Part shown: positions 1-64,000 of the stretch, one piece after another
How the letters are laid out: the number at the start of each line of letters is the position of its first letter
Numbering within the stretch: position 1 is the first letter of the stretch
Assembly (NCBI GenBank): GCA_029266635.1
Contig: JAQSWM010000013.1
Coordinates: 1 to 64,000 of the forward strand
DNA: 64,000 nt
Reading direction: 5' to 3'
From: Sphingobacteriaceae bacterium
GTDB lineage: Bacteria > Bacteroidota > Bacteroidia > Sphingobacteriales > Sphingobacteriaceae
Position numbers and translations under genes: made by a program
The notes under the pieces: generated by a model
Databases searched by the model: none
What the model saw: only the letters and a program-made list of their open reading frames with translations
Told to the model about the DNA's origin: nothing

Positions 1-465
1 GTAACTCCTGACAAGGAAGAAGAAGCAAAAGCAGCGGGTGCAGATTACGTAGGGCTGGACGAGTATATTGCCAAAATAGAAGGTGGCTGGACTGACGTTG
101 ATATCATTATTACCATGCCAAGTGTTATGGCTAAAGTAGGTAAGCTGGGCCGTATTTTAGGTCCGCGTAACCTGATGCCTAACCCTAAATCTGGTACTGT
201 AACTACAGACGTAGGCAAAGCAGTAACTGATGTAAAAGGCGGTAAGATCGATTTCAAGGTTGACAAAACCGGTATCATCCATGCTTCTATCGGAAAAGTA
301 TCGTTCGATGCGAATAAGATTTATGAAAATGCATTGGAGATCATCCAGACGCTTTCAAAATTGAAGCCGTCATCAGCAAAGGGAACTTATTTCAAGAGCA
401 TTCACATGTCTTCTACAATGAGCCCTGGAATTGAAATTGAAACTAAATCAGTAGCGGGGATCTAA
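1..465 (+). CDS. rplA: 50S ribosomal protein L1 (3' part)
   Basis: This is the C-terminal part of ribosomal protein L1, a large-subunit protein that binds 23S rRNA at the L1 stalk and in many bacteria represses its own operon. The reading frame is open from base 1, so the start codon lies to the left of the window. The L1 signature [18 protein letters not shown] is present near base 148, followed by the family's conserved end. The stop codon at 463-465 is two bases from the rplJ start, so L1 and L10 are almost certainly cotranscribed and translationally linked. Identity is secure; only the N-terminus is missing. Confidence 0.97.
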
Positions 466-467
466 TC

Positions 468-986
468 ATGAGAAAAGAAGAAAAACAAGAAATTGTTCAA
501 GCTTTGACTGATCAGATCAGTGCGTACGGTAATTTTTATATTACTGACACATCAGAGCTTACTGTTGCAAAAATCAATACAATTCGCCGCAAATGCTTTG
601 ACAACAACATCACCATGCAGGTGGCTAAGAATACGCTCATCCAAAAAGCTTTAGAAGCTGTTGGCGGTGACTATTCAGAATTATTTGGTGCATTAAAGGG
701 TTCTTCAACTATTATGTTCTCAGAATCAGCAAAAGCTCCGGCTAAGCTGATCAAGGAACTTAGAAAATCAGGTGATAAACCTGTGTTGAAAGCTGCATAC
801 ATTGATTCGGCTGTATTTATTGGCGATAATCAGTTAGACGCGTTAGTTAACCTTAAATCTAAGGAAGAACTTGTTGGCGAAATCATTGGCTTATTGCAAT
901 CGCCTGCTAAGAATGTTATTTCTGCCCTTAAATCTGGCGGAAGCACAATTGCAGGTTTAGTTAAAACATTACAAGAAAGAGGTTAA
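468..986 (+). CDS. rplJ: 50S ribosomal protein L10
   Basis: L10 forms the base of the ribosomal stalk and anchors L7/L12 dimers. The 172-residue product has the usual length and opens with MRKEEKQEIVQALTDQI, followed by the conserved segment in which KNTLIQKALE is typical of the family. The C-terminal part, which binds L7/L12 dimers, ends in a helical region rich in Leu and Lys. The gene starts two bases after rplA and is followed after 59 bases by rplL, the standard stalk-protein order. Because rplA abuts it, there is no room for the separate L10 leader that regulates this operon in enterobacteria. The ATG at 468 is the only sensible start. Confidence 0.97.
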   Translation: MRKEEKQEIVQALTDQISAYGNFYITDTSELTVAKINTIRRKCFDNNITMQVAKNTLIQKALEAVGGDYSELFGALKGSSTIMFSESAKAPAKLIKELRKSGDKPVLKAAYIDSAVFIGDNQLDALVNLKSKEELVGEIIGLLQSPAKNVISALKSGGSTIAGLVKTLQERG

Positions 987-1045
987 TCTGAACACCTTAA
1001 AGTTCAGAATTTAAAACACAACGTAAATTCAAAAATTTAAATAAA

Positions 1046-1429
1046 ATGGCAGATTTAAAAGCGTTTGCTGAGCAGTTAGTAAACTTGACAGTAAAAGAAG
1101 TTAACGAGTTAGCTCAAATCCTTAAAGACGAGTATGGTATTGAACCAGCTGCTGCAGCTGTTGCTGTTGCTGCAGGTCCTGCTGCTGGTGGCGATGCCCC
1201 TGCTGCTGCAGAAGAAAAAACTTCTTTTGATGTTATCTTGAAAGAAGCTGGTGGTTCTAAATTAGCTGTAGTTAAATTAGTAAAAGATCTAACTGGCTTA
1301 GGCTTGAAAGAAGCTAAAGATCTAGTTGACGGCGCACCAAAAGAATTGAAAGCTGGTGTTGCTAAAGATGAAGCTGAATCATTGAAAAAAGCTTTAGAAG
1401 AAGCAGGAGCTGTTGTTGAGATTAAGTAA
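1046..1429 (+). CDS. rplL: 50S ribosomal protein L7/L12
   Basis: L7/L12 is the multicopy stalk protein that recruits translational GTPases. The 127-residue product shows the three expected parts: an N-terminal dimerisation helix ([19 protein letters not shown]), an Ala/Gly/Pro-rich hinge at about residues 35-55, and the conserved C-terminal domain with [20 protein letters not shown]. The hinge is encoded by GCT-rich DNA, which creates a long open frame on the other strand that is not a gene. A hairpin sits between this gene and rpoB and may reduce transcription into the polymerase genes, which are needed in smaller amounts than L12. Confidence 0.98.
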
Positions 1430-1455
1430 TCCCACACATACTGATTAGTGGCCTT

Positions 1456-1479
1456 AGACTCCGGTTTTCACCGGGGTCT
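1456..1479 (+). terminator. Hairpin between rplL and rpoB, possible attenuator
   Basis: A 10-bp stem (AGACTCCGGT with ACCGGGGTCT, one G-T wobble) closes a four-base loop. The following bases, ATTGCCATTTG, are only moderately T-rich, so this looks like a partial terminator rather than a full stop. Its position matches the rplL-rpoB attenuator known in enterobacteria, but the function here is inferred from position and shape. Confidence 0.6.
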
Positions 1480-1581
1480 ATTGCCATTTGTATAATACCC
1501 ATTTTTGTTTGACTTACAAATCCCGGCTTTCGGGGCAACAAAGTCCGCAGTTTATTTTTTTAAACTAAATCAATAAATCCC

Positions 1582-4500
1582 TTGGCAAACAAAAAAAATC
1601 AAAGCGAAAGAGTAAACTTTGCAACCAGCAGGCATGTATTAGACTATCCTGACTTTCTGGATGTACAGTTAGAATCTTTCAGAGAGTTTTTTCAATTAGA
1701 AACAACTTCTGATAACCGCCACCAGGAAGGCCTTTTCAAGGTATTTTCTGAAAACTTTCCAATCTCAGACTCTAGAAACATCTTTGTTTTAGAATTCCTG
1801 GATTACTTTGTTGATCCTCCCCGCTATGATATCCGTGAGTGTATTGAGCGTGGATTGACATACAGTGTTCCGCTAAAAGCTAAGCTTCGGTTAAGCTGTA
1901 ATGATGCAGAACATGAAGATTTTGAAACTATCGTTCAGGACGTGTATTTGGGAACTATCCCGTACATGACTCCGAAGGGTACTTTCGTAATTAATGGTGC
2001 AGAGCGTGTAATTGTATCGCAGTTGCACAGGTCTCCAGGTGTGTTCTTCGGCCAAAGCCGCCACACAAACGGAACCAAACTTTACTCTGCGCGTGTAATT
2101 CCTTTCAAAGGATCATGGATTGAGTTTGCTACAGACGTTAACAACGTGATGTACGCTTACATCGACCGTAAGAAGAAATTCCCGGTAACTACTTTATTGC
2201 GTGCAATTGGCTACTCTGATGACAAGGACATTCTTGAGCTTTTCGAATTAGCTGATGAAGTTAAAGTTAGCAAGTCTGGCCTGAAGAAATTCACCGGTCG
2301 TAAACTTGCCGCTAGAGTTCTGAAGAAGTGGGTGGAAGATTTCGTAGATGAGGATACAGGCGAGGTAGTTTCTATTGACCGTAACGAGATAATCCTTGAA
2401 CGTGAAACCGTTCTGGATGACGACCATATCGATATGATAATTGATGCGGGTGTTAAAAGTATCATCTTAACTAAAGAAGATGCTTCAAACAACGCTGATT
2501 ATTCTATCATCTATAATACATTACAAAAAGATACATCAAACTCTGAGAAAGAAGCGGTAGAGCATATTTATCGCCAACTGCGTAACGCTGAACCACCTGA
2601 TGAGGAAACTGCTCGTGGTATCATCGATCGTTTGTTCTTCTCGGATAAAAGATATGATTTGGGAGATGTGGGCAGGTATCGCATCAACCGTAAATTGAAA
2701 TTAAGCACTCCTGACGAGACTAAAGTTTTGACCAAGCAGGATATTATTGCTATTGTGAAGTACCTGATCAAGTTGATCAACTCTAAAGCTGAGGTGGATG
2801 ATATCGATCACTTGTCAAACCGTCGTGTTCGTACAGTAGGCGAGCAACTATATGCTCAGTTTGGTGTTGGTTTAGCCCGGATGGCACGGACAATCCGCGA
2901 GCGGATGAACATCCGTGACAACGAGGTGTTCACACCAACCGACCTGATCAATGCACGGACGCTTTCTTCTGTGATCAACTCGTTCTTCGGGACAAACCAG
3001 TTATCACAGTTCATGGACCAAACCAACCCGCTGGCAGAGATCACGCACAAGCGTCGTCTGTCAGCCCTTGGGCCAGGCGGTCTTTCTCGTGAGCGTGCAG
3101 GTTTCGAGGTTCGTGACGTTCACTACACCCACTACGGAAGGTTGTGTACAATCGAAACTCCGGAAGGGCCGAACATTGGTTTAATTTCTTCTCTTTGCGT
3201 TCACGCGAAGATCAACAACTTAGGCTTCATCGAAACTCCTTATCGTAAGGTTGACAATGGACGTGTAGTAGTTGAAGAGCCGGTAATTTATTTATCAGCT
3301 GAAGATGAAGATGGAAAAACAATAGCTCAGGCAAACGCGGTTTATGATGAAAAAGGAAACTTCGAAACGCCACGTGTAAAAGCACGTTACGAAGGTGACT
3401 TCCCGATCATTGAGCCTGAAAAGCTTGACTTGATGGACATCGCTCCAAACCAGATCACTTCAATTGCAGCGTCGTTGATTCCGTTCTTAGAACATGATGA
3501 TGCTAACCGTGCCCTGATGGGATCTAACATGCAACGCCAGGCAGTGCCTTTGTTGCGCCCTGAAGCGCCGATTGTAGGTACAGGATTAGAGGGCCGTGTT
3601 GCCCGCGACTCTCGTACGCTGATCAACGCAGAAGGCGATGGCGTAGTTGAGTATGTTGATGCAAACGAGATAAAAATCCGCTACGAGCGCAATGATGATG
3701 ATGTTTTAGTTTCATTTGAAGGCGAAGTAAAATCTTACATTCTTACTAAATTCAAAAAGACAAACCAGAGCACTTGTATCAACTTGAAGCCGATTGTTAA
3801 AAAAGGCCAGAAAGTTACTAAAGGACAAGTGCTGTGCGAGGGATATGCAACACAAGATGGCGAGCTGGCTTTAGGCCGGAACCTGAAAGTGGCGTTCATG
3901 CCTTGGCAGGGTTATAACTTTGAGGATGCGATTGTAATATCTGAGCGTGTTACAAGTCAGGATATTTTCACATCGCTTCACATTGAAGAATTTGAACTTG
4001 AAGTACGTGATACAAAACGTGGTGAGGAAGAATTAACACCAGATATTCCGAACGTTTCTGAAGAGGCTACAAAAGACCTTGATGAAAACGGTATTATCCG
4101 TGTTGGTGCAGAGGTTAAAGAAGGCGACATTCTGATAGGTAAGATCACTCCGAAAGGCGAATCTGATCCTTCACCGGAAGAAAAACTTTTACGTGCAATC
4201 TTCGGCGATAAAGCCGGTGACGTAAAAGATGCGTCTTTAAAAACTCCGCCATCTATCCACGGTGTGGTTATCGACACAAAATTGTTCTCACGTGCTAAGA
4301 AGACTACTAAAGCAGAAGAAAAATCTCTGCTTGAGAAGTTAGATGCACGTCATGATAAAGCTGTAAAGCAACTGAAAGATTCATTGCTTGAGAAGCTTTT
4401 CACCATTGTGAATGGCAAAACTTCTCAAGGTGTGTTCAACGTGTACAAAGAGCTGTTAGTTCCAAAGGGTGTTAAATTCACTCAGAAGATACTAGCTGAC

Positions 4501-5391
4501 CTTGAATATGCGAACATCAATCCCACTAAATGGACAACTGATGAAGATAAGAACGAGCTGATTAAATTGACTCTTCACAACTATAACATCAAGCTTAACG
4601 AAGAGCTGGGTGCTTACAAACGTGATAAGTTTGCAATCAGCGTGGGCGATGAGCTTCCATCAGGTATCGTTCAGATGGCTAAGGTTTACATCGCTAAAAA
4701 GCGTAAGCTTAAAGTGGGTGATAAAATGGCTGGACGCCACGGTAACAAAGGTATTGTTGCCCGTATCGTTCGCGATGAGGATATGCCGTTCCTGGAAGAT
4801 GGAACACCGGTTGATATCGTGCTAAACCCACTGGGCGTACCTTCCCGTATGAACCTTGGACAGATTTACGAGACTGTTTTAGGTTGGGCTGGTAAAGAGC
4901 TTGGAATGAAGTTCGCTACTCCTATTTTCGATGGTGCAAGCCATGATGAGGTAGAAGAGTGGGTTGCTAAAGCGGGCGTACCTGCTTCCGGAAGAACATA
5001 TTTGTACAACGGGTTAACAGGCGAGCGCTTCGACCAGCCAACTACAGTAGGTATAATCTACATGCTGAAACTCGGCCACATGGTTGATGATAAGATGCAC
5101 GCACGTTCAATCGGACCATACTCTCTGATTACGCAACAGCCATTGGGTGGTAAAGCCCAGTTCGGTGGCCAGCGTTTTGGTGAGATGGAGGTTTGGGCGC
5201 TGGAAGCATTCGGTGCAGCCAATATCCTGCAAGAGATCCTTACCGTTAAGTCTGATGATGTTGTTGGCCGTGCCAAAACATACGAGGCTATCGTTAAAGG
5301 TGAAAACCTTCCAACACCTTCTGTTCCTGAATCATTCAACGTATTGGTTCATGAATTAAGAGGTTTAGGCTTGGATATAACATTAGATTAA
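1582..5391 (+). CDS. rpoB: DNA-directed RNA polymerase subunit beta
   Basis: RpoB is the second-largest RNA polymerase subunit and forms one side of the active-site cleft; it carries the rifampicin pocket. The 1269-residue product starts at a TTG codon, because no ATG or GTG fits and the sequence directly after it ([17 protein letters not shown]) matches the usual N-terminus of Bacteroidota RpoB. Conserved landmarks are [20 protein letters not shown], the rifampicin region [20 protein letters not shown] with the following [20 protein letters not shown], and [15 protein letters not shown] near residue 1050. The rifampicin-region residues look wild type. It is separated by 88 bases from rpoC and is part of the ribosomal-polymerase operon. 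Confidence 0.98.
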
Positions 5392-5392
5392 T

Positions 5393-5457
5393 AAAGGTAG
5401 AAGGTATGAGTAAAAGGTCTAAGGCACTGTCCCCAAAACCTTTCACCTCTTACCTTT
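5393..5457. repeat. Imperfect inverted repeat in the rpoB-rpoC spacer
   Basis: The arms AAAGGTA (5393-5399) and TACCTTT (5451-5457) are perfectly complementary, and further AGGT/ACCT and AAAGGT/ACCTTT steps inside allow a longer imperfect hairpin. The spacer is built from repeated AAGGT-like and ACCTT-like words and resembles a decayed short repeat element. No open frame of note is present. Confidence 0.5.
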
Positions 5458-5479
5458 GGCCTTAACCCTTAAAAGAGCT

Positions 5480-8400
5480 ATGTCTTACAAAAAGGATAAT
5501 AAAATCAAAAGTAACTTCACGTCGATTACGATCAGTTTGGCGTCTCCGGAGTCAATCCTGGAACGTTCAAGCGGTGAGGTTTTAAAACCGGAAACCATCA
5601 ACTACCGGACTTACAAGCCCGAGCGTGATGGCTTATTCTGCGAGCGTATTTTCGGGCCTGTAAAGGATTATGAGTGCCATTGCGGTAAGTACAAGCGTAT
5701 CCGTTACAAGGGTATTGTTTGCGACCGTTGCGGGGTTGAGGTGACCGAAAAGAAAGTTCGCCGTGAGCGCATGGGCCACATCAACCTGGTTGTTCCTGTG
5801 GCGCACATCTGGTATTTCCGTTCGTTGCCAAATAAGATCGGTTATTTGTTAGGCTTGCCTACAAAAAAGCTTGACCTTATTATTTACTATGAGCGTTACG
5901 TAGTTGTTCAAGCTGGTATCAAAGAAGCAGATGGAATCAATAAAATGGATTTCCTTACTGAAGAAGAATACCTTGATATCCTGGACACACTGCCAAAAGA
6001 AAATCAATATTTAGACGATAAAGATCCTCAGAAATTCATCGCCAAAATGGGCGCTGATGCTTTGGAGGAATTATTGAAGCGTTTAGATTTAGATACTTTA
6101 TCATACGATTTGCGCCACCAGGCTGCTAACGAAACTTCTCAGCAACGTAAAAACGAAGCTTTGAAACGTTTGCAGGTTGTTGAAGCATTCCGCGGTTCAA
6201 GAGAGCGTATCGTGAATAACCCTGAGTGGATGATCGTTAAGATTGTTCCGGTTATACCGCCAGAATTGCGCCCATTGGTTCCATTGGAAGGTGGTCGTTT
6301 CGCTACTTCCGATTTGAACGACTTATACCGTCGTGTGATCATCCGTAACAATCGTTTGAAGCGTTTGATCGAGATCAAAGCTCCGGAAGTAATCTTACGT
6401 AACGAAAAACGGATGCTTCAGGAAGCTGTGGATTCGTTGTTCGATAACTCACGTAAAGTCAACGCGGTTAAAACCGAAGGTAACCGTGCTTTGAAATCGC
6501 TTTCAGACATCCTGAAAGGAAAGCAAGGACGTTTCCGCCAGAACTTATTGGGTAAACGTGTGGATTATTCAGCACGTTCTGTAATTGTTGTAGGGCCTAA
6601 CTTAAAACTACACGAGTGCGGTTTGCCTAAAGATATGGCTGCTGAGCTCTTCAAACCGTTTATCATCCGCAAGATGATTGAGCGGGGAGTAGTGAAAACG
6701 GTAAAATCTGCGAAGAAAATAGTAGACAGAAAAGATCCGCTTGTTTGGGATATTCTTGAAAACGTGTTGAAAGGTCACCCGGTTCTATTAAACCGTGCAC
6801 CTACGCTACACAGATTAGGTATTCAGTCCTTCCAGCCAAAACTGGTTGAAGGAAAAGCGATCCAGCTTCACCCATTAGTTTGTACTGCATTCAATGCCGA
6901 CTTTGACGGTGACCAGATGGCTGTGCATTTGCCTTTAGGCAACGCCGCAATCCTGGAAGCCCAAATGTTGATGCTTGCTTCTCACAACATCTTAAATCCG
7001 GCTAACGGTACACCAATCACCGTTCCTTCTCAGGACATGGTTCTTGGTTTGTATTACATTACTAAAGGCCGCAAAACAGATGAAAGCAGAGTTGTTAAAG
7101 GCGAAGGCCAGACATTCTATTCTGCTGAAGAAGTTATTATAGCTTACAACGAGAAGATGCTTGATCTTCATGCTTTCATAAAAGTTAAAGCTAATGTGAA
7201 AGAGAAGGATGGCAGCATTGTAAGCAAAATCATTGACACCACTGTAGGACGTGTATTATTCAATCAGCATGTTCCTGTAGAAGTTGGATTCATCAATGAG
7301 CTTTTAACTAAAAAATCGCTTCGTGATATTATCGGCGAGGTTGTTAAACACACAGGTATGGCTCGTGCAGCCCAGTTCCTTGATGATATCAAAGAATTAG
7401 GTTTCCAGATGGCATTCCGTGGTGGTTTATCATTTAACCTTCAGGATCTTAACATACCTGATGCAAAAGTTACTCTGATTGCTTCCGCTACTAAAGAGGT
7501 AGAAGAAGTTATGGGCAACTATAACATGGGTTTCATTACCAACAACGAGCGTTACAATCAGATCATCGATATCTGGACTCGTATCAACAACCGTTTGACA
7601 GCCAACGTAATGGAAATCCTTTCTACGGATAACCAAGGCTTCAACTCGGTTTACATGATGCTTGATTCAGGTGCACGTGGTTCTAAAGAGCAGATTCGTC
7701 AGCTTTGCGGGATGCGTGGTTTGATGGCTAAGCCTCAGAAATCCGGTTCAGGTGGTGAGATTATCGAGAATCCGATCTTATCTAACTTTAAAGAAGGCTT
7801 GTCGGTTCTTGAGTACTTTATCTCTACCCACGGTGCTCGTAAAGGTCTTGCAGATACGGCTTTGAAAACAGCCGATGCTGGTTACCTGACCCGTCGTTTA
7901 CATGACGTTGCCCAGGATATGATCGTTGGTGAAACTGATTGCGGAACACTAAGAGGTATCTATACAACTGCGCTAAAAGATAATGAGGACATTGTAGAGC
8001 CATTGTACGAGCGTATTTTAGGCCGTACTTCTCTTCATGATGTTTATGATCCGTTGACTAACGAATTGTTGGTTTCTGCTGGTCAGGATATTGAAGAAGA
8101 TATCGCTCATAACATTGCAAACTCTCCGCTTGATGGCATCGAAATACGTTCAGTATTGACATGCGAAAGCAAGCGTGGTGTGTGTGCCCTTTGCTACGGA
8201 CGTAACCTAGCGACAGGCAAGCGTGTTCAGGCTGGTGAGGCTGTCGGTGTAATTGCTGCACAATCCATTGGTGAGCCGGGAACACAGTTGACGCTCCGTA
8301 CATTCCACGTGGGTGGTACTGCATCTAACATTGCTGCAGAATCTGTTATCAATGCCCGTTTTGATGGTATCATCGAATTTGAAAACATCAGAACTGTTCA

Positions 8401-9769
8401 GTATAAGACAGATGACGAGGTTGTTGATGTAGTTTTAGGCCGTTCCGGAGAATTCCGCATACTGGAGCCGAACACAAACAAGGTTATTATGACGAATAAT
8501 ATCCCTTACGGTTCATTCCTATATGTTAAAGAAGGCCAGAAGCTTACTAAAGGCGACCGTATCTGTAGCTGGGATCCATATAACGCGGTAATCATTTCTG
8601 AATTCGGTGGTAAAATCGAGTTCGAAGCGGTTATTGAAGGCGTTACATTCCGTGAAGAATCTGATGATCAAACCGGACACAAAGAGAAGGTTATCATTGA
8701 TACACGTGATAAGACAAAGAACCCTGTTATCCGCATCGTTGACAAGAAAGGCGAATTTATCAAGGGATACAACATCCCGGTAGGAGCGCACATTTCAGTT
8801 GACGAAGGCGAGGCTGTACAAACTGGTGCTATCATTGCTAAAATCCCTCGTTCAACAGGTAAAACCCGCGATATTACAGGTGGTCTGCCTCGTGTAACTG
8901 AGTTGTTCGAAGCACGTAACCCATCTAACCCAGCTGTAGTAACTGAGATTGATGGTGTGGTGACTTTAGGCGGTGTTAAGCGTGGTAATCGCGAAATTGC
9001 AATTGAGTCTAAAGACGGACAAATCAAGAAATATTTGGTTCCACTTAGCAAGCACATCCTGGTTCAGGATAATGACTTTGTGAAAGCTGGTATGCCACTT
9101 TCTGATGGTTCTATCTCTCCTGCAGATATTCTTTCGATTAAAGGACCTGCTGCGGTTCAGGAATACCTGGTAAATGGTATTCAAGAAGTTTACCGTTTGC
9201 AAGGTGTGAAGATCAACGATAAGCACTTCGAAACTATCGTTCACCAAATGATGCAGAAAGTCCGCATCGAAGATCCGGGAGATACCCGCTTCTTAGAGAA
9301 CGACGCTGTTGACCGTTGGGACTTTATGTTAGAGAATGATGACATCTACGATAAGAAAGTTGTTGTTGATCCAGGTGATTCTAACACGTTAAAGGCTGGA
9401 CAAATTATCTCTTTACGTAAGTTGAGAGACGAGAATTCTGCTCTGAAACGTAAAGATTTGAAGCTTGCTGAAGTGCGTGATGCAGTTGCTGCAACTTCCA
9501 GCCCAATGCTCCAGGGTATCACCCGTGCATCGTTAGGTACAAAATCGTTTATCTCTGCAGCTTCCTTCCAGGAAACTACTAAGGTATTGAACGAGGCTGC
9601 TATCAGCGGTAAACGCGATAACCTGCTTGGTTTGAAAGAAAACGTAATTGTTGGCCACCTGATTCCTTCGGGAACCGGCTTACGCAGCTACGAGCGTATC
9701 ATTGTTGGTTCTCAGGAAGAATACGACAGATTGCTTGCTTCAAAACAGGAAGAAGAAGTGGAAGCTTAA
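5480..9769 (+). CDS. rpoC: DNA-directed RNA polymerase subunit beta-prime
   Basis: RpoC is the largest RNA polymerase subunit and carries the catalytic magnesium site. The frame is open from a TTG at 5456, but the family N-terminus [20 protein letters not shown] begins at the ATG at 5480, giving 1429 residues. The zinc-binding site ([20 protein letters not shown]), the catalytic loop [13 protein letters not shown], the trigger-loop region and the C-terminal zinc site ([17 protein letters not shown]) are all present. Length and insert pattern suit Bacteroidota. The gene ends just before a strong terminator at 9794. Confidence 0.98.
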
Positions 9770-9778
9770 GCATAGCTT

Positions 9779-9821
9779 AAACTATATTTTCAAAGTCCTC
9801 TCGTTTACGGGAGGACTTTTT
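9779..9821 (+). repeat. Direct repeat, copy 1 (rpoC terminator unit)
   Basis: This 43-base unit is repeated at 10124-10166 with one mismatch (42 of 43 identical), exactly 345 bases apart. Each copy contains a complete intrinsic terminator with its upstream AAACTATATTTTCAAAG segment. The two copies bracket the small gene at 9860-10114. Confidence 0.9.
9794..9821 (+). terminator. Intrinsic terminator of the rpoC operon
   Basis: AGTCCTCTCG and CGGGAGGACT form a 10-bp stem (one wobble) with a TTTA loop, followed by TTTTT. It lies 24 bases after the rpoC stop and should end the ribosomal-polymerase transcript. Confidence 0.9.
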
Positions 9822-9831
9822 GTTTTGGCTT

Positions 9832-9839
9832 TAAATTTG
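9832..9839 (+). promoter_or_regulatory. Candidate -7 element for the 84-residue gene
   Basis: TAAATTTG matches the Bacteroidota -7 consensus TAnnTTTG and sits 20 bases before the ATG at 9860. No convincing -33 TTG element is seen, since that position falls in the terminator. Confidence 0.4.
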
Positions 9840-9859
9840 TAAATTCGATTATTGTAATT

Positions 9860-10114
9860 ATGAGCGTTTCAGAAATTCAGCTATTTCAAATATTAAAGAA
9901 CAAGCTCGGTGAAAAAGAGGCCGAGGAGCTGGTTTCTTTTGTTAAAACAGAAGTTAAAACCGAGTTTGATAATAGAAGAGAAATACTCGCAACCAAAGAA
10001 GACCTGGCAAATGTAAGAGGTGATTTAATGAGGTCTATTTATATAGTTGGACTGGTTCAGTTTCTTGCAATAGTGGGTTCTGTTTTGGTGATTTTTAATT
10101 TTATGTTGAAGTAG
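9860..10114 (+). CDS. Small coiled-coil, single-pass membrane protein
   Basis: The 84-residue product has a charged helical part (residues 1-55, rich in Glu and Lys, including the ATKEDLANVR segment seen in DUF1640-like proteins) and one membrane helix at about residues 60-82. Such small coiled-coil membrane proteins are common and mostly uncharacterised; no function can be assigned. The gene lies alone between two almost identical terminators, so it is an independent transcription unit inserted between rpoC and the DUF3467 gene, which normally follow one another in this phylum. That placement is a sign of recent insertion or duplication. Start at the only upstream ATG. Confidence 0.8.
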   Translation: MSVSEIQLFQILKNKLGEKEAEELVSFVKTEVKTEFDNRREILATKEDLANVRGDLMRSIYIVGLVQFLAIVGSVLVIFNFMLK

Positions 10115-10123
10115 TCACAACGC

Positions 10124-10166
10124 AAACTATATTTTCAAAGTCCTCTCGTTTACGAGAGGACTTTTT
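10124..10166 (+). repeat. Direct repeat, copy 2 (rpoC terminator unit)
   Basis: Second copy of the 43-base unit at 9779-9821. The only difference is at the stem position where copy 1 has G and this copy has A, which turns a wobble pair into a perfect pair. Confidence 0.9.
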
Positions 10167-10167
10167 T
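10139..10167 (+). terminator. Intrinsic terminator of the 84-residue gene
   Basis: AGTCCTCTCG and CGAGAGGACT form a perfect 10-bp stem with a TTTA loop, followed by six T. It is the duplicate of the rpoC terminator. Confidence 0.9.
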
Positions 10168-10174
10168 ATTTTTG
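10167..10174 (+). promoter_or_regulatory. Candidate -7 element overlapping the terminator T tract
   Basis: TATTTTTG fits TAnnTTTG but ends only four bases before the ATG at 10179. If used, the mRNA would be nearly or fully leaderless. It could also be a chance match in a T-rich terminator tail. Confidence 0.3.
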
Positions 10175-10178
10175 GGAT

Positions 10179-10493
10179 ATGGAAGAGCCAGTAGAGAATC
10201 AACTTAACATAGAGCTGTCGGAAGAAATAGCGGAAGGCATTTATTCTAACCTCGCGATCATCACACACTCCAACACAGAGTTTGTGCTTGATTTTATACG
10301 GGTGATGCCGGGCGTGCCGAAAGCAAGGGTTAAGTCGAGGATTATCCTGACCCCAGAACATGCCAAGCGGTTGATGCAGGCAATGGAAGACAATATTGAG
10401 AAATTCGAGGCTGTAAACGGCCGAATCAAACTGCAGGATGGCTCCGCACCTGGCTTTCCGATGAACTTTGGTGGTCCGACCGCTCAGGCCTGA
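10179..10493 (+). CDS. DUF3467 family protein
   Basis: The 104-residue product belongs to DUF3467, a small conserved family of unknown function. It shows the typical order: an acidic start (ELSEEIAEGIYSNLAIITHS), the segment EFVLDFIRVMPG, and the conserved RIILTPEHAKRL followed by a helix. No signal peptide or membrane segment is seen, so it is likely cytoplasmic. In related bacteria this gene directly follows rpoC, which is why the interposed 84-residue gene stands out. Its last ten bases overlap the end of miaA on the other strand. The ATG at 10179 follows a T-rich terminator tail closely, leaving little room for a leader. Confidence 0.9.
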   Translation: MEEPVENQLNIELSEEIAEGIYSNLAIITHSNTEFVLDFIRVMPGVPKARVKSRIILTPEHAKRLMQAMEDNIEKFEAVNGRIKLQDGSAPGFPMNFGGPTAQA

Positions 10494-11398
10494 GCGCTGA
10501 TCTGCTCATTTACATAGCGGACAATTCCATCAAAATCTGTAGGCTCAAACCACCGCATCTCTGTATCTTTTCTGAACCACGTGAGCTGCCTTTTCGCAAA
10601 CCGCCGGGTGTTTTGCTTAATCTGCTCTATCGCCTGCTCCAAGGATATTTTCCCGTCAAAGTAGTCGAAAAGTTCCGAATAACCAACGGTGTTCAAGGCA
10701 TTAAGATGCCTGAATGGCATCAATGATTTCACTTCCTCTATCAGGCCACTTGCCACCATTTCATCAACCCGCCGGTTTATCCGTTGGTATAAAATACTCC
10801 TCTCAGCGTTTAGTCCAATCTTAATAATCTTAAAAGAACGGTAAGAAATCTGCTTCGTTCGAAAAGAGGAGAATGGCTTCCCACTCGCCTCATATATTTC
10901 CAAAGCACGTATCAACCTTTGCGGGTTTTGCTGATCCACCTGGTTGAAGTATTCGGGATCTACAGCTTTCAATTTTTCCTGTAAAGCTTCTATTCCTTTT
11001 TCGGCAAATAACTTGTTCAACGATTCACGGACGAGCAGCGGCGCTTTCGGCAGCTCGTCGAAGCCATTGCAAACCGCGTTGATAAACAAGCCGGATCCGC
11101 CGACAAGTACAGCAGCATTATGGTTTTGGAAAATCTTCTCTAATGTAGAAATCGCCTCTGCTTCAAAATCGCCAACGGTATATTTTTCACTGATGCTTAA
11201 TGAATCAATGAAGTAGTGTTTTACTACAGAGAGTTCTTCCTCGCTTGGTTTAGCCGTGCCGATATTCATCTCCCTATAAAACTGCCTTGAATCTGCCGAA
11301 AGAATTTCGGTGCCTAGTTTGACCGCAAGTTTGATTGCAAGCGCCGTTTTGCCGATAGCTGTAGGCCCGGCAATTACAATCAACGTTTTAGAAGGCAT
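10484..11398 (-). CDS. miaA: tRNA dimethylallyltransferase
   Basis: MiaA transfers a dimethylallyl group to A37 of tRNAs that read codons starting with U. The P-loop (AGPTAIGKTALA) lies at the N-terminus, followed by the catalytic DSRQFYREMNIGTAKP segment, the VGGSGLF motif, and the tRNA-binding NTRRFAKRQLTWFRKD near the C-terminus. The frame opens 13 codons earlier, but the family start is MPSKTLIVIAGPTAIGK at 11398, giving 304 residues, the usual length. It lies 39 bases after the pRiA4b ORF-3-like gene and is probably cotranscribed with it. The stop overlaps the DUF3467 gene convergently. Confidence 0.96.
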   Translation of the reverse strand: MPSKTLIVIAGPTAIGKTALAIKLAVKLGTEILSADSRQFYREMNIGTAKPSEEELSVVKHYFIDSLSISEKYTVGDFEAEAISTLEKIFQNHNAAVLVGGSGLFINAVCNGFDELPKAPLLVRESLNKLFAEKGIEALQEKLKAVDPEYFNQVDQQNPQRLIRALEIYEASGKPFSSFRTKQISYRSFKIIKIGLNAERSILYQRINRRVDEMVASGLIEEVKSLMPFRHLNALNTVGYSELFDYFDGKISLEQAIEQIKQNTRRFAKRQLTWFRKDTEMRWFEPTDFDGIVRYVNEQISAQA

Positions 11399-11437
11399 GG
11401 AATAGAAGCATGATTTGCGAGATGCAAATCTGCACAA

Positions 11438-12067
11438 TTAATAATCCTCTTTCTGCAAATCGTCTGAGTCCATGTTCTCGTTATCTGAGAATTCATCCAT
11501 AAACTCATCTTTTTCTTCTTCCTCTTCATGGGCGACGGGTGCTCCCAGTTCATCCACAGTCTCCATATCGTCGGCATCTTCAGGTGCATACTCCATTTCA
11601 TGCAGGAAGTCGAAATCATCAGGTGCATCCGGGATTACCGCCGCTGCACCGGTTCCGGCTGGTCGTGGAGCTTCGCCGACGCTTCGGAAAATAAAGGGAT
11701 ATTCCTTGTTTTTCTCATCTTCAAGCACAATTTTTATCAGTTCGACATGAAAGTCGTAGGGGCGTTCAAAATTGTAGGTATAGTAGAATTTTTGATGTGG
11801 ATCATCCACAAAGTTGCTCAGTTTAGACTTTGACATGAGCGCTACGCCATTGTCAATCTTACGTTGCGAAGGCATAAAAGCAATTTCCTCAGCTTTTAGC
11901 CACTGATCATTCGCCACATAAAAGGATGAAGGCTTTTCAGCCACATATCCTGTACTTTGATGGATGGCAAAGTGCAGGTCTTCAAAAGTTTGATTTGTGC
12001 GGATATCGATTTCCCGAATTATATCATCAAAATCCTCAAAAGAAACCTTAAATCTGTAAACTGCCAT
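11438..12067 (-). CDS. pRiA4b ORF-3-like protein with acidic tail
   Basis: The N-terminal part (about residues 1-130) resembles the plasmid pRiA4b ORF-3-like domain, with the start MAVYRFKVSFEDF, the middle segment TFEDLHFAIHQSTGY and the KFYYTYNFERPYDFHVELI stretch. The biochemical role of this family is not established. The last 60 residues are strikingly acidic, with runs of Glu and Asp that suggest a disordered tail. It sits just upstream of miaA on the same strand and 101 bases after cca. Despite the family name there is no sign of a plasmid or insertion sequence here; the context is housekeeping. Confidence 0.75.
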   Translation of the reverse strand: MAVYRFKVSFEDFDDIIREIDIRTNQTFEDLHFAIHQSTGYVAEKPSSFYVANDQWLKAEEIAFMPSQRKIDNGVALMSKSKLSNFVDDPHQKFYYTYNFERPYDFHVELIKIVLEDEKNKEYPFIFRSVGEAPRPAGTGAAAVIPDAPDDFDFLHEMEYAPEDADDMETVDELGAPVAHEEEEEKDEFMDEFSDNENMDSDDLQKEDY

Positions 12068-12168
12068 AATTGGATGTTAGTGCCTGATAAAATTGGCGCT
12101 AAAATAACGTTCTTTCAATATTAAAGTTTGATTAAATATCAAATAGCAAATTGAGATCAAAAATGCTC

Positions 12169-13593
12169 CTATCTGACGTTTTTGGGGGTTTCTGAAACGG
12201 GATTAAGTCCAATTTCCTTTCCTTTTACAAGCATAAACCGGTATGCCTGCTCCCGATCGTTGGCAATATCGCCTTCGAGTATCGCTTCCCTGATGTGGGT
12301 CTTGATAATTCCAACTTCTTTCCCGGCAGGAATACCAAAAGCTTCCATAATATCCTGCCCGCTTATGGGAGGTTGCCAGTTCCTCAACTGATCCCGTTCT
12401 TCCACATCTTTGAGCTTCTGCTTTACGAGCTCAAAATTATTGCGGTACTTCTTAACCTTGTACTCGTTTTTGGTCGTTACGTCGGCATGGCAAAGCTTCA
12501 TCAGGCTTTCTATGTCTTCGCCTGCATCAAACAACAGCCTCCGTACCGCCGAATCTGTGACAATGTCCTGAGCCAGCACAATTGGGCGGAGATGTAGCTG
12601 CACCATCTTTAGAACAAACTTCATGTGCTCGTTCAGTGGGAGCTTTAGTTGGGCAAATATCTTCGGGACCATCCTTGCACCCTTGTCCTCATGCCCGTGG
12701 AAGGTCCAGCCGTGCCCGGGCTCAAAGCGCTTAGTTGCAGGCTTCGCGATGTCGTGCAGGATGGCAGCCCAGCGGAGCCATAAATCTTCAGTGGTTTCGC
12801 AAATATTGTCAAGAACCTGAAGCGTGTGGTAGAAATTGTCCTTGTGGCCTTTCCCCTTGATGATCTCCACACCATACAAGTCGCACATTTGTGGGAAGAT
12901 GAGCTTCAGCAATCCTGTATCAAACAAATAGTTGAAACCGACAGAAGGCTTTGGAGAAAGAATGAGTTTATTCAATTCGTCTGTAATGCGCTCTTGCGAT
13001 ACAATTTTGATGCGCTCTTTTGTGGATGAGATCGCATTAAGGGCAGCCGAATCTATATCAAAGCCCAGTTGAGCCGCAAAGCGGATTGCCCGCATCATCC
13101 TCAAAGGATCGTCAGAAAAGGTTTCTTCCGGATTTAAGGGCGTACGGATCAGTTTAGATTCAAGATCAGCTATGCCGTTAAAAGGGTCGAGTAATTGCCC
13201 AAAGTTTTCCTTGTTCAAACCAATAGCCATGGCGTTTATCGTGAAGTCCCGACGCCTCTGATCATCCTCCAAAGTGCCGTCTTCTACAATCGGCTTTCGC
13301 GATTCTGATCGGTACGACTCTTTTCGGGCACCCACAAATTCAACCTCCAAGCCATCATACCGTAGCATGGCAGTACCAAAATTTTTAAAGACTGAAACTT
13401 TAACGTTCAATTTGTTGCCTGCAGCCTCGGCGAACTCAATTCCATTTCCAATAACAAGGATGTCGATGTCTTTGGAAAGCCGTTTCAGGAAAATATCGCG
13501 AACAAAACCTCCAATGGCATAGGCCTGCACGCCCGATTTATCGGCAAGTTTTGAAAGCTTAGAAAATATGGGATGCTGCAGATGTTGTTCCAT
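12169..13593 (-). CDS. cca: CCA-adding/poly(A) polymerase family nucleotidyltransferase with HD domain
   Basis: This enzyme builds or repairs the 3' CCA end of tRNA. The head domain has the GGFVRD motif (residues 28-33) and the two catalytic aspartates in DIDILV (42-44), then the RRRDFTINAMAI and DPLRMMRAIRFAAQLGF motifs. A C-terminal HD domain follows, with LHDIAKPATKRF and a second His cluster HGHEDKGA, which may give phosphodiesterase activity. The frame opens at 13626, but the ATG at 13593 (MEQHLQHPIF) fits better and gives 474 residues. It is the last gene of a likely dapD-GT4-tsaC-cca operon. Without biochemical data, a poly(A) polymerase role cannot be excluded. Confidence 0.92.
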   Translation of the reverse strand: MEQHLQHPIFSKLSKLADKSGVQAYAIGGFVRDIFLKRLSKDIDILVIGNGIEFAEAAGNKLNVKVSVFKNFGTAMLRYDGLEVEFVGARKESYRSESRKPIVEDGTLEDDQRRRDFTINAMAIGLNKENFGQLLDPFNGIADLESKLIRTPLNPEETFSDDPLRMMRAIRFAAQLGFDIDSAALNAISSTKERIKIVSQERITDELNKLILSPKPSVGFNYLFDTGLLKLIFPQMCDLYGVEIIKGKGHKDNFYHTLQVLDNICETTEDLWLRWAAILHDIAKPATKRFEPGHGWTFHGHEDKGARMVPKIFAQLKLPLNEHMKFVLKMVQLHLRPIVLAQDIVTDSAVRRLLFDAGEDIESLMKLCHADVTTKNEYKVKKYRNNFELVKQKLKDVEERDQLRNWQPPISGQDIMEAFGIPAGKEVGIIKTHIREAILEGDIANDREQAYRFMLVKGKEIGLNPVSETPKNVR

Positions 13594-13637
13594 GAATTGC
13601 CCGGCGCTGCCACGATTAGGCTGCAAAAGTAAGAAAC

Positions 13638-14204
13638 TTATTTTCTGATGAATGCAAACCTGCCGTCCGCCTCCAGCTTCATGATAATCGATGATCGTTT
13701 TTGGGTTAGATCATCCTGCTCCAAGTCCACCACATAATCAACCCCATCAATAATTTCCTGGCTGATCTGCATGAAGTTAGCAGGTGAAGGCAGCATGCTG
13801 ACATTTGCAGAGGTGGAGATGATAGGTTTGCGAAAGCGTTGGATCAGTTGCTGGCAGAATTCGTGTTTTACAATCCTGATCCCGATGCTGCCGTCCTGGT
13901 GAATGGCGTTTTCTGCGAGGTTTTTAGCTCCTGAGTAGATGATGGTAAGCGGGCGTTCAGCATATTCAATTAAATCGTACGCTACATCCGGGATTTGGCT
14001 TACATAACTCTGAAGCTTGTTGTCGCTGTCGAGCAGGATGATCATGCTTTTGCCAGCGTCCCTGCCTTTTAGTTTGTAGATTTTATCGACAGCTTCTGCG
14101 TTCGTTGCATCGCAGCCAATGCCCCAAATCGTATCAGTAGGGTAGAGGATTATGCCACCGCTCTTTAAAACTTCAAGGGCTTTATTTACTTCATCTCTTA
14201 GCAT
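13638..14204 (-). CDS. tsaC: L-threonylcarbamoyladenylate synthase (Sua5/YciO/YrdC family)
   Basis: The protein makes threonylcarbamoyl-AMP from threonine, bicarbonate and ATP, the first step of the universal t6A37 tRNA modification. The 188-residue product is the short TsaC type without a Sua5 C-terminal domain. It has the phosphate-binding start GGIILYPTDTIWGIGCDA, the KxR segment in KIYKLKGRDAGKSMIILL, and the ISTSANVS motif near residue 150. It overlaps the upstream glycosyltransferase gene by 14 bases, so the two are translationally coupled. Its neighbour cca also acts on tRNA. The YciO branch of the family cannot be fully excluded but the motifs favour TsaC. Confidence 0.93.
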   Translation of the reverse strand: MLRDEVNKALEVLKSGGIILYPTDTIWGIGCDATNAEAVDKIYKLKGRDAGKSMIILLDSDNKLQSYVSQIPDVAYDLIEYAERPLTIIYSGAKNLAENAIHQDGSIGIRIVKHEFCQQLIQRFRKPIISTSANVSMLPSPANFMQISQEIIDGVDYVVDLEQDDLTQKRSSIIMKLEADGRFAFIRK

Positions 14205-15321
14205 CGGCGATGGCTTTTTGATAGGTGTTCATGAGTTTGGTGGATATGGCTTCATCACTGAAATTTTGCAGGTGCCTGTTTCCGGCTTCAATCATCTGCT
14301 TACGTTTTTCCGGATTGTTCAGCACGGTATTAATAAGCGCTGCAAGGTGTTCATCATCATCAGGATCTGTGTACAGGCTGTCCTCGCCGCCCGCTTCCTC
14401 CAGGCACGAACCTGTGGCAGCAATCACCGGGACCTGCGAATGCAGTGCCTCGACAATTGGTATCCCAAAGCCCTCATATCTGGAAGGATATACGAAAACT
14501 TCGGCTTGCTGATAAATGCCAGGCAAATCCCCATAAGCGAAATCTTTTAAAAAGATCAACCGATCTGCCAGCCCATTTTCTGTAACGTACTTTCTCACCT
14601 CGTCGGCGTACGGCTTCTCTTTGCCTATCGCCACAAGGCAAATCTCCTGATCTAGGAGCTTTAATGCTTTCACAATCAGAAGCAGATTCTTTCTCGGCTC
14701 GATCGTGCCAACGTTCAAAATAAACTTGTCGGGCAAGTTGTATTTTCTGCGGATGTTCTCTTTTTCGCCTGTGCTCAGTAGGTTTTTAAAACCATCAGCG
14801 CAATCCTGATAAACCACGTCGATCTTTTCCGGGAGTATTTGAAATTGCTCTACAATATCTTGTTTGGTTTGCTCGCTCACTGCTATAATGCGAGTGGCGT
14901 TCCGGCAAGCATACTTGCTTTTAAATGTGTAGATCGCCCGATCAATTTTCGAATAATAACCGGGATACCGCCGAAAAATAAGATCATGAATAGTGACTAC
15001 AGAGGGAATGCCAGAATCGGAAATGCCAAAAGGCAATTCATTACTGAGCCCGTGGTAGAGATCGATTTTATCTTTTTTCAAATCTTTGATTATGCCGAAG
15101 CTTCTCCAAAAGGATTTGAAGAAAGGCGTTGAAGACTTAATCGTGTTTGCTGAAAAGGATAAAAGATTTTGAGCGGCTGTTTCAGAAGGTTTCGACGGGG
15201 TGTAGATGACGAATTCCTGATCAGGAAATTTTCGGTTTACGAGAGAAAGAATATACCGGCTGTAGTTACCTAAGCCGGTAAAATTCCTGAATATCCTTTT
15301 CCCGTCGTAGCCGATGCGCAT
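14191..15321 (-). CDS. Glycosyltransferase family 4 (GT-B fold)
   Basis: The 376-residue protein looks like a retaining GT-B glycosyltransferase of the GT4 type. The start MRIGYDGKRIFRNFTGLGNY is typical of bacterial GT4 enzymes with a Gly-rich acceptor loop. The nucleotide-sugar domain follows, with FILNVGTIEPRKNLLLIVKA and the EX7E-like segment YPSRYEGFGIPIVEAL. No membrane helix is predicted, so it probably acts at the inner face of the membrane on a lipid-linked glycan or on cell-envelope sugars; donor and acceptor are unknown. It starts one base after the dapD stop and overlaps tsaC, so it belongs to the same operon. Confidence 0.88.
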   Translation of the reverse strand: MRIGYDGKRIFRNFTGLGNYSRYILSLVNRKFPDQEFVIYTPSKPSETAAQNLLSFSANTIKSSTPFFKSFWRSFGIIKDLKKDKIDLYHGLSNELPFGISDSGIPSVVTIHDLIFRRYPGYYSKIDRAIYTFKSKYACRNATRIIAVSEQTKQDIVEQFQILPEKIDVVYQDCADGFKNLLSTGEKENIRRKYNLPDKFILNVGTIEPRKNLLLIVKALKLLDQEICLVAIGKEKPYADEVRKYVTENGLADRLIFLKDFAYGDLPGIYQQAEVFVYPSRYEGFGIPIVEALHSQVPVIAATGSCLEEAGGEDSLYTDPDDDEHLAALINTVLNNPEKRKQMIEAGNRHLQNFSDEAISTKLMNTYQKAIADAKR

Positions 15322-15322
15322 G

Positions 15323-16141
15323 TTAAACAGCTACATTGTGCTCACGCAAGGCATTATTAAGCGAGGTTTTAAGATCTGTTGATTCTTTGCGTTTGCCAAT
15401 GATGAGAGCACACGGCACCTGATAGTCGCCGGCAGGAAATTTCTTAGTGTAGGAGCCTGGAATCACAACTGAGCGGGCAGGTACGAGGCCTTTGTATTCG
15501 ACAGGCTCACCCTGAGTTACATCAATAATTTTTGTAGAAGCGGTAAGTACCACATTGGCGCCAAGCACAGCCTCCCGCTCAACCCGGACGCCTTCCACCA
15601 CAATAGCTCTGGAGCCAATAAAACAATTGTCCTCAATAATAACCGGAGCCGCCTGCACAGGCTCCAACACACCGCCAATTCCAACTCCGCCGCTCAAATG
15701 CACATTTTTGCCAATCTGAGCGCACGACCCAACCGTTGCCCAGGTGTCCACCATTGTACCCTCGTCAACATAAGCGCCAATGTTCACGTACGATGGCATC
15801 AGGATAACACCTTTTCCCAAAAATGCACCGTAACGGGCAATTGCATGGGGCACAACGCGGACGCCGAGCTCCTGGTAGTTGTTTTTCAGCTTCATTTTAT
15901 CGTGAAAAACAAAGGGCCCAACTTCAATAACTTTCATCTCGCGAATTGGGAAATACAAGATAACAGCCTTTTTGATCCAGTCATTCACATGCCAGCGGTT
16001 ACCAATAGGCTCAGCCACTCGAATCCTTCCTTTATTTAATAAATCTACAACTTGCTCGATGGCAGTTCTATATTCTTTAAAGTCTATGAGGGTTCTGTCT
16101 TCCCAGGCGTCTTCTATGAGTTTTTTTAATTCGTTGATCAT
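15323..16141 (-). CDS. dapD: 2,3,4,5-tetrahydropyridine-2,6-dicarboxylate N-succinyltransferase
   Basis: DapD succinylates tetrahydrodipicolinate in the lysine and diaminopimelate pathway that supplies peptidoglycan. The 272-residue length is standard. After an N-terminal helical domain, the middle shows the left-handed beta-helix hexapeptide pattern and the family signatures GTMVDTWATVGSCAQIGKNV and GVGIGGVLEPVQAAPVIIED. It is the first gene of the minus-strand operon leading to cca. A TATCTTTG promoter element lies 108 bases upstream, leaving a leader of roughly 100 bases that contains small hairpins. Confidence 0.97.
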   Translation of the reverse strand: MINELKKLIEDAWEDRTLIDFKEYRTAIEQVVDLLNKGRIRVAEPIGNRWHVNDWIKKAVILYFPIREMKVIEVGPFVFHDKMKLKNNYQELGVRVVPHAIARYGAFLGKGVILMPSYVNIGAYVDEGTMVDTWATVGSCAQIGKNVHLSGGVGIGGVLEPVQAAPVIIEDNCFIGSRAIVVEGVRVEREAVLGANVVLTASTKIIDVTQGEPVEYKGLVPARSVVIPGSYTKKFPAGDYQVPCALIIGKRKESTDLKTSLNNALREHNVAV

Positions 16142-16249
16142 TATTGAGTTTTTTTAAGTAAAAAGCTATAGGCTGGAGAAATTAAAAACATTCTCCGTCG
16201 TAGCACCAAATGTGAATTTCACTTGATGAAAGTCAAATCGGTTCGCGGG

Positions 16250-16257
16250 CAAAGATA
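16250..16257 (-). promoter_or_regulatory. Candidate -7 promoter element of the dapD operon
   Basis: Read on the minus strand this is TATCTTTG, a match to TAnnTTTG. Transcription would start near 16243, about 100 bases before the dapD ATG. The leader includes a 6-bp hairpin (GGAGAA with TTCTCC, about 16176-16197). Confidence 0.5.
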
Positions 16258-16271
16258 ATAAAAGTGATGTG

Positions 16272-16348
16272 TACGCTAGAAGCTCAATACGATTGACTGA
16301 ATCATGAACTGCTAACAAGCGTAAAGGTGTTCTTTATGCTCTAGCGTA
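16272..16348. repeat. Inverted repeats in the dapD / J-domain spacer
   Basis: TACGCTAGA (16272-16280) and TCTAGCGTA (16340-16348) are perfect 9-base inverted arms. Nearby GATATA (16361-16366) and TATATC (16373-16378) form another small stem downstream of the J-domain gene. There is no T tract, so these are not ordinary terminators. Nothing else is recognisable in the spacer 16142-16409. Confidence 0.4.
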
Positions 16349-16409
16349 GTCGAGACTTGTGATATATGAGCTTATATCTGTCGTGTAGCTCTTCATATCT
16401 AATAATGAG

Positions 16410-17717
16410 CTACTCATTAAAACCTTCTTCGGAAATATTTTGAGAATTAAATGAATTCGAAACATCACTGGCAATCACGTCTAATTTCAGTTCGAAACTC
16501 GGGACATTAACGCCTCCTTCGATTGGCTGAACATTAAAGTCCATAAGATCCTGTCCTTTCTCGTATATCGGATTTCTCAAAAATTTTCCAACACAAAGTC
16601 CATTTTCAACTTTGGAATACCATTCTTTTCCATAGGCAAGCTTTAAATAGTAAATACCCTCAGGTATATTAGTAATCTTATAAGTAGTTCCGCTATTTAC
16701 AAAAACAAACCTCACGCATTTTCCTGTTTCGGAATTCATAACCTTTACGGCTACGTCTGTACCGCCACCGACATGTACTTCAAGGTAGTTTTTTATCTCA
16801 CCCCTCTTGGGCTTAAAATTGTAACAAGTTGGCAACTGCCCATTATCTACGTTTTGCTCCTCCCAACCGGCAGCAACTAGTTTGTTTTTTGCGGTATTAA
16901 GCTGTTCCTCCGGAGTTGGATCCACATTATTGTTTACCCCGCTGAAAGAATTATTAAGGTCTCCATTTTGGGGAGTAGATGTTGCAGTCGCCGCAGAACT
17001 AGACGGGGCTGAACCGGAAAATAAACTGCTTATTCCTAAAACAACAATAACGAATATGATTATTGCCGCTCCAAAAACGAGATGCCTGTAGCGGAACATT
17101 ACGTTCATCCGTTTAAGCTTTTTACTGTAATTCCTCAGAAGTATTATTGCCTGATTATCAGAACCTGCAATTTTAGCAAGTCGTATAATTAACTTTTCCG
17201 CTTTGTTGTAGTCAATATAGCTACAACATATCAGCACCTCATTCATGAGTAATTTGTTGGTCTTTACATCACCATATGATAATAGGAAATTGATCGTATC
17301 ATCATTAAGCAATTCACTAAGCGAGTGATATAATCCCGTTTCATTTATCTGACTTCTTCCAGCTTTTACAACCCTCTTGCGAATATCTGAACACAGACTA
17401 AGGATATCTTTTGGCGTACGAGCCTTATGTTCACTATTGGGCTTCGCGGTGTGTGTGTGGTCGGTCTGGGACTTATGGCTTGATTGGTATTGATTGTCTG
17501 CTTGTTCTCCTCTTAAAAAGCTGTCAAGCCTTGCTTTTTTTGCAGGATTATTTAATATCTCATAAGCAGATTGAATTTCTTTAAAACGTTCCTCAAAGAA
17601 TTTGTCGCCATCGTTAACGTCCGGGTGAAACTTTTTTGAAAGCTTTCGGTAGGCGGTTTTTATTTCTTCTACCGGGGCATAGTTTGGAACTCCTAGGGTT
17701 TTATAATGGTTTGTCAT
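16410..17717 (-). CDS. Transmembrane J-domain protein of unknown function
   Basis: The N-terminal 65 residues are a canonical J domain, with HPD at residues 31-33 and helix IV segment AYEILNNPAKKARLDSF, so it should stimulate an Hsp70 (DnaK) ATPase. A polar linker rich in His, Ser and Thr follows, then a helical region, one membrane segment at about residues 213-233, a low-complexity Ser/Ala/Asn stretch and a C-terminal domain of about 150 residues with two conserved-looking Cys-containing strands. The topology would put the J domain in the cytoplasm and the C-terminal domain in the periplasm. There are no zinc-finger or C-terminal DnaJ domains. It is monocistronic and divergent from the S4 gene. 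The C-terminal domain is not recognised. Confidence 0.8.
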   Translation of the reverse strand: MTNHYKTLGVPNYAPVEEIKTAYRKLSKKFHPDVNDGDKFFEERFKEIQSAYEILNNPAKKARLDSFLRGEQADNQYQSSHKSQTDHTHTAKPNSEHKARTPKDILSLCSDIRKRVVKAGRSQINETGLYHSLSELLNDDTINFLLSYGDVKTNKLLMNEVLICCSYIDYNKAEKLIIRLAKIAGSDNQAIILLRNYSKKLKRMNVMFRYRHLVFGAAIIIFVIVVLGISSLFSGSAPSSSAATATSTPQNGDLNNSFSGVNNNVDPTPEEQLNTAKNKLVAAGWEEQNVDNGQLPTCYNFKPKRGEIKNYLEVHVGGGTDVAVKVMNSETGKCVRFVFVNSGTTYKITNIPEGIYYLKLAYGKEWYSKVENGLCVGKFLRNPIYEKGQDLMDFNVQPIEGGVNVPSFELKLDVIASDVSNSFNSQNISEEGFNE

Positions 17718-17844
17718 CTATGATGTTTGCTTGTCTTTTTCGTGCTTAGTTAAAAAACGTTGTTCATCAGAATTTTCCGGTGAAAAAGTTAAGAAAATTT
17801 AAGGAGTTTTGCTTATCCCAAGAGATGTATGATTAATTAGTATC

Positions 17845-18267
17845 ATGCCAGAGAAAGAGAAGCTTAGAATTGACAAATACCTGTGGGCCATACGTGCTTT
17901 CAAAACTCGTAGCATGGCAACAGAAGCGTGCAAAGCCGGACGGGTGAAGATTGATAAACAAAACATCAAGGCTTCTCACGTGGTGAAAGTGGGGGAAATT
18001 TACTCGGTGCAAAAAGGGGCACAGCGAAAGGTAATTAAGGTGGTGGATTTGCTGGAGCGCCGGGTAGATGCTAAAACGGCCGTTCTTTTTTATGAAGATT
18101 TAACTCCTGCGGAAGAAACGGTGAGATATAAATCTATGTTTCATTCTCCGCTGTTATCGCGGGATAGAGGAACGGGCCGGCCAACAAAAAAGGACCGTCG
18201 CGAAATCGACGATCTGCAACAAGGCCCCGCTGACCACGAGGGGTGGTTTGATGAGGATGAAAGCTAA
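17845..18267 (+). CDS. S4-domain RNA-binding protein (Hsp15-like)
   Basis: The 140-residue product carries an S4 RNA-binding domain at residues 6-70, with the signature LRIDKYLWAIRAFKTRSMAT and the GRVKID strand. Hsp15 proteins of this type rescue stalled 50S subunits that carry peptidyl-tRNA; that role is inferred from the family. The C-terminal tail is basic and then acidic, with DRGTGRPTKKDRREIDD, which is typical of Bacteroidota homologues. It is transcribed away from the J-domain gene and ends in a four-base convergent overlap with guaD. Confidence 0.88.
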   Translation: MPEKEKLRIDKYLWAIRAFKTRSMATEACKAGRVKIDKQNIKASHVVKVGEIYSVQKGAQRKVIKVVDLLERRVDAKTAVLFYEDLTPAEETVRYKSMFHSPLLSRDRGTGRPTKKDRREIDDLQQGPADHEGWFDEDES

Positions 18268-18740
18268 TATTCAATCTTCAGATCAGATTCCTGCCATAAC
18301 CTGAAAGCCTGGATTGCTTCATCCCTCAGCACCTGAACTACGGGCAACTTCCGTTTTTCCATGGACAGGGCGATTTCCTCATAAATGAAGTTATCGTCAA
18401 AGCCAATCTCAGCAGCATCGCGTTTGGTGTTTGCGTAAAAGATGGTGTCTATATGTGCCCAATAGATGGCGCCGAGGCACATTGGGCAGGGTTCGCAGCT
18501 GGTGTAAATTACACAGCCGTTCAAATCGTATGTCTTTAGTTTTTTGCTAGCTATGCGAATGGCAGAAACCTCAGCATGTGCAGTCGGGTCATTTGATGTG
18601 GTAACTTTATTGGCACTTTTAGCCACAACTTTCCCGTCTTTCACAATCACTGCACCGAAAGGCCCGCCCAGGCCCTCTTTTACATTCTGCTCGGAAAGCC
18701 TGATAGCCATCCGCATAAACTTCTCGTGATTTTCTGTCAT
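18264..18740 (-). CDS. guaD: Guanine deaminase (cytidine deaminase fold)
   Basis: The product closely resembles the Bacillus guanine deaminase, which turns guanine into xanthine for purine catabolism or salvage. It has the GGPFGAVIVKDG start, the zinc ligands in TAHAEVSAIR and SCEPCPMCLGAIYWA, and the family-specific segment AAEIGFDDNFIYEEI. That last segment favours guanine deaminase over tRNA adenosine deaminase TadA. The frame opens at 18752; the ATG at 18740 (MTENHEKFM) gives 158 residues, close to the known length. The stop overlaps the S4 gene by four bases. Confidence 0.9.
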   Translation of the reverse strand: MTENHEKFMRMAIRLSEQNVKEGLGGPFGAVIVKDGKVVAKSANKVTTSNDPTAHAEVSAIRIASKKLKTYDLNGCVIYTSCEPCPMCLGAIYWAHIDTIFYANTKRDAAEIGFDDNFIYEEIALSMEKRKLPVVQVLRDEAIQAFRLWQESDLKIEY

Positions 18741-18750
18741 ATCGATAAAC

Positions 18751-18776
18751 AAAAAGCCCCAACGTTAGTCAGGGCT
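18751..18776 (-). terminator. Weak intrinsic terminator of the OmpH-like gene
   Basis: On the minus strand AGCCC and GGGCT form a 5-bp stem around a 12-base loop, followed by TTTTTG. It lies 23 bases beyond the stop of the OmpH-like gene. Confidence 0.6.
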
Positions 18777-18798
18777 CTCGTGTGAGGTGTTTAAGTGT

Positions 18799-19392
18799 TT
18801 ATTTCTTTTCTGATTTATATGCCTCGTTTAATCCGGAAACTACATCTTTGGTAACATCAAGGCTGGCATCAGCAAACAAAATCGTTGGATTGGCTTTAGA
18901 GTAGCTAAGCACCATTTTATAACCTTTTTTCTTTGCGTAATCCTTCAGGTAATCAGCAACTTTATCGTACAATTTTACGTTTTCTGCTGCCTGATCGTTT
19001 TGAAGAGCAGCGCCTGCATTTTGGTTGTAAGCCGCAAGTTCCTGTTGTTTACGGGCAAGGCGTTGCTCTGTTGCAGCACGCTCATCTGCGCTCATAGTCT
19101 GGCTTTGTTTCTGGTATTCAGCAACCTCTCTCTGGAAAGCGCTTCCTTTTGACTGTAAATCGCTTTGCGCCTTTTTAGACTTGCTTTCGATTTTCCCTTT
19201 AATGTCTTTGAAGTACTCGTAGTTGCTGAGCAGTGAATCTTCGTTCACGAAAACAATCTGTTGTGAAGTTTCAGGTTTATCGGCAGCAGTGCTGGTGCTT
19301 GCTGTTGTGGTTTTAGGTTGATCTTTATTACAAGAGACTATTGCTGCAGTTAATACCAGTCCGGCAGCAACGTTTAAAACAGTAAATTTCAT
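18799..19392 (-). CDS. OmpH/Skp-like lipoprotein
   Basis: The 197-residue protein has a lipoprotein signal ending at Cys21 (AAIVSC), a Thr/Ser-rich linker, and an OmpH domain beginning with IVFVNEDSLLSNYEYFKD. The long central helix pair is rich in Gln, Lys and Ala (FQREVAEYQKQSQTMSADER), as in Skp, the periplasmic chaperone for outer-membrane proteins. The C-terminal segment KKGYKMVLSYSKANPTILFA is typical of the family. Lipidation would tether it to a membrane, unlike classical soluble Skp. It is a single-gene unit with its own promoter element and terminator. Confidence 0.9.
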   Translation of the reverse strand: MKFTVLNVAAGLVLTAAIVSCNKDQPKTTTASTSTAADKPETSQQIVFVNEDSLLSNYEYFKDIKGKIESKSKKAQSDLQSKGSAFQREVAEYQKQSQTMSADERAATEQRLARKQQELAAYNQNAGAALQNDQAAENVKLYDKVADYLKDYAKKKGYKMVLSYSKANPTILFADASLDVTKDVVSGLNEAYKSEKK

Positions 19393-19415
19393 GTTCCTTT
19401 TCTAAAAATTTGGCT

Positions 19416-19423
19416 CAAAGATA
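19416..19423 (-). promoter_or_regulatory. Candidate -7 promoter element of the OmpH-like gene
   Basis: Read on the minus strand this is TATCTTTG, matching TAnnTTTG, 23 bases upstream of the ATG. Confidence 0.5.
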
Positions 19424-19474
19424 AGCTTTAGCACAAAGTATCCTAATGCTTTATGATTTTCGTTTATCGGGATT

Positions 19475-20353
19475 TTACCGCACGATTCTATAGTTTCGAT
19501 ATTCAAAAAGCCGGACTCCTGTGAGCTTTTCGAAGGCCTGGAGGAGCCGCCTTCTAAACGACATTTTCTTGTTCAGCTTACTGATATCGACATCCAGTTT
19601 CCAGTTGGTTGCAGCGATGCGGCTCTGCATAACCTGCGGGTGAGTTCCGGTGAAAGGCAGGAGCTTATCGGCATTGCCATAATCGAACTCTGTGGTAACC
19701 GGCACGTTGGTTTCTATCCACTGGTCGTCGTGATAGAAGCGGTTGAAATTCCTGAGTTTGTTGAGGATATTTTGCGGGGGTTTTGCCCATCCATAATGAT
19801 AAATCCATGCATCGATCAGTTTTACGCGAATTTTTCTGCCATCAATCCTGAATCCCTGCGCATCCCGGTAGGAGTGAACGCCCGGCAGATGGCGCAGTAT
19901 CCTGATCTCACGCCGGTACCAGCGCCTCGAAACTGCATAATGATCATACGAGCCGTAGAAATGCTGGTACTTGAAAAGAAGCCCTTCAATCTCAGGATCA
20001 TTCAGGTTCTTATGCATCTCATCCCGGATGGTGGGGTGATATTTTTCATGCACACATTCATCGCCCTGGATGTAAAAAGCCCAGTCCGCATCTGCCGAAA
20101 TAGCTCTGTAAGCTTTATCCGTTTCCTCGGCAAACACCTGTCCGCCCTCCCGTTTGCTCTCATCCCAAACGGTATTGATGATTTTCAGCTTAGGTGAATC
20201 TATCGATTGAAGCAGCTCTAATGTCTCATCATCAGAGTTGCCGTGAGCCACAATAAACTCATCGCATAAAGGCAAAATAGAAAGGATTGCTTCCTTTACG
20301 GGATAGTCGTTTTTAACAGCGTTTCTGATGAATGTAAAGCCGGCTACTTTCAT
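19475..20353 (-). CDS. Glycosyltransferase family 2-like protein
   Basis: The 292-residue product has a GT-A type start, MKVAGFTFIRNAVKNDYPV, followed by CDEFIVAHGNSDDETLELL, and an acidic motif (YIQGDECVHEKYH) that takes the place of the DXD metal site. The middle and C-terminal parts (WAFYIQGDE, YHYGWAKPP) are shared by Bacteroidota GT2-like enzymes of unknown acceptor. No membrane segment is seen. The gene is monocistronic, with a TATTTTTG element 12 bases before the ATG on the minus strand. Donor and acceptor sugars cannot be told from sequence. Confidence 0.85.
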   Translation of the reverse strand: MKVAGFTFIRNAVKNDYPVKEAILSILPLCDEFIVAHGNSDDETLELLQSIDSPKLKIINTVWDESKREGGQVFAEETDKAYRAISADADWAFYIQGDECVHEKYHPTIRDEMHKNLNDPEIEGLLFKYQHFYGSYDHYAVSRRWYRREIRILRHLPGVHSYRDAQGFRIDGRKIRVKLIDAWIYHYGWAKPPQNILNKLRNFNRFYHDDQWIETNVPVTTEFDYGNADKLLPFTGTHPQVMQSRIAATNWKLDVDISKLNKKMSFRRRLLQAFEKLTGVRLFEYRNYRIVR

Positions 20354-20365
20354 AGGTTAGAGCCC

Positions 20366-20373
20366 CAAAAATA
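20366..20373 (-). promoter_or_regulatory. Candidate -7 promoter element of the GT2-like gene
   Basis: Minus-strand TATTTTTG matches TAnnTTTG; the leader to the ATG at 20353 would be only a few bases. Confidence 0.4.
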
Positions 20374-20379
20374 CTCTAA

Positions 20380-22488
<2,109 letters not shown>

Positions 22489-22510
22489 GTAATCAGCATC
22501 AAAAAATAGA

Positions 22511-22537
22511 AAAGCCGCATTAAGCGGCTTTTTTTTT
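22511..22537. terminator. Bidirectional terminator between gyrB and the LysE-type gene
   Basis: AAAGCCGC and GCGGCTTT form an 8-bp stem around ATTAA. A long T tract follows on the plus strand and the A-rich left flank gives a T-rich tail on the minus strand, so it can serve both convergent genes. Confidence 0.9.
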
Positions 22538-22541
22538 GTGC

Positions 22542-23171
22542 TTACATCATGGCATGTTTAGAAACCAGATTGTAGATCAGCTTGATCGCAAATATTATGA
22601 TCAGTGTGCCTGCTGTCCGGTTGAGCCAGCGGAGAGTGTTTTCCTTGATCCGGTAACGGAGCTTATTGGCGTAGTAAGCCTTTAGAACATCCATTGAAAA
22701 AAGCGTAAGCAGTATGGAGCCAAAGAAAGGAACCACTTCGCCGGTCTCAAATTCCCCATTTACAGAAATGACGCTGCTGGATACGCTGACCCAATAAAGA
22801 AGGATTGCCGGATTGAATATGCACATCAGAAATCCTTTGAAAAAGTATCCGTACATGTGCTTGGTGGAAGGCGCCTTTTCGTAATTGATTTTTACCTTTT
22901 TGAACAAATAGTAAACCCCAATTATAAGTAAGATAAGGCTCCCCACGAAGCCGATCTGCATGCGGTACTTACTTTCTATCGCCAGAAAAGAGCTGCCGTA
23001 AAGAGTAATTGCAACGTATATCGCATCGCTGACGACGACTCCCAGCGCCAGGCAAACGCCTGCGTAAAAGCCTTTTTCAATACTGGTTTTGATTAATGCA
23101 AAAAATACAGGTCCGGTTATAAAAGAAAGTACAATTCCGAGTCCAATACCTGTAATTATTGATTCTATCAT
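22542..23171 (-). CDS. LysE family translocator
   Basis: The 209-residue protein has about six membrane helices and the LysE-type start SIITGIGLGIVLSFITGPVFFALIKT region, followed by GFYAGVCLALGVVVSDAIYV. LysE and RhtB-type proteins export amino acids or related small molecules; the substrate here is unknown. The C-terminal half has an insertion of charged residues (KKVKINYEKAPSTKHMYG) between helices. The gene is divergent from the sugar transporter with a 175-base spacer that holds an inverted repeat. Confidence 0.85.
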   Translation of the reverse strand: MIESIITGIGLGIVLSFITGPVFFALIKTSIEKGFYAGVCLALGVVVSDAIYVAITLYGSSFLAIESKYRMQIGFVGSLILLIIGVYYLFKKVKINYEKAPSTKHMYGYFFKGFLMCIFNPAILLYWVSVSSSVISVNGEFETGEVVPFFGSILLTLFSMDVLKAYYANKLRYRIKENTLRWLNRTAGTLIIIFAIKLIYNLVSKHAMM

Positions 23172-23200
23172 TCTTGCAGTTTACAGTTTGAAAGATTGCG

Positions 23201-23218
23201 AATATGCAAATTCATATT
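23201..23218. promoter_or_regulatory. Inverted repeat in a divergent promoter region
   Basis: AATATG and CATATT are perfect arms around six bases (CAAATT). The position between the divergent LysE-type and sugar-transporter genes suits an operator, but no regulator is linked and the arms are AT-rich, so chance is possible. Confidence 0.35.
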
Positions 23219-23346
23219 TAATATCATGCACTGCTAATACTAACTACTCATATCCGCCTACTATTGTTTGATGATGTAAAGATTACATGTTTTGCAGAAT
23301 GCCATCCTTTTACTATCATTGATAAACTAAACACACATTCTACATC

Positions 23347-24636
23347 ATGGCTACTACAGCAGTTAAGGCGCAGCCCGCTAAGGGATTAAATCCTATTGTA
23401 ATTATTGGGATTCTGTTTTTCATTTTCGGGTTTGTTACCTGGTTGAACGGGCCGCTTATTACGTTCGTAAAGTTGGCCTTTGCATTAGATACTGATTCAA
23501 AAGCCTTTTTAGTTACTACCGCGTTCTATATGGCGTACTTTTTCCTGGCAATACCCTCCGCTTGGATACTCAAGGCTACCGGAATGAAGAATGGTATGGC
23601 TTTCGGATTGCTTGTTATGGCCATTGGAACCTTTCTGTTTGGCACATTCGCAACAGACCGCAACTATCCGCTGGCTCTTACTGGCCTCTTTGTAATCGCT
23701 TCCGGGATGTCATTGATTCAAACCGCTTGTAACCCTTACATAAGCATTCTTGGTCCTATAGAAAGTGCTGCAAAGCGTATCAGCATTATGGGAATTTGCA
23801 ACAAGTTTGGCGGGCTGATCAGTCCGGTAATATTAAGCACATTCATACTAAAAGATATTGATGGGTTCGCCGATAAGGTAACGAAAGCTCCCGATGTAGC
23901 TACCCGTGAATCTATACTTAACGACTTTGCTTCGAAAATCTATACTCCGTACATGGGCATGGCAGTTTTGCTTGTACTGCTTGCACTTTGGACCTTCAGA
24001 TCAGGATTGCCCGCAATTAAGGCATCGGAATCAAATGCTGAAGTCACCACTCCGGAATCTAAAGGCAGAAACAGTGTATTTCAGTTTCCATACCTCATGC
24101 TGGGCGTTCTTTGCATTTTCCTTTATGTAGGTGTTGAAGTAATGGCTGGTGACGCAATAGGAACATACGGCAGAAGCTTCGGTTTACCGCTGGATGAAAC
24201 CAAGTTCCTGACCTCGATGACCCTTGCCTTTATGCTCGTTGGTTATGTAATAGGGATCATAGCGATACCGAAATATCTCTCGCAAGCAAATGGGCTTAAA
24301 TACTCAGCTATTCTCGGCGTGCTCTTTACAATAGGCGCTTTCCTAACCAAAGGATATGTTTCTGTTGGATTTGTAGCTGCGTTAGGATTAGCTAACGCCT
24401 TAATGTGGCCTGCTATTTGGCCTTTAGCGATAAGGGGACTTGGAAGATTTACAGAAACAGGATCTGCATTGTTGATCATGGGTATAGCCGGGGGAGCCAC
24501 AATTCCATTGCTATTCGGCCATTTCAAAGAGATTTATGATTTTCAAGCGGTGTTTGCAGCGTTGATGTTACCTTGCTACCTATACATCCTTTATTACGGA
24601 ACTGCGGGTTATAAAATCGGGCAACGTTCAAAATAG
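23347..24636 (+). CDS. Sugar MFS transporter, FucP/GluP family
   Basis: The 429-residue protein has about twelve membrane helices and the FucP-type pattern: FGFVTWLNGPLITFVK in helix 1, the TAFYMAYFFLAIPSAWILK stretch in helix 2, and IQTACNPYISILGP in the middle of the N-terminal half. Members take up fucose, glucose, galactose or N-acetylglucosamine with protons. The C-terminal half contains YVGVEVMAGDAIGTYG, also typical. The exact sugar cannot be assigned. The dCMP-deaminase-like gene follows after five bases, so the two are cotranscribed. Confidence 0.92.
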   Translation: MATTAVKAQPAKGLNPIVIIGILFFIFGFVTWLNGPLITFVKLAFALDTDSKAFLVTTAFYMAYFFLAIPSAWILKATGMKNGMAFGLLVMAIGTFLFGTFATDRNYPLALTGLFVIASGMSLIQTACNPYISILGPIESAAKRISIMGICNKFGGLISPVILSTFILKDIDGFADKVTKAPDVATRESILNDFASKIYTPYMGMAVLLVLLALWTFRSGLPAIKASESNAEVTTPESKGRNSVFQFPYLMLGVLCIFLYVGVEVMAGDAIGTYGRSFGLPLDETKFLTSMTLAFMLVGYVIGIIAIPKYLSQANGLKYSAILGVLFTIGAFLTKGYVSVGFVAALGLANALMWPAIWPLAIRGLGRFTETGSALLIMGIAGGATIPLLFGHFKEIYDFQAVFAALMLPCYLYILYYGTAGYKIGQRSK

Positions 24637-24641
24637 CCTTA

Positions 24642-25097
24642 ATGGACAAACCCAGCTTCAATTCCATTTTTATGAATTTAGCCTCCGACCTGGCCAAGCG
24701 CTCTCATTGCGTGAAGGCTCAGGTCGGAGCTGTTTTAACGAAAGATACCCGTATCATTTCCATCGGCTATAATGGCCCGCCCGCCGGAACCCACAACTGT
24801 GACGAAGAATGGCCCGAAACCGGCTGCCCACGCGATGCCCGCGGAAGCTGCTCACTTGCACTCCATGCCGAGGAAAATGCAATATTATACGCAGTGAAAA
24901 ATGGCTCAAGCCTGGAAGGGGCAACGCTGTTCCTCACGCTTTCGCCGTGCCTGCCATGCGCAAGGACTATCTTTTCGTCCGGTATTAAGAGAGTGATTTA
25001 TAAAAATTCTTATGCCGAATACAAGGGACTTCCCAGCGACGAGGGAGTGGATTTTTTAAACAGGTTTGGGGTAAGTGCGGTGAAGTTTGGAGGCTAA
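24642..25097 (+). CDS. Deoxycytidylate deaminase family protein (ComEB-like)
   Basis: The 151-residue protein has the zinc-dependent deaminase core: HAEENAILYA supplies the His and catalytic Glu, and SPCLPCARTIFSSGIKRVIY supplies the Cys pair. The N-terminal segment SHCVKAQVGAVLTKDTRIIS and GYNGPPAGTHNCDE are typical of dCMP deaminases, which convert dCMP to dUMP for thymidylate synthesis. It starts five bases after the sugar transporter stop and is followed after six bases by a small membrane protein gene, so the three form an operon of unclear logic. Confidence 0.9.
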   Translation: MDKPSFNSIFMNLASDLAKRSHCVKAQVGAVLTKDTRIISIGYNGPPAGTHNCDEEWPETGCPRDARGSCSLALHAEENAILYAVKNGSSLEGATLFLTLSPCLPCARTIFSSGIKRVIYKNSYAEYKGLPSDEGVDFLNRFGVSAVKFGG

Positions 25098-25103
25098 CAG
25101 GAA

Positions 25104-25436
25104 ATGTTAAGGATCAGAAATATGGCTGTTGTTGTAGCTCTGCTTTTTACACTAGGCTTAACTATCAATTTTTTTAGAAGAGAACTGTTCGGTATAGTTC
25201 CAGGCTATGCTCCGCATAACTTTGGTTTTAATGCGTTTTTCTTCATTCCATTTAACTTCCTTTTACTGCTGTCGTCCCTGTTCATCATTCTCAGAACAGC
25301 CTCTTTGTGGACAGATTCTTCAGCTAAAAAATTGAAAGTTCAGTCGCTGGGCCTCACTTTACCTATAATCGCCCTGATGCTTTTTCAGCTGTTACGAATT
25401 TTAGCTTATGTCGCATTTCCCTTCAGCTCCCAATGA
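25104..25436 (+). CDS. Small membrane protein, unrecognised
   Basis: The 110-residue product has three likely membrane helices: residues 7-22, about 44-64, and about 84-106. The loops are short and basic. No family was recognised. Its start lies six bases after the dCMP-deaminase-like gene, and AGGAA just before the ATG could serve as a ribosome binding site. The last 31 bases overlap the 3' end of the gene on the opposite strand, an unusually long convergent overlap; both reading frames nevertheless look coding. Confidence 0.65.
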   Translation: MLRIRNMAVVVALLFTLGLTINFFRRELFGIVPGYAPHNFGFNAFFFIPFNFLLLLSSLFIILRTASLWTDSSAKKLKVQSLGLTLPIIALMLFQLLRILAYVAFPFSSQ

Positions 25437-25657
25437 TCTTTCAGGATTGTGCCGTCTGGCTTGTACTTGAGCGTACGGGCGTAGCGCTCGCCTTTAACGG
25501 TTCCCTGCTCCGTGCGCTTTCCCATAAAGAGTAGAATGGCATTGCCATCTTTATCGGTTTTGAAAGAGAGGTCGTAAGTTTTGTAACGCATGTCAACCAT
25601 CGTATCTGGTTCATGCTTTTTGTTAAGAAGCTTTAGGAGCTCGTCGTTGAATTTCAT
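25406..25657 (-). CDS. Conserved hypothetical small protein
   Basis: The 83-residue product starts at MKFNDELLKLLNKKHEPDT; the open frame extends nine codons further but the ATG at 25657 is a more natural start. The sequence MRYKTYDLSFKTDKDGNAIL and the ending YKPDGTILKDHWELKGNAT suggest a small beta-rich cytoplasmic protein. It has no signal peptide or known motif, and I do not recognise the family. It lies 46 bases downstream of the esterase gene on the same strand and may be its last cotranscribed partner. The 3' end overlaps the membrane-protein gene convergently. Confidence 0.6.
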   Translation of the reverse strand: MKFNDELLKLLNKKHEPDTMVDMRYKTYDLSFKTDKDGNAILLFMGKRTEQGTVKGERYARTLKYKPDGTILKDHWELKGNAT

Positions 25658-25703
25658 CACAGACTGCTTTCTGATGAAAAGCAAATCTGATTCAAAGAGT
25701 TTG

Positions 25704-26615
25704 CTATTTTATAACATCAATAGTCTTCAGCCAATTCTCCACCCGGTCCATCCACTTATCTTCTGTGGTTTTGTTGTTGATGCCGAAGCCGTGCCCGCCT
25801 TTTGCGTAGATGTGCAGCTCCGCGGGTACGCCATGCTGTTGAAGAGCTTCATAGAACTTCAGGCTGTTGCCGACTTTAACGGTTTTATCATCCCCGGCGT
25901 GGAAAAGTAAAGTCGGAGGAGTTTGTTTGGTTACCTGTAATTCGTTTGAGTATAATTCTATTTGGCTGGCTGACGGCTCAGCGCCGAGTAGATTAGTTTT
26001 TGAGCCTTTGTGCATCAGGCTGTCGCTGAAGCTGATTACCGGGTAGCCCAGGATCATGAAGCTTGGGCGAAGACTGATGCCTTCCTTGTTTTCTATCACC
26101 GGTTTATTGAAGTGTGTGCCTGCGGTTGATGCCAGATGGCCACCCGCAGAAAACCCGATTATCCCAACTCTCGCCGTATCAATGTTCCATTCCTTCGCTC
26201 TCTGGCGTACCGTTTTAATAGCAGTCTGTGCATCCTGCAAAGGCCCGATGCTTTTATCCGCCATGATCTTATCGCTTGGAATCCGATATTTAAGGATAAA
26301 GGCCGAAATTCCCATCTTGTTGAACTCTTTGGCGATGTTAATTCCTTCGTTGACATAAGATACAATGCTGTAGCCGCCGCCCGGGCAAATCACAACCGCT
26401 GCGCCATTGGCTTTATCTTTTGGAGCCAGAAATATCTCAAGAGTTGGTATTGAAACCTTCCCGTATCGTATGTTGCCGTTGGGATCGTTAGTCTTGGTTT
26501 CCTCGTCTGCTCCAGCGATGGAGTTCGGGATATTTCCAGGATAAAGAGGGATGAGCTGGGCTTGCGTTTGTACGGCCATGCAGATAAGAAGCGATGCTAA
26601 AAAGGTGCGGATCAT
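25704..26615 (-). CDS. Secreted alpha/beta hydrolase (acetylxylan-esterase/BD-FAE-like)
   Basis: The 303-residue protein has a signal peptide (residues 1-19, ending at QAQ) and an alpha/beta hydrolase fold. The oxyanion segment VVICPGGGYSIVSYVNEG, the nucleophile elbow GFSAGGHLAS, the acid region LFHAGDDKTVKVGNS and the terminal His in KGGHGFGI are all visible. This pattern is seen in secreted carbohydrate esterases that remove acetyl groups from plant polysaccharides, so a hemicellulose role is a reasonable inference. The sulfatase gene lies 60 bases upstream on the same strand; together they suggest polysaccharide degradation. Confidence 0.88.
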   Translation of the reverse strand: MIRTFLASLLICMAVQTQAQLIPLYPGNIPNSIAGADEETKTNDPNGNIRYGKVSIPTLEIFLAPKDKANGAAVVICPGGGYSIVSYVNEGINIAKEFNKMGISAFILKYRIPSDKIMADKSIGPLQDAQTAIKTVRQRAKEWNIDTARVGIIGFSAGGHLASTAGTHFNKPVIENKEGISLRPSFMILGYPVISFSDSLMHKGSKTNLLGAEPSASQIELYSNELQVTKQTPPTLLFHAGDDKTVKVGNSLKFYEALQQHGVPAELHIYAKGGHGFGINNKTTEDKWMDRVENWLKTIDVIK

Positions 26616-26675
26616 AATGCGATTATAGAGCTAAGATAATAATCTTACAGGTACGTTATTGCATTGACCTGCGGG

Positions 26676-28127
26676 CTAGTTCACTCTCCCCGGCTCTCTT
26701 ACATTCTCCCCTTTTCGCTTCTGCAGGTCGTCGCCCAGATCAGTGCGGGCAGCTTCTGCGATTTTCTCCAGAGCGGCAACGATGTCGGGATTTTCCTTGC
26801 TCACATCGTATCGTTCTCCGGGATCGCGTTCGAGGTTATAAAGTGCAAGTGGGAACTCCCTGTCTTCAGGTGCAATTCCGGGCAAGCCGCCTTTTCCGGG
26901 GGCGTTGAGCTCATAGGTGCGTCCCGGATGTGGGAAGACGAGTTTCCAGTTGTTTTTCCTCACTGCCTCAAGTGAGTTCTTACGATAATAGTACAGGAAT
27001 TCAGTACGTGGCGTCTGGCTGTTATCGCCCTTTAGCAATTTGGTGAAATCCAACCCGTCAATTTTGTTTTTAGGGAGTTTGGCACCGCAAAGGTTTGCCA
27101 CAGTAGGCAGAATATCAATTGTGCTGAGCAGCTTGTTGCAAACTCTTGCCGCAGGAACAACTCCCGGCCAGCGGATAATGCAGGGCTCACGTTGCCCGCC
27201 CTCAAATGATGTTCCTTTTCCTTCCCTGAACCCGCCTGCCGAGCCCGCGTGGTCGCCATAATTCAGCCACGGACCATTGTCGCTGGTGAAAACCACCATT
27301 GTGTTTTTATCAAGCCCCTGCTTTTTCAGTTCACCCAATATCTGCCCAACCGACCAGTCGATCTCCATCAATACATCGCCGAAAAGCCCACGCTCACTTT
27401 TTCCCCTGAAAGCCGCCGACGCTGCAAGCGGCACATGCGGCAAAGGATGCGGCACATACATGAAGAATGGTTCGTTTTTGTGTTTGCGAATGAAGTTGAC
27501 CGCTCTTTCAGTAACCGACCCAGTTAATTCAGCAATATCATCAAGGCTCTTAGCTGTCTTTACAACCTTTTCTCCATCATAAATCGGCAGCATCGGGTAC
27601 TTTGCATTCCGCTGGTTCGGATGTAATGGCCACATATCATGCGAGTAAGGGACTCCGTAATACTCATCAAATCCCTGTTTTAGCGGCATGAACTCGGGCT
27701 TGCTTCCCAAATGCCATTTGCCAAAAATCCCCGTAGCATAACCCCGTGCTTTTAACAGATCGGCGATAGTTTCTTCCTTTGGGTTCAAGCCGATCTCAGA
27801 ATTTGGGCTTAGTGCGCCGCTCAAGCCAACCCTGTTCGGATAACATCCTGTGAGCAGTGCCGCACGTGAAGCGCTGCATACCGCCTGGGCAGCCATGAAA
27901 TTGGTGAAAAAAGTTCCTTCTGTAGCCATGCGGTCAATGTTCGGCGTGTTATAGCCTAAAGCGCCAGTGAGCGACAGGTCGCCATAACCCATGTCATCCA
28001 AAAAGATGACGACAACATTGGGCTTGGAGGGTACAGTTTGTTGGCTAAAAGCTCCTGTAAAAGAAAGGAGGCAAAAAGCAAGGGTGCTAAAGAAGGTAGT
28101 TGCAGAAAGTTTCGGGGTGTTGAGCAT
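26676..28127 (-). CDS. Secreted Cys-type sulfatase (arylsulfatase family)
   Basis: This 483-residue enzyme should hydrolyse sulfate esters. After a signal peptide (residues 1-30) it shows the metal-binding VVIFLDDMGYGDL, then the active-site motif CSASR at residues 84-88 within AVCSASRAALLTGCYPNR, and later FTSDNGPW. The Cys must be converted to formylglycine by a maturase not identified in this window. The conserved GKWHLG is also present. The frame opens nine codons earlier (28154); the ATG at 28127 gives a better signal peptide. The esterase downstream is probably cotranscribed. Confidence 0.92.
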   Translation of the reverse strand: MLNTPKLSATTFFSTLAFCLLSFTGAFSQQTVPSKPNVVVIFLDDMGYGDLSLTGALGYNTPNIDRMATEGTFFTNFMAAQAVCSASRAALLTGCYPNRVGLSGALSPNSEIGLNPKEETIADLLKARGYATGIFGKWHLGSKPEFMPLKQGFDEYYGVPYSHDMWPLHPNQRNAKYPMLPIYDGEKVVKTAKSLDDIAELTGSVTERAVNFIRKHKNEPFFMYVPHPLPHVPLAASAAFRGKSERGLFGDVLMEIDWSVGQILGELKKQGLDKNTMVVFTSDNGPWLNYGDHAGSAGGFREGKGTSFEGGQREPCIIRWPGVVPAARVCNKLLSTIDILPTVANLCGAKLPKNKIDGLDFTKLLKGDNSQTPRTEFLYYYRKNSLEAVRKNNWKLVFPHPGRTYELNAPGKGGLPGIAPEDREFPLALYNLERDPGERYDVSKENPDIVAALEKIAEAARTDLGDDLQKRKGENVREPGRVN

Positions 28128-28337
28128 GCTGACGGAAAAGTTATTGTTCAGCACTAATGTAGAAAAAATGCCGACAGCGTGGCTTACATCACAAAGCGTA
28201 ACTTAATTGTTATAAGACTGAAGTCAACAAAAAGCAGCTTCAATCCTCAGCGTAAGCAGACATCTTGACTGGCAGAGAATTGTTCAAATGAGATTGCCAA
28301 GATGAATTATTGGATCGTCAGGATTCATCACAAACAT

Positions 28338-29048
28338 TTAGTGGCTTCGTGGAGATATGGTCTGAAGGCTTGAGACAGGTGTTCGCACCTCCATTATCGT
28401 TCGGATCGATTTAGTATTTGTCATTCTCGTAACCATGATAATAGTCGATTTTACCGGATGCTTATTAACAGCAGCCGGAATAAAAGCACTTTGAATCTCT
28501 TTTTCTATGCCGGTCAGGTTTCGCGTTCCGGCAGAGTTCCATTCAGGAGATATGATCTTATAATCCCATTTTAGCAACTCGCCCGTTTCGGAGATAGAAA
28601 GATAATGTACTACCTGAAAAGTGCCTTCGTGGGAGAGCATCTCAACAGGAAAATAGCTTAGCAGAAGTTTGCTTTGTCCCAGGCTTCCCTCTAAAATAGC
28701 AGGGTTGCTGACTGTGTCACCTGGCTTTTTATCGAATTCAAAGCTTACCCCTGCAGGAGGGCGATTATACTGCAGTTTCCTGGTATCGTAATTATAAACC
28801 TGCTGAATTGAATCCTGGTCATAGAACAACCATCTTCCCACACGTTTTCCTGCCGCATATTTGCCCGTGCCAACCAAGGTAGTACCGTGATATATTTTAC
28901 AGGCACCGTTACGGACTTTCCGATCAGTTTTCAGCACTTCATACTCTTCAGCTATGTTCCTGGACAGTGCATTCTTTTTAATGATTACTTCCTGCGAAAA
29001 AGCCGAAGCAGGCACAAAGAAGAGAAAAAGCAGTGCGAGGTTTTTCAC
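28338..29048 (-). CDS. Exported protein with a MORN-like segment
   Basis: The 236-residue protein has a clear signal peptide (residues 1-18, ASAFSQ). The middle holds a MORN-like stretch with GTGKYAAGKRVGRWLFYDQ, a pattern seen in the so-called YwqK family; that name does not prove an antitoxin role. The C-terminal half is beta-rich with a Ser/Thr-rich end. It is probably periplasmic or surface located. The gene is divergent from the acyltransferase, with 63 bases between the starts. No specific function can be given. Confidence 0.7.
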   Translation of the reverse strand: MKNLALLFLFFVPASAFSQEVIIKKNALSRNIAEEYEVLKTDRKVRNGACKIYHGTTLVGTGKYAAGKRVGRWLFYDQDSIQQVYNYDTRKLQYNRPPAGVSFEFDKKPGDTVSNPAILEGSLGQSKLLLSYFPVEMLSHEGTFQVVHYLSISETGELLKWDYKIISPEWNSAGTRNLTGIEKEIQSAFIPAAVNKHPVKSTIIMVTRMTNTKSIRTIMEVRTPVSSLQTISPRSH

Positions 29049-29111
29049 GCGGTTAGTTTAACCCCTAAGATAAACATATTTTCGTCCCGGTATAAATGCG
29101 ATAGTACATCT

Positions 29112-30188
29112 ATGAATACTGAACTTAAAGAACCCAAGGAGCATTTCAAAATACTCGACGGGCTTCGCGGGATAGCCGCTCTCGGCGTTGTTATTTTTCA
29201 CTTTATGGAATGGGTTTATACCGATCCAAGCCGAAACTTCATCGGGCATGGATTCTTAGCCGTGGATTTTTTCTTTTGCCTTTCGGGATTTGTGATTGGC
29301 TATGCTTACGATAACAGGATCGGGGAAATGGGCGTGACTGAATTCTTCAAGAGGCGGCTCATCCGGCTGCACCCGCTCGTGATCCTTGGCTCCGTTCTTG
29401 GGCTGCTGGGCTTTCTGCTCGATCCGTTTGCAGCTGGTAGTGCTTATTCCGCAGGCAGGTTGCTGTTGATTTTCCTCTGCTCTGCTTTCCTGATTCCTTT
29501 TCCGGTGATGGAAGACCGGGCATTTAACTTGTTTGGACTTAATGCGCCCTCCTGGTCTTTGTTTTGGGAGTATGTTGCCAACATTGTATATGCTTTTGTA
29601 CTCTGCAAACTTAGCCGCCCCGCCCTCATGGTCCTTGCAGTGATTGCCGGAGCTACGCTTTGCTTTGTGGGATGTCGTACGGGAAACCTGCTGGGAGGAT
29701 GGGCTGGCTCAAACTTCTGGGATGGCGGCGCCCGCATCGCCTGGTCGTTTACTGCCGGACTGCTGATCTACCGCTCAAACTGGATCATTAAAAATAAACT
29801 CGGCTTCATTGGCTTGGGAGTGCTGCTGGCACTTGCTTTTTTAACGCCACATTTCGAATGGAACTGGTTGGCCGAGCTTCTGATCGTGCTGTTCTATTTT
29901 CCGCTGATTGTTGCTTTGGGTGCCGGCTCTGTACTGTCGCCGACGCTGGAGAAAGCTTGTGTTTTCTCCGGAAAGATTTCTTACCCGCTGTACATGACGC
30001 ACTACGCCGGGATCTGGATATTCGGGAATTACCTCACCAATTTCAAACCCGCTGCAACTCAACTGCCTATCATTATTATCGCTGGAACAATCTTCCTGCT
30101 TTTCTTTGGGTACCTGGCGATGGGTTTTTATGATATTCCTGTCAGGAGGTATTTAGAACGGAGAAGATTAGAGACGGAGAGGAGGTAA
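29112..30188 (+). CDS. Acyltransferase family 3 membrane protein (OafA/YrhL type)
   Basis: The protein belongs to the large integral-membrane acyltransferase family that transfers acetyl or other acyl groups to sugars, lipids or glycans. It opens with ILDGLRGIAALGVVIFHF, where the RG and later His are family hallmarks, and has FLAVDFFFCLSGFVIGYAY with the conserved FF.LSGF motif. About ten membrane helices follow. The open frame extends 75 codons upstream to 28887, but those residues overlap the divergent exported-protein gene and lack family features, so the ATG at 29112 is chosen (358 residues). Substrate unknown. Confidence 0.88.
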   Translation: MNTELKEPKEHFKILDGLRGIAALGVVIFHFMEWVYTDPSRNFIGHGFLAVDFFFCLSGFVIGYAYDNRIGEMGVTEFFKRRLIRLHPLVILGSVLGLLGFLLDPFAAGSAYSAGRLLLIFLCSAFLIPFPVMEDRAFNLFGLNAPSWSLFWEYVANIVYAFVLCKLSRPALMVLAVIAGATLCFVGCRTGNLLGGWAGSNFWDGGARIAWSFTAGLLIYRSNWIIKNKLGFIGLGVLLALAFLTPHFEWNWLAELLIVLFYFPLIVALGAGSVLSPTLEKACVFSGKISYPLYMTHYAGIWIFGNYLTNFKPAATQLPIIIIAGTIFLLFFGYLAMGFYDIPVRRYLERRRLETERR

Positions 30189-30228
30189 GGACCGCTCTGT
30201 ATTTGTCGTAGCTTCACCATGCTACCAG

Positions 30229-30338
30229 GTTCAGTTCAGGTTAATACCAGCATCAGCTCTTGTTCAGCTCAGAATACTCTCAGGGGCGGTTTTACTGAAC
30301 AAGAACTGAACACTACCTGAACAAGAGCTGAACAAACT
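30229..30338. repeat. 11-bp-phased GTTCAG/CTGAAC repeat with inverted arms
   Basis: Four CTGAAC-headed units start at 30295, 30306, 30317 and 30328, exactly 11 bases apart (for example CTGAACAAGAA, CTGAACAAGAG). On the left, GTTCAG occurs at 30229, 30234 and 30262, and a degenerate unit at 30251, and three of these fall in the same 11-base register. Fifteen bases of the left part (30253-30267) are perfectly complementary to 30317-30331. The stretch lies between the acyltransferase stop and a strong terminator. Function is unknown; it could fold as RNA or act as a phased protein-binding array. Confidence 0.7.
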
Positions 30339-30442
30339 GTCTGGAAACGAGCTTTTTTAGCAAAACTATTCTCAGCGTACGCTTGCGGCTAGAGGAAATT
30401 GATCGGTCAATTAGCCAGGCATCACCGTTTGAATAGAGCAAG

Positions 30443-30481
30443 AATTGGAGGTCGCAAATTGCGTCCTCCAATTGTTTTTTT
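30443..30481 (+). terminator. Strong intrinsic terminator
   Basis: AATTGGAGG (30443-30451) pairs perfectly with CCTCCAATT (30465-30473), and CGCAA (30453-30457) with TTGCG (30459-30463) inside it, with a single T-T mismatch between the two helices. A G and seven T follow. It ends before the chimeric pseudogene and may terminate the acyltransferase transcript. Confidence 0.8.
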
Positions 30482-30509
30482 AAACATATTTGTAAATCAA
30501 AGTAAAGTC

Positions 30510-30850
30510 ATGACTAAAGGTATCATGGTTCCTGATGAAATGATTATCAATAAAATCTACCTTATCAGAGAACAAAAAGTAATGATAGACCGAGACACGG
30601 AAACTGCCATCGAGATACAGGAATATGCCTCTAAATATTGCCAGCCCTCGTTCGGCATCGGAACTCATTTCACAAACGACTTTGAAGGCGTGAAGCCATG
30701 AATATCGTTATCAAGCTTATTGCCGTTAAAATCACAGAACTGTGGACGTTTTACAATGACACCTGCAAGATAAGTGAAGATGAAGGAAAGCATTCCGGGA
30801 AACCTGAGGTAGTGCGGCGCTTTATGGAAGCTCTGCATATGGTAGGGTAG
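30510..30850 (+). pseudogene. Chimeric remnant: ORF6N-domain start joined to a frameshifted nicotinate phosphoribosyltransferase end
   Basis: From the ATG at 30510, the first 29 codons (with MVPDEMIINKIYLIREQKVM followed by IDRD) match the start of ORF6N-domain proteins, phage-related DNA-binding proteins. From about 30597 the frame reads TETAIEIQEYASKYCQPSFG followed by IGTHFTND, which is the C-terminal signature of nicotinate phosphoribosyltransferase (PncB). The frame then stops after FEGVKP, but a shift by one base at about 30698 continues with MNIVIKLIAVKITELW and later EGKHSGKPEVVRRFMEALHM, the expected PncB end, to a stop at 30848. So two gene fragments are fused and the second carries a one-base deletion. 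It is not expected to encode a working enzyme. Confidence 0.8.
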
Positions 30851-30892
30851 TTCGCAAGCGTTCAGCGTTCAAAACCATATCCGGATTAACGT

Positions 30893-30900
30893 TAGCTTTG
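30893..30900 (+). promoter_or_regulatory. Candidate -7 promoter element of the HMA-AraC gene
   Basis: TAGCTTTG matches TAnnTTTG, 23 bases before the ATG at 30924. The -33 region has no clear TTG. Confidence 0.5.
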
Positions 30901-30923
30901 CATTTCTGTAACTATAAAGAGCC

Positions 30924-31487
30924 ATGTCCAAAATCTTCATAAAAAATATGGTTTGCAACCGCTGTGTGATGGTGGTGGAAAACGAATTAGAGAAGTTAGG
31001 ATTGCAGGCGGACAGAGTTGGATTAGGCGAGGTGGAGCTTGATAAGGAACTCAGTCAGGATGAAAAGGAGAGGCTAAGCACATCTCTTACCAAATTAGGA
31101 TTCGAACTCATTGATGATCGCAAAAGCCGGATCATTGAAAAGATAAAGACCGTAATTATTGAGACGGTACATCATCATCAGCACGATGCAAAGCATAACT
31201 TGTCTGACGTGTTAAGCAGCGAACTCAATCACGATTATAATTATTTGTCAAATCTTTTCTCCGATGTGGAAGGCACCACCATTGAGAAATATTTCATCGC
31301 TCAGAAAATAGAAAAGGTTAAGGAACTACTCGTGTATGATGAACTTTCCTTAAGCGAAATCGCGTTTCAGCTAAACTATTCGAGCGTGGCTTATCTGAGC
31401 AACCAGTTTAAGAAAGTTACCGGTTTGTCGCCCAGCCACTTCAAGCAGATCCGCGAGGAAAAGAGAAAGCCTTTAGATCAGGTGTAA
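30924..31487 (+). CDS. Metal-binding (HMA-like) AraC family transcriptional regulator
   Basis: The 187-residue protein joins an N-terminal domain resembling a heavy-metal-associated fold (residues 1-65, with MVCNRC giving Cys11 and Cys14) to a C-terminal AraC/XylS DNA-binding domain (about residues 85-180, with LSLSEIAFQLNYSSVAYLSN as the first HTH and FKKVTGLSPSHFKQIR as the second). The linker contains the His-rich HHHQHDAKH. This arrangement suggests direct sensing of copper or a similar metal and control of the next gene, copA, 79 bases downstream. It lacks the arabinose-type sensor domain. Metal identity and direction of control are inferred. Confidence 0.88.
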   Translation: MSKIFIKNMVCNRCVMVVENELEKLGLQADRVGLGEVELDKELSQDEKERLSTSLTKLGFELIDDRKSRIIEKIKTVIIETVHHHQHDAKHNLSDVLSSELNHDYNYLSNLFSDVEGTTIEKYFIAQKIEKVKELLVYDELSLSEIAFQLNYSSVAYLSNQFKKVTGLSPSHFKQIREEKRKPLDQV

Positions 31488-31496
31488 ATCTTACAA

Positions 31497-31510
31497 CTCA
31501 AAGTCGGAAT
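31497..31510. promoter_or_regulatory. Candidate operator in front of copA
   Basis: CTCAAAGTCGGAAT lies 57 bases before the copA start. A near copy, CTCAAAGCCGGAAC, is found at 34062 before the HMA chaperone gene (12 of 14 bases the same). The HMA-AraC regulator would be the natural reader; this is inference from two sites. Confidence 0.35.
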
Positions 31511-31566
31511 ATCGTAACAGCCAGTCCTAACCTTAGTGCCACCTTTGTGTACTTAATAGTATCGAT

Positions 31567-33987
31567 ATGGCAACCGAGAATCAAAATAAAGAAATCATAT
31601 ATCTTCCCCTCGAAGATGTTGAAAGCGAGCATTGTGCACTGATCGTGGACAAAGGCCTTTCGCAGGTAAAGGGTATAGAAAGCCACAAGGTTGAGCTGAA
31701 TAATCACAGAGCGGCTATAACGGTAGCCGATCCCGCTGCGGTGCCCGAGGCAATTTTCGCCATCCGGGACCTTGGCTATGGCGTAACTACCGTCAAAAAA
31801 ACAATTCCCGTGCTGGGCATGTCATGTGCCTCCTGCGCAGGCAGTGCCGAAAGCATCGCGAAAGCTACCGAAGGCGTTGTTAGTGCGTCTGTAAACTATG
31901 GCACCGGCAACCTCACCGTTGAGTATCTCCCCAATATAACCGATGCATCCAGGTTGCAGAAAGCAGTTCAGTCTATCGGGTACGATCTGCTCATTGAAGA
32001 TGAAAGCACTCAACAGGAAACTCTGGAGGCTATTCACCAGGAGAAGTTCGGAAAATTAAAGAGGAAAACCATACTTGCTGTGTTGCTGTCGCTTCCGGTG
32101 GTAGCAATTGGTATGTTTTTCATGAACATCCCTTACGCCAACGAGATCATGTGGTTTTTTGCTACGCCGGTTGTGCTCTGGTTGGGCAAGGATTTCTTAG
32201 TAAACGCATGGAAGCAGGCTAAACACCGTTCAGCAAACATGGATACGCTGGTTGCCCTGAGCACGGGTATCGCTTATATTTTCAGCGTGTTCAATATGCT
32301 GTTCCCTGAGTTCTGGCATCAGCGTGGGCTGCATGCGCACGTATATTTTGAAGCAGCATCAGTGGTAATTGCATTTATCCTACTGGGTAAATTGCTGGAG
32401 GAAAAAGCGAAGGGAAATACATCTACAGCCATCAAGAAACTGATGGGCTTACAGCCGAAAACGGTAACGGTTATCTCGGACGACGGCAATGAAAAGCAAG
32501 CCGCCATTGAAGATGTAGCTGCCGGCGATATTATCCTGGTGAAGCCCGGAGAACGGATTGCCGTGGATGGGATGGTGACTTCGGGCAGCTCTTATGTGGA
32601 CGAAAGTATGCTGAGCGGCGAGCCTGTGCCGGTGCTAAAGGGAGAAAACGAAAAGGTTTTTGCGGGAACGATCAACCAAAAAGGCAGCTTCCGGTTTAAA
32701 GCCGTGAAAGTTGGCAAAGAAACCATGTTGGCGCACATCATAAAGATGGTTCAGGATGCGCAGGGAAGTAAGGCTCCGGTGCAAAAGCTGGTGGATAAAA
32801 TCGCGGGTATTTTTGTTCCGGTTGTGATCGGGATCGCTGTCTTCACCTTTATTTTATGGCTGATCCTTGGCGGCGATAATGGTATTGTGCAGGGGCTTTT
32901 AGCTGCGGTGACAGTGCTGGTAATTGCTTGTCCGTGTGCGCTGGGACTTGCTACTCCGACAGCAATTATGGTGGGTGTAGGCAAGGGGGCAGAAAACGGT
33001 ATCCTGATCAAAGATGCCGAAAGCCTGGAGCTTGCTAAAAAGGTAAACGCCATTGTGCTCGATAAGACCGGGACCATTACCGAAGGTAAACCCGAGGTTA
33101 CAGACATTAAGTGGCTGGGAAACGATGATGCCGCGAAAGATATATTATTCAGCATCGAAAAACAGTCTGAACACCCTTTGGCAGAAGCCGTTGTAAAGTA
33201 TTTTCAGGGGGCGAACTCTGTCTCGTTTTCTGCATTCGAAAGCATTACAGGTGCAGGTGTTAAAGCCGTAAAAGATGGCGAAAGCTATTTGGTAGGAAAT
33301 AAAAAGCTGCTGTTGGAGAATAATATAGTGGTAGATAATCAGCTACAGCAACACGCAGGCGAGTGGAGCAATCTTTCCAAAACTGTGATCTGGTTCGCTG
33401 ATAGCAAAAGAGCCCTGGCCGTTATAGCTATTGCCGATAAGATAAAAGACAGCTCGGTTGACGCCATCAGGCAATTGCAGGAAATGGGAATTGATCTCTA
33501 CATGCTTACGGGAGATAATGAGGCAACTGCAAAGTCCATCGCAGAACAAACCGGCTTGAAACACTACAAAGCAGAGGTTTTGCCACAGCACAAAGCCGAT
33601 TTTATAAAGGAATTGCAAAGCCAGGGCAAGGTAGTTGCCATGGTTGGCGACGGCATCAACGACAGCACGGCACTCGCCACAGCAGATGTGAGCATCGCAA
33701 TGGGCAAGGGCAGCGACATAGCCATGGACGTGGCTAAAATGACCATCATCTCTTCCGATCTCACCAAGATCCCGCAAGCCATCCGCTTGTCGAAGCAGAC
33801 TGTAGCAACAATCAAGCAGAATCTGTTCTGGGCATTCATTTACAACCTGATCGGTATTCCCCTTGCTGCCGGGCTTCTTTACCCGATCAACGGCTTCTTG
33901 TTGAACCCCATGATTGCAGGTGCAGCCATGGCACTCAGCAGCGTGAGCGTGGTTAGCAACAGCCTCCGCCTGAAGTGGAAGACGTAA
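31567..33987 (+). CDS. copA: Copper-exporting P1B-type ATPase
   Basis: The 806-residue ATPase pumps Cu(I) out of the cytoplasm. It has two N-terminal HMA-like domains: the first (residues 1-75) has lost the CxxC motif, keeping only one Cys, while the second has GMSCASCAG with Cys87 and Cys90. The membrane site CPC (Cys455-Pro-Cys457), the phosphorylation motif DKTGTITEGKP (Asp499), SEHPLAEAV and GDGINDSTAL (from residue 694) are intact, and the C-terminal helices carry the Asn, Tyr, Met and Ser residues of the Cu(I) group. It follows the HMA-AraC regulator and precedes the chaperone, forming a copper-homeostasis unit. Confidence 0.95.
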   Translation: MATENQNKEIIYLPLEDVESEHCALIVDKGLSQVKGIESHKVELNNHRAAITVADPAAVPEAIFAIRDLGYGVTTVKKTIPVLGMSCASCAGSAESIAKATEGVVSASVNYGTGNLTVEYLPNITDASRLQKAVQSIGYDLLIEDESTQQETLEAIHQEKFGKLKRKTILAVLLSLPVVAIGMFFMNIPYANEIMWFFATPVVLWLGKDFLVNAWKQAKHRSANMDTLVALSTGIAYIFSVFNMLFPEFWHQRGLHAHVYFEAASVVIAFILLGKLLEEKAKGNTSTAIKKLMGLQPKTVTVISDDGNEKQAAIEDVAAGDIILVKPGERIAVDGMVTSGSSYVDESMLSGEPVPVLKGENEKVFAGTINQKGSFRFKAVKVGKETMLAHIIKMVQDAQGSKAPVQKLVDKIAGIFVPVVIGIAVFTFILWLILGGDNGIVQGLLAAVTVLVIACPCALGLATPTAIMVGVGKGAENGILIKDAESLELAKKVNAIVLDKTGTITEGKPEVTDIKWLGNDDAAKDILFSIEKQSEHPLAEAVVKYFQGANSVSFSAFESITGAGVKAVKDGESYLVGNKKLLLENNIVVDNQLQQHAGEWSNLSKTVIWFADSKRALAVIAIADKIKDSSVDAIRQLQEMGIDLYMLTGDNEATAKSIAEQTGLKHYKAEVLPQHKADFIKELQSQGKVVAMVGDGINDSTALATADVSIAMGKGSDIAMDVAKMTIISSDLTKIPQAIRLSKQTVATIKQNLFWAFIYNLIGIPLAAGLLYPINGFLLNPMIAGAAMALSSVSVVSNSLRLKWKT

Positions 33988-34061
33988 TCAGCCTTCGGGC
34001 GCCGACTACCAAATCAGTAAAAGTCACAAATCAAACACGAAAAAGTGTAAAGCTGGCAGCG

Positions 34062-34075
34062 CTCAAAGCCGGAAC
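34062..34075. promoter_or_regulatory. Candidate operator in front of the HMA chaperone gene
   Basis: CTCAAAGCCGGAAC repeats the motif seen upstream of copA. It directly abuts GAACTTTG, a one-mismatch version of the -7 element, so a bound regulator would lie at the promoter. Confidence 0.35.
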
Positions 34076-34109
34076 TTTGCAGTATTAATCAGCAGTAAAT
34101 TATAAGAAA

Positions 34110-34325
34110 ATGGAAAATCTTCAGTTTAAAACAAATATCAATTGCGGTGGATGTGTAGCTTCAGTAAAGCCGCATCTGGATGGCGCAGAGGGAATCTGCG
34201 AATGGAATGTTGACACCGCCAATCAGGAAAAGATCCTTACAGTGAAGGCTGATGGCATCACCAAAGAGGATGTAGTAAAAATTGTAGAAAAAGCAGGTTT
34301 CAAAATCGCTTCAGTAGAAGCATAA
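34110..34325 (+). CDS. Small HMA-domain copper chaperone
   Basis: The 71-residue protein is a single heavy-metal-associated domain with the beta-alpha-beta-beta-alpha-beta pattern. Its metal loop is INCGGCVASV, with Cys12 and Cys15, rather than the classical MxCxxC. Such CopZ-like proteins carry Cu(I) to the P-type ATPase. Its position just after copA and under a related operator motif supports that role. It has no signal peptide, so it works in the cytoplasm. The DUF3347 gene starts 11 bases after the stop, so the two are likely cotranscribed. Confidence 0.92.
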   Translation: MENLQFKTNINCGGCVASVKPHLDGAEGICEWNVDTANQEKILTVKADGITKEDVVKIVEKAGFKIASVEA

Positions 34326-34336
34326 AAATCAAAATT

Positions 34337-34777
34337 ATGAAAAAGTTAGTTTTTGCATTGGCTGTGATGTTATTCAGCTATTCGGCATTTGCCCAGAATA
34401 CAAAGAAACACTTGAGCAGTTACCTGGCAGTGAAAAATGCGCTGGTAAGCGGCGATAGCAAAGCAGCATCGCAGGCAGTTATCACCTTGCAACAAAGCAT
34501 TAAAGAGGATGCCAGCTTCGCTGAAAAAGAGACCTTGCTCAAATCCCTGAGCGAAATGGCTAAGGCTGGCAATATTGCCGGTCAAAGAGCGGTCTTTAAC
34601 GATGTTTCCACCAACATCTGGAAAGTTATTAAAAGCTCCGATGCTGTAGTAGAGCCGATTTACTATCAATACTGCCCGATGAAAAAAGCGTATTGGCTGA
34701 GCAGTGAAAAGCAGATCAAAAATCCTTACTACGGCTCAGCGATGCTTGCCTGCGGCAGCGTCGTAGAAACTAAATAA
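34337..34777 (+). CDS. DUF3347 domain exported protein
   Basis: The 146-residue protein has a signal peptide (residues 1-19, SYSAFAQ) and a DUF3347 domain. The helical part is followed by the conserved C-terminal motif YYQYCPMKKAYWLSSEKQI, in which Cys113 and Met115 could bind Cu(I), and by NPYYGSAMLACGSV. In many Bacteroidota this domain is found at the end of CusB-like efflux proteins or alone beside copper genes, so a periplasmic copper-binding role is likely but not proven. A strong terminator follows at 34804. Confidence 0.88.
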   Translation: MKKLVFALAVMLFSYSAFAQNTKKHLSSYLAVKNALVSGDSKAASQAVITLQQSIKEDASFAEKETLLKSLSEMAKAGNIAGQRAVFNDVSTNIWKVIKSSDAVVEPIYYQYCPMKKAYWLSSEKQIKNPYYGSAMLACGSVVETK

Positions 34778-34803
34778 TTCGTCCGTAATAACGGCCATTA
34801 TCG

Positions 34804-34834
34804 AAGGCATTGTTCTAAGGCAATGCCTTTTTTG
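34804..34834 (+). terminator. Intrinsic terminator after the DUF3347 gene
   Basis: AAGGCATTG and CAATGCCTT form a perfect 9-bp stem around an 8-base loop, followed by a T run. It separates the copper ATPase/chaperone unit from the multicopper oxidase. Confidence 0.9.
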
Positions 34835-34859
34835 TTCCGCATTAATTCAGATGTATATC

Positions 34860-37094
34860 ATGAAATTTTTTCAGAGAATGCTGCCGCTGATACTCCTGCT
34901 CGTAGCGCAACTGGCTGCAGCGCAAAAGGTGGTGCGCTATGATCTTTACGTAAAAGATACCCTTGTAAACTATACCGGTAAAGAGAAGCCGGCTATCGCT
35001 GTAAACGGGCAAATCCCAATGCCAACCCTCGAATTCACCGAAGGCGACACGGCGGAGATAGTCGTCCATAACCAGCTCAAGGAAAACACTTCTTTGCATT
35101 GGCACGGAGTTTTTGTTCCCAATAAAGAAGATGGCGTGCCTTTCCTCACCCAAATGCCCATCAAGCCCGGCACAAGCTACACCTATCGTTTTCCCATCAT
35201 TCAAAATGGTACGCACTGGTATCATTCGCATTCAGGTTTGCAGGAGCAAAATGGAATGTTCGGCAGTTTCATTATGAAGAAAAAGGCTGGTGATAGAACT
35301 TTCAGAAAAGGTATTGACGATTTGCCCACAGTTCCCATAATCCTAAGCGAGTGGACCAACCTGGATCCTGAAAATGTTCAGAGAATGCTCAGCAATGCCA
35401 GCGATTGGTTCGCCATCAAAAAAGGTGCTACTCAAAGCTATGCAGAGGCTATTCGCCGCGGGCAGTTCACTGCTAAACTTACTAACGAATGGAAGCGGAT
35501 GATGGCGATGGACGTGAGCGATATTTACTACGACCAGGTGCAGATGAATGGAAATCATTTTACGGATCTGAAAAGCATCAATGGAAAGGCACTGAAAGCC
35601 GGCGACAAAGTTCGTTTACGCATCGCGAACGGCGGAGCATCTTCTTATTTCTGGCTGCGATATTCGGGCGGTAAAATCACGGTTGTTGCGAGTGATGGCA
35701 ATGATGTGGAGCCGGTGGAAGTGGGCAGGCTGATAATCGCGGTATCCGAGACCTATGATATCGTGCTAACCATCCCTGAAGCCGGCAAAGCCTACGAGCT
35801 GATGGCCACCACCGAAGACCGCACTCAGTCAACAAGCTATTTCATTGGTAATGGTGCTAAGCAGCCCGTCGGGGAAATGCCTCGCCTGAAATATTTTGAG
35901 GGCATGAAGATGATGAACGATATGATGAAGATGAACGGCGATCTGGACGATATGGGAATGAGCATGAGCCTGAACCAGATGGACATGAACGCTGTGATGT
36001 ATCCGGAAATAAGCGGTGAGGCTGATAAAGGAATGAAAATGGGCGAGGGCACCAGCCATCACCAAGCCGAACCTCAGGGCGACATCACTACCCTGAACTA
36101 TACCATGCTAAAATCTCCGCTCAACACCACACTGCCCAAGGCGGCCCCTGTAAAAGAGCTGAAGTTCACCCTCACAGGAAACATGAACCGCTACGTGTGG
36201 AGCATGGACAATCGGGTGCTTGCAGAAAGCGATAAGATTCCTGTTAAAAAAGGTGAAATTTTGCGAATAACACTTCACAATAATTCCATGATGCGGCATC
36301 CGATGCACCTGCATGGATTCGACTTCCGGGTGCTGAATGGCCAGGGCGAAAATGCCCCATTGAAAAACGTGCTTGATATTATGCCAATGGAAACTGACAC
36401 AATCGAGTTCCTGGCAAATACAGAAGGCGATTGGTTTTTCCATTGCCACATCCTCTACCACATGATGGCAGGCATGAACCGGGTGCTTGCGGTTGGCGAT
36501 TATAAAAATCCTGAACTGCCCGACAAGGAAATTGCTTATAAAATGCTGCAACGCGAGAGCAATATGGTGCATTTCTCGACCGAAAACGATTTCGCCACAA
36601 ACGGGAACGACGGCCAGGCAATGCTGATGAATGCGAGGTGGAATCTCGGGACGGAATGGCGCCTGGGCTACAACGACATGCATGGCTATGAAGTGGAAAC
36701 GCACTTAGGAAGGCTGTTAGGGAAGAACCAGTGGTATATGCCTTTTATGGGCTTTGACTGGCGCTACCGGAAAATGGGCATAGATGAACAGGAAAAGAAC
36801 ATCTTCGGGCAGGTAGACAAAAAAGACAACCGGGCCGCAGTAAGTGTTGGCATGATGGCAACTTTGCCCATGTTAGTTAATTTGCAGGGCGAAGTGTACC
36901 ACGACGGAATTGTACGATTTTCTCTCATGAGGGAAGATATACCTGTTTCAAGCAGATTAAGAGCAGGATTTATGGTCAACACCGATAAGGAATACATGCT
37001 CGACATGCGATATATTTTTACGAGAAATCTGGGGATCCGCACCCATTACGATAGTGATATGGGATTTGGTGTAGGTTTATCGCTGAATTACTAG
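34860..37094 (+). CDS. Periplasmic multicopper oxidase with Met-rich insert and extra C-terminal domain
   Basis: The protein (744 residues from the ATG at 34860; the frame also has an ATG at 34851) has a signal peptide ending in AAAQ. All four copper-ligand motifs are present: HWHG (residues 80-83), HWYHSH (119-124), HPMHLHG (480-486) and HCHILYHMMAGM (528-539), where Cys529, His534 and Met539 bind type 1 copper. Residues 349-400 form a Met- and Asp-rich insert with two His, as in copper-oxidising CopA/PcoA enzymes. The last 190 residues are not part of the oxidase fold; they are rich in short aromatic beta strands and resemble an outer-membrane CopB-like barrel. The likely role is periplasmic Cu(I) oxidation. 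Confidence 0.88.
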   Translation: MKFFQRMLPLILLLVAQLAAAQKVVRYDLYVKDTLVNYTGKEKPAIAVNGQIPMPTLEFTEGDTAEIVVHNQLKENTSLHWHGVFVPNKEDGVPFLTQMPIKPGTSYTYRFPIIQNGTHWYHSHSGLQEQNGMFGSFIMKKKAGDRTFRKGIDDLPTVPIILSEWTNLDPENVQRMLSNASDWFAIKKGATQSYAEAIRRGQFTAKLTNEWKRMMAMDVSDIYYDQVQMNGNHFTDLKSINGKALKAGDKVRLRIANGGASSYFWLRYSGGKITVVASDGNDVEPVEVGRLIIAVSETYDIVLTIPEAGKAYELMATTEDRTQSTSYFIGNGAKQPVGEMPRLKYFEGMKMMNDMMKMNGDLDDMGMSMSLNQMDMNAVMYPEISGEADKGMKMGEGTSHHQAEPQGDITTLNYTMLKSPLNTTLPKAAPVKELKFTLTGNMNRYVWSMDNRVLAESDKIPVKKGEILRITLHNNSMMRHPMHLHGFDFRVLNGQGENAPLKNVLDIMPMETDTIEFLANTEGDWFFHCHILYHMMAGMNRVLAVGDYKNPELPDKEIAYKMLQRESNMVHFSTENDFATNGNDGQAMLMNARWNLGTEWRLGYNDMHGYEVETHLGRLLGKNQWYMPFMGFDWRYRKMGIDEQEKNIFGQVDKKDNRAAVSVGMMATLPMLVNLQGEVYHDGIVRFSLMREDIPVSSRLRAGFMVNTDKEYMLDMRYIFTRNLGIRTHYDSDMGFGVGLSLNY

Positions 37095-37116
37095 CAGCTT
37101 AAAATGCGTTTTTGAC

Positions 37117-37698
37117 ATGATAAAGAAACCTTATTTTTCATTCTCTAACATCAGTACCGCTATTCTGATCGCTTTTTCATTGCTGATGGTATTCAGTCCG
37201 GATGCAAAAGCTTTGGTGTTAAGAGGTCTGATGCAAATCGGCTTGTTTCAACCTGACGTGGGCGTTGGAAAGACAAACGCTCAAATCTTGCCCGATTTTA
37301 GCTTCAGGGACAGCACCGGCAAGGCCGTGAGTTTGTCGAGCCTAAGAGGTAAAGTTGTGTTCATCAATTTCTGGGCAACCTGGTGCCCGCCGTGCCGGGC
37401 CGAAATGCCCGCGATCAATGAGTTATACAATGTGATGAAGCATAACGACAAAATCGAATTTTTAATGGTAGATGTAGATAATGATTACACGAAAGCCAGA
37501 AATTATATAAATAAAGAACATCTCAATCTGCCGGTCTTAACACCAGTGGGCGAAATTCCCGAGAGCCTTTTAGGTGGCCCGATACCTACGACGCTTATTT
37601 TGAACACAAAAGGCGAGCTGGTATTTAAGCATGAAGGCGCATCAGATTTCTCCGGAAAAAAGGTGCATGATTACTTGACTGCCCTAAGCCGGGAATAG
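37117..37698 (+). CDS. TlpA family thiol-disulfide oxidoreductase
   Basis: The 193-residue protein has an N-terminal membrane anchor or signal (residues 10-30) and a thioredoxin fold with the active site WATWCPPCRAEMP (Cys90 and Cys93). The GPIPTTLILNTKGELVFKHEG segment contains the cis-Pro. TlpA/ResA-type proteins reduce disulfides in the periplasm, often for cytochrome c or copper-centre assembly. Its place between the multicopper oxidase and the cytochrome-containing nitrite reductase suits such a role. The gene starts 22 bases after the oxidase stop, so the two are probably cotranscribed. Confidence 0.9.
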   Translation: MIKKPYFSFSNISTAILIAFSLLMVFSPDAKALVLRGLMQIGLFQPDVGVGKTNAQILPDFSFRDSTGKAVSLSSLRGKVVFINFWATWCPPCRAEMPAINELYNVMKHNDKIEFLMVDVDNDYTKARNYINKEHLNLPVLTPVGEIPESLLGGPIPTTLILNTKGELVFKHEGASDFSGKKVHDYLTALSRE

Positions 37699-37783
37699 CT
37701 CTGCGCAATATTATCCCAGATCCAGCTCTTCTACCAGCTGCCAATCCGCCAAACAATCCATCCTGGAAAATCATTTATTTACA

Positions 37784-37795
37784 TGACGTACGTCA
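37784..37795. promoter_or_regulatory. FNR/DNR-like palindrome upstream of nirK
   Basis: TGACGTACGTCA is a perfect 12-base palindrome and fits the TGAC-N4-GTCA form of Crp/FNR/DNR boxes. Its centre is about 97 bases before the nirK ATG and about 42 bases before a transcript start predicted from the TTTG at 37823-37826. That spacing fits activator sites at -41.5. Regulator identity is inferred. Confidence 0.55.
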
Positions 37796-37885
37796 CATTT
37801 TAGAGGCGCATATCTGATGAAATTTGTACAAACGCTTAAAGCTGATTAAAACAGTATTTTTAAACGCCCAACACAAATAAAACTT

Positions 37886-39322
37886 ATGCGTATTCTTCAA
37901 ACCAAACTTGTTATCGCACTCCTGCTAAGCACTATCGTTTTCGGCGGCTGTGTAAGAAAATCAAAGAAAGCTAAAGATGATGGCAAAATGACCGGCCAGT
38001 ATGAGGCTGAGCTTACAGATGCCCCATTGGTTCCAGCATCTCCAGGCTATGACTATCCCAAAAAAGTGGTTGTCAGGCTGGAAGTTCTGGAACATGTAAT
38101 GCGCCTCGCCGATGGAGTGGAATACAATTTCTGGACATTCGGTGGCAAGGTGCCGGGAAAATTTATCCGGGTACGCGAAGGTGATGATGTTGAATTTTAC
38201 CTTAGCAATCACCCCAATAATAAACTCCCTCACAATATCGATTTACACGCTGTAACCGGTCCGGGTGGCGGTGCCGAAGGCTCCATGACAGCTCCCGGCC
38301 ATACTTCGCAGTTCTCTTTCAAAGCGCTCAATCCGGGCTTGTTTATTTACCACTGCGCCACTGCGCCGGTTGGCATGCACATCGCAAACGGTATGTACGG
38401 TTTGATTTTCGTTGAACCAAAAGAAGGTTTGCCGAAAGTTGATAAGGAGTTTTACATCATGCAGAGCGAGTTCTATACAAAAGCCAAGTTTGGTACGCCG
38501 GGATTAACCTCGTTCGACATGGGCAAGGCATTTGACGAACAGCCCGACTATGTAGTTTTCAATGGCTCTGTAGGAGCGGCAATGGGCGACAACGCAATGC
38601 AGGTGAAAGTTGGTGAAACTGTTCGCTTGTATGTTGGAAATGCCGGTCCCGGGCTGGTTTCTTCTTTCCACGTAATCGGTGAAATATTTGACAAGGTTCA
38701 TGTAGAAGGCGGGAAGTTGATAAATGAAAATATTGGTACTACATTGATACCTGCCGGTGGAACTGCCATTGTGGAGTTCAAATGCGAAACTCCCGGCGCA
38801 CTCACACTGGTTGACCACTCTATTTTCCGGGCATTTAACAAAGGTGCGCTGGCACAAATTAAGGTAGTGGGCGAAGGCAATCAGGAAGTTTACTCAGGCA
38901 AGCAAAAGGATATGGTTTATCAGCCTGAAGGTTCAGCCATACAGTCTATCACCAAAGCAACTCCTGCCGCAGTCGTTCCAGAGAAGTCTCAGGCAGAGCG
39001 GATGCTGAACGGAAAAATATTATTTGAAGGCAACTGCGCCGCCTGTCACCAGGTTAATGGCGAAGGCCTTCCCGGAGCATTCCCGCCGCTTGCTAATTCA
39101 GACTACCTGATGGCACGTGCCGACAAAGGCGTTGGAATTCCGCTGCATGGCTTAAGTGGTAAAATCAAGGTTAACGGTAAAGAATACGATGGTGTGATGC
39201 CTCAAATGCAGTTGACTGATGATGAAATTGCCAGCATTATGACTTATGTGCGCAATAGCTGGGGCAACAAAGGCGGCTTAGTGAAAGCGTCTGATGTGAA
39301 GTCGGAAAGAGATAAAAAGTAA
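37886..39322 (+). CDS. nirK: Copper nitrite reductase with C-terminal cytochrome c domain
   Basis: This 478-residue lipoprotein (Cys22 at FGGC) should reduce nitrite to nitric oxide. Two cupredoxin domains carry the type 2 copper and catalytic residues ([14 protein letters not shown]) and the type 1 ligands ([18 protein letters not shown], with His156 and Cys157). A later [11 protein letters not shown] supplies the last His. A linker then leads to a cytochrome c domain, with CAACH at 384-388 and an axial Met in GVMPQM, which can pass electrons directly to the type 1 copper. Such three-domain NirK proteins are known in other phyla. The gene overlaps nirV by one base and lies under an FNR/DNR-like site. 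Confidence 0.93.
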
Positions 39323-40107
39323 TGATGATGAGGTTGTCTGTTGTTTGTTCTGTTCTGCTGTCGTTTGTTATTCTTAATGCCAAGGCAAATTCAAATCCGC
39401 CAGCGAATGGAATGGTGAAAATACCTGCCGGCAAGTACACATCGTTCCTTGCAGATAAAACGGCGAAACAGGTTGCAGTTAAATCTTTTTACCTGGATGT
39501 AAAGGCGGTAACGAATGCTGAGTTCCTGGAGTTCGTAAAGTCAAATCCAAGATGGGCCAGGTCTAAAGTCACCGCTCTTTATGCAGAATCTGGATACCTG
39601 AAGCATTGGGCAAGCGACTTTTCAATCGGCAGCAATTACGAGAAGGTTAAAAACAGCCCGGTAACAAATATCTCCTGGTATGCCGCAACGGCTTACGCCA
39701 AGTGGAAAGGCAAACGCCTGCCAAGCTTGAACGAATGGGAGTACGCTGCAAACGCTCCGCTGGTAAATAGCCAGCGTACCGTGGAGCAAACCATATTGAA
39801 GTGGTACAGCAAGCCTACGCCCATCATCCTGCCACCCACAGGCTCAGCGTCAAAAAACAAGTTCAGTGTTTTTGATATGCACGGGCTGATCTGGGAGTGG
39901 GTGTACGATTTTAATAGCGTAATCATGAACGATGATTCACGCAGCAACTCTGTAAATCAGAGCCTGTTTTGTGCAACGGGAGCTGCATCAACAATAGATA
40001 AAGAGAACTATGCTGCCTTTATGCGTTTCGCGTTTCGCGGTAGCCTTAAGGCAAAGTACACAACCAGTAACTTGGGATTCAGGTGTGCTGCGGATGTTAA
40101 AAATTAG
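39322..40107 (+). CDS. nirV: NirV-like formylglycine-generating-enzyme-fold protein
   Basis: The 261-residue protein has a signal peptide and a SUMF1/FGE fold with MVKIPAGKYTSF at the start, NSPVTNISWYAATAYAKW in the middle and the FGE-type ending SNLGFRCAAD. NirV genes often sit next to nirK, where a role in nitrite reductase maturation has been proposed but not proven. The copper-binding Cys pair of true formylglycine-generating enzymes is absent from the segment before the final motif, so it is unlikely to mature the sulfatase at 26676. The start overlaps the nirK stop by one base; ATG triplets at 39322, 39325 and 39328 are all possible starts. Confidence 0.85.
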   Translation: MMMRLSVVCSVLLSFVILNAKANSNPPANGMVKIPAGKYTSFLADKTAKQVAVKSFYLDVKAVTNAEFLEFVKSNPRWARSKVTALYAESGYLKHWASDFSIGSNYEKVKNSPVTNISWYAATAYAKWKGKRLPSLNEWEYAANAPLVNSQRTVEQTILKWYSKPTPIILPPTGSASKNKFSVFDMHGLIWEWVYDFNSVIMNDDSRSNSVNQSLFCATGAASTIDKENYAAFMRFAFRGSLKAKYTTSNLGFRCAADVKN

Positions 40108-40142
40108 GATTTATTCGCGGGATGCGGGATAAAATAAAGATC

Positions 40143-40754
40143 ATGAAGAATATGCGAATTGACCTGGCGATGTTAGCTGCGGTTTTCCTGGCAGTCGGGC
40201 TGTTTACAGGATGCAAGCCTGCTGAAACCAAAAGCGAACAGGCAACTAAGCCCACATTAGCGGTTTCACCTGCCGGTGAGACTATCTATGGTGAAATGGG
40301 CAAATGGGATAACCAGAATGGCGATAGTATTCAGCTTAGCAGCTTAAAGGGGAAAATTCCGGTGCTTTCGATGGTTTTCACCCGATGCACTTTCGCTTGC
40401 CCGCGTATAGTTGGCGATCTAAAAGCAATTGAGCAGAAAATCCCGCGAGACAAAAAAGACAAAGTAGTTTTTGTGCTGATTTCCTTTGATTCAGACCGCG
40501 ACCATACAGCAGAACTTCAGAAATTTGTTCAGCAAAATAAGCTTGGCAAGCAATGGCTAGTGCTCCATGGGGATGAAGAAAGTGTGCGGAACCTTTCCAT
40601 GCTTTTGGATGTGAAATACAAGAAACAGGCAAACGGCGACTTTACCCATTCAAGCAGCATTGCTCTTTTAGACCAAAACGGCGGAATAGTTACCCAAGTC
40701 GAAGGCCTGGGAGCAGATGCAACACCGTTGATTGAGGGGATAAAAGCATTGTAA
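40143..40754 (+). CDS. SCO1/SenC family copper chaperone lipoprotein
   Basis: The protein belongs to the SCO family, which inserts copper into cuproenzymes such as cytochrome oxidase. It is a lipoprotein (FTGC, Cys24 from the chosen start) and has the copper-binding motif RCTFACPR (Cys82 and Cys86) together with a thioredoxin fold ending in THSSSIALLDQNG, where His is the third ligand. The open frame starts at 40122, but the ATG at 40143 gives a proper lipoprotein signal (203 residues). It lies 35 bases after nirV and is probably in the nirK operon, where it could load NirK. A strong terminator follows. Confidence 0.92.
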   Translation: MKNMRIDLAMLAAVFLAVGLFTGCKPAETKSEQATKPTLAVSPAGETIYGEMGKWDNQNGDSIQLSSLKGKIPVLSMVFTRCTFACPRIVGDLKAIEQKIPRDKKDKVVFVLISFDSDRDHTAELQKFVQQNKLGKQWLVLHGDEESVRNLSMLLDVKYKKQANGDFTHSSSIALLDQNGGIVTQVEGLGADATPLIEGIKAL

Positions 40755-40778
40755 ACAGATACATTACTGGAAATAGAT

Positions 40779-40811
40779 GAGGGCCGGCATGTAGTGCCGG
40801 CCCTCTTTTTT
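40779..40811 (+). terminator. Strong intrinsic terminator after the SCO gene
   Basis: GAGGGCCGGCA and TGCCGGCCCTC form a perfect 11-bp stem around TGTAG, followed by TTTTTT. It marks the right end of the nirK-nirV-SCO unit. Confidence 0.95.
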
Positions 40812-40814
40812 ATG

Positions 40815-42059
40815 CTACTTAAATCCAAATATCAACGGAAAGATAAACGTCACAATGATCGTCCAGATCACGTAAACCGGGAGGTAGCGTGTAATTGCCG
40901 CTGCGGCTCCGTTTACATCGCCTTTGCGGGAGATTGCCTTATACAATTGCGCCGTAACCAATAGGAGGTTTATCAGGATAAGCAGGTTACTGCCCAATAC
41001 CGCTGTCCGGTTCGGAGTAATTCCCAGTTCTGAAATCCTGAATAAAATCGCTGATAGCGCAATGCCATTTACCACTATCGTGATGGACGATAACAGGAAC
41101 AAAATCCAGGTCTCGGCCATGCTTTTCTCTGTACGCGATGTCTCGGCAACTGAGAAGAAGATGATCGCCATTACTCCGATAAGCAGCGCATTGAAGATCA
41201 GCAGAAACTCACGGTCGTTGTACGGATCCTTTCCGGAATAAACTATCGCAATTAAATAAATAACCAGCATCGCCGCCACCAGCGGACTGAATATTTTCGC
41301 GATCACCGGGGATACCTTGCCTACCAGTTGCGGGTTGCTGCGGGTGAGGTAAGTGCCCAAGATAGGTGCGGCAGGAGCTCCGAAAGCCACCACGTACTCA
41401 AAATAGAACTTCTCAATCCTGAGCCCAATAAGCTCAAAAAGCCCAAGCGTTACAGCGGTCATAATTCCGCCCGCTATCATGATAAGCGTTGTCATCACCA
41501 CCAGGTCGCCGTTGTATTTCAAAAATCCAAGGCGCTTCTCGTCATCATCGCTCAGCCCGCCCACAAAGGCAATGCCCAGTATCGACCACAAAAACAATAA
41601 CAGGTGAATACAGGATAAAACCAGCGTATCGCTTTTCGGATCATTTGGAAGTGAGTTGATGAAAAGTACGCCGGCAAGTGTGAGTGCAGTAAGCAGTGCT
41701 ATTTTACCGTTCGGGAGTTTGTTCTTCCAGGCGAAAAAGGCAGTGAGCGCTGGAAAAACAATGAACCCAATGTTTCGCGGGTAAAAGAAATCTTCCTGTA
41801 TGGAGAAAAACGCTGGCAGCTTGGCAATCAGGCCGGCCAGCAGGGAGGCGATGACCACAAAGGTCAGGTCGCTGCGGCTGCCCCAGGAAGTACTTTCCTG
41901 TTCAAAGTTCAGGCGTTCGTACCAGAAATCGGCTAAGCCGTTTCCTTTCAGTTCCGGATACAAAGCGTTAAATGCCCGTTTGAATGCCGGTTTATCATTC
42001 CTGTAAAGCTTTTCAAGCTCGGCGGAATTGCTGCTGTTCAGCAAAATCTGCTCTTTCAT
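40815..42059 (-). CDS. DUF4153-type multi-pass membrane protein
   Basis: The 414-residue protein begins with a soluble N-terminal part of about 60 residues and then has roughly eleven membrane helices. The arrangement and the segment AFGAPAAPILGTYLTR resemble DUF4153 proteins, which are widespread in Bacteroidota and of unknown function. It is the last gene of a four-gene minus-strand cluster that starts with a membrane protein and a winged-helix regulator. The family name is by resemblance; no catalytic motif is seen. Confidence 0.75.
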   Translation of the reverse strand: MKEQILLNSSNSAELEKLYRNDKPAFKRAFNALYPELKGNGLADFWYERLNFEQESTSWGSRSDLTFVVIASLLAGLIAKLPAFFSIQEDFFYPRNIGFIVFPALTAFFAWKNKLPNGKIALLTALTLAGVLFINSLPNDPKSDTLVLSCIHLLLFLWSILGIAFVGGLSDDDEKRLGFLKYNGDLVVMTTLIMIAGGIMTAVTLGLFELIGLRIEKFYFEYVVAFGAPAAPILGTYLTRSNPQLVGKVSPVIAKIFSPLVAAMLVIYLIAIVYSGKDPYNDREFLLIFNALLIGVMAIIFFSVAETSRTEKSMAETWILFLLSSITIVVNGIALSAILFRISELGITPNRTAVLGSNLLILINLLLVTAQLYKAISRKGDVNGAAAAITRYLPVYVIWTIIVTFIFPLIFGFK

Positions 42060-42097
42060 CTGCGTCGTTTTTTATGTGATACTTTGATTTGTTGCTG

Positions 42098-42436
42098 TTA
42101 ATCCCACATAGTGCCTACCAAGCCGAAAACAGTGCCAAGCCACAAGCCAACAAGGAAGACGAGCAGGCTGAGAATCACGGCCACAGTTCTATTCAGTCCT
42201 TTATAGGAACTCAGGTAATCCATTAAATAATAAAAAGCACCGCCCATTGCACCGGCAGCCGGAGTAACGATTAGTGGCCTGATCTGCCACAGCTTGCCCC
42301 ATTCTGGGTTAGGATGATCAACGCCGAATACGAAGACTGAGATAAGTGCCAGCCCAATAGCTGCACCAATCAACATTGGTTTTGCAAGTGGAGTCGGTTG
42401 GTTTTCTCTTGCTGTTAAATTGCTTGTGTGTTCCAT
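42098..42436 (-). CDS. Small membrane protein, unrecognised
   Basis: The 112-residue product has three likely membrane helices (about residues 20-40, 55-75 and 83-108) after a polar N-terminus. The Gly- and Ala-rich helices (TPAAGAMGGAFYYLMDYL) may pack tightly. No family can be named with confidence; related Bacteroidota proteins carry vague transporter names that the sequence does not support. It lies 38 bases before the DUF4153 gene and is probably in the same transcript. Confidence 0.7.
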   Translation of the reverse strand: MEHTSNLTARENQPTPLAKPMLIGAAIGLALISVFVFGVDHPNPEWGKLWQIRPLIVTPAAGAMGGAFYYLMDYLSSYKGLNRTVAVILSLLVFLVGLWLGTVFGLVGTMWD

Positions 42437-42527
42437 GATTGTTTGTTTTTACTTTAGGATAATTTATTAACTGTTTGCTTCTTAAAAGAACTTTGATTTT
42501 CAAAGTATATGTTCAAAAAAAATGCTG

Positions 42528-42827
42528 CTATTTTTGAGATTTAATTAAGTTTTCCAGGGCTTTCAAATGATCGTTAAAGGCTTTTTGACCGGCTTTGGTC
42601 ATGAAGTATTTCGTATTCGGCTTCTTTCCCACAAATGATTTGGTAACGCTTACAAATTCTTCCTTCTCCAGTGCTTTCATGTGGCTGGCTAAATTGCCAT
42701 CCGTTACGTCGAGGTATTCCTTCAATGCATTAAAGTCAAGCGCCTCGTTCACCGCCAGTGCCGACATGATGCCCAGCCTGATCCTGCTCTCAAAAGCTTT
42801 ATTTATTCCCTCTATTAATGTTTTCAC
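42528..42827 (-). CDS. Winged-helix transcriptional regulator
   Basis: The 99-residue protein is a winged-helix DNA-binding domain. The recognition region is FNALKEYLDVTDGNLASHMK and the wing contains VSVTKSFVGKKPNTKYFMT, as in small MarR/ArsR-like regulators of Bacteroidota. The open frame extends to 42893, but a GTG at 42827 overlaps the stop of the upstream gene in a GTGA arrangement and begins the conserved KTLIEGINKAFESRIRLGIM, so it is chosen as start. Tight coupling to the upstream membrane protein suggests that the pair senses and controls an envelope function. Confidence 0.85.
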   Translation of the reverse strand: MKTLIEGINKAFESRIRLGIMSALAVNEALDFNALKEYLDVTDGNLASHMKALEKEEFVSVTKSFVGKKPNTKYFMTKAGQKAFNDHLKALENLIKSQK

Positions 42828-43432
42828 CTCTCGTACCTGTAATACACATAAATGCCGTAAATGATATGGGCCACGCCAAAGCCAACAGCCCACAGCAGCA
42901 ATCCATGCTCAATAAAGCATGCGGCAAGCAATCCCAAAGCGATCTCCACCAACCCTAAAACTTTAACAACGGTATATGTGAACTTGCTGGCATCAAATAA
43001 AGCCAGTCCGTAAAAGAGCAATGTGATGGGAGCAATGAGCCCGATCAGATCTTTGGAGATCAGGACGAAGCTTAGTAAAGCACCGGCGATGAGCGGAACT
43101 GCCATGCTGATGGCTAACTGCCTCGAAGTAGCGGTCCAGAGTTTTTCGCCCCGCTTTGTGGCGTTTCCGTATGATAGCGCAACTGCTGTTACCAGTGCAA
43201 CAACGAATACAGCGATAGCTACAAAAGCCACCTTCCAAAAGCCGGGAGACGTGCTGTATACGATCTCATCGGGATTGAAACTGAAAATATACCGTGCGAT
43301 ATAGCTTCCCAAAAGGGCATAGATCCCTACCAGGATGCCCGCCCAACCGGAAAGCGACAGGAATTTGGAAGACCGCTCCATCATGGAACGAATCTCAGCT
43401 ATATCCTTAACATAGTCTTTTTCTTGCTTCAT
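42824..43432 (-). CDS. Membrane protein partnered with the winged-helix regulator
   Basis: The 202-residue product has a short charged N-terminus (MKQEKDYVKDIAEIRSMMER) and about six membrane helices. It is the first gene of the minus-strand cluster and overlaps the regulator gene by four bases. The same pair of membrane protein and small winged-helix regulator recurs in Bacteroidota, as I recall, but no function is established. Helices are rich in Gly and Ala with few charged residues. Confidence 0.75.
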   Translation of the reverse strand: MKQEKDYVKDIAEIRSMMERSSKFLSLSGWAGILVGIYALLGSYIARYIFSFNPDEIVYSTSPGFWKVAFVAIAVFVVALVTAVALSYGNATKRGEKLWTATSRQLAISMAVPLIAGALLSFVLISKDLIGLIAPITLLFYGLALFDASKFTYTVVKVLGLVEIALGLLAACFIEHGLLLWAVGFGVAHIIYGIYVYYRYER

Positions 43433-43566
43433 TGTAAAGTACTTTGAGTTACAAAGTTAATACAAGGTTTTGGATTGCGCAAGAGATTTGAACTTTTTTT
43501 GCAAAAGCGATGAATAGACAGTCAGTCTAATTATCTGCTGAAGAAGCTTACAGGCTGAAGGGGATA

Positions 43567-43986
43567 TTATTGCTCAGAAATTGCTTTTACAAGCTTCAGG
43601 CACTCCGGGAACTTTTCCTGAAAATATGATTCAAACTCCGGAACCGAGTCAAGCTCCACCCGAAGCTCAGTTTGTTGATCTTTAGCTTCCAGAAAATACC
43701 GTTCTCTTCCTCCTCCCCAATCTTTGGGTTCTTCTACACCATTTTTGATTTCTCCCAAGTGCTTAAAGATCATCTGCTCATTAGGGATCTTCTTTTCAAT
43801 CACGCTGTACATTCCTCCCTTTGGAGCCAGGAAATAAATTTTGCTACCTTCCTGCCAATCGCTTTCTGCATAAGAACCTTCCGCAAAAACTGCGGTCCAC
43901 TGCCTGTAAGTAGAATCTTCCCAAAGGGCTTTCCAAACCTTTTCGGCAGGAGCATTGATGCTGATGGAAAAATTAAGTGTTTTCAT
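43567..43986 (-). CDS. SRPBCC domain protein (AHSA1/START-like)
   Basis: The 139-residue protein has the helix-grip fold of the SRPBCC superfamily, with the opening LNFSISINAPAEKVWKALWE and the W-rich segment QWTAVFAEGSYAESDWQEG. Such proteins bind hydrophobic ligands or act in stress responses; the ligand here is unknown. It is soluble and cytoplasmic. It stands alone between the regulator cluster and the rhodanese-like gene. Confidence 0.88.
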   Translation of the reverse strand: MKTLNFSISINAPAEKVWKALWEDSTYRQWTAVFAEGSYAESDWQEGSKIYFLAPKGGMYSVIEKKIPNEQMIFKHLGEIKNGVEEPKDWGGGRERYFLEAKDQQTELRVELDSVPEFESYFQEKFPECLKLVKAISEQ

Positions 43987-44093
43987 AATGGGTTGAGTTA
44001 ATGATATACAAATCTACTCAGGAGCAATTTAGGTTAAGCGGGTGCAGAACGACAATTTCAGGAGGGGATTGCTGCAGGGTAGGAGCTTGATTA

Positions 44094-44534
44094 CTATTTC
44101 GCCACCAGATATCCTTTATCAATCCAGTCTTTTTTGATGTTGTGCGGCAGGTTGAGCAGGTAGTAATTGGTGAACTTCATCTCCTTCAAAACGTCAATGG
44201 CTGGACGCACGTTTGGGCAGTGTTCAAAGGGGCAGCAGCCACAATAGATCACAACCTTCCTGTTCTTGTCCACCGATTTTAATTGAGCCTTAAGCTTCGC
44301 CAAACCTTCGGGACTGTTTCCCATGCCTGCGTCCACGGAGTTCGGAATAGTGGCGCCGGGACCAACGCTGATTACGAGTGGTGCATCATTCTTTTTAGAG
44401 ATCGCTTTCGCGAGCTCGGCAGGTTCGATCAGTTGTTTGGCAGTCCAGTTTACCGGAGTTTGGGCTTGTATATTTATGCACAAAAGCAACATTGTTGCTG
44501 AGAAGGCGAGGGAAAGGACGTGCAGTTTTTTCAT
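44094..44534 (-). CDS. Secreted rhodanese-like protein
   Basis: The 146-residue protein has a signal peptide (ending in IQAQ) and a rhodanese-like fold. The active loop YCGCCPFEHCPNVRPA contains Cys residues in an unusual CxCCPxxxCP pattern, which differs from the simple CxxxxR loop and may bind metal or carry persulfide. The frame also opens two codons earlier (44540). It is exported to the periplasm. It is separated by 12 bases from the upstream acetyltransferase gene and may be cotranscribed with it. Confidence 0.8.
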   Translation of the reverse strand: MKKLHVLSLAFSATMLLLCINIQAQTPVNWTAKQLIEPAELAKAISKKNDAPLVISVGPGATIPNSVDAGMGNSPEGLAKLKAQLKSVDKNRKVVIYCGCCPFEHCPNVRPAIDVLKEMKFTNYYLLNLPHNIKKDWIDKGYLVAK

Positions 44535-44546
44535 GAGCAAAAATAC

Positions 44547-45110
44547 TTATTTCTCTGTTAAGCTTCTGATTACCTTACAAGGATTTCCGGCTGCAAAAAC
44601 ATCGGCAGGGATATCTTTGGTCACCACGCTGCCCGCCCCGATTACGCTGCGGTCGCCAATGGTTACACCCGGACAAATGACAACGCTTCCGCCCACCCAA
44701 ACATCTTCTCCGATAGTAATAGGTTTGCCAAGCTCAAGCCCGGATGCTCTTTCCTTATGATTCAGCGGATGTGTAGCTGTATAAATCTGCACGTTTGGCC
44801 CAAACATCGCCCGGCTGCCGATTGTCACCGATGCTACATCCAACACCACACAATTAAAGTTGAAGAATACTTTCTCGCCGATCTTAATATTCCCGCCGTA
44901 GTCACAGTAAAAAGGCGGCTGAAGCCACAGCCCTTCGCCGGCATTGGGTATAAGCTCCTGTAAGATGCGGGCTCGTTCGTCCGGCTTGTCCTCCCTCGAT
45001 TCATTAAGCTCTTTGATGAGGAGCCGGGCTTTAATCCTTTCGTTGAAAAGCTCCTGGTCGAGCGGATCGTACAGTTCGCCCGCAAGCATCTTTTGTTTTT
45101 CTGTTTTCAT
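44547..45110 (-). CDS. maa: Sugar O-acetyltransferase (maltose/galactoside type)
   Basis: The 187-residue protein has the left-handed beta-helix of hexapeptide acetyltransferases. The N-terminal segment EKQKMLAGELYDPLDQELF is typical of maltose O-acetyltransferase, and the catalytic His lies in TATHPLNHKERASGLELG. Later, GEDVWVGGSVVICPGVTIG and GAGSVVTKDIPADVFAAGNP complete the acetyl-CoA site. The enzyme acetylates sugars, probably as a detoxification step. It is near other small enzymes, without a clear pathway. Confidence 0.9.
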   Translation of the reverse strand: MKTEKQKMLAGELYDPLDQELFNERIKARLLIKELNESREDKPDERARILQELIPNAGEGLWLQPPFYCDYGGNIKIGEKVFFNFNCVVLDVASVTIGSRAMFGPNVQIYTATHPLNHKERASGLELGKPITIGEDVWVGGSVVICPGVTIGDRSVIGAGSVVTKDIPADVFAAGNPCKVIRSLTEK

Positions 45111-45148
45111 AAGTGAAGGAGTGGCGATTGTAGCGTTTTCTTCATTTT

Positions 45149-45589
45149 TTAGTTGGTCAGATCTACGCCCTTGATGGTGACGGTTTGTTCTGTCACGACT
45201 TCAAAACCCATTTTCTCAAAGAACTTTTTTGCTGTTTTACTTACGTTGGATGTCAGTTCAGTTTGGTTTCGGCGTTTAGCCTCCTGCTCAATCCTGGTGT
45301 AAAGTTGCAATGCGATGCCCTGCCGCTGATGGTCTTTGTGTACGTAGAAGAGATCGATATAACTTCCGTTTGCCAGCGTGCAGAAGCCGGTTATCTTTTC
45401 TTCGTTAGTTGCTACCCACACAACCTGTTCCAGAAGGACTTGTTGCCACCGGTCCATGTTCTCAATTCCGGAAGCCCAGACCTCAGTTTGTTCGCTGTTA
45501 TAGTCAGCTGTGCAAACGGTTTTTATAGTTCCGATGAACAGTTGCTGGAGCTCGGGTAAGTCGTGGATGGTGGCTTGTCTGATATTCAA
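45149..45589 (-). CDS. GNAT family N-acetyltransferase
   Basis: The 146-residue protein has the GNAT fold: an N-terminal strand-helix (NIRQATIHDLPELQQLF), the acetyl-CoA motif A in YVHKDHQRQGIALQLYTRIE, where Q-R-Q-G-I-A forms the pyrophosphate loop, and a C-terminal part with FFEKMGFEVV. The substrate is not predictable. It lies 38 bases upstream of the maa gene on the same strand, so it may share a transcript. Confidence 0.9.
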   Translation of the reverse strand: MNIRQATIHDLPELQQLFIGTIKTVCTADYNSEQTEVWASGIENMDRWQQVLLEQVVWVATNEEKITGFCTLANGSYIDLFYVHKDHQRQGIALQLYTRIEQEAKRRNQTELTSNVSKTAKKFFEKMGFEVVTEQTVTIKGVDLTN

Positions 45590-45637
45590 TTATGATATTT
45601 CTAAGTCGATGTTTCCCGCAGAGCTGTTGGCCCTTAA

Positions 45638-47107
45638 TTATTTATAGTAGTCATAGAACTTGTTTTTAAACACCTCTTCCGGATCGTATTTCAATTTGAG
45701 CTCAAAAAAAGCTTTGGACTGGGGATACGCCGTCTGAAATGTTTCCTTACTGATATGCAACCTGTAAGGCAAGTAATAAGTTCCGTCCATTCTTACGGCG
45801 AGAGTTGCTAGTTGGCGGGTCAGTGCCTTCATTTCTTGTTCACTCTCATTTTTCTTTTTCTGATTAAACAAAAAAACAAAGCCAAATACGTTTCCCCTCG
45901 CATAGTTCAAATAGCTGTCGTTGTCCTTTGCTACTGCTCTTATAGTAATATTCAGTAAATCAATGTGCCTGTTCGGCAAAACCGTTTTGAGCTCGTTTAT
46001 GAACTGTTCAAAATGTTGCTCTGGTATAAAGTATTCCTGCAGAATATCGGTAGAACTGGTGTCTTTATTTTCAATTAATGTTACACTTTCATTTAGTAAA
46101 TCATTTCGGGATATAGTTCTATTTACCAGCAGTTTACTGACGCCTGTTTCCAAGTCCCATCTAAGGCGTTTTCCATACTCGCTGTTAACTGTACCTCTGA
46201 AAACCAAGCGCTTGGTGTCTTCGATCGTCTCGCTGCCTTGAGAAAGCAAGCGGGGCTTTCCCTCAACTCTCTCGAAATAATTAAGTGTTGCTTCGTCTAA
46301 AAAATTCTTTTCAGATATCCTTAATCTACCGAATGCTAATTTCACTTTGTTGTTATTTAAAACAAGCTTTTTGTAATTGCTTATGTAGGCATTTGGATTT
46401 ACCCGGACGTATTTAAACTTCAATTCTTCGTTATCAACTATTTTAAGTTTTACGTCGAGTATTATTCCAAAAAGCCCATACCCTCCAATAACCAATCTGA
46501 ATAATTTTGGATTTTCGGATCGGCTGCAATTCAAAATTTTACCGCTAAAATCCATCAGCGTAAATGAAATTACACTCGAAGAAATTGGAGGAGAGTCTTT
46601 CTGCCATCCATGACCGTTTACACTTACAGAACCTCCGATTGTGAATGAACTGAATGCCTGCATGACAGCAATCGACTTGCCGTATTTGTCTAAGTAGTTT
46701 ATTGCATCCTCCCACAATGCCCCCGAACCAATCGTGAGAACGTTGTTGACACTGTCAATCTGCATATCCTTGTAAGGGCGCATATTTAAGACTATCCCGC
46801 CCGGGTACATGGTATGTCCGCCCATACTATGCCTTGCTCCCGCGACAGATATCGGAATCTTCTTAGCTCTGGAGTAGGTAAGTATGTCTTTTAGCTGGCG
46901 GATGATTTCGGCTTTTTTTTCCGGAACATCTACAATTGAGTCAACCTGAGTCAGGCTGAGCCTGCTCGCGTCGTTTATGTAGCCTTCGGGCGCCTTTATT
47001 CGAACATCATTTTCCTGTAAATGCGTTCTAATTAAATGAACAATTGGAATCGAAATGAAAACGACTAAAGCGAGAACCAATAAATAAAAAAGGTGCTTTC
47101 TTTTCAT
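45638..47107 (-). CDS. Membrane-anchored FAD-linked oxidoreductase (VAO/aldonolactone-oxidase-like)
   Basis: The 489-residue protein has an N-terminal membrane anchor (residues 6-26) and a PCMH-type FAD domain. FAD contacts are visible in PISVAGARHSMGGHTMYPGG, in GSGALWEDAINYLDKYG, and in SSFTIGGSVSVNGHGW. The C-terminal part resembles the D-arabinono-1,4-lactone oxidase group, ending in LKYDPEEVFKNKFYDYY. The enzyme probably oxidises a sugar lactone or alcohol outside the cytoplasmic membrane, but the substrate is unknown. The DNA looks more AT-rich than its neighbours. It ends 48 bases before the GNAT gene start. Confidence 0.85.
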   Translation of the reverse strand: MKRKHLFYLLVLALVVFISIPIVHLIRTHLQENDVRIKAPEGYINDASRLSLTQVDSIVDVPEKKAEIIRQLKDILTYSRAKKIPISVAGARHSMGGHTMYPGGIVLNMRPYKDMQIDSVNNVLTIGSGALWEDAINYLDKYGKSIAVMQAFSSFTIGGSVSVNGHGWQKDSPPISSSVISFTLMDFSGKILNCSRSENPKLFRLVIGGYGLFGIILDVKLKIVDNEELKFKYVRVNPNAYISNYKKLVLNNNKVKLAFGRLRISEKNFLDEATLNYFERVEGKPRLLSQGSETIEDTKRLVFRGTVNSEYGKRLRWDLETGVSKLLVNRTISRNDLLNESVTLIENKDTSSTDILQEYFIPEQHFEQFINELKTVLPNRHIDLLNITIRAVAKDNDSYLNYARGNVFGFVFLFNQKKKNESEQEMKALTRQLATLAVRMDGTYYLPYRLHISKETFQTAYPQSKAFFELKLKYDPEEVFKNKFYDYYK

Positions 47108-47162
47108 CCGTTTGTAAGTTGTTCATCAAAAATGTCTGATTTCATTTTCTGCTTAGAAAATC

Positions 47163-47534
47163 CTAATGCTTTAGTCCTTCTGCTCCTTCCTCCCTCTTCA
47201 CAAGCAGAACCTCCTGCTCATTCAGCAACAAATAGCCGTATTCGTAACAGAAGTAATAAGTAGTGCCCTTCTGTGTCTGGTAAACATGCGTGTGATAGTT
47301 CAGGTCAAAGCCTTGTTTCAAAAGTTTGTCGCGGTTTACCTTGGTTTTGCCCGTTGGGTTCAGCTTCTGTAAAATGTCGCGGTTCTTTTTGAGCGTATGG
47401 TTAACCTGCCGCACAAAACTGAGATCTTCAACTTTTAAGCGATTGTTGTAATTGCTGCGGCACTGGTCATCGCAAAACTTTTTATCAGAGCGGCCCTTTA
47501 TCGGGGTGCCGCAGTCGAGGCATACACGTTCCAT
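47163..47534 (-). CDS. Zinc-ribbon small protein
   Basis: The 123-residue protein begins with a zinc-ribbon, CLDCGTPIKGRSDKKFCDDQC, of pattern C-x2-C-x12-C-x3-C (Cys5, 8, 21, 25). The rest is a basic helical part (KKNRDILQKLNPTGKTKVNR) and a beta-rich end with YHTHVYQTQKGTTYYFCYEY. Similar proteins are conserved in Bacteroidota without known function; nucleic-acid binding is plausible from the basic helix and zinc finger. It begins four bases after the upstream membrane-protein gene stop, so the two are cotranscribed. Confidence 0.8.
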   Translation of the reverse strand: MERVCLDCGTPIKGRSDKKFCDDQCRSNYNNRLKVEDLSFVRQVNHTLKKNRDILQKLNPTGKTKVNRDKLLKQGFDLNYHTHVYQTQKGTTYYFCYEYGYLLLNEQEVLLVKREEGAEGLKH

Positions 47535-47538
47535 ATGC

Positions 47539-47946
47539 TTATGTTAAAGGTTTAGGTTCTATTTGGCTGCTTACCGGCTGGGTGGAAAGAAGCCTGCCGA
47601 AGAGAATACCAAAAATGATATAGCACCCGGCAAGCGCCCAAACCTCATAGCCTGCATTTCCATTCCTGGAAGCCCATTTCACCAGCGCAAGCGCACCAAC
47701 AAGAAAATGGCTGAAGTTTGCAATGGCAATTGGACGGTTAAAAATTCCACCGATAATACTCCACTGAGCCATCCAGTTCAGCATGGCAAAGCCGAAGTAC
47801 AGCGAGCCAAGTATTTGAAAGATGATTTGCATGTTAGCCGGATCTGCGTGTAGTTGCGAAGAAATTTCCTGCGGGAAGAATGTCAGGGAAATGCCAATTG
47901 CGCCCAGCAGAATCGCACTGGCAGACATTAATAGCTTTGTATTCAT
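47539..47946 (-). CDS. Small four-helix membrane protein
   Basis: The 135-residue product has about four membrane helices, with SASAILLGAIGISLTFFP at the start and GSLYFGFAMLNWMAQWSIIG in the middle. It is of a type widely found in Bacteroidota, with no assigned function. The gene is divergent from ssb. A 28-base near-perfect palindrome lies upstream, overlapping the expected -33 region of this gene, and TATCTTTA on the minus strand (47961-47968) is a one-mismatch -7 element, so regulated expression is likely. Confidence 0.75.
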   Translation of the reverse strand: MNTKLLMSASAILLGAIGISLTFFPQEISSQLHADPANMQIIFQILGSLYFGFAMLNWMAQWSIIGGIFNRPIAIANFSHFLVGALALVKWASRNGNAGYEVWALAGCYIIFGILFGRLLSTQPVSSQIEPKPLT

Positions 47947-47974
47947 GAATAAGGTTTAAATAAAGATAGGCATT

Positions 47975-48002
47975 ATCCGTGTATAAACGTTTATATACGG
48001 AT
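47975..48002. promoter_or_regulatory. 28-bp near-perfect palindrome (likely operator)
   Basis: The left arm ATCCGTGTATAAAC and right arm GTTTATATACGGAT are reverse complements with one mismatch in 14; the central 14 bases are perfect. It lies between the divergent four-helix membrane protein gene and ssb. A dimeric repressor could bind it. No regulator gene is adjacent. Confidence 0.6.
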
Positions 48003-48112
48003 GTAAATGTTTAAGCTCCGGTTAAGTTTTTCGGCTATTTGCACCTTTGTATCGTCGGTGATGAAGGAATATCACTGGTCGTTAATCACATAACTATTTA
48101 AATTTTAAGATC

Positions 48113-48448
48113 ATGAGCAATTTAAGAAACAGTGTACGTTTAGCAGGATTCCTGGGCACAGAGCCAGAAGCGAAAACAGTTGGACAAAACAAGAAAATGG
48201 TGCGGTTCTCAATCGCTACTAACGATTCGTACAAAAACGAAAAAGGCGAGAAAGTAGAAGAAACCCAATGGCACAACCTCGTAATGTGGGGCAACACCGC
48301 ACAAATCGCAGAGAAGTTTCTTCATAAAGGGAGCGAGGTAACTGTAGAGGGCAAACTCACCAGCCGCAACTACACCGATAAAGATGGCATCAAACGCTAC
48401 GTTACAGAGATCGTAGTGAATGAAATCCTCCTGATGGGGAAAAAATAA
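48113..48448 (+). CDS. ssb: Short single-stranded DNA-binding protein
   Basis: The 111-residue protein is a bacterial SSB with the OB fold: LRNSVRLAGFLGTEPEAKT, then MVRFSIATNDSYKNEKG, WHNLVMWGNTAQIAEKFL and GSEVTVEGKLTSRNYTDKDG. It ends right after the OB fold (NEILLMGKK) and lacks the disordered linker and acidic tail with which normal SSB recruits repair partners. It is therefore probably an accessory SSB, with the main ssb elsewhere in the genome. It is monocistronic and ends in its own terminator. Confidence 0.93.
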   Translation: MSNLRNSVRLAGFLGTEPEAKTVGQNKKMVRFSIATNDSYKNEKGEKVEETQWHNLVMWGNTAQIAEKFLHKGSEVTVEGKLTSRNYTDKDGIKRYVTEIVVNEILLMGKK

Positions 48449-48470
48449 GGTTATCCTTAATAGCCAGAAG

Positions 48471-48501
48471 CAAGGTTGCTCAGTACGGGCAGCCTTGTTT
48501 T
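48471..48501 (+). terminator. Intrinsic terminator of ssb
   Basis: CAAGGTTGCTC and GGGCAGCCTTG form an 11-bp stem with two G-T pairs around AGTAC, followed by TTTTGTTTTG. The rest of the spacer up to 48654 is purine-rich and then AACTC-rich, without a recognisable gene. Confidence 0.85.
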
Positions 48502-48654
48502 GTTTTGTGCCGGGGAAGAGGAGAAAGGGAAAAGATTAAGGGACGAAGGAGGAAAGACAAACGACAAAGGGCTAAGGTAGACGGATGTGATACTGTTGAT
48601 TTCGTAAACTCCCAGACCCGTAACTCAAATCGCACAACTCAGAACCACTCAATT

Positions 48655-49359
48655 CTAAGGTGTACTCACCGCAACCGGCAGCACTTTCCCGTTGAAGAAC
48701 TTATGTCCGGTAAGTGCAAAATCGGCAATGTATTTTCCCATCTCAAAAGCCATAACCGGCGACTTATAATCCGGGAAAGCTTTTTCAAGCATCTCAGTCT
48801 GAGCGGAGCCAAGCGCCAGGCAGTTTACTTTTATGTTCCTGTCGGCGAGTTCCAGTGCCAGACATTCGGTGAGCGTATGTAATGCAGCCTTGCTTGCCGA
48901 ATACGCTGCCAACCCCGCAAACTTGACGCTTCCCTGAAAACCGCCCATGCTTCCAATATTCACGATGTGTGCGTTGCGGTTCATCAGCGGCAGCAAATTC
49001 TGGATCATTTTGATGTGCCCGAGTAAATTGCTCTGCAGCATTTCGGCAAAATCAAGTTGCGATGTTTCGATGAAAGGCTTATTGATGAGCGCACCGGCAT
49101 TGTTGATTAGCACGTCAACCGTTTCGATGTGTTTTTCCAGAAACGGCACCAGCCCTTTCACATAATCATCATGTACAATGTCAAACTTGGCAGGGTAGAG
49201 GTTGCACTCAGGGTTGAGCCCTTTGGCAATCTGGTACAAACGGCTCAGGTTGCTTTCAGAGCGGGCAAGCGCCACAACATGATTGTTGCTGTTTGCCGCT
49301 AATTCTATGGCAGCTTCAAAGCCGACGCCGCTGCTGGCGCCTGTAATTACAATGTTCAT
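48655..49359 (-). CDS. SDR family oxidoreductase
   Basis: The 234-residue protein is a classical short-chain dehydrogenase. The NAD(P) motif TGASSGVGFEAA is at the N-terminus, then NNAG in LINNAGALINK, the catalytic Ser in NIGSMGGFQGS and the catalytic Tyr and Lys in AAYSASKAALHTL. Substrate is unknown. It lies 67 bases after the aromatic amino acid hydroxylase on the same strand, so a shared transcript is possible. Confidence 0.93.
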   Translation of the reverse strand: MNIVITGASSGVGFEAAIELAANSNNHVVALARSESNLSRLYQIAKGLNPECNLYPAKFDIVHDDYVKGLVPFLEKHIETVDVLINNAGALINKPFIETSQLDFAEMLQSNLLGHIKMIQNLLPLMNRNAHIVNIGSMGGFQGSVKFAGLAAYSASKAALHTLTECLALELADRNIKVNCLALGSAQTEMLEKAFPDYKSPVMAFEMGKYIADFALTGHKFFNGKVLPVAVSTP

Positions 49360-49426
49360 ATGCCCGGAGCTAAGATGAAAAGATGATTAACCTGCCACAA
49401 ATTTTGTACCGTAGCTTGATACAAGC

Positions 49427-51178
49427 TTAGATGTGGAGCAAAGATAATCCATTGTAGATTAACTTCGCGTTTTCAGGCTGGTTCGAAGCCTTCAGCTCCA
49501 GGCCGATCCGGATTTCTTTCGCGAGTTCGGGTTGAATTTTGTTCTTCTCTAAAATTTCGAGGATCTCCATCGAACCCAGCCAGTCGTCATAATACGAGTT
49601 CTTAAGTTGTTGCCTTATACCAGCGAGCTTATCCAAGCCTGTTGCGCTTTCGCGGATTTTACGTATCTGCCGGAAAATTTCGTGATATGCCTTTGTTGCT
49701 TCATCGTATTCAGGATGATAAGTGGCAGTTTTTGCAACCGGTGCGATTTGCTCGTATGCATCCTTATCGGCGGCACCGCAAAAAACTGAAACGATCTTTT
49801 CGCCCACAGCCATGTCGTATTTTCCCCAGGAGGGATCAAACAACACTTGCCCTCCATCTTTCACTGTACAATTGTTAAAGGTTATCAGAATTGGCTTCTC
49901 CTTATGCCACATGATATTTTCGACCGTTCCGGAAACGGTGATGCCACTTTCAAACTCTAGTTCAGTCTCTCGATTTTCGCTGATACCTGCTTCATTCAGT
50001 TCCGATGCAGAAAGATTTTCCAGAGTTGTATTCATCCCTTTCAACTTTCCTACCGGCGATGAAAAACCACCCTTGTGATAGGTTTTGTCGTGTGCGGGAA
50101 TTTCTTTGTTTTCTACAGCCAGCGACACAGGTCCGGTAGCTTTGATGAAGCGCAAATTGTTCTCACGATCCATGCTCAGGTCGGTAAAGGTGCCGCTTAC
50201 CTGAAGCCCTGAGCTGTAAACTGCCGTAGCTGTGTTTTTACATTCAATCGCTTTCAATATCCCCTCAGATCCGCCGCGACGGAAAGCCATGGTATCGGCA
50301 AACTGCTCAAGGGTATCGATCAGGTTCTGGAAATTCGGCGTTACAAAGAGTTGCGGTTGTGGCTGGGTAATATCGTAAGAGTAGTTGACGGCATCAAGAT
50401 TATACCACAGCTTTTTGACTTCCGTGCGCATACATGATGCGCTTTCGCCGATGGATGAAAGCAGCCCGGCGCCATAGATTTTGTGATTCTCCAGATCGCC
50501 GATAAGGCCATATTCCACCGTCCACCAGTGCAGGCGGCTGAGCAGCGCCATTTCCGAAGGCTCGCCCAGGTTGTCCTGGCAGAATTCCACCTTTTCAGTT
50601 GCTTTCCTGATCTCGGCAGCCGAGGCGTTGGGCATCTCCTTAAGGATGGATAGTTCCCGGATAGCTTCGTACAACTCAAAATCTTTCGAGGAAAACATTG
50701 CCTTAGCACCAATCGAGCCGAAATAGCTGAGATATTGATTGTAATCAGGTTCAGCAATGATAGGAGCGTGCCCGGCAGATTCGTGGATAACGTCGGGAGC
50801 GGGGGTATATTCGATATGATTGAGCTGCCTGATGTCTGCCGCTATCACCAGCACCCGATAGGCCTGGAACTCCATGAATGCTACAGGAGGAATAAAGCCG
50901 TCAACCGTAACCGCACCCCAGCCAATCTCCGCAAGAGCGGCATTCATTTCCTCAAGGCTGGGTATTTTTTCTATCGTTAAGCCGGCTTTTTTCAGCCCGG
51001 GAATGTATGGATAGTACGCGATGTCTTTTAAGCAGTTGTAGTTCTGGCGCATCACGTAGCGCCACACCGCATGATCAACAGGCGTGTAGTGTTCATAATG
51101 CTGCTCAACTATATATTGTTTAAGGTGCTTTGGAAGACTGGCAACCTGCGGATTATTGAAGTCGTTAAATGCACTCAT
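49427..51178 (-). CDS. phhA: Aromatic amino acid hydroxylase (phenylalanine 4-monooxygenase type) with long C-terminal extension
   Basis: The N-terminal half is a biopterin-dependent aromatic amino acid hydroxylase. The iron-binding motif is PDVIHESAGHAPI (His132 and His137), preceded by NHIEYTPAPDV and followed by the helix with the Glu ligand. It would convert phenylalanine to tyrosine. Bacterial enzymes usually have 260-300 residues; this one has 583, and the extra C-terminal part from about residue 300 is a separate beta-rich region (for example GISENRETELEFESGITVSG) and a final helical part. This long form is seen in Bacteroidota, but the role of the extension is unknown. The frame opens at 51184; the ATG at 51178 is chosen. 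Confidence 0.9.
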   Translation of the reverse strand: MSAFNDFNNPQVASLPKHLKQYIVEQHYEHYTPVDHAVWRYVMRQNYNCLKDIAYYPYIPGLKKAGLTIEKIPSLEEMNAALAEIGWGAVTVDGFIPPVAFMEFQAYRVLVIAADIRQLNHIEYTPAPDVIHESAGHAPIIAEPDYNQYLSYFGSIGAKAMFSSKDFELYEAIRELSILKEMPNASAAEIRKATEKVEFCQDNLGEPSEMALLSRLHWWTVEYGLIGDLENHKIYGAGLLSSIGESASCMRTEVKKLWYNLDAVNYSYDITQPQPQLFVTPNFQNLIDTLEQFADTMAFRRGGSEGILKAIECKNTATAVYSSGLQVSGTFTDLSMDRENNLRFIKATGPVSLAVENKEIPAHDKTYHKGGFSSPVGKLKGMNTTLENLSASELNEAGISENRETELEFESGITVSGTVENIMWHKEKPILITFNNCTVKDGGQVLFDPSWGKYDMAVGEKIVSVFCGAADKDAYEQIAPVAKTATYHPEYDEATKAYHEIFRQIRKIRESATGLDKLAGIRQQLKNSYYDDWLGSMEILEILEKNKIQPELAKEIRIGLELKASNQPENAKLIYNGLSLLHI

Positions 51179-51240
51179 TTTCAAGGACCGGTTAATAATT
51201 ACCCATGTACAGAACGCGGTAAGGTAGTAATTCCCATCTG

Positions 51241-52680
51241 ATGGCTAAAACTATAATGCTATTCTTTGTGGTGTGGTTTTGGAAGATATTTTTATTTTTA
51301 ACAATAATTTTATCGCTCTCAGTATTGTTTGAACTTCACGAAGCCAGGAAGAATGCGTGGCAACGCCTGATCGGCAGCCATTCGCAGTTTTCTTTAGAAG
51401 CCCGGATATTCCATTCGATATCCGTAATAGCCTTAATTGCGCTGGCCTATAATATTCCTTTTAATTATGCCATCGGCCTGCCGACAATTGCGGCATACAG
51501 TTTTGTTACGCTGGTAATATTTGCTTTTACTTATTACAATTCGAGGGTTCGGGGCAAAACAAACAGTAGCATTATCATTTGCGGAGTAACTGTATACACG
51601 CTCTTTGCTATAAACTACTATTTCAACTCAGGCATTAACGGTCCTACTTTTTTACTTTTCTCGCTCGCATTAAACCTGATGTTGGCTATTGCTCTGCGGG
51701 GACAGCATGTTTTCTGGCTGGTGCTTAACATCTTTCTGGTTGCCGGTTTACACATCGCCGAGTATTTACATCCTGAATGGATCAAGGATTCATACAATAG
51801 CCGTTTCAGCCGCTTTATAGACAGCGCTTCGGCTTATGCAGTTACGGCTGTGCTGATTTTCTTCAGTATGCGATACATCAAGCGGAACTACAGTATTGAA
51901 AGAATGTCGGCGGAGGTGAAAGCAAACTCAATTGAAGAGCAGAATCACAAGATCGTAAGGCAGAATCAGCAACTGGAATATGTAAACGCCGAGAAAAACA
52001 AGCTTTTCTCCATAGTTGCTCACGATTTACGAGCTCCCTTGGTTTCTATTCAAAATTATCTTGAGCTTCTGTCTGAGTATGGGCTTGAAGCTGAGGAGCG
52101 GAAGAGGCTTGAGCAAAACCTGCTGCTCACTACCAAGAACACAACCAACATGATGTCTAACCTGCTGTCGTGGTCGAGGGCGCAGATGGAAGGAGTTGTT
52201 TCAAGGCCTCATGTACATGAGCTGTCGGCACTTCTGCGAAATACATTACAGGTGGAAAGCAATATTGCTCAGGGCAAGAATATTGATTTTTCATATGACA
52301 TACAACCGGACATATCGATAGTTGCTGATGCTGACATGCTTCAGTTAGTGGTTCGGAATCTGGTGAACAATGCAATTAAATTCACCAAATTGGGCGGACG
52401 TATCAGCATTGAAGCTACAGCGTCGGATAAATTCTGCCAGATAGTTGTAAGCGACACCGGCATCGGGATACCAGTAGAAAGCCAGCAGGATATCTTCACC
52501 CTGAAGGCACAATCTACTTTTGGTACTAACAACGAGAAGGGCGTTGGGCTCGGGCTGCTTTTGTGCAAAGAATTTATGGATTTGCAGGGAGGTAAGATCT
52601 GGTTTGAAAGTGCGCGCGGAAAAGGCACTTCTTTTTATTTGCTGATCCCGTTGGCCAATGCCTCTGTGCTGGTGCAGTAA
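51241..52680 (+). CDS. Sensor histidine kinase with multi-pass membrane sensor
   Basis: The 479-residue protein has about seven membrane helices in the first 220 residues, then a coiled segment (SIERMSAEVKANSIEEQNHK), a HisKA domain with FSIVAHDLRAPLVSIQNYLE, and a HATPase domain with the N box NLVNNAIKFTKLGG, G1 DTGIGIP and G2 GVGLGLLLCKEFMDLQGG. The sensed signal is unknown and no response regulator is adjacent. It is divergent from the hydroxylase gene, with 62 bases between the starts. Confidence 0.9.
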   Translation: MAKTIMLFFVVWFWKIFLFLTIILSLSVLFELHEARKNAWQRLIGSHSQFSLEARIFHSISVIALIALAYNIPFNYAIGLPTIAAYSFVTLVIFAFTYYNSRVRGKTNSSIIICGVTVYTLFAINYYFNSGINGPTFLLFSLALNLMLAIALRGQHVFWLVLNIFLVAGLHIAEYLHPEWIKDSYNSRFSRFIDSASAYAVTAVLIFFSMRYIKRNYSIERMSAEVKANSIEEQNHKIVRQNQQLEYVNAEKNKLFSIVAHDLRAPLVSIQNYLELLSEYGLEAEERKRLEQNLLLTTKNTTNMMSNLLSWSRAQMEGVVSRPHVHELSALLRNTLQVESNIAQGKNIDFSYDIQPDISIVADADMLQLVVRNLVNNAIKFTKLGGRISIEATASDKFCQIVVSDTGIGIPVESQQDIFTLKAQSTFGTNNEKGVGLGLLLCKEFMDLQGGKIWFESARGKGTSFYLLIPLANASVLVQ

Positions 52681-52726
52681 ACTTTAAATCTTTTAAAACG
52701 TTCCTTTTTAATCTATCTATCTACAC

Positions 52727-53785
52727 ATGATCCCTGACGCAACGCAGTTCGAGCAAACTATAGAAAACCAATCAGCAAAACTATATATCCTGAAAAATAG
52801 CCAAAATATGCAGGCTGCCATCACCAACTATGGTGGCAGGATTGTAAGCCTGCTGGTTCCTGATAAGCAGGGGGAATTGACAGACGTGATGCTCGGTTGC
52901 GATGATGTAAGAGCTTACCAGGAGGATGAGGCTTTGTACTTTGGAGCGCTGATTGGCAGGTTCGGGAACCGGATAGCCAGAGGGCGGTTCGAGCTAAACG
53001 ACGAGCAGTTTACACTGGCAACTAACAACGGCGTCAATGCCTTACACGGCGGGCCAAGCGGTTTCCATAGCAAGTTCTGGGAAGCAAATCAGACGAGTGA
53101 AAATTCGCTGGAGCTGAGCTATTTGTCGGCAGATGGAGAGGAAGGTTATCCGGGCAATTTACAGGTGACAGTTGTTTATACGCTTACCGAAGAAAACAGC
53201 ATCCGGATAGAATATAAGGCTTCTACCGATATGCCTACAGTGGTTAATCTCACCAACCACTCTTATTTTAACCTCAACGGCGAAGGCAATGGCGATATAC
53301 TGGATCATCGGTTGTACATCAATGCCAGTTCATACACGCCTGTCGACAAAACTCTTATCCCCACCGGGATATCCTCTGTTGAAGGCACGCCATTCGATTT
53401 TAGAGAGGCTGCGACTGTGGGCTCACGCATCAGCCAGCCAGATGAGCAGCTTAAAAATGGTAACGGCTACGATCACAATTATGTGTTGGATAAGCCAGAA
53501 GGCGAACTGGGCTTAGCCGCTACTGTGGAGGCACCGGAAACCGGCATTCGCATGGAGGTTTTCACTACCGAGCCCGGCGTCCAACTTTACAGCGGCAATT
53601 TTATGCAGGGAAAAGTGGCGGGCAAAGAGAGCAACTATTATCCATTCCGCACGGCTTTGTGCCTGGAAACCCAGCATTTCCCTGATTCGCCCAACCAGCC
53701 CGAATTCCCAACAACTACACTCCTGCCAAAAAAGCCTTATCACAGCGTAACGGAATATAAATTTAGCGTCGCTGATGCGTCGTAG
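52727..53785 (+). CDS. galM: Aldose 1-epimerase (galactose mutarotase)
   Basis: The 352-residue enzyme interconverts alpha and beta anomers of aldoses. Key segments are ALIGRFGNRIARGRFELND, NALHGGPSGFHSKFW with a catalytic His, TNHSYFNLNGEGNG with a second His, and the catalytic Glu in the C-terminal part near TALCLETQHFPDSPNQPEF. No signal peptide is seen, so it acts in the cytoplasm. It overlaps the downstream GH2 gene by 11 bases, coupling their translation. Confidence 0.94.
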   Translation: MIPDATQFEQTIENQSAKLYILKNSQNMQAAITNYGGRIVSLLVPDKQGELTDVMLGCDDVRAYQEDEALYFGALIGRFGNRIARGRFELNDEQFTLATNNGVNALHGGPSGFHSKFWEANQTSENSLELSYLSADGEEGYPGNLQVTVVYTLTEENSIRIEYKASTDMPTVVNLTNHSYFNLNGEGNGDILDHRLYINASSYTPVDKTLIPTGISSVEGTPFDFREAATVGSRISQPDEQLKNGNGYDHNYVLDKPEGELGLAATVEAPETGIRMEVFTTEPGVQLYSGNFMQGKVAGKESNYYPFRTALCLETQHFPDSPNQPEFPTTTLLPKKPYHSVTEYKFSVADAS

Positions 53786-55613
53786 TCTTCTCCTTTTTGC
53801 ACTTTCATTCTTTTGGTGCTTTGCTTCAACTGCACAATCGCCGCTGATCACCAACGTAGATGGGCGAAAAACAACCAGCCTAAACGGTAAATGGCAATAT
53901 ATTGTTGATCCGTTCGAAACTGGCTCTTACGACTCGCGTTCACGCGAAAGGAAAGAAACTGATCGCGAGGCTTACTGGAATACCGATATCCCGGAGAATA
54001 AAACGGATCGGAAAGAGTTTGGATATACTGACAAGAACACGCTTGTGGTGCCGGGCGACTGGAATTCTCAAGCGGAAAAATTTTTGTATTACGAAGGCAC
54101 AATCTGGTACAAAAAGAGCTTCGATTATCAACAGATCAATTCTTCTAACAAGACCTACCTGTATTTCGGTGCTGTAAATTACCGTGCAGATGTGTATCTG
54201 AATGGAAAAAAACTTGGCTCGCACAAAGGCGGATTTACGCCTTTCAACTTTCTGATTCCCGAAGGAATTTTAAAGTCAGCCGGAAACTTTCTGGTAGTAA
54301 AAGTTGATAACAAGCGATCAAAAGATGAGGTGCCGACGCTCAATACCGACTGGTGGAACTATGGCGGCATCACTCGCGATGTAAAGTTGGTTCAAGTCCC
54401 TCCGGGATTTATCGGGGATTACTTTGTTCAGCTTGCAAAAGGATATGATCCGAAGAAAGCAGAAGTTGCAGGTTGGGTTAAACTTGATAGTGGTTCTACA
54501 GCTAAATCTGTAACTGTAGAAATCCCCGAGTTGAAGATCAGGAAGAGCTTTTCGGTGGTAAACAACCTTGCCATCATCAATTTTCCACTGGGCAAATTCC
54601 AGCGCTGGTCGCCTGAAAACCCAAAGCGCTATCAGGTATCACTCTCAACAGAAAACGACAGAGTTGAGGAGAAAATCGGTTTCCGGAATATCGATGCAAT
54701 AGGCAAGAACCTACTCCTAAATGGGAAACCTGCATTTCTCAGAGGAATCTGTATCCACGGCGAAATGCCGGAAGAGGCCAGGCGGGCTTACGGCAGGCAG
54801 GACGCCGAAAAGCTGTTGGGCTGGGCGAAAGAACTCAGTTGTAACATGGTGCGGCTGGCACATTATCCGCATGATGAAGCGATGGTGCGGGTGGCAGATT
54901 CGCTTGGGATATTGGTTTGGTCGGAAATACCGGTTTACTGGGCAGTTGATTTTACCAGAAAAGATGTTTTTGCTAACGCGAAGAACCAGCTCAGCGAAAT
55001 GATCTCACGCGATAAAAATCGGGCAAGTGTGATCGTTTGGTCAGTTGGCAATGAAACTCCCATCAGCGATGCCCGTACTGAATTTTTGAGCGGCTTGGCG
55101 CATGAGGCAAAATCCCTCGACCCAACCCGTCTTACTTCTGCGGCACTGCAAGTTGAAAACAAAAAAGCTGGCGTAAATATCATAGACGACCCGCTCGGGC
55201 AGTCTATCGATCTGATTTCAGTAAACCAGTACATTGGATGGTATGGTGGCTTGCCCTCACTCGCCCGGACAGTTAATTGGGAGAATACATACAACAAACC
55301 TTTATTCTTCAGCGAGACTGGTGCGGAAGCTCTCGGGGGCTTTCACGCCGACAGCCTTACCCGCTGGAGCGAAGAATATCAGGAATGGTACTACAAAGAA
55401 CAGATAGAAATGTGGAAGAAGATGCCGGAAGGTTTCGCGGGGCTGTCGCCGTGGATCCTTACCGATTTTCGCTCGCCTCGCCGTAACAATCCGCAATATC
55501 AGGAAGGCTGGAACAACAAAGGCCTTATCAGCCATGATGGTGGAAAAAAGAAAAAAGCTTTCTATGTGCTGAGGGATTACTACGACGAAAAGAAGTCGGA
55601 AAAAATCCGTTAA
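53775..55613 (+). CDS. Secreted glycoside hydrolase family 2 enzyme (beta-glucuronidase/galactosidase type)
   Basis: The 612-residue protein has a signal peptide (residues 1-22, ASTAQS) and the GH2 layout: a sugar-binding beta-sandwich (YLYFGAVNYRADVYLNGKKL), an immunoglobulin-like domain, and a TIM barrel. The acid/base Glu is in VWSVGNETP and the nucleophile Glu in LFFSETGAEALGG. Length and motifs suggest the shorter glucuronidase-like branch, but beta-galactosidase cannot be excluded. The upstream galM suggests action on oligosaccharides whose sugars are then taken up and epimerised. Confidence 0.9.
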   Translation: MRRSLLLFALSFFWCFASTAQSPLITNVDGRKTTSLNGKWQYIVDPFETGSYDSRSRERKETDREAYWNTDIPENKTDRKEFGYTDKNTLVVPGDWNSQAEKFLYYEGTIWYKKSFDYQQINSSNKTYLYFGAVNYRADVYLNGKKLGSHKGGFTPFNFLIPEGILKSAGNFLVVKVDNKRSKDEVPTLNTDWWNYGGITRDVKLVQVPPGFIGDYFVQLAKGYDPKKAEVAGWVKLDSGSTAKSVTVEIPELKIRKSFSVVNNLAIINFPLGKFQRWSPENPKRYQVSLSTENDRVEEKIGFRNIDAIGKNLLLNGKPAFLRGICIHGEMPEEARRAYGRQDAEKLLGWAKELSCNMVRLAHYPHDEAMVRVADSLGILVWSEIPVYWAVDFTRKDVFANAKNQLSEMISRDKNRASVIVWSVGNETPISDARTEFLSGLAHEAKSLDPTRLTSAALQVENKKAGVNIIDDPLGQSIDLISVNQYIGWYGGLPSLARTVNWENTYNKPLFFSETGAEALGGFHADSLTRWSEEYQEWYYKEQIEMWKKMPEGFAGLSPWILTDFRSPRRNNPQYQEGWNNKGLISHDGGKKKKAFYVLRDYYDEKKSEKIR

Positions 55614-55641
55614 GGATGTGCTAAATTCCTTAGCCTTTCGT

Positions 55642-55649
55642 TAATTTTG
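55642..55649 (+). promoter_or_regulatory. Candidate -7 promoter element of the exonuclease/GIY-YIG gene
   Basis: TAATTTTG matches TAnnTTTG, 22 bases before the ATG at 55672. Confidence 0.5.
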
Positions 55650-55671
55650 TCCTCCCGGGATAATTCAAATC

Positions 55672-57033
55672 ATGTACGCTATTGTCGATATTGAAACCAC
55701 AGGTGGGCATGCCAGCGCAAATGGCATAACCGAAATTGCTGTGGTTATCCACGACGGCATGAACATCGTTGATAGGTTTGAGTCGCTGCTAAATCCCGAA
55801 GTTCCAATCCCATTTTACATTCAGGGGCTCACCGGCATCAGCAATGAGATGGTGAGTGCAGCTCCGCGGTTCAGGGATGTTGCCCACCACATTCACGAGC
55901 TCATTCACGATAAAATTTTTATCGCTCACAACGTCAATTTCGACTATTCTTTTCTGAAGTATCATCTCGGTTTAGCCGGGCACAACCTCAACTGCAAAAA
56001 GCTTTGCACGGTGCGACTTGGGCGGAAGATTTTCCCCGGCTTGCCCTCATATAGTTTGGGAAAGTTTAGCAGGCACATGGGCGTGGAGATAGAAAACAGG
56101 CACCGGGCTGCGGGCGATGCCGAAGCTACCGCGGTTTTGTTTTCCATGATGTTGGCGAACGACAGAGAGGGACACATCGTGCAGGCTTTAAATCAGCGCT
56201 CCAAAGAGCAGTCGCTGCCACCCAACCTGCCGAAAGAACAGGTGGAAGCGCTTCCATTTACTCCGGGCGTCTATTATTTCAAAGATGCAAAAGGCAAGGT
56301 GGTGTATGTGGGAAAGGCTAAGAACCTGAAGAAGCGTGTGTGCAGCCATTTTCAAAACAACAAGCCGAACAAGCAGAAGCAGGATTTTTTGCGCAGCATC
56401 TACTCTATTTATTATCAGGAGTCGGGCACTGAGCTGATGGCTTTTGTCTTGGAAGCTATCGAGATCAAGCGACTCTGGCCGGAGAATAACCGGGCGTTAA
56501 AGCGCTTTGAACATGCCTGGGGCTTGTACGCTTTTGAAGATCAGAACGGATATGTCCGCCTGGCGATTGATAAGCGAAGAAAATATTCGAATCCGGTTCA
56601 CACCATAAGTTCAGTTCTTGACGGCTACAGCCTTGTGCGTGGATTGATGGATGAGTTTGGGCTGTGCCCGAAGCTGTGCTTCATCCAGAAAAACAATGAT
56701 CCATGTACCAGCCCTGCGTGCAAGGGAGCTTGCACAGGGCACGAGAGTTCAACTGATTACAATGATAAGGTTCTCGCAGCCATCAGCCATTTGAAATCGG
56801 CTTTACCTACTTATGCGTTTTTCGATGCGGGTAGAACGTTGGCAGAAAAAAGCTGCATCCTGATTGAGGGTGGGCAATTCTACGGCATGGGCTACCTGGC
56901 ACACGATTTTGCTTCCGACGATTTGCCATCCCTCAAAAGCGCACTCACGCCTTATCCGCCCAATGAGTACATCAAAAACATGGTATTCCAGCACGCCAGC
57001 CGCTTCCCTGACAGGACAAGAGTATTCTCCTGA
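55672..57033 (+). CDS. DnaQ-like exonuclease fused to a GIY-YIG (UvrC/Cho-like) nuclease
   Basis: The 453-residue protein joins a DEDDh 3'-5' exonuclease (VDIETTGG at residues 5-12, FIAHNVNFDYSFLK, HRAAGDAEAT) to a GIY-YIG endonuclease (GVYYFKDAKGKVVYVGKAKN from residue 199). The C-terminal part resembles the UvrC/Cho type and contains two Cys-rich segments (CPKLCFIQ and CTSPACKGACTGHE). Such fusions occur in several phyla and probably act in DNA repair, but they are not the replicative proofreader. It ends back to back with the TPR kinase, sharing the palindrome TGATCA for both stop codons. Confidence 0.92.
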   Translation: MYAIVDIETTGGHASANGITEIAVVIHDGMNIVDRFESLLNPEVPIPFYIQGLTGISNEMVSAAPRFRDVAHHIHELIHDKIFIAHNVNFDYSFLKYHLGLAGHNLNCKKLCTVRLGRKIFPGLPSYSLGKFSRHMGVEIENRHRAAGDAEATAVLFSMMLANDREGHIVQALNQRSKEQSLPPNLPKEQVEALPFTPGVYYFKDAKGKVVYVGKAKNLKKRVCSHFQNNKPNKQKQDFLRSIYSIYYQESGTELMAFVLEAIEIKRLWPENNRALKRFEHAWGLYAFEDQNGYVRLAIDKRRKYSNPVHTISSVLDGYSLVRGLMDEFGLCPKLCFIQKNNDPCTSPACKGACTGHESSTDYNDKVLAAISHLKSALPTYAFFDAGRTLAEKSCILIEGGQFYGMGYLAHDFASDDLPSLKSALTPYPPNEYIKNMVFQHASRFPDRTRVFS

Positions 57034-58974
57034 TCAGGCAGGAATGTGGATGGCGACAAGCGTGCCCTTTCCTGGCGAGGAATCAAAATCAACGGTCCCT
57101 TTCAAAAATTCAACCCGCGAAAGGATGTTTTTCAACCCAATCCCTTCTTTGCCTTTGATCTTAGAACTATCAAAGCCCCGCCCATTATCTTCGATGGTAG
57201 CAGAAATTCCATCTTCATCTTTTACCAGTTGAATGTCCAGTTTGGTTGCTTTGGCATGCTTAATTACATTGTTCACCGTTTCCTGGATGACGCGGTACAG
57301 AACTGTTTCAGTCTGCTCATCCAGCCTGTCGTTTAATCCTCCCGTTTCCAGATTTATCCTCAGCTGACTGCTATCAATTTTGTCTAGGAATTCCTTTACA
57401 GCAGACGCGAGCCCGGCTTTTAGAAGAGCGTTTGGCATCATCTGGTGCGAAATGGACCGCATCTCATCGTAGCTTTCGGTTACGAGTGCAAGGCTGCGGT
57501 CGGCCAGTTGGGATTCAGTTCCGTCGAAAGTCAGTTTTTTGAATAGCCCATTTAGGTTCATTAAGGCTGCCGAGAGGAGCTGGCCAACGCCATCGTGCAG
57601 ATCCGTGGCAATTCGGCGGCGCTCGCGTTCTTCTGCGGTAAGTACCGCCCGGGCGGCGATTTCCTGCTGCTTGTTGATTTCAGATTGCAGCCTTGCTTGT
57701 TCAGCCAATTTGCGCCGGTTGTAGATTAGGTAACCTAATATTCCAGCCAAGATAAGCAGGGCAATAGCAACTGCCAGGTAGGTGTTGCGCTGCTTTATCT
57801 GAAGTTTTTGAATAAGGCTCTGCTGGCTAAGATTTTTAATCTGCTGCTCTTTTTTCTCCGTCTCGTATTTGGTTTTGAGGTCTTCAATAATCTTAACCTT
57901 GTCGCTGGTCATCATGGAGTCTTTTGCACTTACAGACAGCTTAAGCGTTTCGTATGCACTTTTATAATGATCAGTTCTTGCTTCAAGGTCGGCGATGCTG
58001 GCATTTGCCTGTTGCACTATCTCTTGCTCCTGTACCTCACTTGCAAGGGACCGGGCTCTATTCAGCCAATCAAGAGCTTTTGTAGTGTCGCCTGTGTTTT
58101 TATAGACAATACCGATGTGATAAAGACTATGGCTCAAGAATTTTCGATCTCCAACCTGCTCGTAAGCGGCTTTGCTTTTTTGGTGGTTTATTAGCGCATT
58201 TTTATAATCTTTCCTCTCATAAAACAAAGTACCTACATTCTCATACGTCTTTCCGAGCCCATTTATGTTCCCTTTTTTTTCGTGCAGGGGTATGGCTTTC
58301 TGGTAATATTGAATCGCGAACCTGGGATTCTTAAGTTCATTATAGGTACTGCCGATGTTGTTATAGCTGCTGGCCATTTCTACGGTGTCATTGGCTTTCA
58401 CAGCAAGCCGATTGTATTCCAGAAAATAATTAAGAGCCGTCTTATAGTCTTTTTGCACTGAAGAAACTATTCCAAGAAGGTTAAGTATCCTGCCGCGGCC
58501 GATCTCGTTTTTAGTTTCCTCGAAAAGGCGCAGCGCCTTGGTGCCGTAAGCAATGCTGGTTACATAGTCATGCTTGGCACTGGCTGAAGTTGCAATATTC
58601 CCGTAGGCCTTTCCCATTTCAGTACTATCTTTTAATCTTTCTACAATTGCTAAGCCCTGTTTATAAAATTCAATTGCCTCGTCAAAGTTGCTCTTGCGAT
58701 GAGCGTATATTCCTTTAAATTTTAAAGCCATCGCTTCCCCTTTTTTGTAGTTGCTTTTCAGGGACACGCCGTAGGCTTCCTCAGCAAACCTTATCATGGA
58801 ATCTGGTTTTAGCATATTCTTATTTGCAAGAACGAGGAGTTGATCAGCTTTTTCAACGTTATTTTGCTGCGCAAAACTCCAGTAGGGAGAGAAAAAGAGT
58901 ACAGCAAGAAAGAGCAGGTTTTTAGCGGGTTGAAAGCTGAAGCAATAAGAAATTGAAAGATGTTTACTTTCCAT
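57034..58974 (-). CDS. TPR-containing NarL-type sensor histidine kinase
   Basis: The 646-residue protein has a signal peptide or anchor (from MESKHLSISYCF), then about seven tetratricopeptide repeats in the periplasm (for example YGNIATSASAKHDYVTSIAY), a coiled segment, one membrane helix (NTYLAVAIALLILAGILGYL), and a HisKA_3 domain with RRRIATDLHDGVGQLLSAAL, where His is phosphorylated. The HATPase domain follows, with NNVIKHAKATKLDIQ and DNGRGFD. The open frame extends to 59037, but the ATG at 58974 gives a better signal sequence. The divergent response regulator is the evident partner. Confidence 0.92.
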   Translation of the reverse strand: MESKHLSISYCFSFQPAKNLLFLAVLFFSPYWSFAQQNNVEKADQLLVLANKNMLKPDSMIRFAEEAYGVSLKSNYKKGEAMALKFKGIYAHRKSNFDEAIEFYKQGLAIVERLKDSTEMGKAYGNIATSASAKHDYVTSIAYGTKALRLFEETKNEIGRGRILNLLGIVSSVQKDYKTALNYFLEYNRLAVKANDTVEMASSYNNIGSTYNELKNPRFAIQYYQKAIPLHEKKGNINGLGKTYENVGTLFYERKDYKNALINHQKSKAAYEQVGDRKFLSHSLYHIGIVYKNTGDTTKALDWLNRARSLASEVQEQEIVQQANASIADLEARTDHYKSAYETLKLSVSAKDSMMTSDKVKIIEDLKTKYETEKKEQQIKNLSQQSLIQKLQIKQRNTYLAVAIALLILAGILGYLIYNRRKLAEQARLQSEINKQQEIAARAVLTAEERERRRIATDLHDGVGQLLSAALMNLNGLFKKLTFDGTESQLADRSLALVTESYDEMRSISHQMMPNALLKAGLASAVKEFLDKIDSSQLRINLETGGLNDRLDEQTETVLYRVIQETVNNVIKHAKATKLDIQLVKDEDGISATIEDNGRGFDSSKIKGKEGIGLKNILSRVEFLKGTVDFDSSPGKGTLVAIHIPA

Positions 58975-59074
58975 CAGAGTGAGAGCGTGATAGTTTAGGT
59001 GACTAAATTTATTAAAATCTGTTATATTACATCGCATTAATTTTCAGGATCATAGTAGGGAAATTAACCCGCTT

Positions 59075-59695
59075 ATGCAGAAAAACATCCTTTTAGTAGA
59101 CGATCACGCCATCGTGCTGGATGGGCTGGAGGCGCTTTTAAAAACTGAGTCGGAGTACAAGGTCACCAAAGCCTCTGTTGGTGAATTTGCGCTTTCGTAC
59201 CTGCGTTCAGACTCTTTCGAAATGATGATCACCGACTATTCCATGCCCGACATGGATGGCTTAACATTGGTGAAAAAGGCGAAGCAAGTTTCTCCCACAA
59301 CAAAGATCATCATGCTTAGCATGCACGATGATGGTCACGTGATCCGGGAAGCGGTATCGGCGGGCCTAGATGGATATGTATTGAAAAAGTACGCTCAACA
59401 GGAATTGCTTCAGGCCATAGAAGTTGTGAATAACGGTGGCCAATACTGGAGCCGAGAAGTAACCACTGCTCTACTGAACAATAGCCGATCCGAGGAAACT
59501 CAGGAAACACTCACCGACCGTGAAATTGAGGTCCTAAAATTATTGGTTCAGGAATTAAACAGCCGCGAAATAGCCGAAAAGCTCTTTATCAGCGAGCGCA
59601 CGGTAGAAACCCATCGAAAAAATCTGATGCGTAAAACCAAGGCGATTAACATGGTCGGCCTTGTGAAGTACGCGTACGCCCATAAGCTCGCCTGA
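59075..59695 (+). CDS. NarL/FixJ-type response regulator
   Basis: The 206-residue protein has a receiver domain with ILLVDDHAIVLDGLEALL and the phosphorylation site Asp54 in MITDYSMPDMDG, followed by a LuxR-type DNA-binding domain with LTDREIEVLKLLVQELNSRE and RTVETHRKNLMRKTKAINM. It is divergently paired with the TPR kinase (100 bases between the starts), so this is a complete two-component system. Its likely targets include the operon at 59791, which starts 95 bases downstream, but that is inference from position. Confidence 0.95.
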   Translation: MQKNILLVDDHAIVLDGLEALLKTESEYKVTKASVGEFALSYLRSDSFEMMITDYSMPDMDGLTLVKKAKQVSPTTKIIMLSMHDDGHVIREAVSAGLDGYVLKKYAQQELLQAIEVVNNGGQYWSREVTTALLNNSRSEETQETLTDREIEVLKLLVQELNSREIAEKLFISERTVETHRKNLMRKTKAINMVGLVKYAYAHKLA

Positions 59696-59764
59696 GCTTC
59701 TATCCGTATTTCTACGTACAACAATTTCAGCGTTTTAACGGAAAAGCTTTTTTTATAGCTGCCA

Positions 59765-59772
59765 TAGTTTTG
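59765..59772 (+). promoter_or_regulatory. Candidate -7 promoter element of the three-gene exported operon
   Basis: TAGTTTTG matches TAnnTTTG. It overlaps the longest open frame's start at 59770 and supports the ATG at 59791 as true start. Confidence 0.5.
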
Positions 59773-59790
59773 GTTCAAACAACCAACAAC

Positions 59791-60681
59791 ATGAAAACTA
59801 TAAAATTACTAACAACAATCTGCCTCCTGGTTTGCTGGGCAAACCTACAGGCGCAAAACGTTGACGTGAAATTCCAGGCTATGGGCGGGAAAGGCGATCA
59901 GCGAGAAGCGAAACGCATTTACATCTCAGATCTCGCGGTTAAACAGCTTCTACAGAAAAAAGGCACAGCAAAGGCAGGCGGCGGCATTGGCGGCAATATG
60001 GCCTACGCACACATGACTGTAAATTTCGGCGGAGTAGATCCCTCTGCTTACCAAACGATGCTTACCGAGGTTTACGACGAACTTTGCAAAAAACTTACTT
60101 CATTAGGCTATGAGGTTGTGGGCGGCGATGAGGCAAAAGCAAAGGTCTCCAAAGGTGCCCAGGTAGTCAATACCGTTGGCGAGCCCTCAAAAGATATGTA
60201 TCTCGGTCTAATTACCACCATCCATCCCAAAGATCGTGTGATAACTTATCCTGCAAATATCATTACAGCGGGGCTGTTTTATCCAAAAGTTGCAAAAGAC
60301 CTCGACGCAGTAGTACTAGCTTTCAATTTCGCAGTTGATTATATTAACTACGACAGCAATGGCGGAGCCTTTGCCTCTAAAGCGAAAATTCAGGCTGCTC
60401 CTAACCTGGTGGTTTCCGGCAGCATGAATGCAGCGGTGGCTAAAGGCGGAGGTGTGGCTACGGTGAAACCAGTGAGAGCTGAAGACGACTGGATTGGTCC
60501 GGAAGGAATTTACCAGACGTCTAAATCCAGCCTGCCGCAATTGTTTGGAATGGGTGCAAGCTCATCCTCATCCAAATACACCATAGATATTAACGAACAG
60601 AAATATTTAGCTCACGTGAAGCAGTTCGTCCTTGCCGCAGCAAATGCGAGCATTGATGCATGGCGTGAAGGGATCAAGTAA
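59791..60681 (+). CDS. Exported protein, unrecognised (first of three)
   Basis: The 296-residue protein has a signal peptide (residues 1-22, WANLQAQ) and is probably periplasmic or outer-membrane associated. It shows no known motif; features are a Gly-rich stretch (AKAGGGIGGNMAYAHMTVNF), a helical region with YDELCKKLTSLGYEVVGGDE, and a Ser-rich segment (GASSSSSKYTID). I do not recognise the family. The next gene starts one base after its stop, so the two are tightly coupled. A TAGTTTTG promoter element lies just upstream. Confidence 0.75.
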   Translation: MKTIKLLTTICLLVCWANLQAQNVDVKFQAMGGKGDQREAKRIYISDLAVKQLLQKKGTAKAGGGIGGNMAYAHMTVNFGGVDPSAYQTMLTEVYDELCKKLTSLGYEVVGGDEAKAKVSKGAQVVNTVGEPSKDMYLGLITTIHPKDRVITYPANIITAGLFYPKVAKDLDAVVLAFNFAVDYINYDSNGGAFASKAKIQAAPNLVVSGSMNAAVAKGGGVATVKPVRAEDDWIGPEGIYQTSKSSLPQLFGMGASSSSSKYTIDINEQKYLAHVKQFVLAAANASIDAWREGIK

Positions 60682-60682
60682 G

Positions 60683-61555
60683 ATGAAACGCTCTCTTACC
60701 TTAAGCCTGGCAGTGTTCTTTGTAGCCTGCCAGGCTACTTTAAGCTTCTCGCAATCGTTAAGCTTCACCAAAACCATGGATGATCCTGATAAGGCGATTA
60801 ACACAATGATAAGTGTGGCCCCGGTTGAGGCTTATATCCCTTCAGGTAAGTACGGTGGGCTTTCTGTTGGCATTGGTGCCAGTGGCGTGTATGGCTATAC
60901 GAGCCGCATCGGGTTTGAAGGTGCTTTAGGAACCTCGTACATAAACACTACAGGCGGTACTTTTACTTACGCTGAAGGCGGTGCATTCCTGAATCTCAGG
61001 ATAAAAGAAAAGACTAAAAACACCCGCGTACTGCTGGGCTACAGCAGGAAGTTGGATGTGCGTACCACCACTACCACCACTACGTACATGGAGGTTCCGG
61101 CAAAGGTTAAAATTGCTACCGGCTTTCGCGGAGGCCTGCAATACAGCAATATTCCGGTAAAAACCGATGGAATTAAGGTGGCAGCAGCATCTTCCACACT
61201 CAACCTGGCTGGAATTTATGCTGGCATCCAGACCACCAACAAGCATTTAATCAAAACACTGATGCGAGGTGAAACTGAGCCAACTCCCACAGGAGCATTG
61301 TTTAAGCTGTACGCAGACGCATTGCTGTATGGAGTTAGTGAAATTGCGGAGCCTGCGCTTGATGCCAAACTTGAGAGTGGCAATGTGGGCTGGCGTGCGG
61401 GCCTCACCTGGGTAGTTGCTCCCTATACCAAAAAGGAGCACCCCAACTACAAGGCTTTTCTGCACCGCCTCAACATCAGTTCTGAAATAGGCTCCCGCCC
61501 GATAGATGGATTTTACATCAAAATGGGAGCCGGTTGGGCAGTTTTTCAGAAGTAA
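60683..61555 (+). CDS. Exported beta-rich protein, unrecognised (second of three)
   Basis: The 290-residue protein has a signal peptide from MKRSLTLSLAVFFVACQAT. The body has many alternating aromatic and Gly-rich strands (for example GGLSVGIGASGVYGYTSRIG, then LGTSYINTTGGTFTYAEGG) and ends in YIKMGAGWAVFQK, a C-terminal Phe/aromatic pattern that fits an outer-membrane beta-barrel. The frame opens further upstream, but those residues overlap the previous gene; the ATG at 60683 directly follows its stop. No family is recognised. Confidence 0.75.
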   Translation: MKRSLTLSLAVFFVACQATLSFSQSLSFTKTMDDPDKAINTMISVAPVEAYIPSGKYGGLSVGIGASGVYGYTSRIGFEGALGTSYINTTGGTFTYAEGGAFLNLRIKEKTKNTRVLLGYSRKLDVRTTTTTTTYMEVPAKVKIATGFRGGLQYSNIPVKTDGIKVAAASSTLNLAGIYAGIQTTNKHLIKTLMRGETEPTPTGALFKLYADALLYGVSEIAEPALDAKLESGNVGWRAGLTWVVAPYTKKEHPNYKAFLHRLNISSEIGSRPIDGFYIKMGAGWAVFQK

Positions 61556-61568
61556 TCAATTAGAAATT

Positions 61569-62351
61569 ATGAAAAGATTTACAATCACTTTATGGATAAT
61601 GGGAATCTGTGCCTCTTCATTTGCACAAAGTTTCTCAGCATTGAAAAATAGCAAAGACAACAACCCGATGCTACAAAATGGGTTCAAAGTGTATGTGCGG
61701 CATACCTCAGTAGTATCTAAATACACTCCAAATTATAGTGGAGTAACGGTTAACGTTGGCTTCCGCAGCGACGAATACAAGAAAGGTGGCACACGTATCC
61801 GATATGAGAATCCTACCCTGGGCGATTTTCTAAGCCGTATACCGGATATGGTTAAAACAACTAAAGCTATAGTAAACGACACAAAGATAGATGCAACGCC
61901 TAAAAAGTGGGAGGATCATGGACACGGCGGCGGCCTCTTAGGTTGGGTTCAATACTACTTTAATGCTGTAGCAAAAGATAAGTTCCTGCTTTCGCCGGGC
62001 TTCAGCGCCGGAGACTACATATACGGCTCCAGGTATGAAGCCAACGGGCAAAACAAAGCTGATATGGACCCGTACGGCTATTTCTTTGCTGGCGGTCCGG
62101 CAATTATGGCTAGCTACCTGCCAACTAATAAGTTTTGGATAGACGGGTATGTTAATTATGATATTGCTTTCGCGAAGGTCAATAATCGTGGAACAGCCGG
62201 ATACCAAAAGCCGCACTTCCTGACACTTGGCGCAGACCTGTACACCAGCACGAAATTATTCGGCGGCATTCGTCTTAACAGGATGATAGACCGCGGAATT
62301 AGCAATGACAAATCAACACGGCTTGATATTTCTGTTGGCTTCGGACTCTAA
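61569..62351 (+). CDS. Exported beta-rich protein, unrecognised (third of three)
   Basis: The 260-residue protein has a signal peptide from MKRFTITLWIMGICASSFAQ. Like the preceding product it is rich in aromatic beta strands and Gly, ends in DISVGFGL, and may be an outer-membrane barrel. It contains a conspicuous HGHGGGLLGWVQYYF stretch. The true start lies after the previous stop (13 bases); the longer frame is an extension through that gene. A strong terminator follows at 62440. The three proteins look like a functional set of unknown purpose. Confidence 0.75.
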   Translation: MKRFTITLWIMGICASSFAQSFSALKNSKDNNPMLQNGFKVYVRHTSVVSKYTPNYSGVTVNVGFRSDEYKKGGTRIRYENPTLGDFLSRIPDMVKTTKAIVNDTKIDATPKKWEDHGHGGGLLGWVQYYFNAVAKDKFLLSPGFSAGDYIYGSRYEANGQNKADMDPYGYFFAGGPAIMASYLPTNKFWIDGYVNYDIAFAKVNNRGTAGYQKPHFLTLGADLYTSTKLFGGIRLNRMIDRGISNDKSTRLDISVGFGL

Positions 62352-62439
62352 GCCATCCCGAAGCAAAGCCAGCCATTATTAACGAAACTGCAGTTCTACT
62401 GTTGAGTGCAATGATGGTTGTTTTGTAGGCTGTTGTGCA

Positions 62440-62465
62440 AGCCCCGGACTTTCCGGGGCTTTTTA
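62440..62465 (+). terminator. Intrinsic terminator of the three-gene operon
   Basis: AGCCCCGG and CCGGGGCT form a perfect 8-bp GC-rich stem around a 5-base loop, followed by TTTTTA. It lies 88 bases after the last stop. Confidence 0.95.
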
Positions 62466-62522
62466 TTTTAGCATCGGAAACTAAAATCCCGCATTTGCCG
62501 TAATTTAGTGTAAACAAAAACA

Positions 62523-62993
62523 ATGAAGAGCTACATACAGTTGATATTCTGGACCTGCATTGCATTTACAGCATGCGGGCAACAGAAAGAGAGCAATACA
62601 TCGGCTCGCAAAAAAACCAAGGCAAACATGGAATGGAATAAATTAACTCCCGAAGAGGAACGCGTAATTGTTAACAAAGGCACCGAGTATCCCGGCACCG
62701 GCAAACTGCTCAACAACAAAGAAAAGGGAACGTACGTTTGTCGCCGCTGTAACGCCCCGCTTTACCGTTCTGAAACTAAATTTGATTCGCACTGTGGCTG
62801 GCCGAGCTTTGATGACGAAATAAAAGGAGCAGTGAAACGCCTTCCAGATCCGGATGGACAACGCACCGAAATTGAGTGCGCTAAGTGCGGGGCTCATTTG
62901 GGGCACGTGTTTATCGGAGAGCGCTTCACAGACAAAAATACCAGGCACTGTGTGAATTCTGTTTCCATGGCATTTGTGCCGGATAAGAAGTAG
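62523..62993 (+). CDS. msrB: Peptide-methionine (R)-S-oxide reductase, lipoprotein
   Basis: MsrB reduces methionine-R-sulfoxide in proteins. The 156-residue product has a lipoprotein signal ending at Cys18 (IAFTAC), so it acts outside the cytoplasm. The catalytic domain has the zinc ligands in VCRRCNAPLYRSETKF and IECAKCGAHLGHVF, the HCGWPSF motif, and the catalytic Cys in TRHCVNSVSMAF. No MsrA domain is fused. A terminator follows at 63025. Confidence 0.95.
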   Translation: MKSYIQLIFWTCIAFTACGQQKESNTSARKKTKANMEWNKLTPEEERVIVNKGTEYPGTGKLLNNKEKGTYVCRRCNAPLYRSETKFDSHCGWPSFDDEIKGAVKRLPDPDGQRTEIECAKCGAHLGHVFIGERFTDKNTRHCVNSVSMAFVPDKK

Positions 62994-63024
62994 GGCTAGA
63001 ATTTAGCGTAAAGAATTGAGAATT

Positions 63025-63058
63025 AAGAGTGAGCCCCTGTGCTCGCTCTTTTTTTTTG
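63025..63058 (+). terminator. Intrinsic terminator of msrB
   Basis: AAGAGTGAGC and GCTCGCTCTT form a 10-bp stem with one wobble around CCCTGT, followed by a run of T. Confidence 0.9.
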
Positions 63059-63131
63059 GACGGTTATTCTTTGCTCTTTCTTCTTTGCTCTTTCAGCTTC
63101 ATCTTTCTCCTTTAAATCGGTATTTTCGTGG

Positions 63132-63494
63132 ATGTTCAAGTTAGCACCCATCACAGCCTTTATTTTGTTTTTTGTCCTGCAATGCTGTGCTCCCAAAATC
63201 TCCCAAACGGGAAAGGCTTCCTTCTACGCAGACAAATTCAATGGGCGTAAAACTGCGAGCGGTGAAACCTTCCGGAACTCAAAGAAGATAGCAGCGCACA
63301 AAACACTTCCGTTTGGCACCAAAGTAAAAGTTACAAACCTTCGGACTGGAAAGTCGGTGAAAGTTCGCATTGCCGACCGCGGGCCATTTGTTGCGGGGCG
63401 AATTATAGACCTCTCTAAAAAAGCCGCCCGAAGGATTGATATGGATAAAGAAGGGGTTGGGAATGTGAAGATTGAATATAGGAAGAAGAAATAA
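63132..63494 (+). CDS. rlpA: RlpA-like septal ring lipoprotein
   Basis: The 120-residue protein is a double-psi beta-barrel of the RlpA type, a lytic transglycosylase or peptidoglycan-binding family. It has a lipoprotein signal (from [19 protein letters not shown]), [19 protein letters not shown] with the conserved YxDxFxGRxTASGE pattern, and [20 protein letters not shown], where the catalytic-type Asp lies. There is no C-terminal SPOR domain. The open frame begins at a GTG inside the msrB terminator, so the ATG at 63132 is chosen. A TATTTTCG element ends only four bases upstream, so the transcript may be leaderless. Confidence 0.9.
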
Positions 63495-63511
63495 CGGTTA
63501 GTGTTTATATT

Positions 63512-63630
63512 GTGCTCGATTAAGAGCACTTCCGTGTCGAGCTGCACGAATGCTGCTAAAAAGCAGAAAACTTTCGAGAAGCACGTCACCCGGGCATAAT
63601 TTAAACATGTTGTTATGCCCCGTTTTTTTT
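63512..63630. other. Cluster of three hairpins, the last a terminator
   Basis: In order: GTGCTC/GAGCAC (63512-63529), CTGCT/AGCAG (63553-63566), and GGGCATAA/TTATGCCC (63592-63620) followed by eight T. The last ends plus-strand transcription and also contains the stop codon of the minus-strand gene. The first two could be a structured RNA or a decayed element; no gene is seen. Confidence 0.5.
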
Positions 63631-64000
63631 AAATTGTTGCTCATAGAAGTCATAGATAGCCCCGTTGTCAAAATGCTTTTCAAAATATTTTTTAATTCCC
63701 ATTCGGTATATAATGTCCCTTGGGATGTTCGATAATGAGTGCCTTTTTTTAATGTAGTGGGTAATTAATTGACAGCTATAATCGGACAAAAAGTGACCGA
63801 AACAAAATTTTAAAGTATCGATTGAATATCTATTTCCAAATAAAGTTGCTTTTCTTTTTGTTATTCCTTTCTCAACTATTTTTTTTTCAATTTCCGCATC
63901 TTTTATACTTGGTAAGTCAATAGGGTTACATTCTACACAAAACATGTAACCTGTTTGTCTTGGAAAGAATGAGGAGTTATATTTAGAGAGGTAAGCATCT
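63613..64000 (-). CDS. Partial hypothetical protein, AT-rich
   Basis: The frame is open from the right edge (64000) to a stop at 63613, so the gene starts outside the window; an internal ATG at 63945 need not be the start. The visible part has GYMFCVECNPIDLPSIKD, with a CxxC pair, a basic stretch (EKGITKRKATLFGNRY), a Cys-containing middle and a Lys/Phe-rich end (IKKYFEKHFDNGAIYDFYEQ). No family is recognised. The DNA is clearly more AT-rich than its neighbours, which suggests an acquired gene. Confidence 0.65.
   Translation of the reverse strand, partial: DAYLSKYNSSFFPRQTGYMFCVECNPIDLPSIKDAEIEKKIVEKGITKRKATLFGNRYSIDTLKFCFGHFLSDYSCQLITHYIKKRHSLSNIPRDIIYRMGIKKYFEKHFDNGAIYDFYEQQFKKNGA

Follow-up and report, generated by a model that had tools for sequence, protein, structure and literature searches.

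A relic of two dead genes ahead of a copper module and a palindrome of ORF6N genes as a candidate recognition site

The question posed by the locus

Directly before the copper module in the window (the whole stretch of 64,000 nucleotides of DNA from a Sphingobacteriaceae bacterium that was analysed here), the stretch at 30510-30850 begins like an ORF6N gene and ends like pncB, the gene for nicotinate phosphoribosyltransferase. Is this the scar of a mobile element or a product of ordinary gene decay, and does any part of it still carry a signal? The features on which the answer draws are as follows.

30440-30476, no strand assigned: palindrome upstream of the ORF6N start (arms of 18 bases, complementary at 89%, 1-base spacer)
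30510-30596, plus strand: ORF6N stump, first 29 codons (tblastn, 72% identity, E 1e-8)
30594-30596, plus strand: GAC at the joint, which either parent could supply (shared by L002 and L070, absent from the four other pncB genes compared)
30597-30698, plus strand: pncB tail, first frame, in frame with ORF6N (tblastn; Pfam NAPRTase with both frames joined)
30692-30701, plus strand: frame-change zone, with the first-frame stop codon at 30699-30701 (tblastn, ORF list)
30701-30850, plus strand: pncB tail, second frame, with the stop codon at 30848-30850 (tblastn to 30844; ORF end)
30924-31487, plus strand: AraC-type regulator, an intact neighbour that heads the copper module (Pfam HTH_18, E 6.5e-16; relatives 68-78% identical, 80 loci)

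Two gene ends joined in one stretch

The frame that opens at the ATG at 30510 stops at 30699-30701. Its first 29 codons align with residues 1-29 of the ORF6N protein of a relative, as listed above, and are matched at 30522-30599 by an ORF6N profile built in this analysis (2.9e-6); at the DNA level, 66 bases of this part align with genome G024 at 79% (E 1.7e-8). The score against Pfam PF10543 is below the cut-off of that family (13.2 vs 27.8 bits, profile positions 1-16 of 86), Pfam alone being weak on so short a piece, and descent from an ORF6N gene is indicated by the tblastn identity together with the matching palindrome upstream of the intact ORF6N gene of G024. The remainder scores above the cut-off of the NAPRTase family (PF04095; 27.5 vs 20.8 bits, profile positions 154-206 of 239) when the two window frames are joined by the analyst before scoring, and the pncB gene of genome G092 aligns with it in two pieces, 30594-30698 and 30701-30844, that lie in different frames (tblastn, E 1e-8). 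The copy in the window is thus not a complete open frame of pncB: it comprises approximately the last 83 codons, in two frames. Both assignments made in the preliminary description, as well as the frameshift in the second part, are borne out by these comparisons, with the frame change at about 30692-30701.

The joint had been placed within a GAC shared by the two parents and attributed to short-homology recombination. This triplet is indeed present at 30594-30596 in the window, in the ORF6N relative L002 and in the pncB gene of L070; the four remaining pncB genes compared have Asn at the joint position, not GAC. Since only one of the five pncB genes carries the triplet, and three bases are weak evidence in any case, the argument for short-homology recombination is weak.

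No homologue of the whole chimera conserved as an intact protein was found in the genomes searched: 6 of 59 relatives match the window DNA, each in one part only, and among 295 other genomes the pncB tail was matched in 19, at pncB alone (18 with frames of 392-451 residues, one with a 49-residue frame) and in no case with both halves. Searches of the window's own genome, the assembly of which is about 96% complete, did not detect pncB elsewhere. A pncB match was obtained in 27 of 100 genomes of one set, and the gene is therefore often absent. The best match of the tail, in the wider genome search and in a comparison to which 16 of 26 pncB loci contributed, comes from G092, a genome of another family, and the dead pncB may for this reason have come from outside, a point that so short and decayed a tail could hardly settle.

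The stretch consists of the opposite ends of two different genes, joined. Because no other pncB was detected in the genome and none of the homologues contains both halves, 30510-30850 is a relic of two dead genes. Judging from what is missing, neither stump would be workable as a regulator or as an enzyme. The scar is real, and it is a case of ordinary gene decay that leaves the genome without a detected pncB.

Origin of the scar

The ORF6N gene would have lost all sequence beyond codon 29, and the pncB gene all sequence ahead of approximately its last 83 codons; the stumps would then have been joined, most simply by a single deletion between the two co-oriented genes, after which the pncB stump would have lost its frame. 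Such a deletion is probably the simplest route; among the sequences compared, no parent arrangement was found.

The preliminary description held instead that an ORF6N-type element had moved through the site and removed sequence. In its explicit form, this explanation posits that an element carrying an ORF6N gene inserted in or near pncB and left imprecisely, in connection with the arrival of the copper module. ORF6N genes are carried by plasmids (24 records), 5 of the 80 copper loci examined have one at a distance of about 5.5-5.7 kb from AraC, and a weak inverted pair (22 bases, 77% complementary, 30861-30882 and 38908-38929) spans most of the copper module. However, this is the only repeat pair near the stretch, its second arm is located inside a coding ORF, and the repeats over 28000-41500 mark no element. 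Furthermore, no integrase or transposase was detected among the 28 of 47 window ORFs of at least 150 residues that were scanned, there is no tRNA gene in 24000-44000, rpoC-like and gyrB-like genes are found among the surroundings, and the loci of relatives examined (80 copper AraC loci and the relatives of the acyltransferase gene) contained no empty site. ORF6N proteins match phage anti-repressor families, not transposases or integrases. The passage of an element is therefore unsupported, and we rejected it as a footprint at this site, considering it quite unlikely; the joint, the frame change and the pseudogene status hold, so that the earlier interpretation is partly supported.

Of at least 555 copper AraC loci, 80 were kept, and in these the AraC gene is never directly preceded by a recognizable pncB or ORF6N gene, although a stump as short as the present one could be missed; pncB is present in 2, and in the 5 mentioned above the ORF6N gene is encoded on the opposite strand. 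ORF6N genes can thus occur in the same region as copper genes, but in a different arrangement. The acyltransferase gene upstream of the relic has matches in 25 of 60 genomes, its own included, and the five best relatives outside that genome do not share the other neighbors found in the window; the window's genome is the only member of its genus among the relatives searched. The genome's other ORF6N gene (C8:135394) was rejected as the source of the stump because its palindrome is different, of the GGTATCAC type.

No match to the window DNA was obtained among plasmids. Two further observations concern these regions. The ORF6N genes of five copper AraC loci from different genera (L075, L078, L084, L088 and L092) have a near-identical coding palindrome with GAGGTTCC arms which, together with their distance of 5.5-5.7 kb from AraC, suggests that one shared mobile element is behind them. 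In the window, a cluster of CTGAACA-type repeats at 30229-30335, between the acyltransferase gene and the relic, contains three 18-base copies in steps of 11, as well as a perfect 15-base inverted pair (30253-30267 and 30317-30331).

A palindrome in and before ORF6N genes

The palindrome upstream of the stump has a 23-base core, GGAGGTCGCAAATTGCGTCCTCC, at 30447-30469, with one mismatched pair, 40 bases before the ORF6N start, and an almost identical palindrome lies about as far ahead of the intact ORF6N gene of G024. A run of T follows the window palindrome; an intrinsic terminator at this position was rejected, given that a terminator scan of 30100-31000 detected none. The palindrome at 30440-30476 is the part of the relic that is still meaningful; the window copy would be a beheaded one that retains the putative upstream signal alone.

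The same type of palindrome is found inside ORF6N coding regions, at one place, and sometimes also before the start. We compared the genes with shuffled versions in which synonymous codons were swapped, leaving the protein and the codon usage unchanged. In sample A (77 genes from 71 loci, without the window's own copy and the second readings of four frameshifted loci), the palindrome scored higher than all 60 shuffles in 54 genes, with a mean score of 11.6 compared to 5.5, and in 66 of the 77 the highest-scoring palindrome within the first 390 bases had its center at base 195-206. In sample B (102 genes from 105 loci, four of which gave none and one gave two), 76 genes surpassed all 100 shuffles (score 11.8 vs 5.7), 62 of them with the center at base 201. 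The same result was obtained for 18 of the 33 genes of a viral sample that partly overlaps sample A (one duplicate dropped, two genes partial, and seven on contigs already used, six in sample A and one in the test of plasmid genes described below). As a control, 69 segments from the 23 usable pncB loci of 26 were treated in the same manner, and only one surpassed its shuffles. Because sample A holds near-identical genes from one element type, the 179 genes of samples A and B were clustered at 60% identity after removal of the palindrome; among the 35 representatives, 21 still surpassed all 100 shuffles.

The two arms vary in concert. Arm pairing is 0.78 and 0.81 in two samples, against at most 0.58 and at most 0.63, respectively, in 500 arm swaps, and 0.72 among the representatives, for which 1000 arm swaps gave no value above 0.53; at position 4, for example, the pairs in 59 genes are A-T (22), C-G (18) and G-C (15). 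At one and the same position in the protein, the palindrome occurs in more than one reading frame and encodes dissimilar amino acids. Given that the shuffles are surpassed, the arms covary and more than one reading frame is used, a symmetry of the DNA itself appears to be kept in ORF6N genes.

Outside the Bacteroidota, four plasmid genes were tested. The coding palindrome is present in the gene from Treponema saccharophilum (its score was reached by 0 of 200 shuffles) and nearly so in that from Sulfuricurvum (1 of 200); in the Butyrivibrio gene the coding copy is weaker (17 of 200) and is accompanied by a closely similar, perfect copy upstream, and the Haliovirga gene has no coding palindrome (102 of 200). 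The coding copy is also absent from L002, the nearest relative of the stump. When one gene has both an upstream and a coding palindrome, the two show no clear match (p 0.10, n=23), and their outer arms differ. At a Treponema saccharophilum locus (L394:1-1142), the ORF6N gene directly follows genes for a winged-helix regulator and a class I DNA methyltransferase.

Distribution of the site in genomes and viruses

A genome-wide scan of 60 genomes, allowing up to two mismatches to a pattern that was itself derived from the ORF6N loci of those genomes, yielded 45 sites, compared to a single site for the reversed pattern. Relative to a list of ORF6N genes from which four overlapping or weak match rows were left out, 25 of the sites are inside ORF6N genes, 10 are at most 300 bases before one, including the window's own site, and 10 are elsewhere. 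In viral contigs, the exact pattern was found in 41 stretches, mostly between genes, with an ORF6N gene in 7 of the 41. Considering the 10 genomic sites elsewhere and the intergenic viral sites, the palindrome is not confined to ORF6N genes. Exact copies between genes, away from a detected ORF6N gene, are located at L206:1419-1439 and in the viral stretches L208-L248, and viral copies are often found beside runs of A or T. A viral search with one protein recovered 1 locus.

The ORF6N protein

The ORF6N family corresponds to PHROGs phrog_4792, annotated as anti-repressor. A model of the ORF6N domain based on 32 sequences has a mean pLDDT of 80.6, compared to 53 for an earlier prediction from 10 sequences. 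This model is weakly similar to winged-helix DNA-binding domains (4ye7, Z 6.5; SKI-like and Dachshund, 5.8-6.1; RacA, 5.0; Mbp1, 4.2; MerR types, about 3-5), values so low that, according to the tool's own warning, they may reflect chance arrangements. No chain was matched at Z of 8 or above by VIA-align, the best Foldseek match is weak (E 0.087), and comparison of the ORF6N sequence with solved structures gave no convincing match. The palindrome encodes approximately residues 62-72 of the modelled protein, covering the last part of a helix together with a portion of the loop that was modelled with the lowest confidence (68-76).

What the palindrome might do

We consider the palindrome, in the relic as in intact genes, to be a candidate recognition site of the ORF6N protein, such that the gene would carry its own operator; we would assign this reading, taken together with the origin of the relic outlined above, a probability of roughly 0.65. 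The ORF6N protein would bind the palindrome in or before its own gene, a predicted operator-like site, and thereby control that gene, which would amount to autoregulation via a putative operator; the copies between phage genes could be further targets of the same protein. That a putative recognition palindrome resides at one place in the ORF6N coding sequence in several phyla, with the protein stretch hosting a DNA signal while amino acids and frame vary, with additional copies before some starts and between phage genes, and with only the upstream signal kept in the window relic, seems to us somewhat better than an even bet. Several observations do not fit a simple operator: the upstream and coding copies are not clearly matched, the coding copy is missing from some genes, 10 of the 45 genomic sites are off ORF6N genes, only 7 of the 41 viral stretches contain an ORF6N gene, and the structural matches are weak.

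A different source of the symmetry could be mutation, not selection. In quasi-palindrome correction, one arm of a near-palindrome is overwritten with a copy of the other through template switching, and this would account for the many sequences in which the arms are perfect although the sequence itself varies, as well as for the difference between the outer arms of the upstream and coding copies. However, template switching leaves unexplained why genes from several phyla share one core at one location, why further copies precede the start and why the effect is nearly absent from the pncB control (1 of 69 segments), and we regard it as unlikely. A hairpin in the ORF6N mRNA, acting on translation or on transcript ends, has even less to commend it. 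The transcript of the palindrome can fold, and the run of T after the window palindrome is compatible with such a role, but the terminator scan came up empty, and mismatches in the arms are G-U less often than A-C (6 vs 14 and 6 vs 20 in two samples, 7 vs 15 in another count). This lack of G-U enrichment speaks against a hairpin in the sense RNA, which we rejected on these grounds as quite unlikely.

Recognition by the ORF6N protein thus remains the preferred reading. As far as could be tested, the palindrome is a family-wide, DNA-level feature of ORF6N genes, and this is the part of the analysis worth following. ORF6N is a widespread, little studied family of phage-like regulators that apparently keeps a DNA signal in its own coding sequence; as a potential target site for these proteins, the palindrome is concrete and open to experiment, and it is a clear case of a DNA-level constraint acting via amino acid changes.

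Comparison with known systems

The stump is the start of a gene of the ORF6N family (PF10543; phrog_4792), and the class of palindromes is found in and before genes of this family; the stump differs from other members in retaining 29 codons only. Likewise, the window holds the last part of PncB (PF04095), without most of the protein and with the tail in two frames. No description of the ORF6N palindrome was found in the literature searched, most subscription journals being outside its reach; passages of PMC6591296, which mentions both ORF6N and 'palindrom', concern phage annotation and CRISPR.

In size, the palindrome resembles REP palindromes, which are 20-40 bases long (PMC3733652). The difference lies in abundance and location: the ORF6N pattern occurs at 0-4 sites per genome (with at most two mismatches), mostly in or before one gene family, and lacks the high intergenic copy number of REP palindromes.

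Autogenous operator sites of transcription regulators are palindromes close to the start of the regulator gene. The ORF6N palindrome is similarly located near the gene start, and the product of the gene has a model weakly resembling DNA-binding domains. Unlike these operators, the ORF6N palindrome is found chiefly within the coding sequence, in a single position where the amino acids yield to the symmetry of the DNA.
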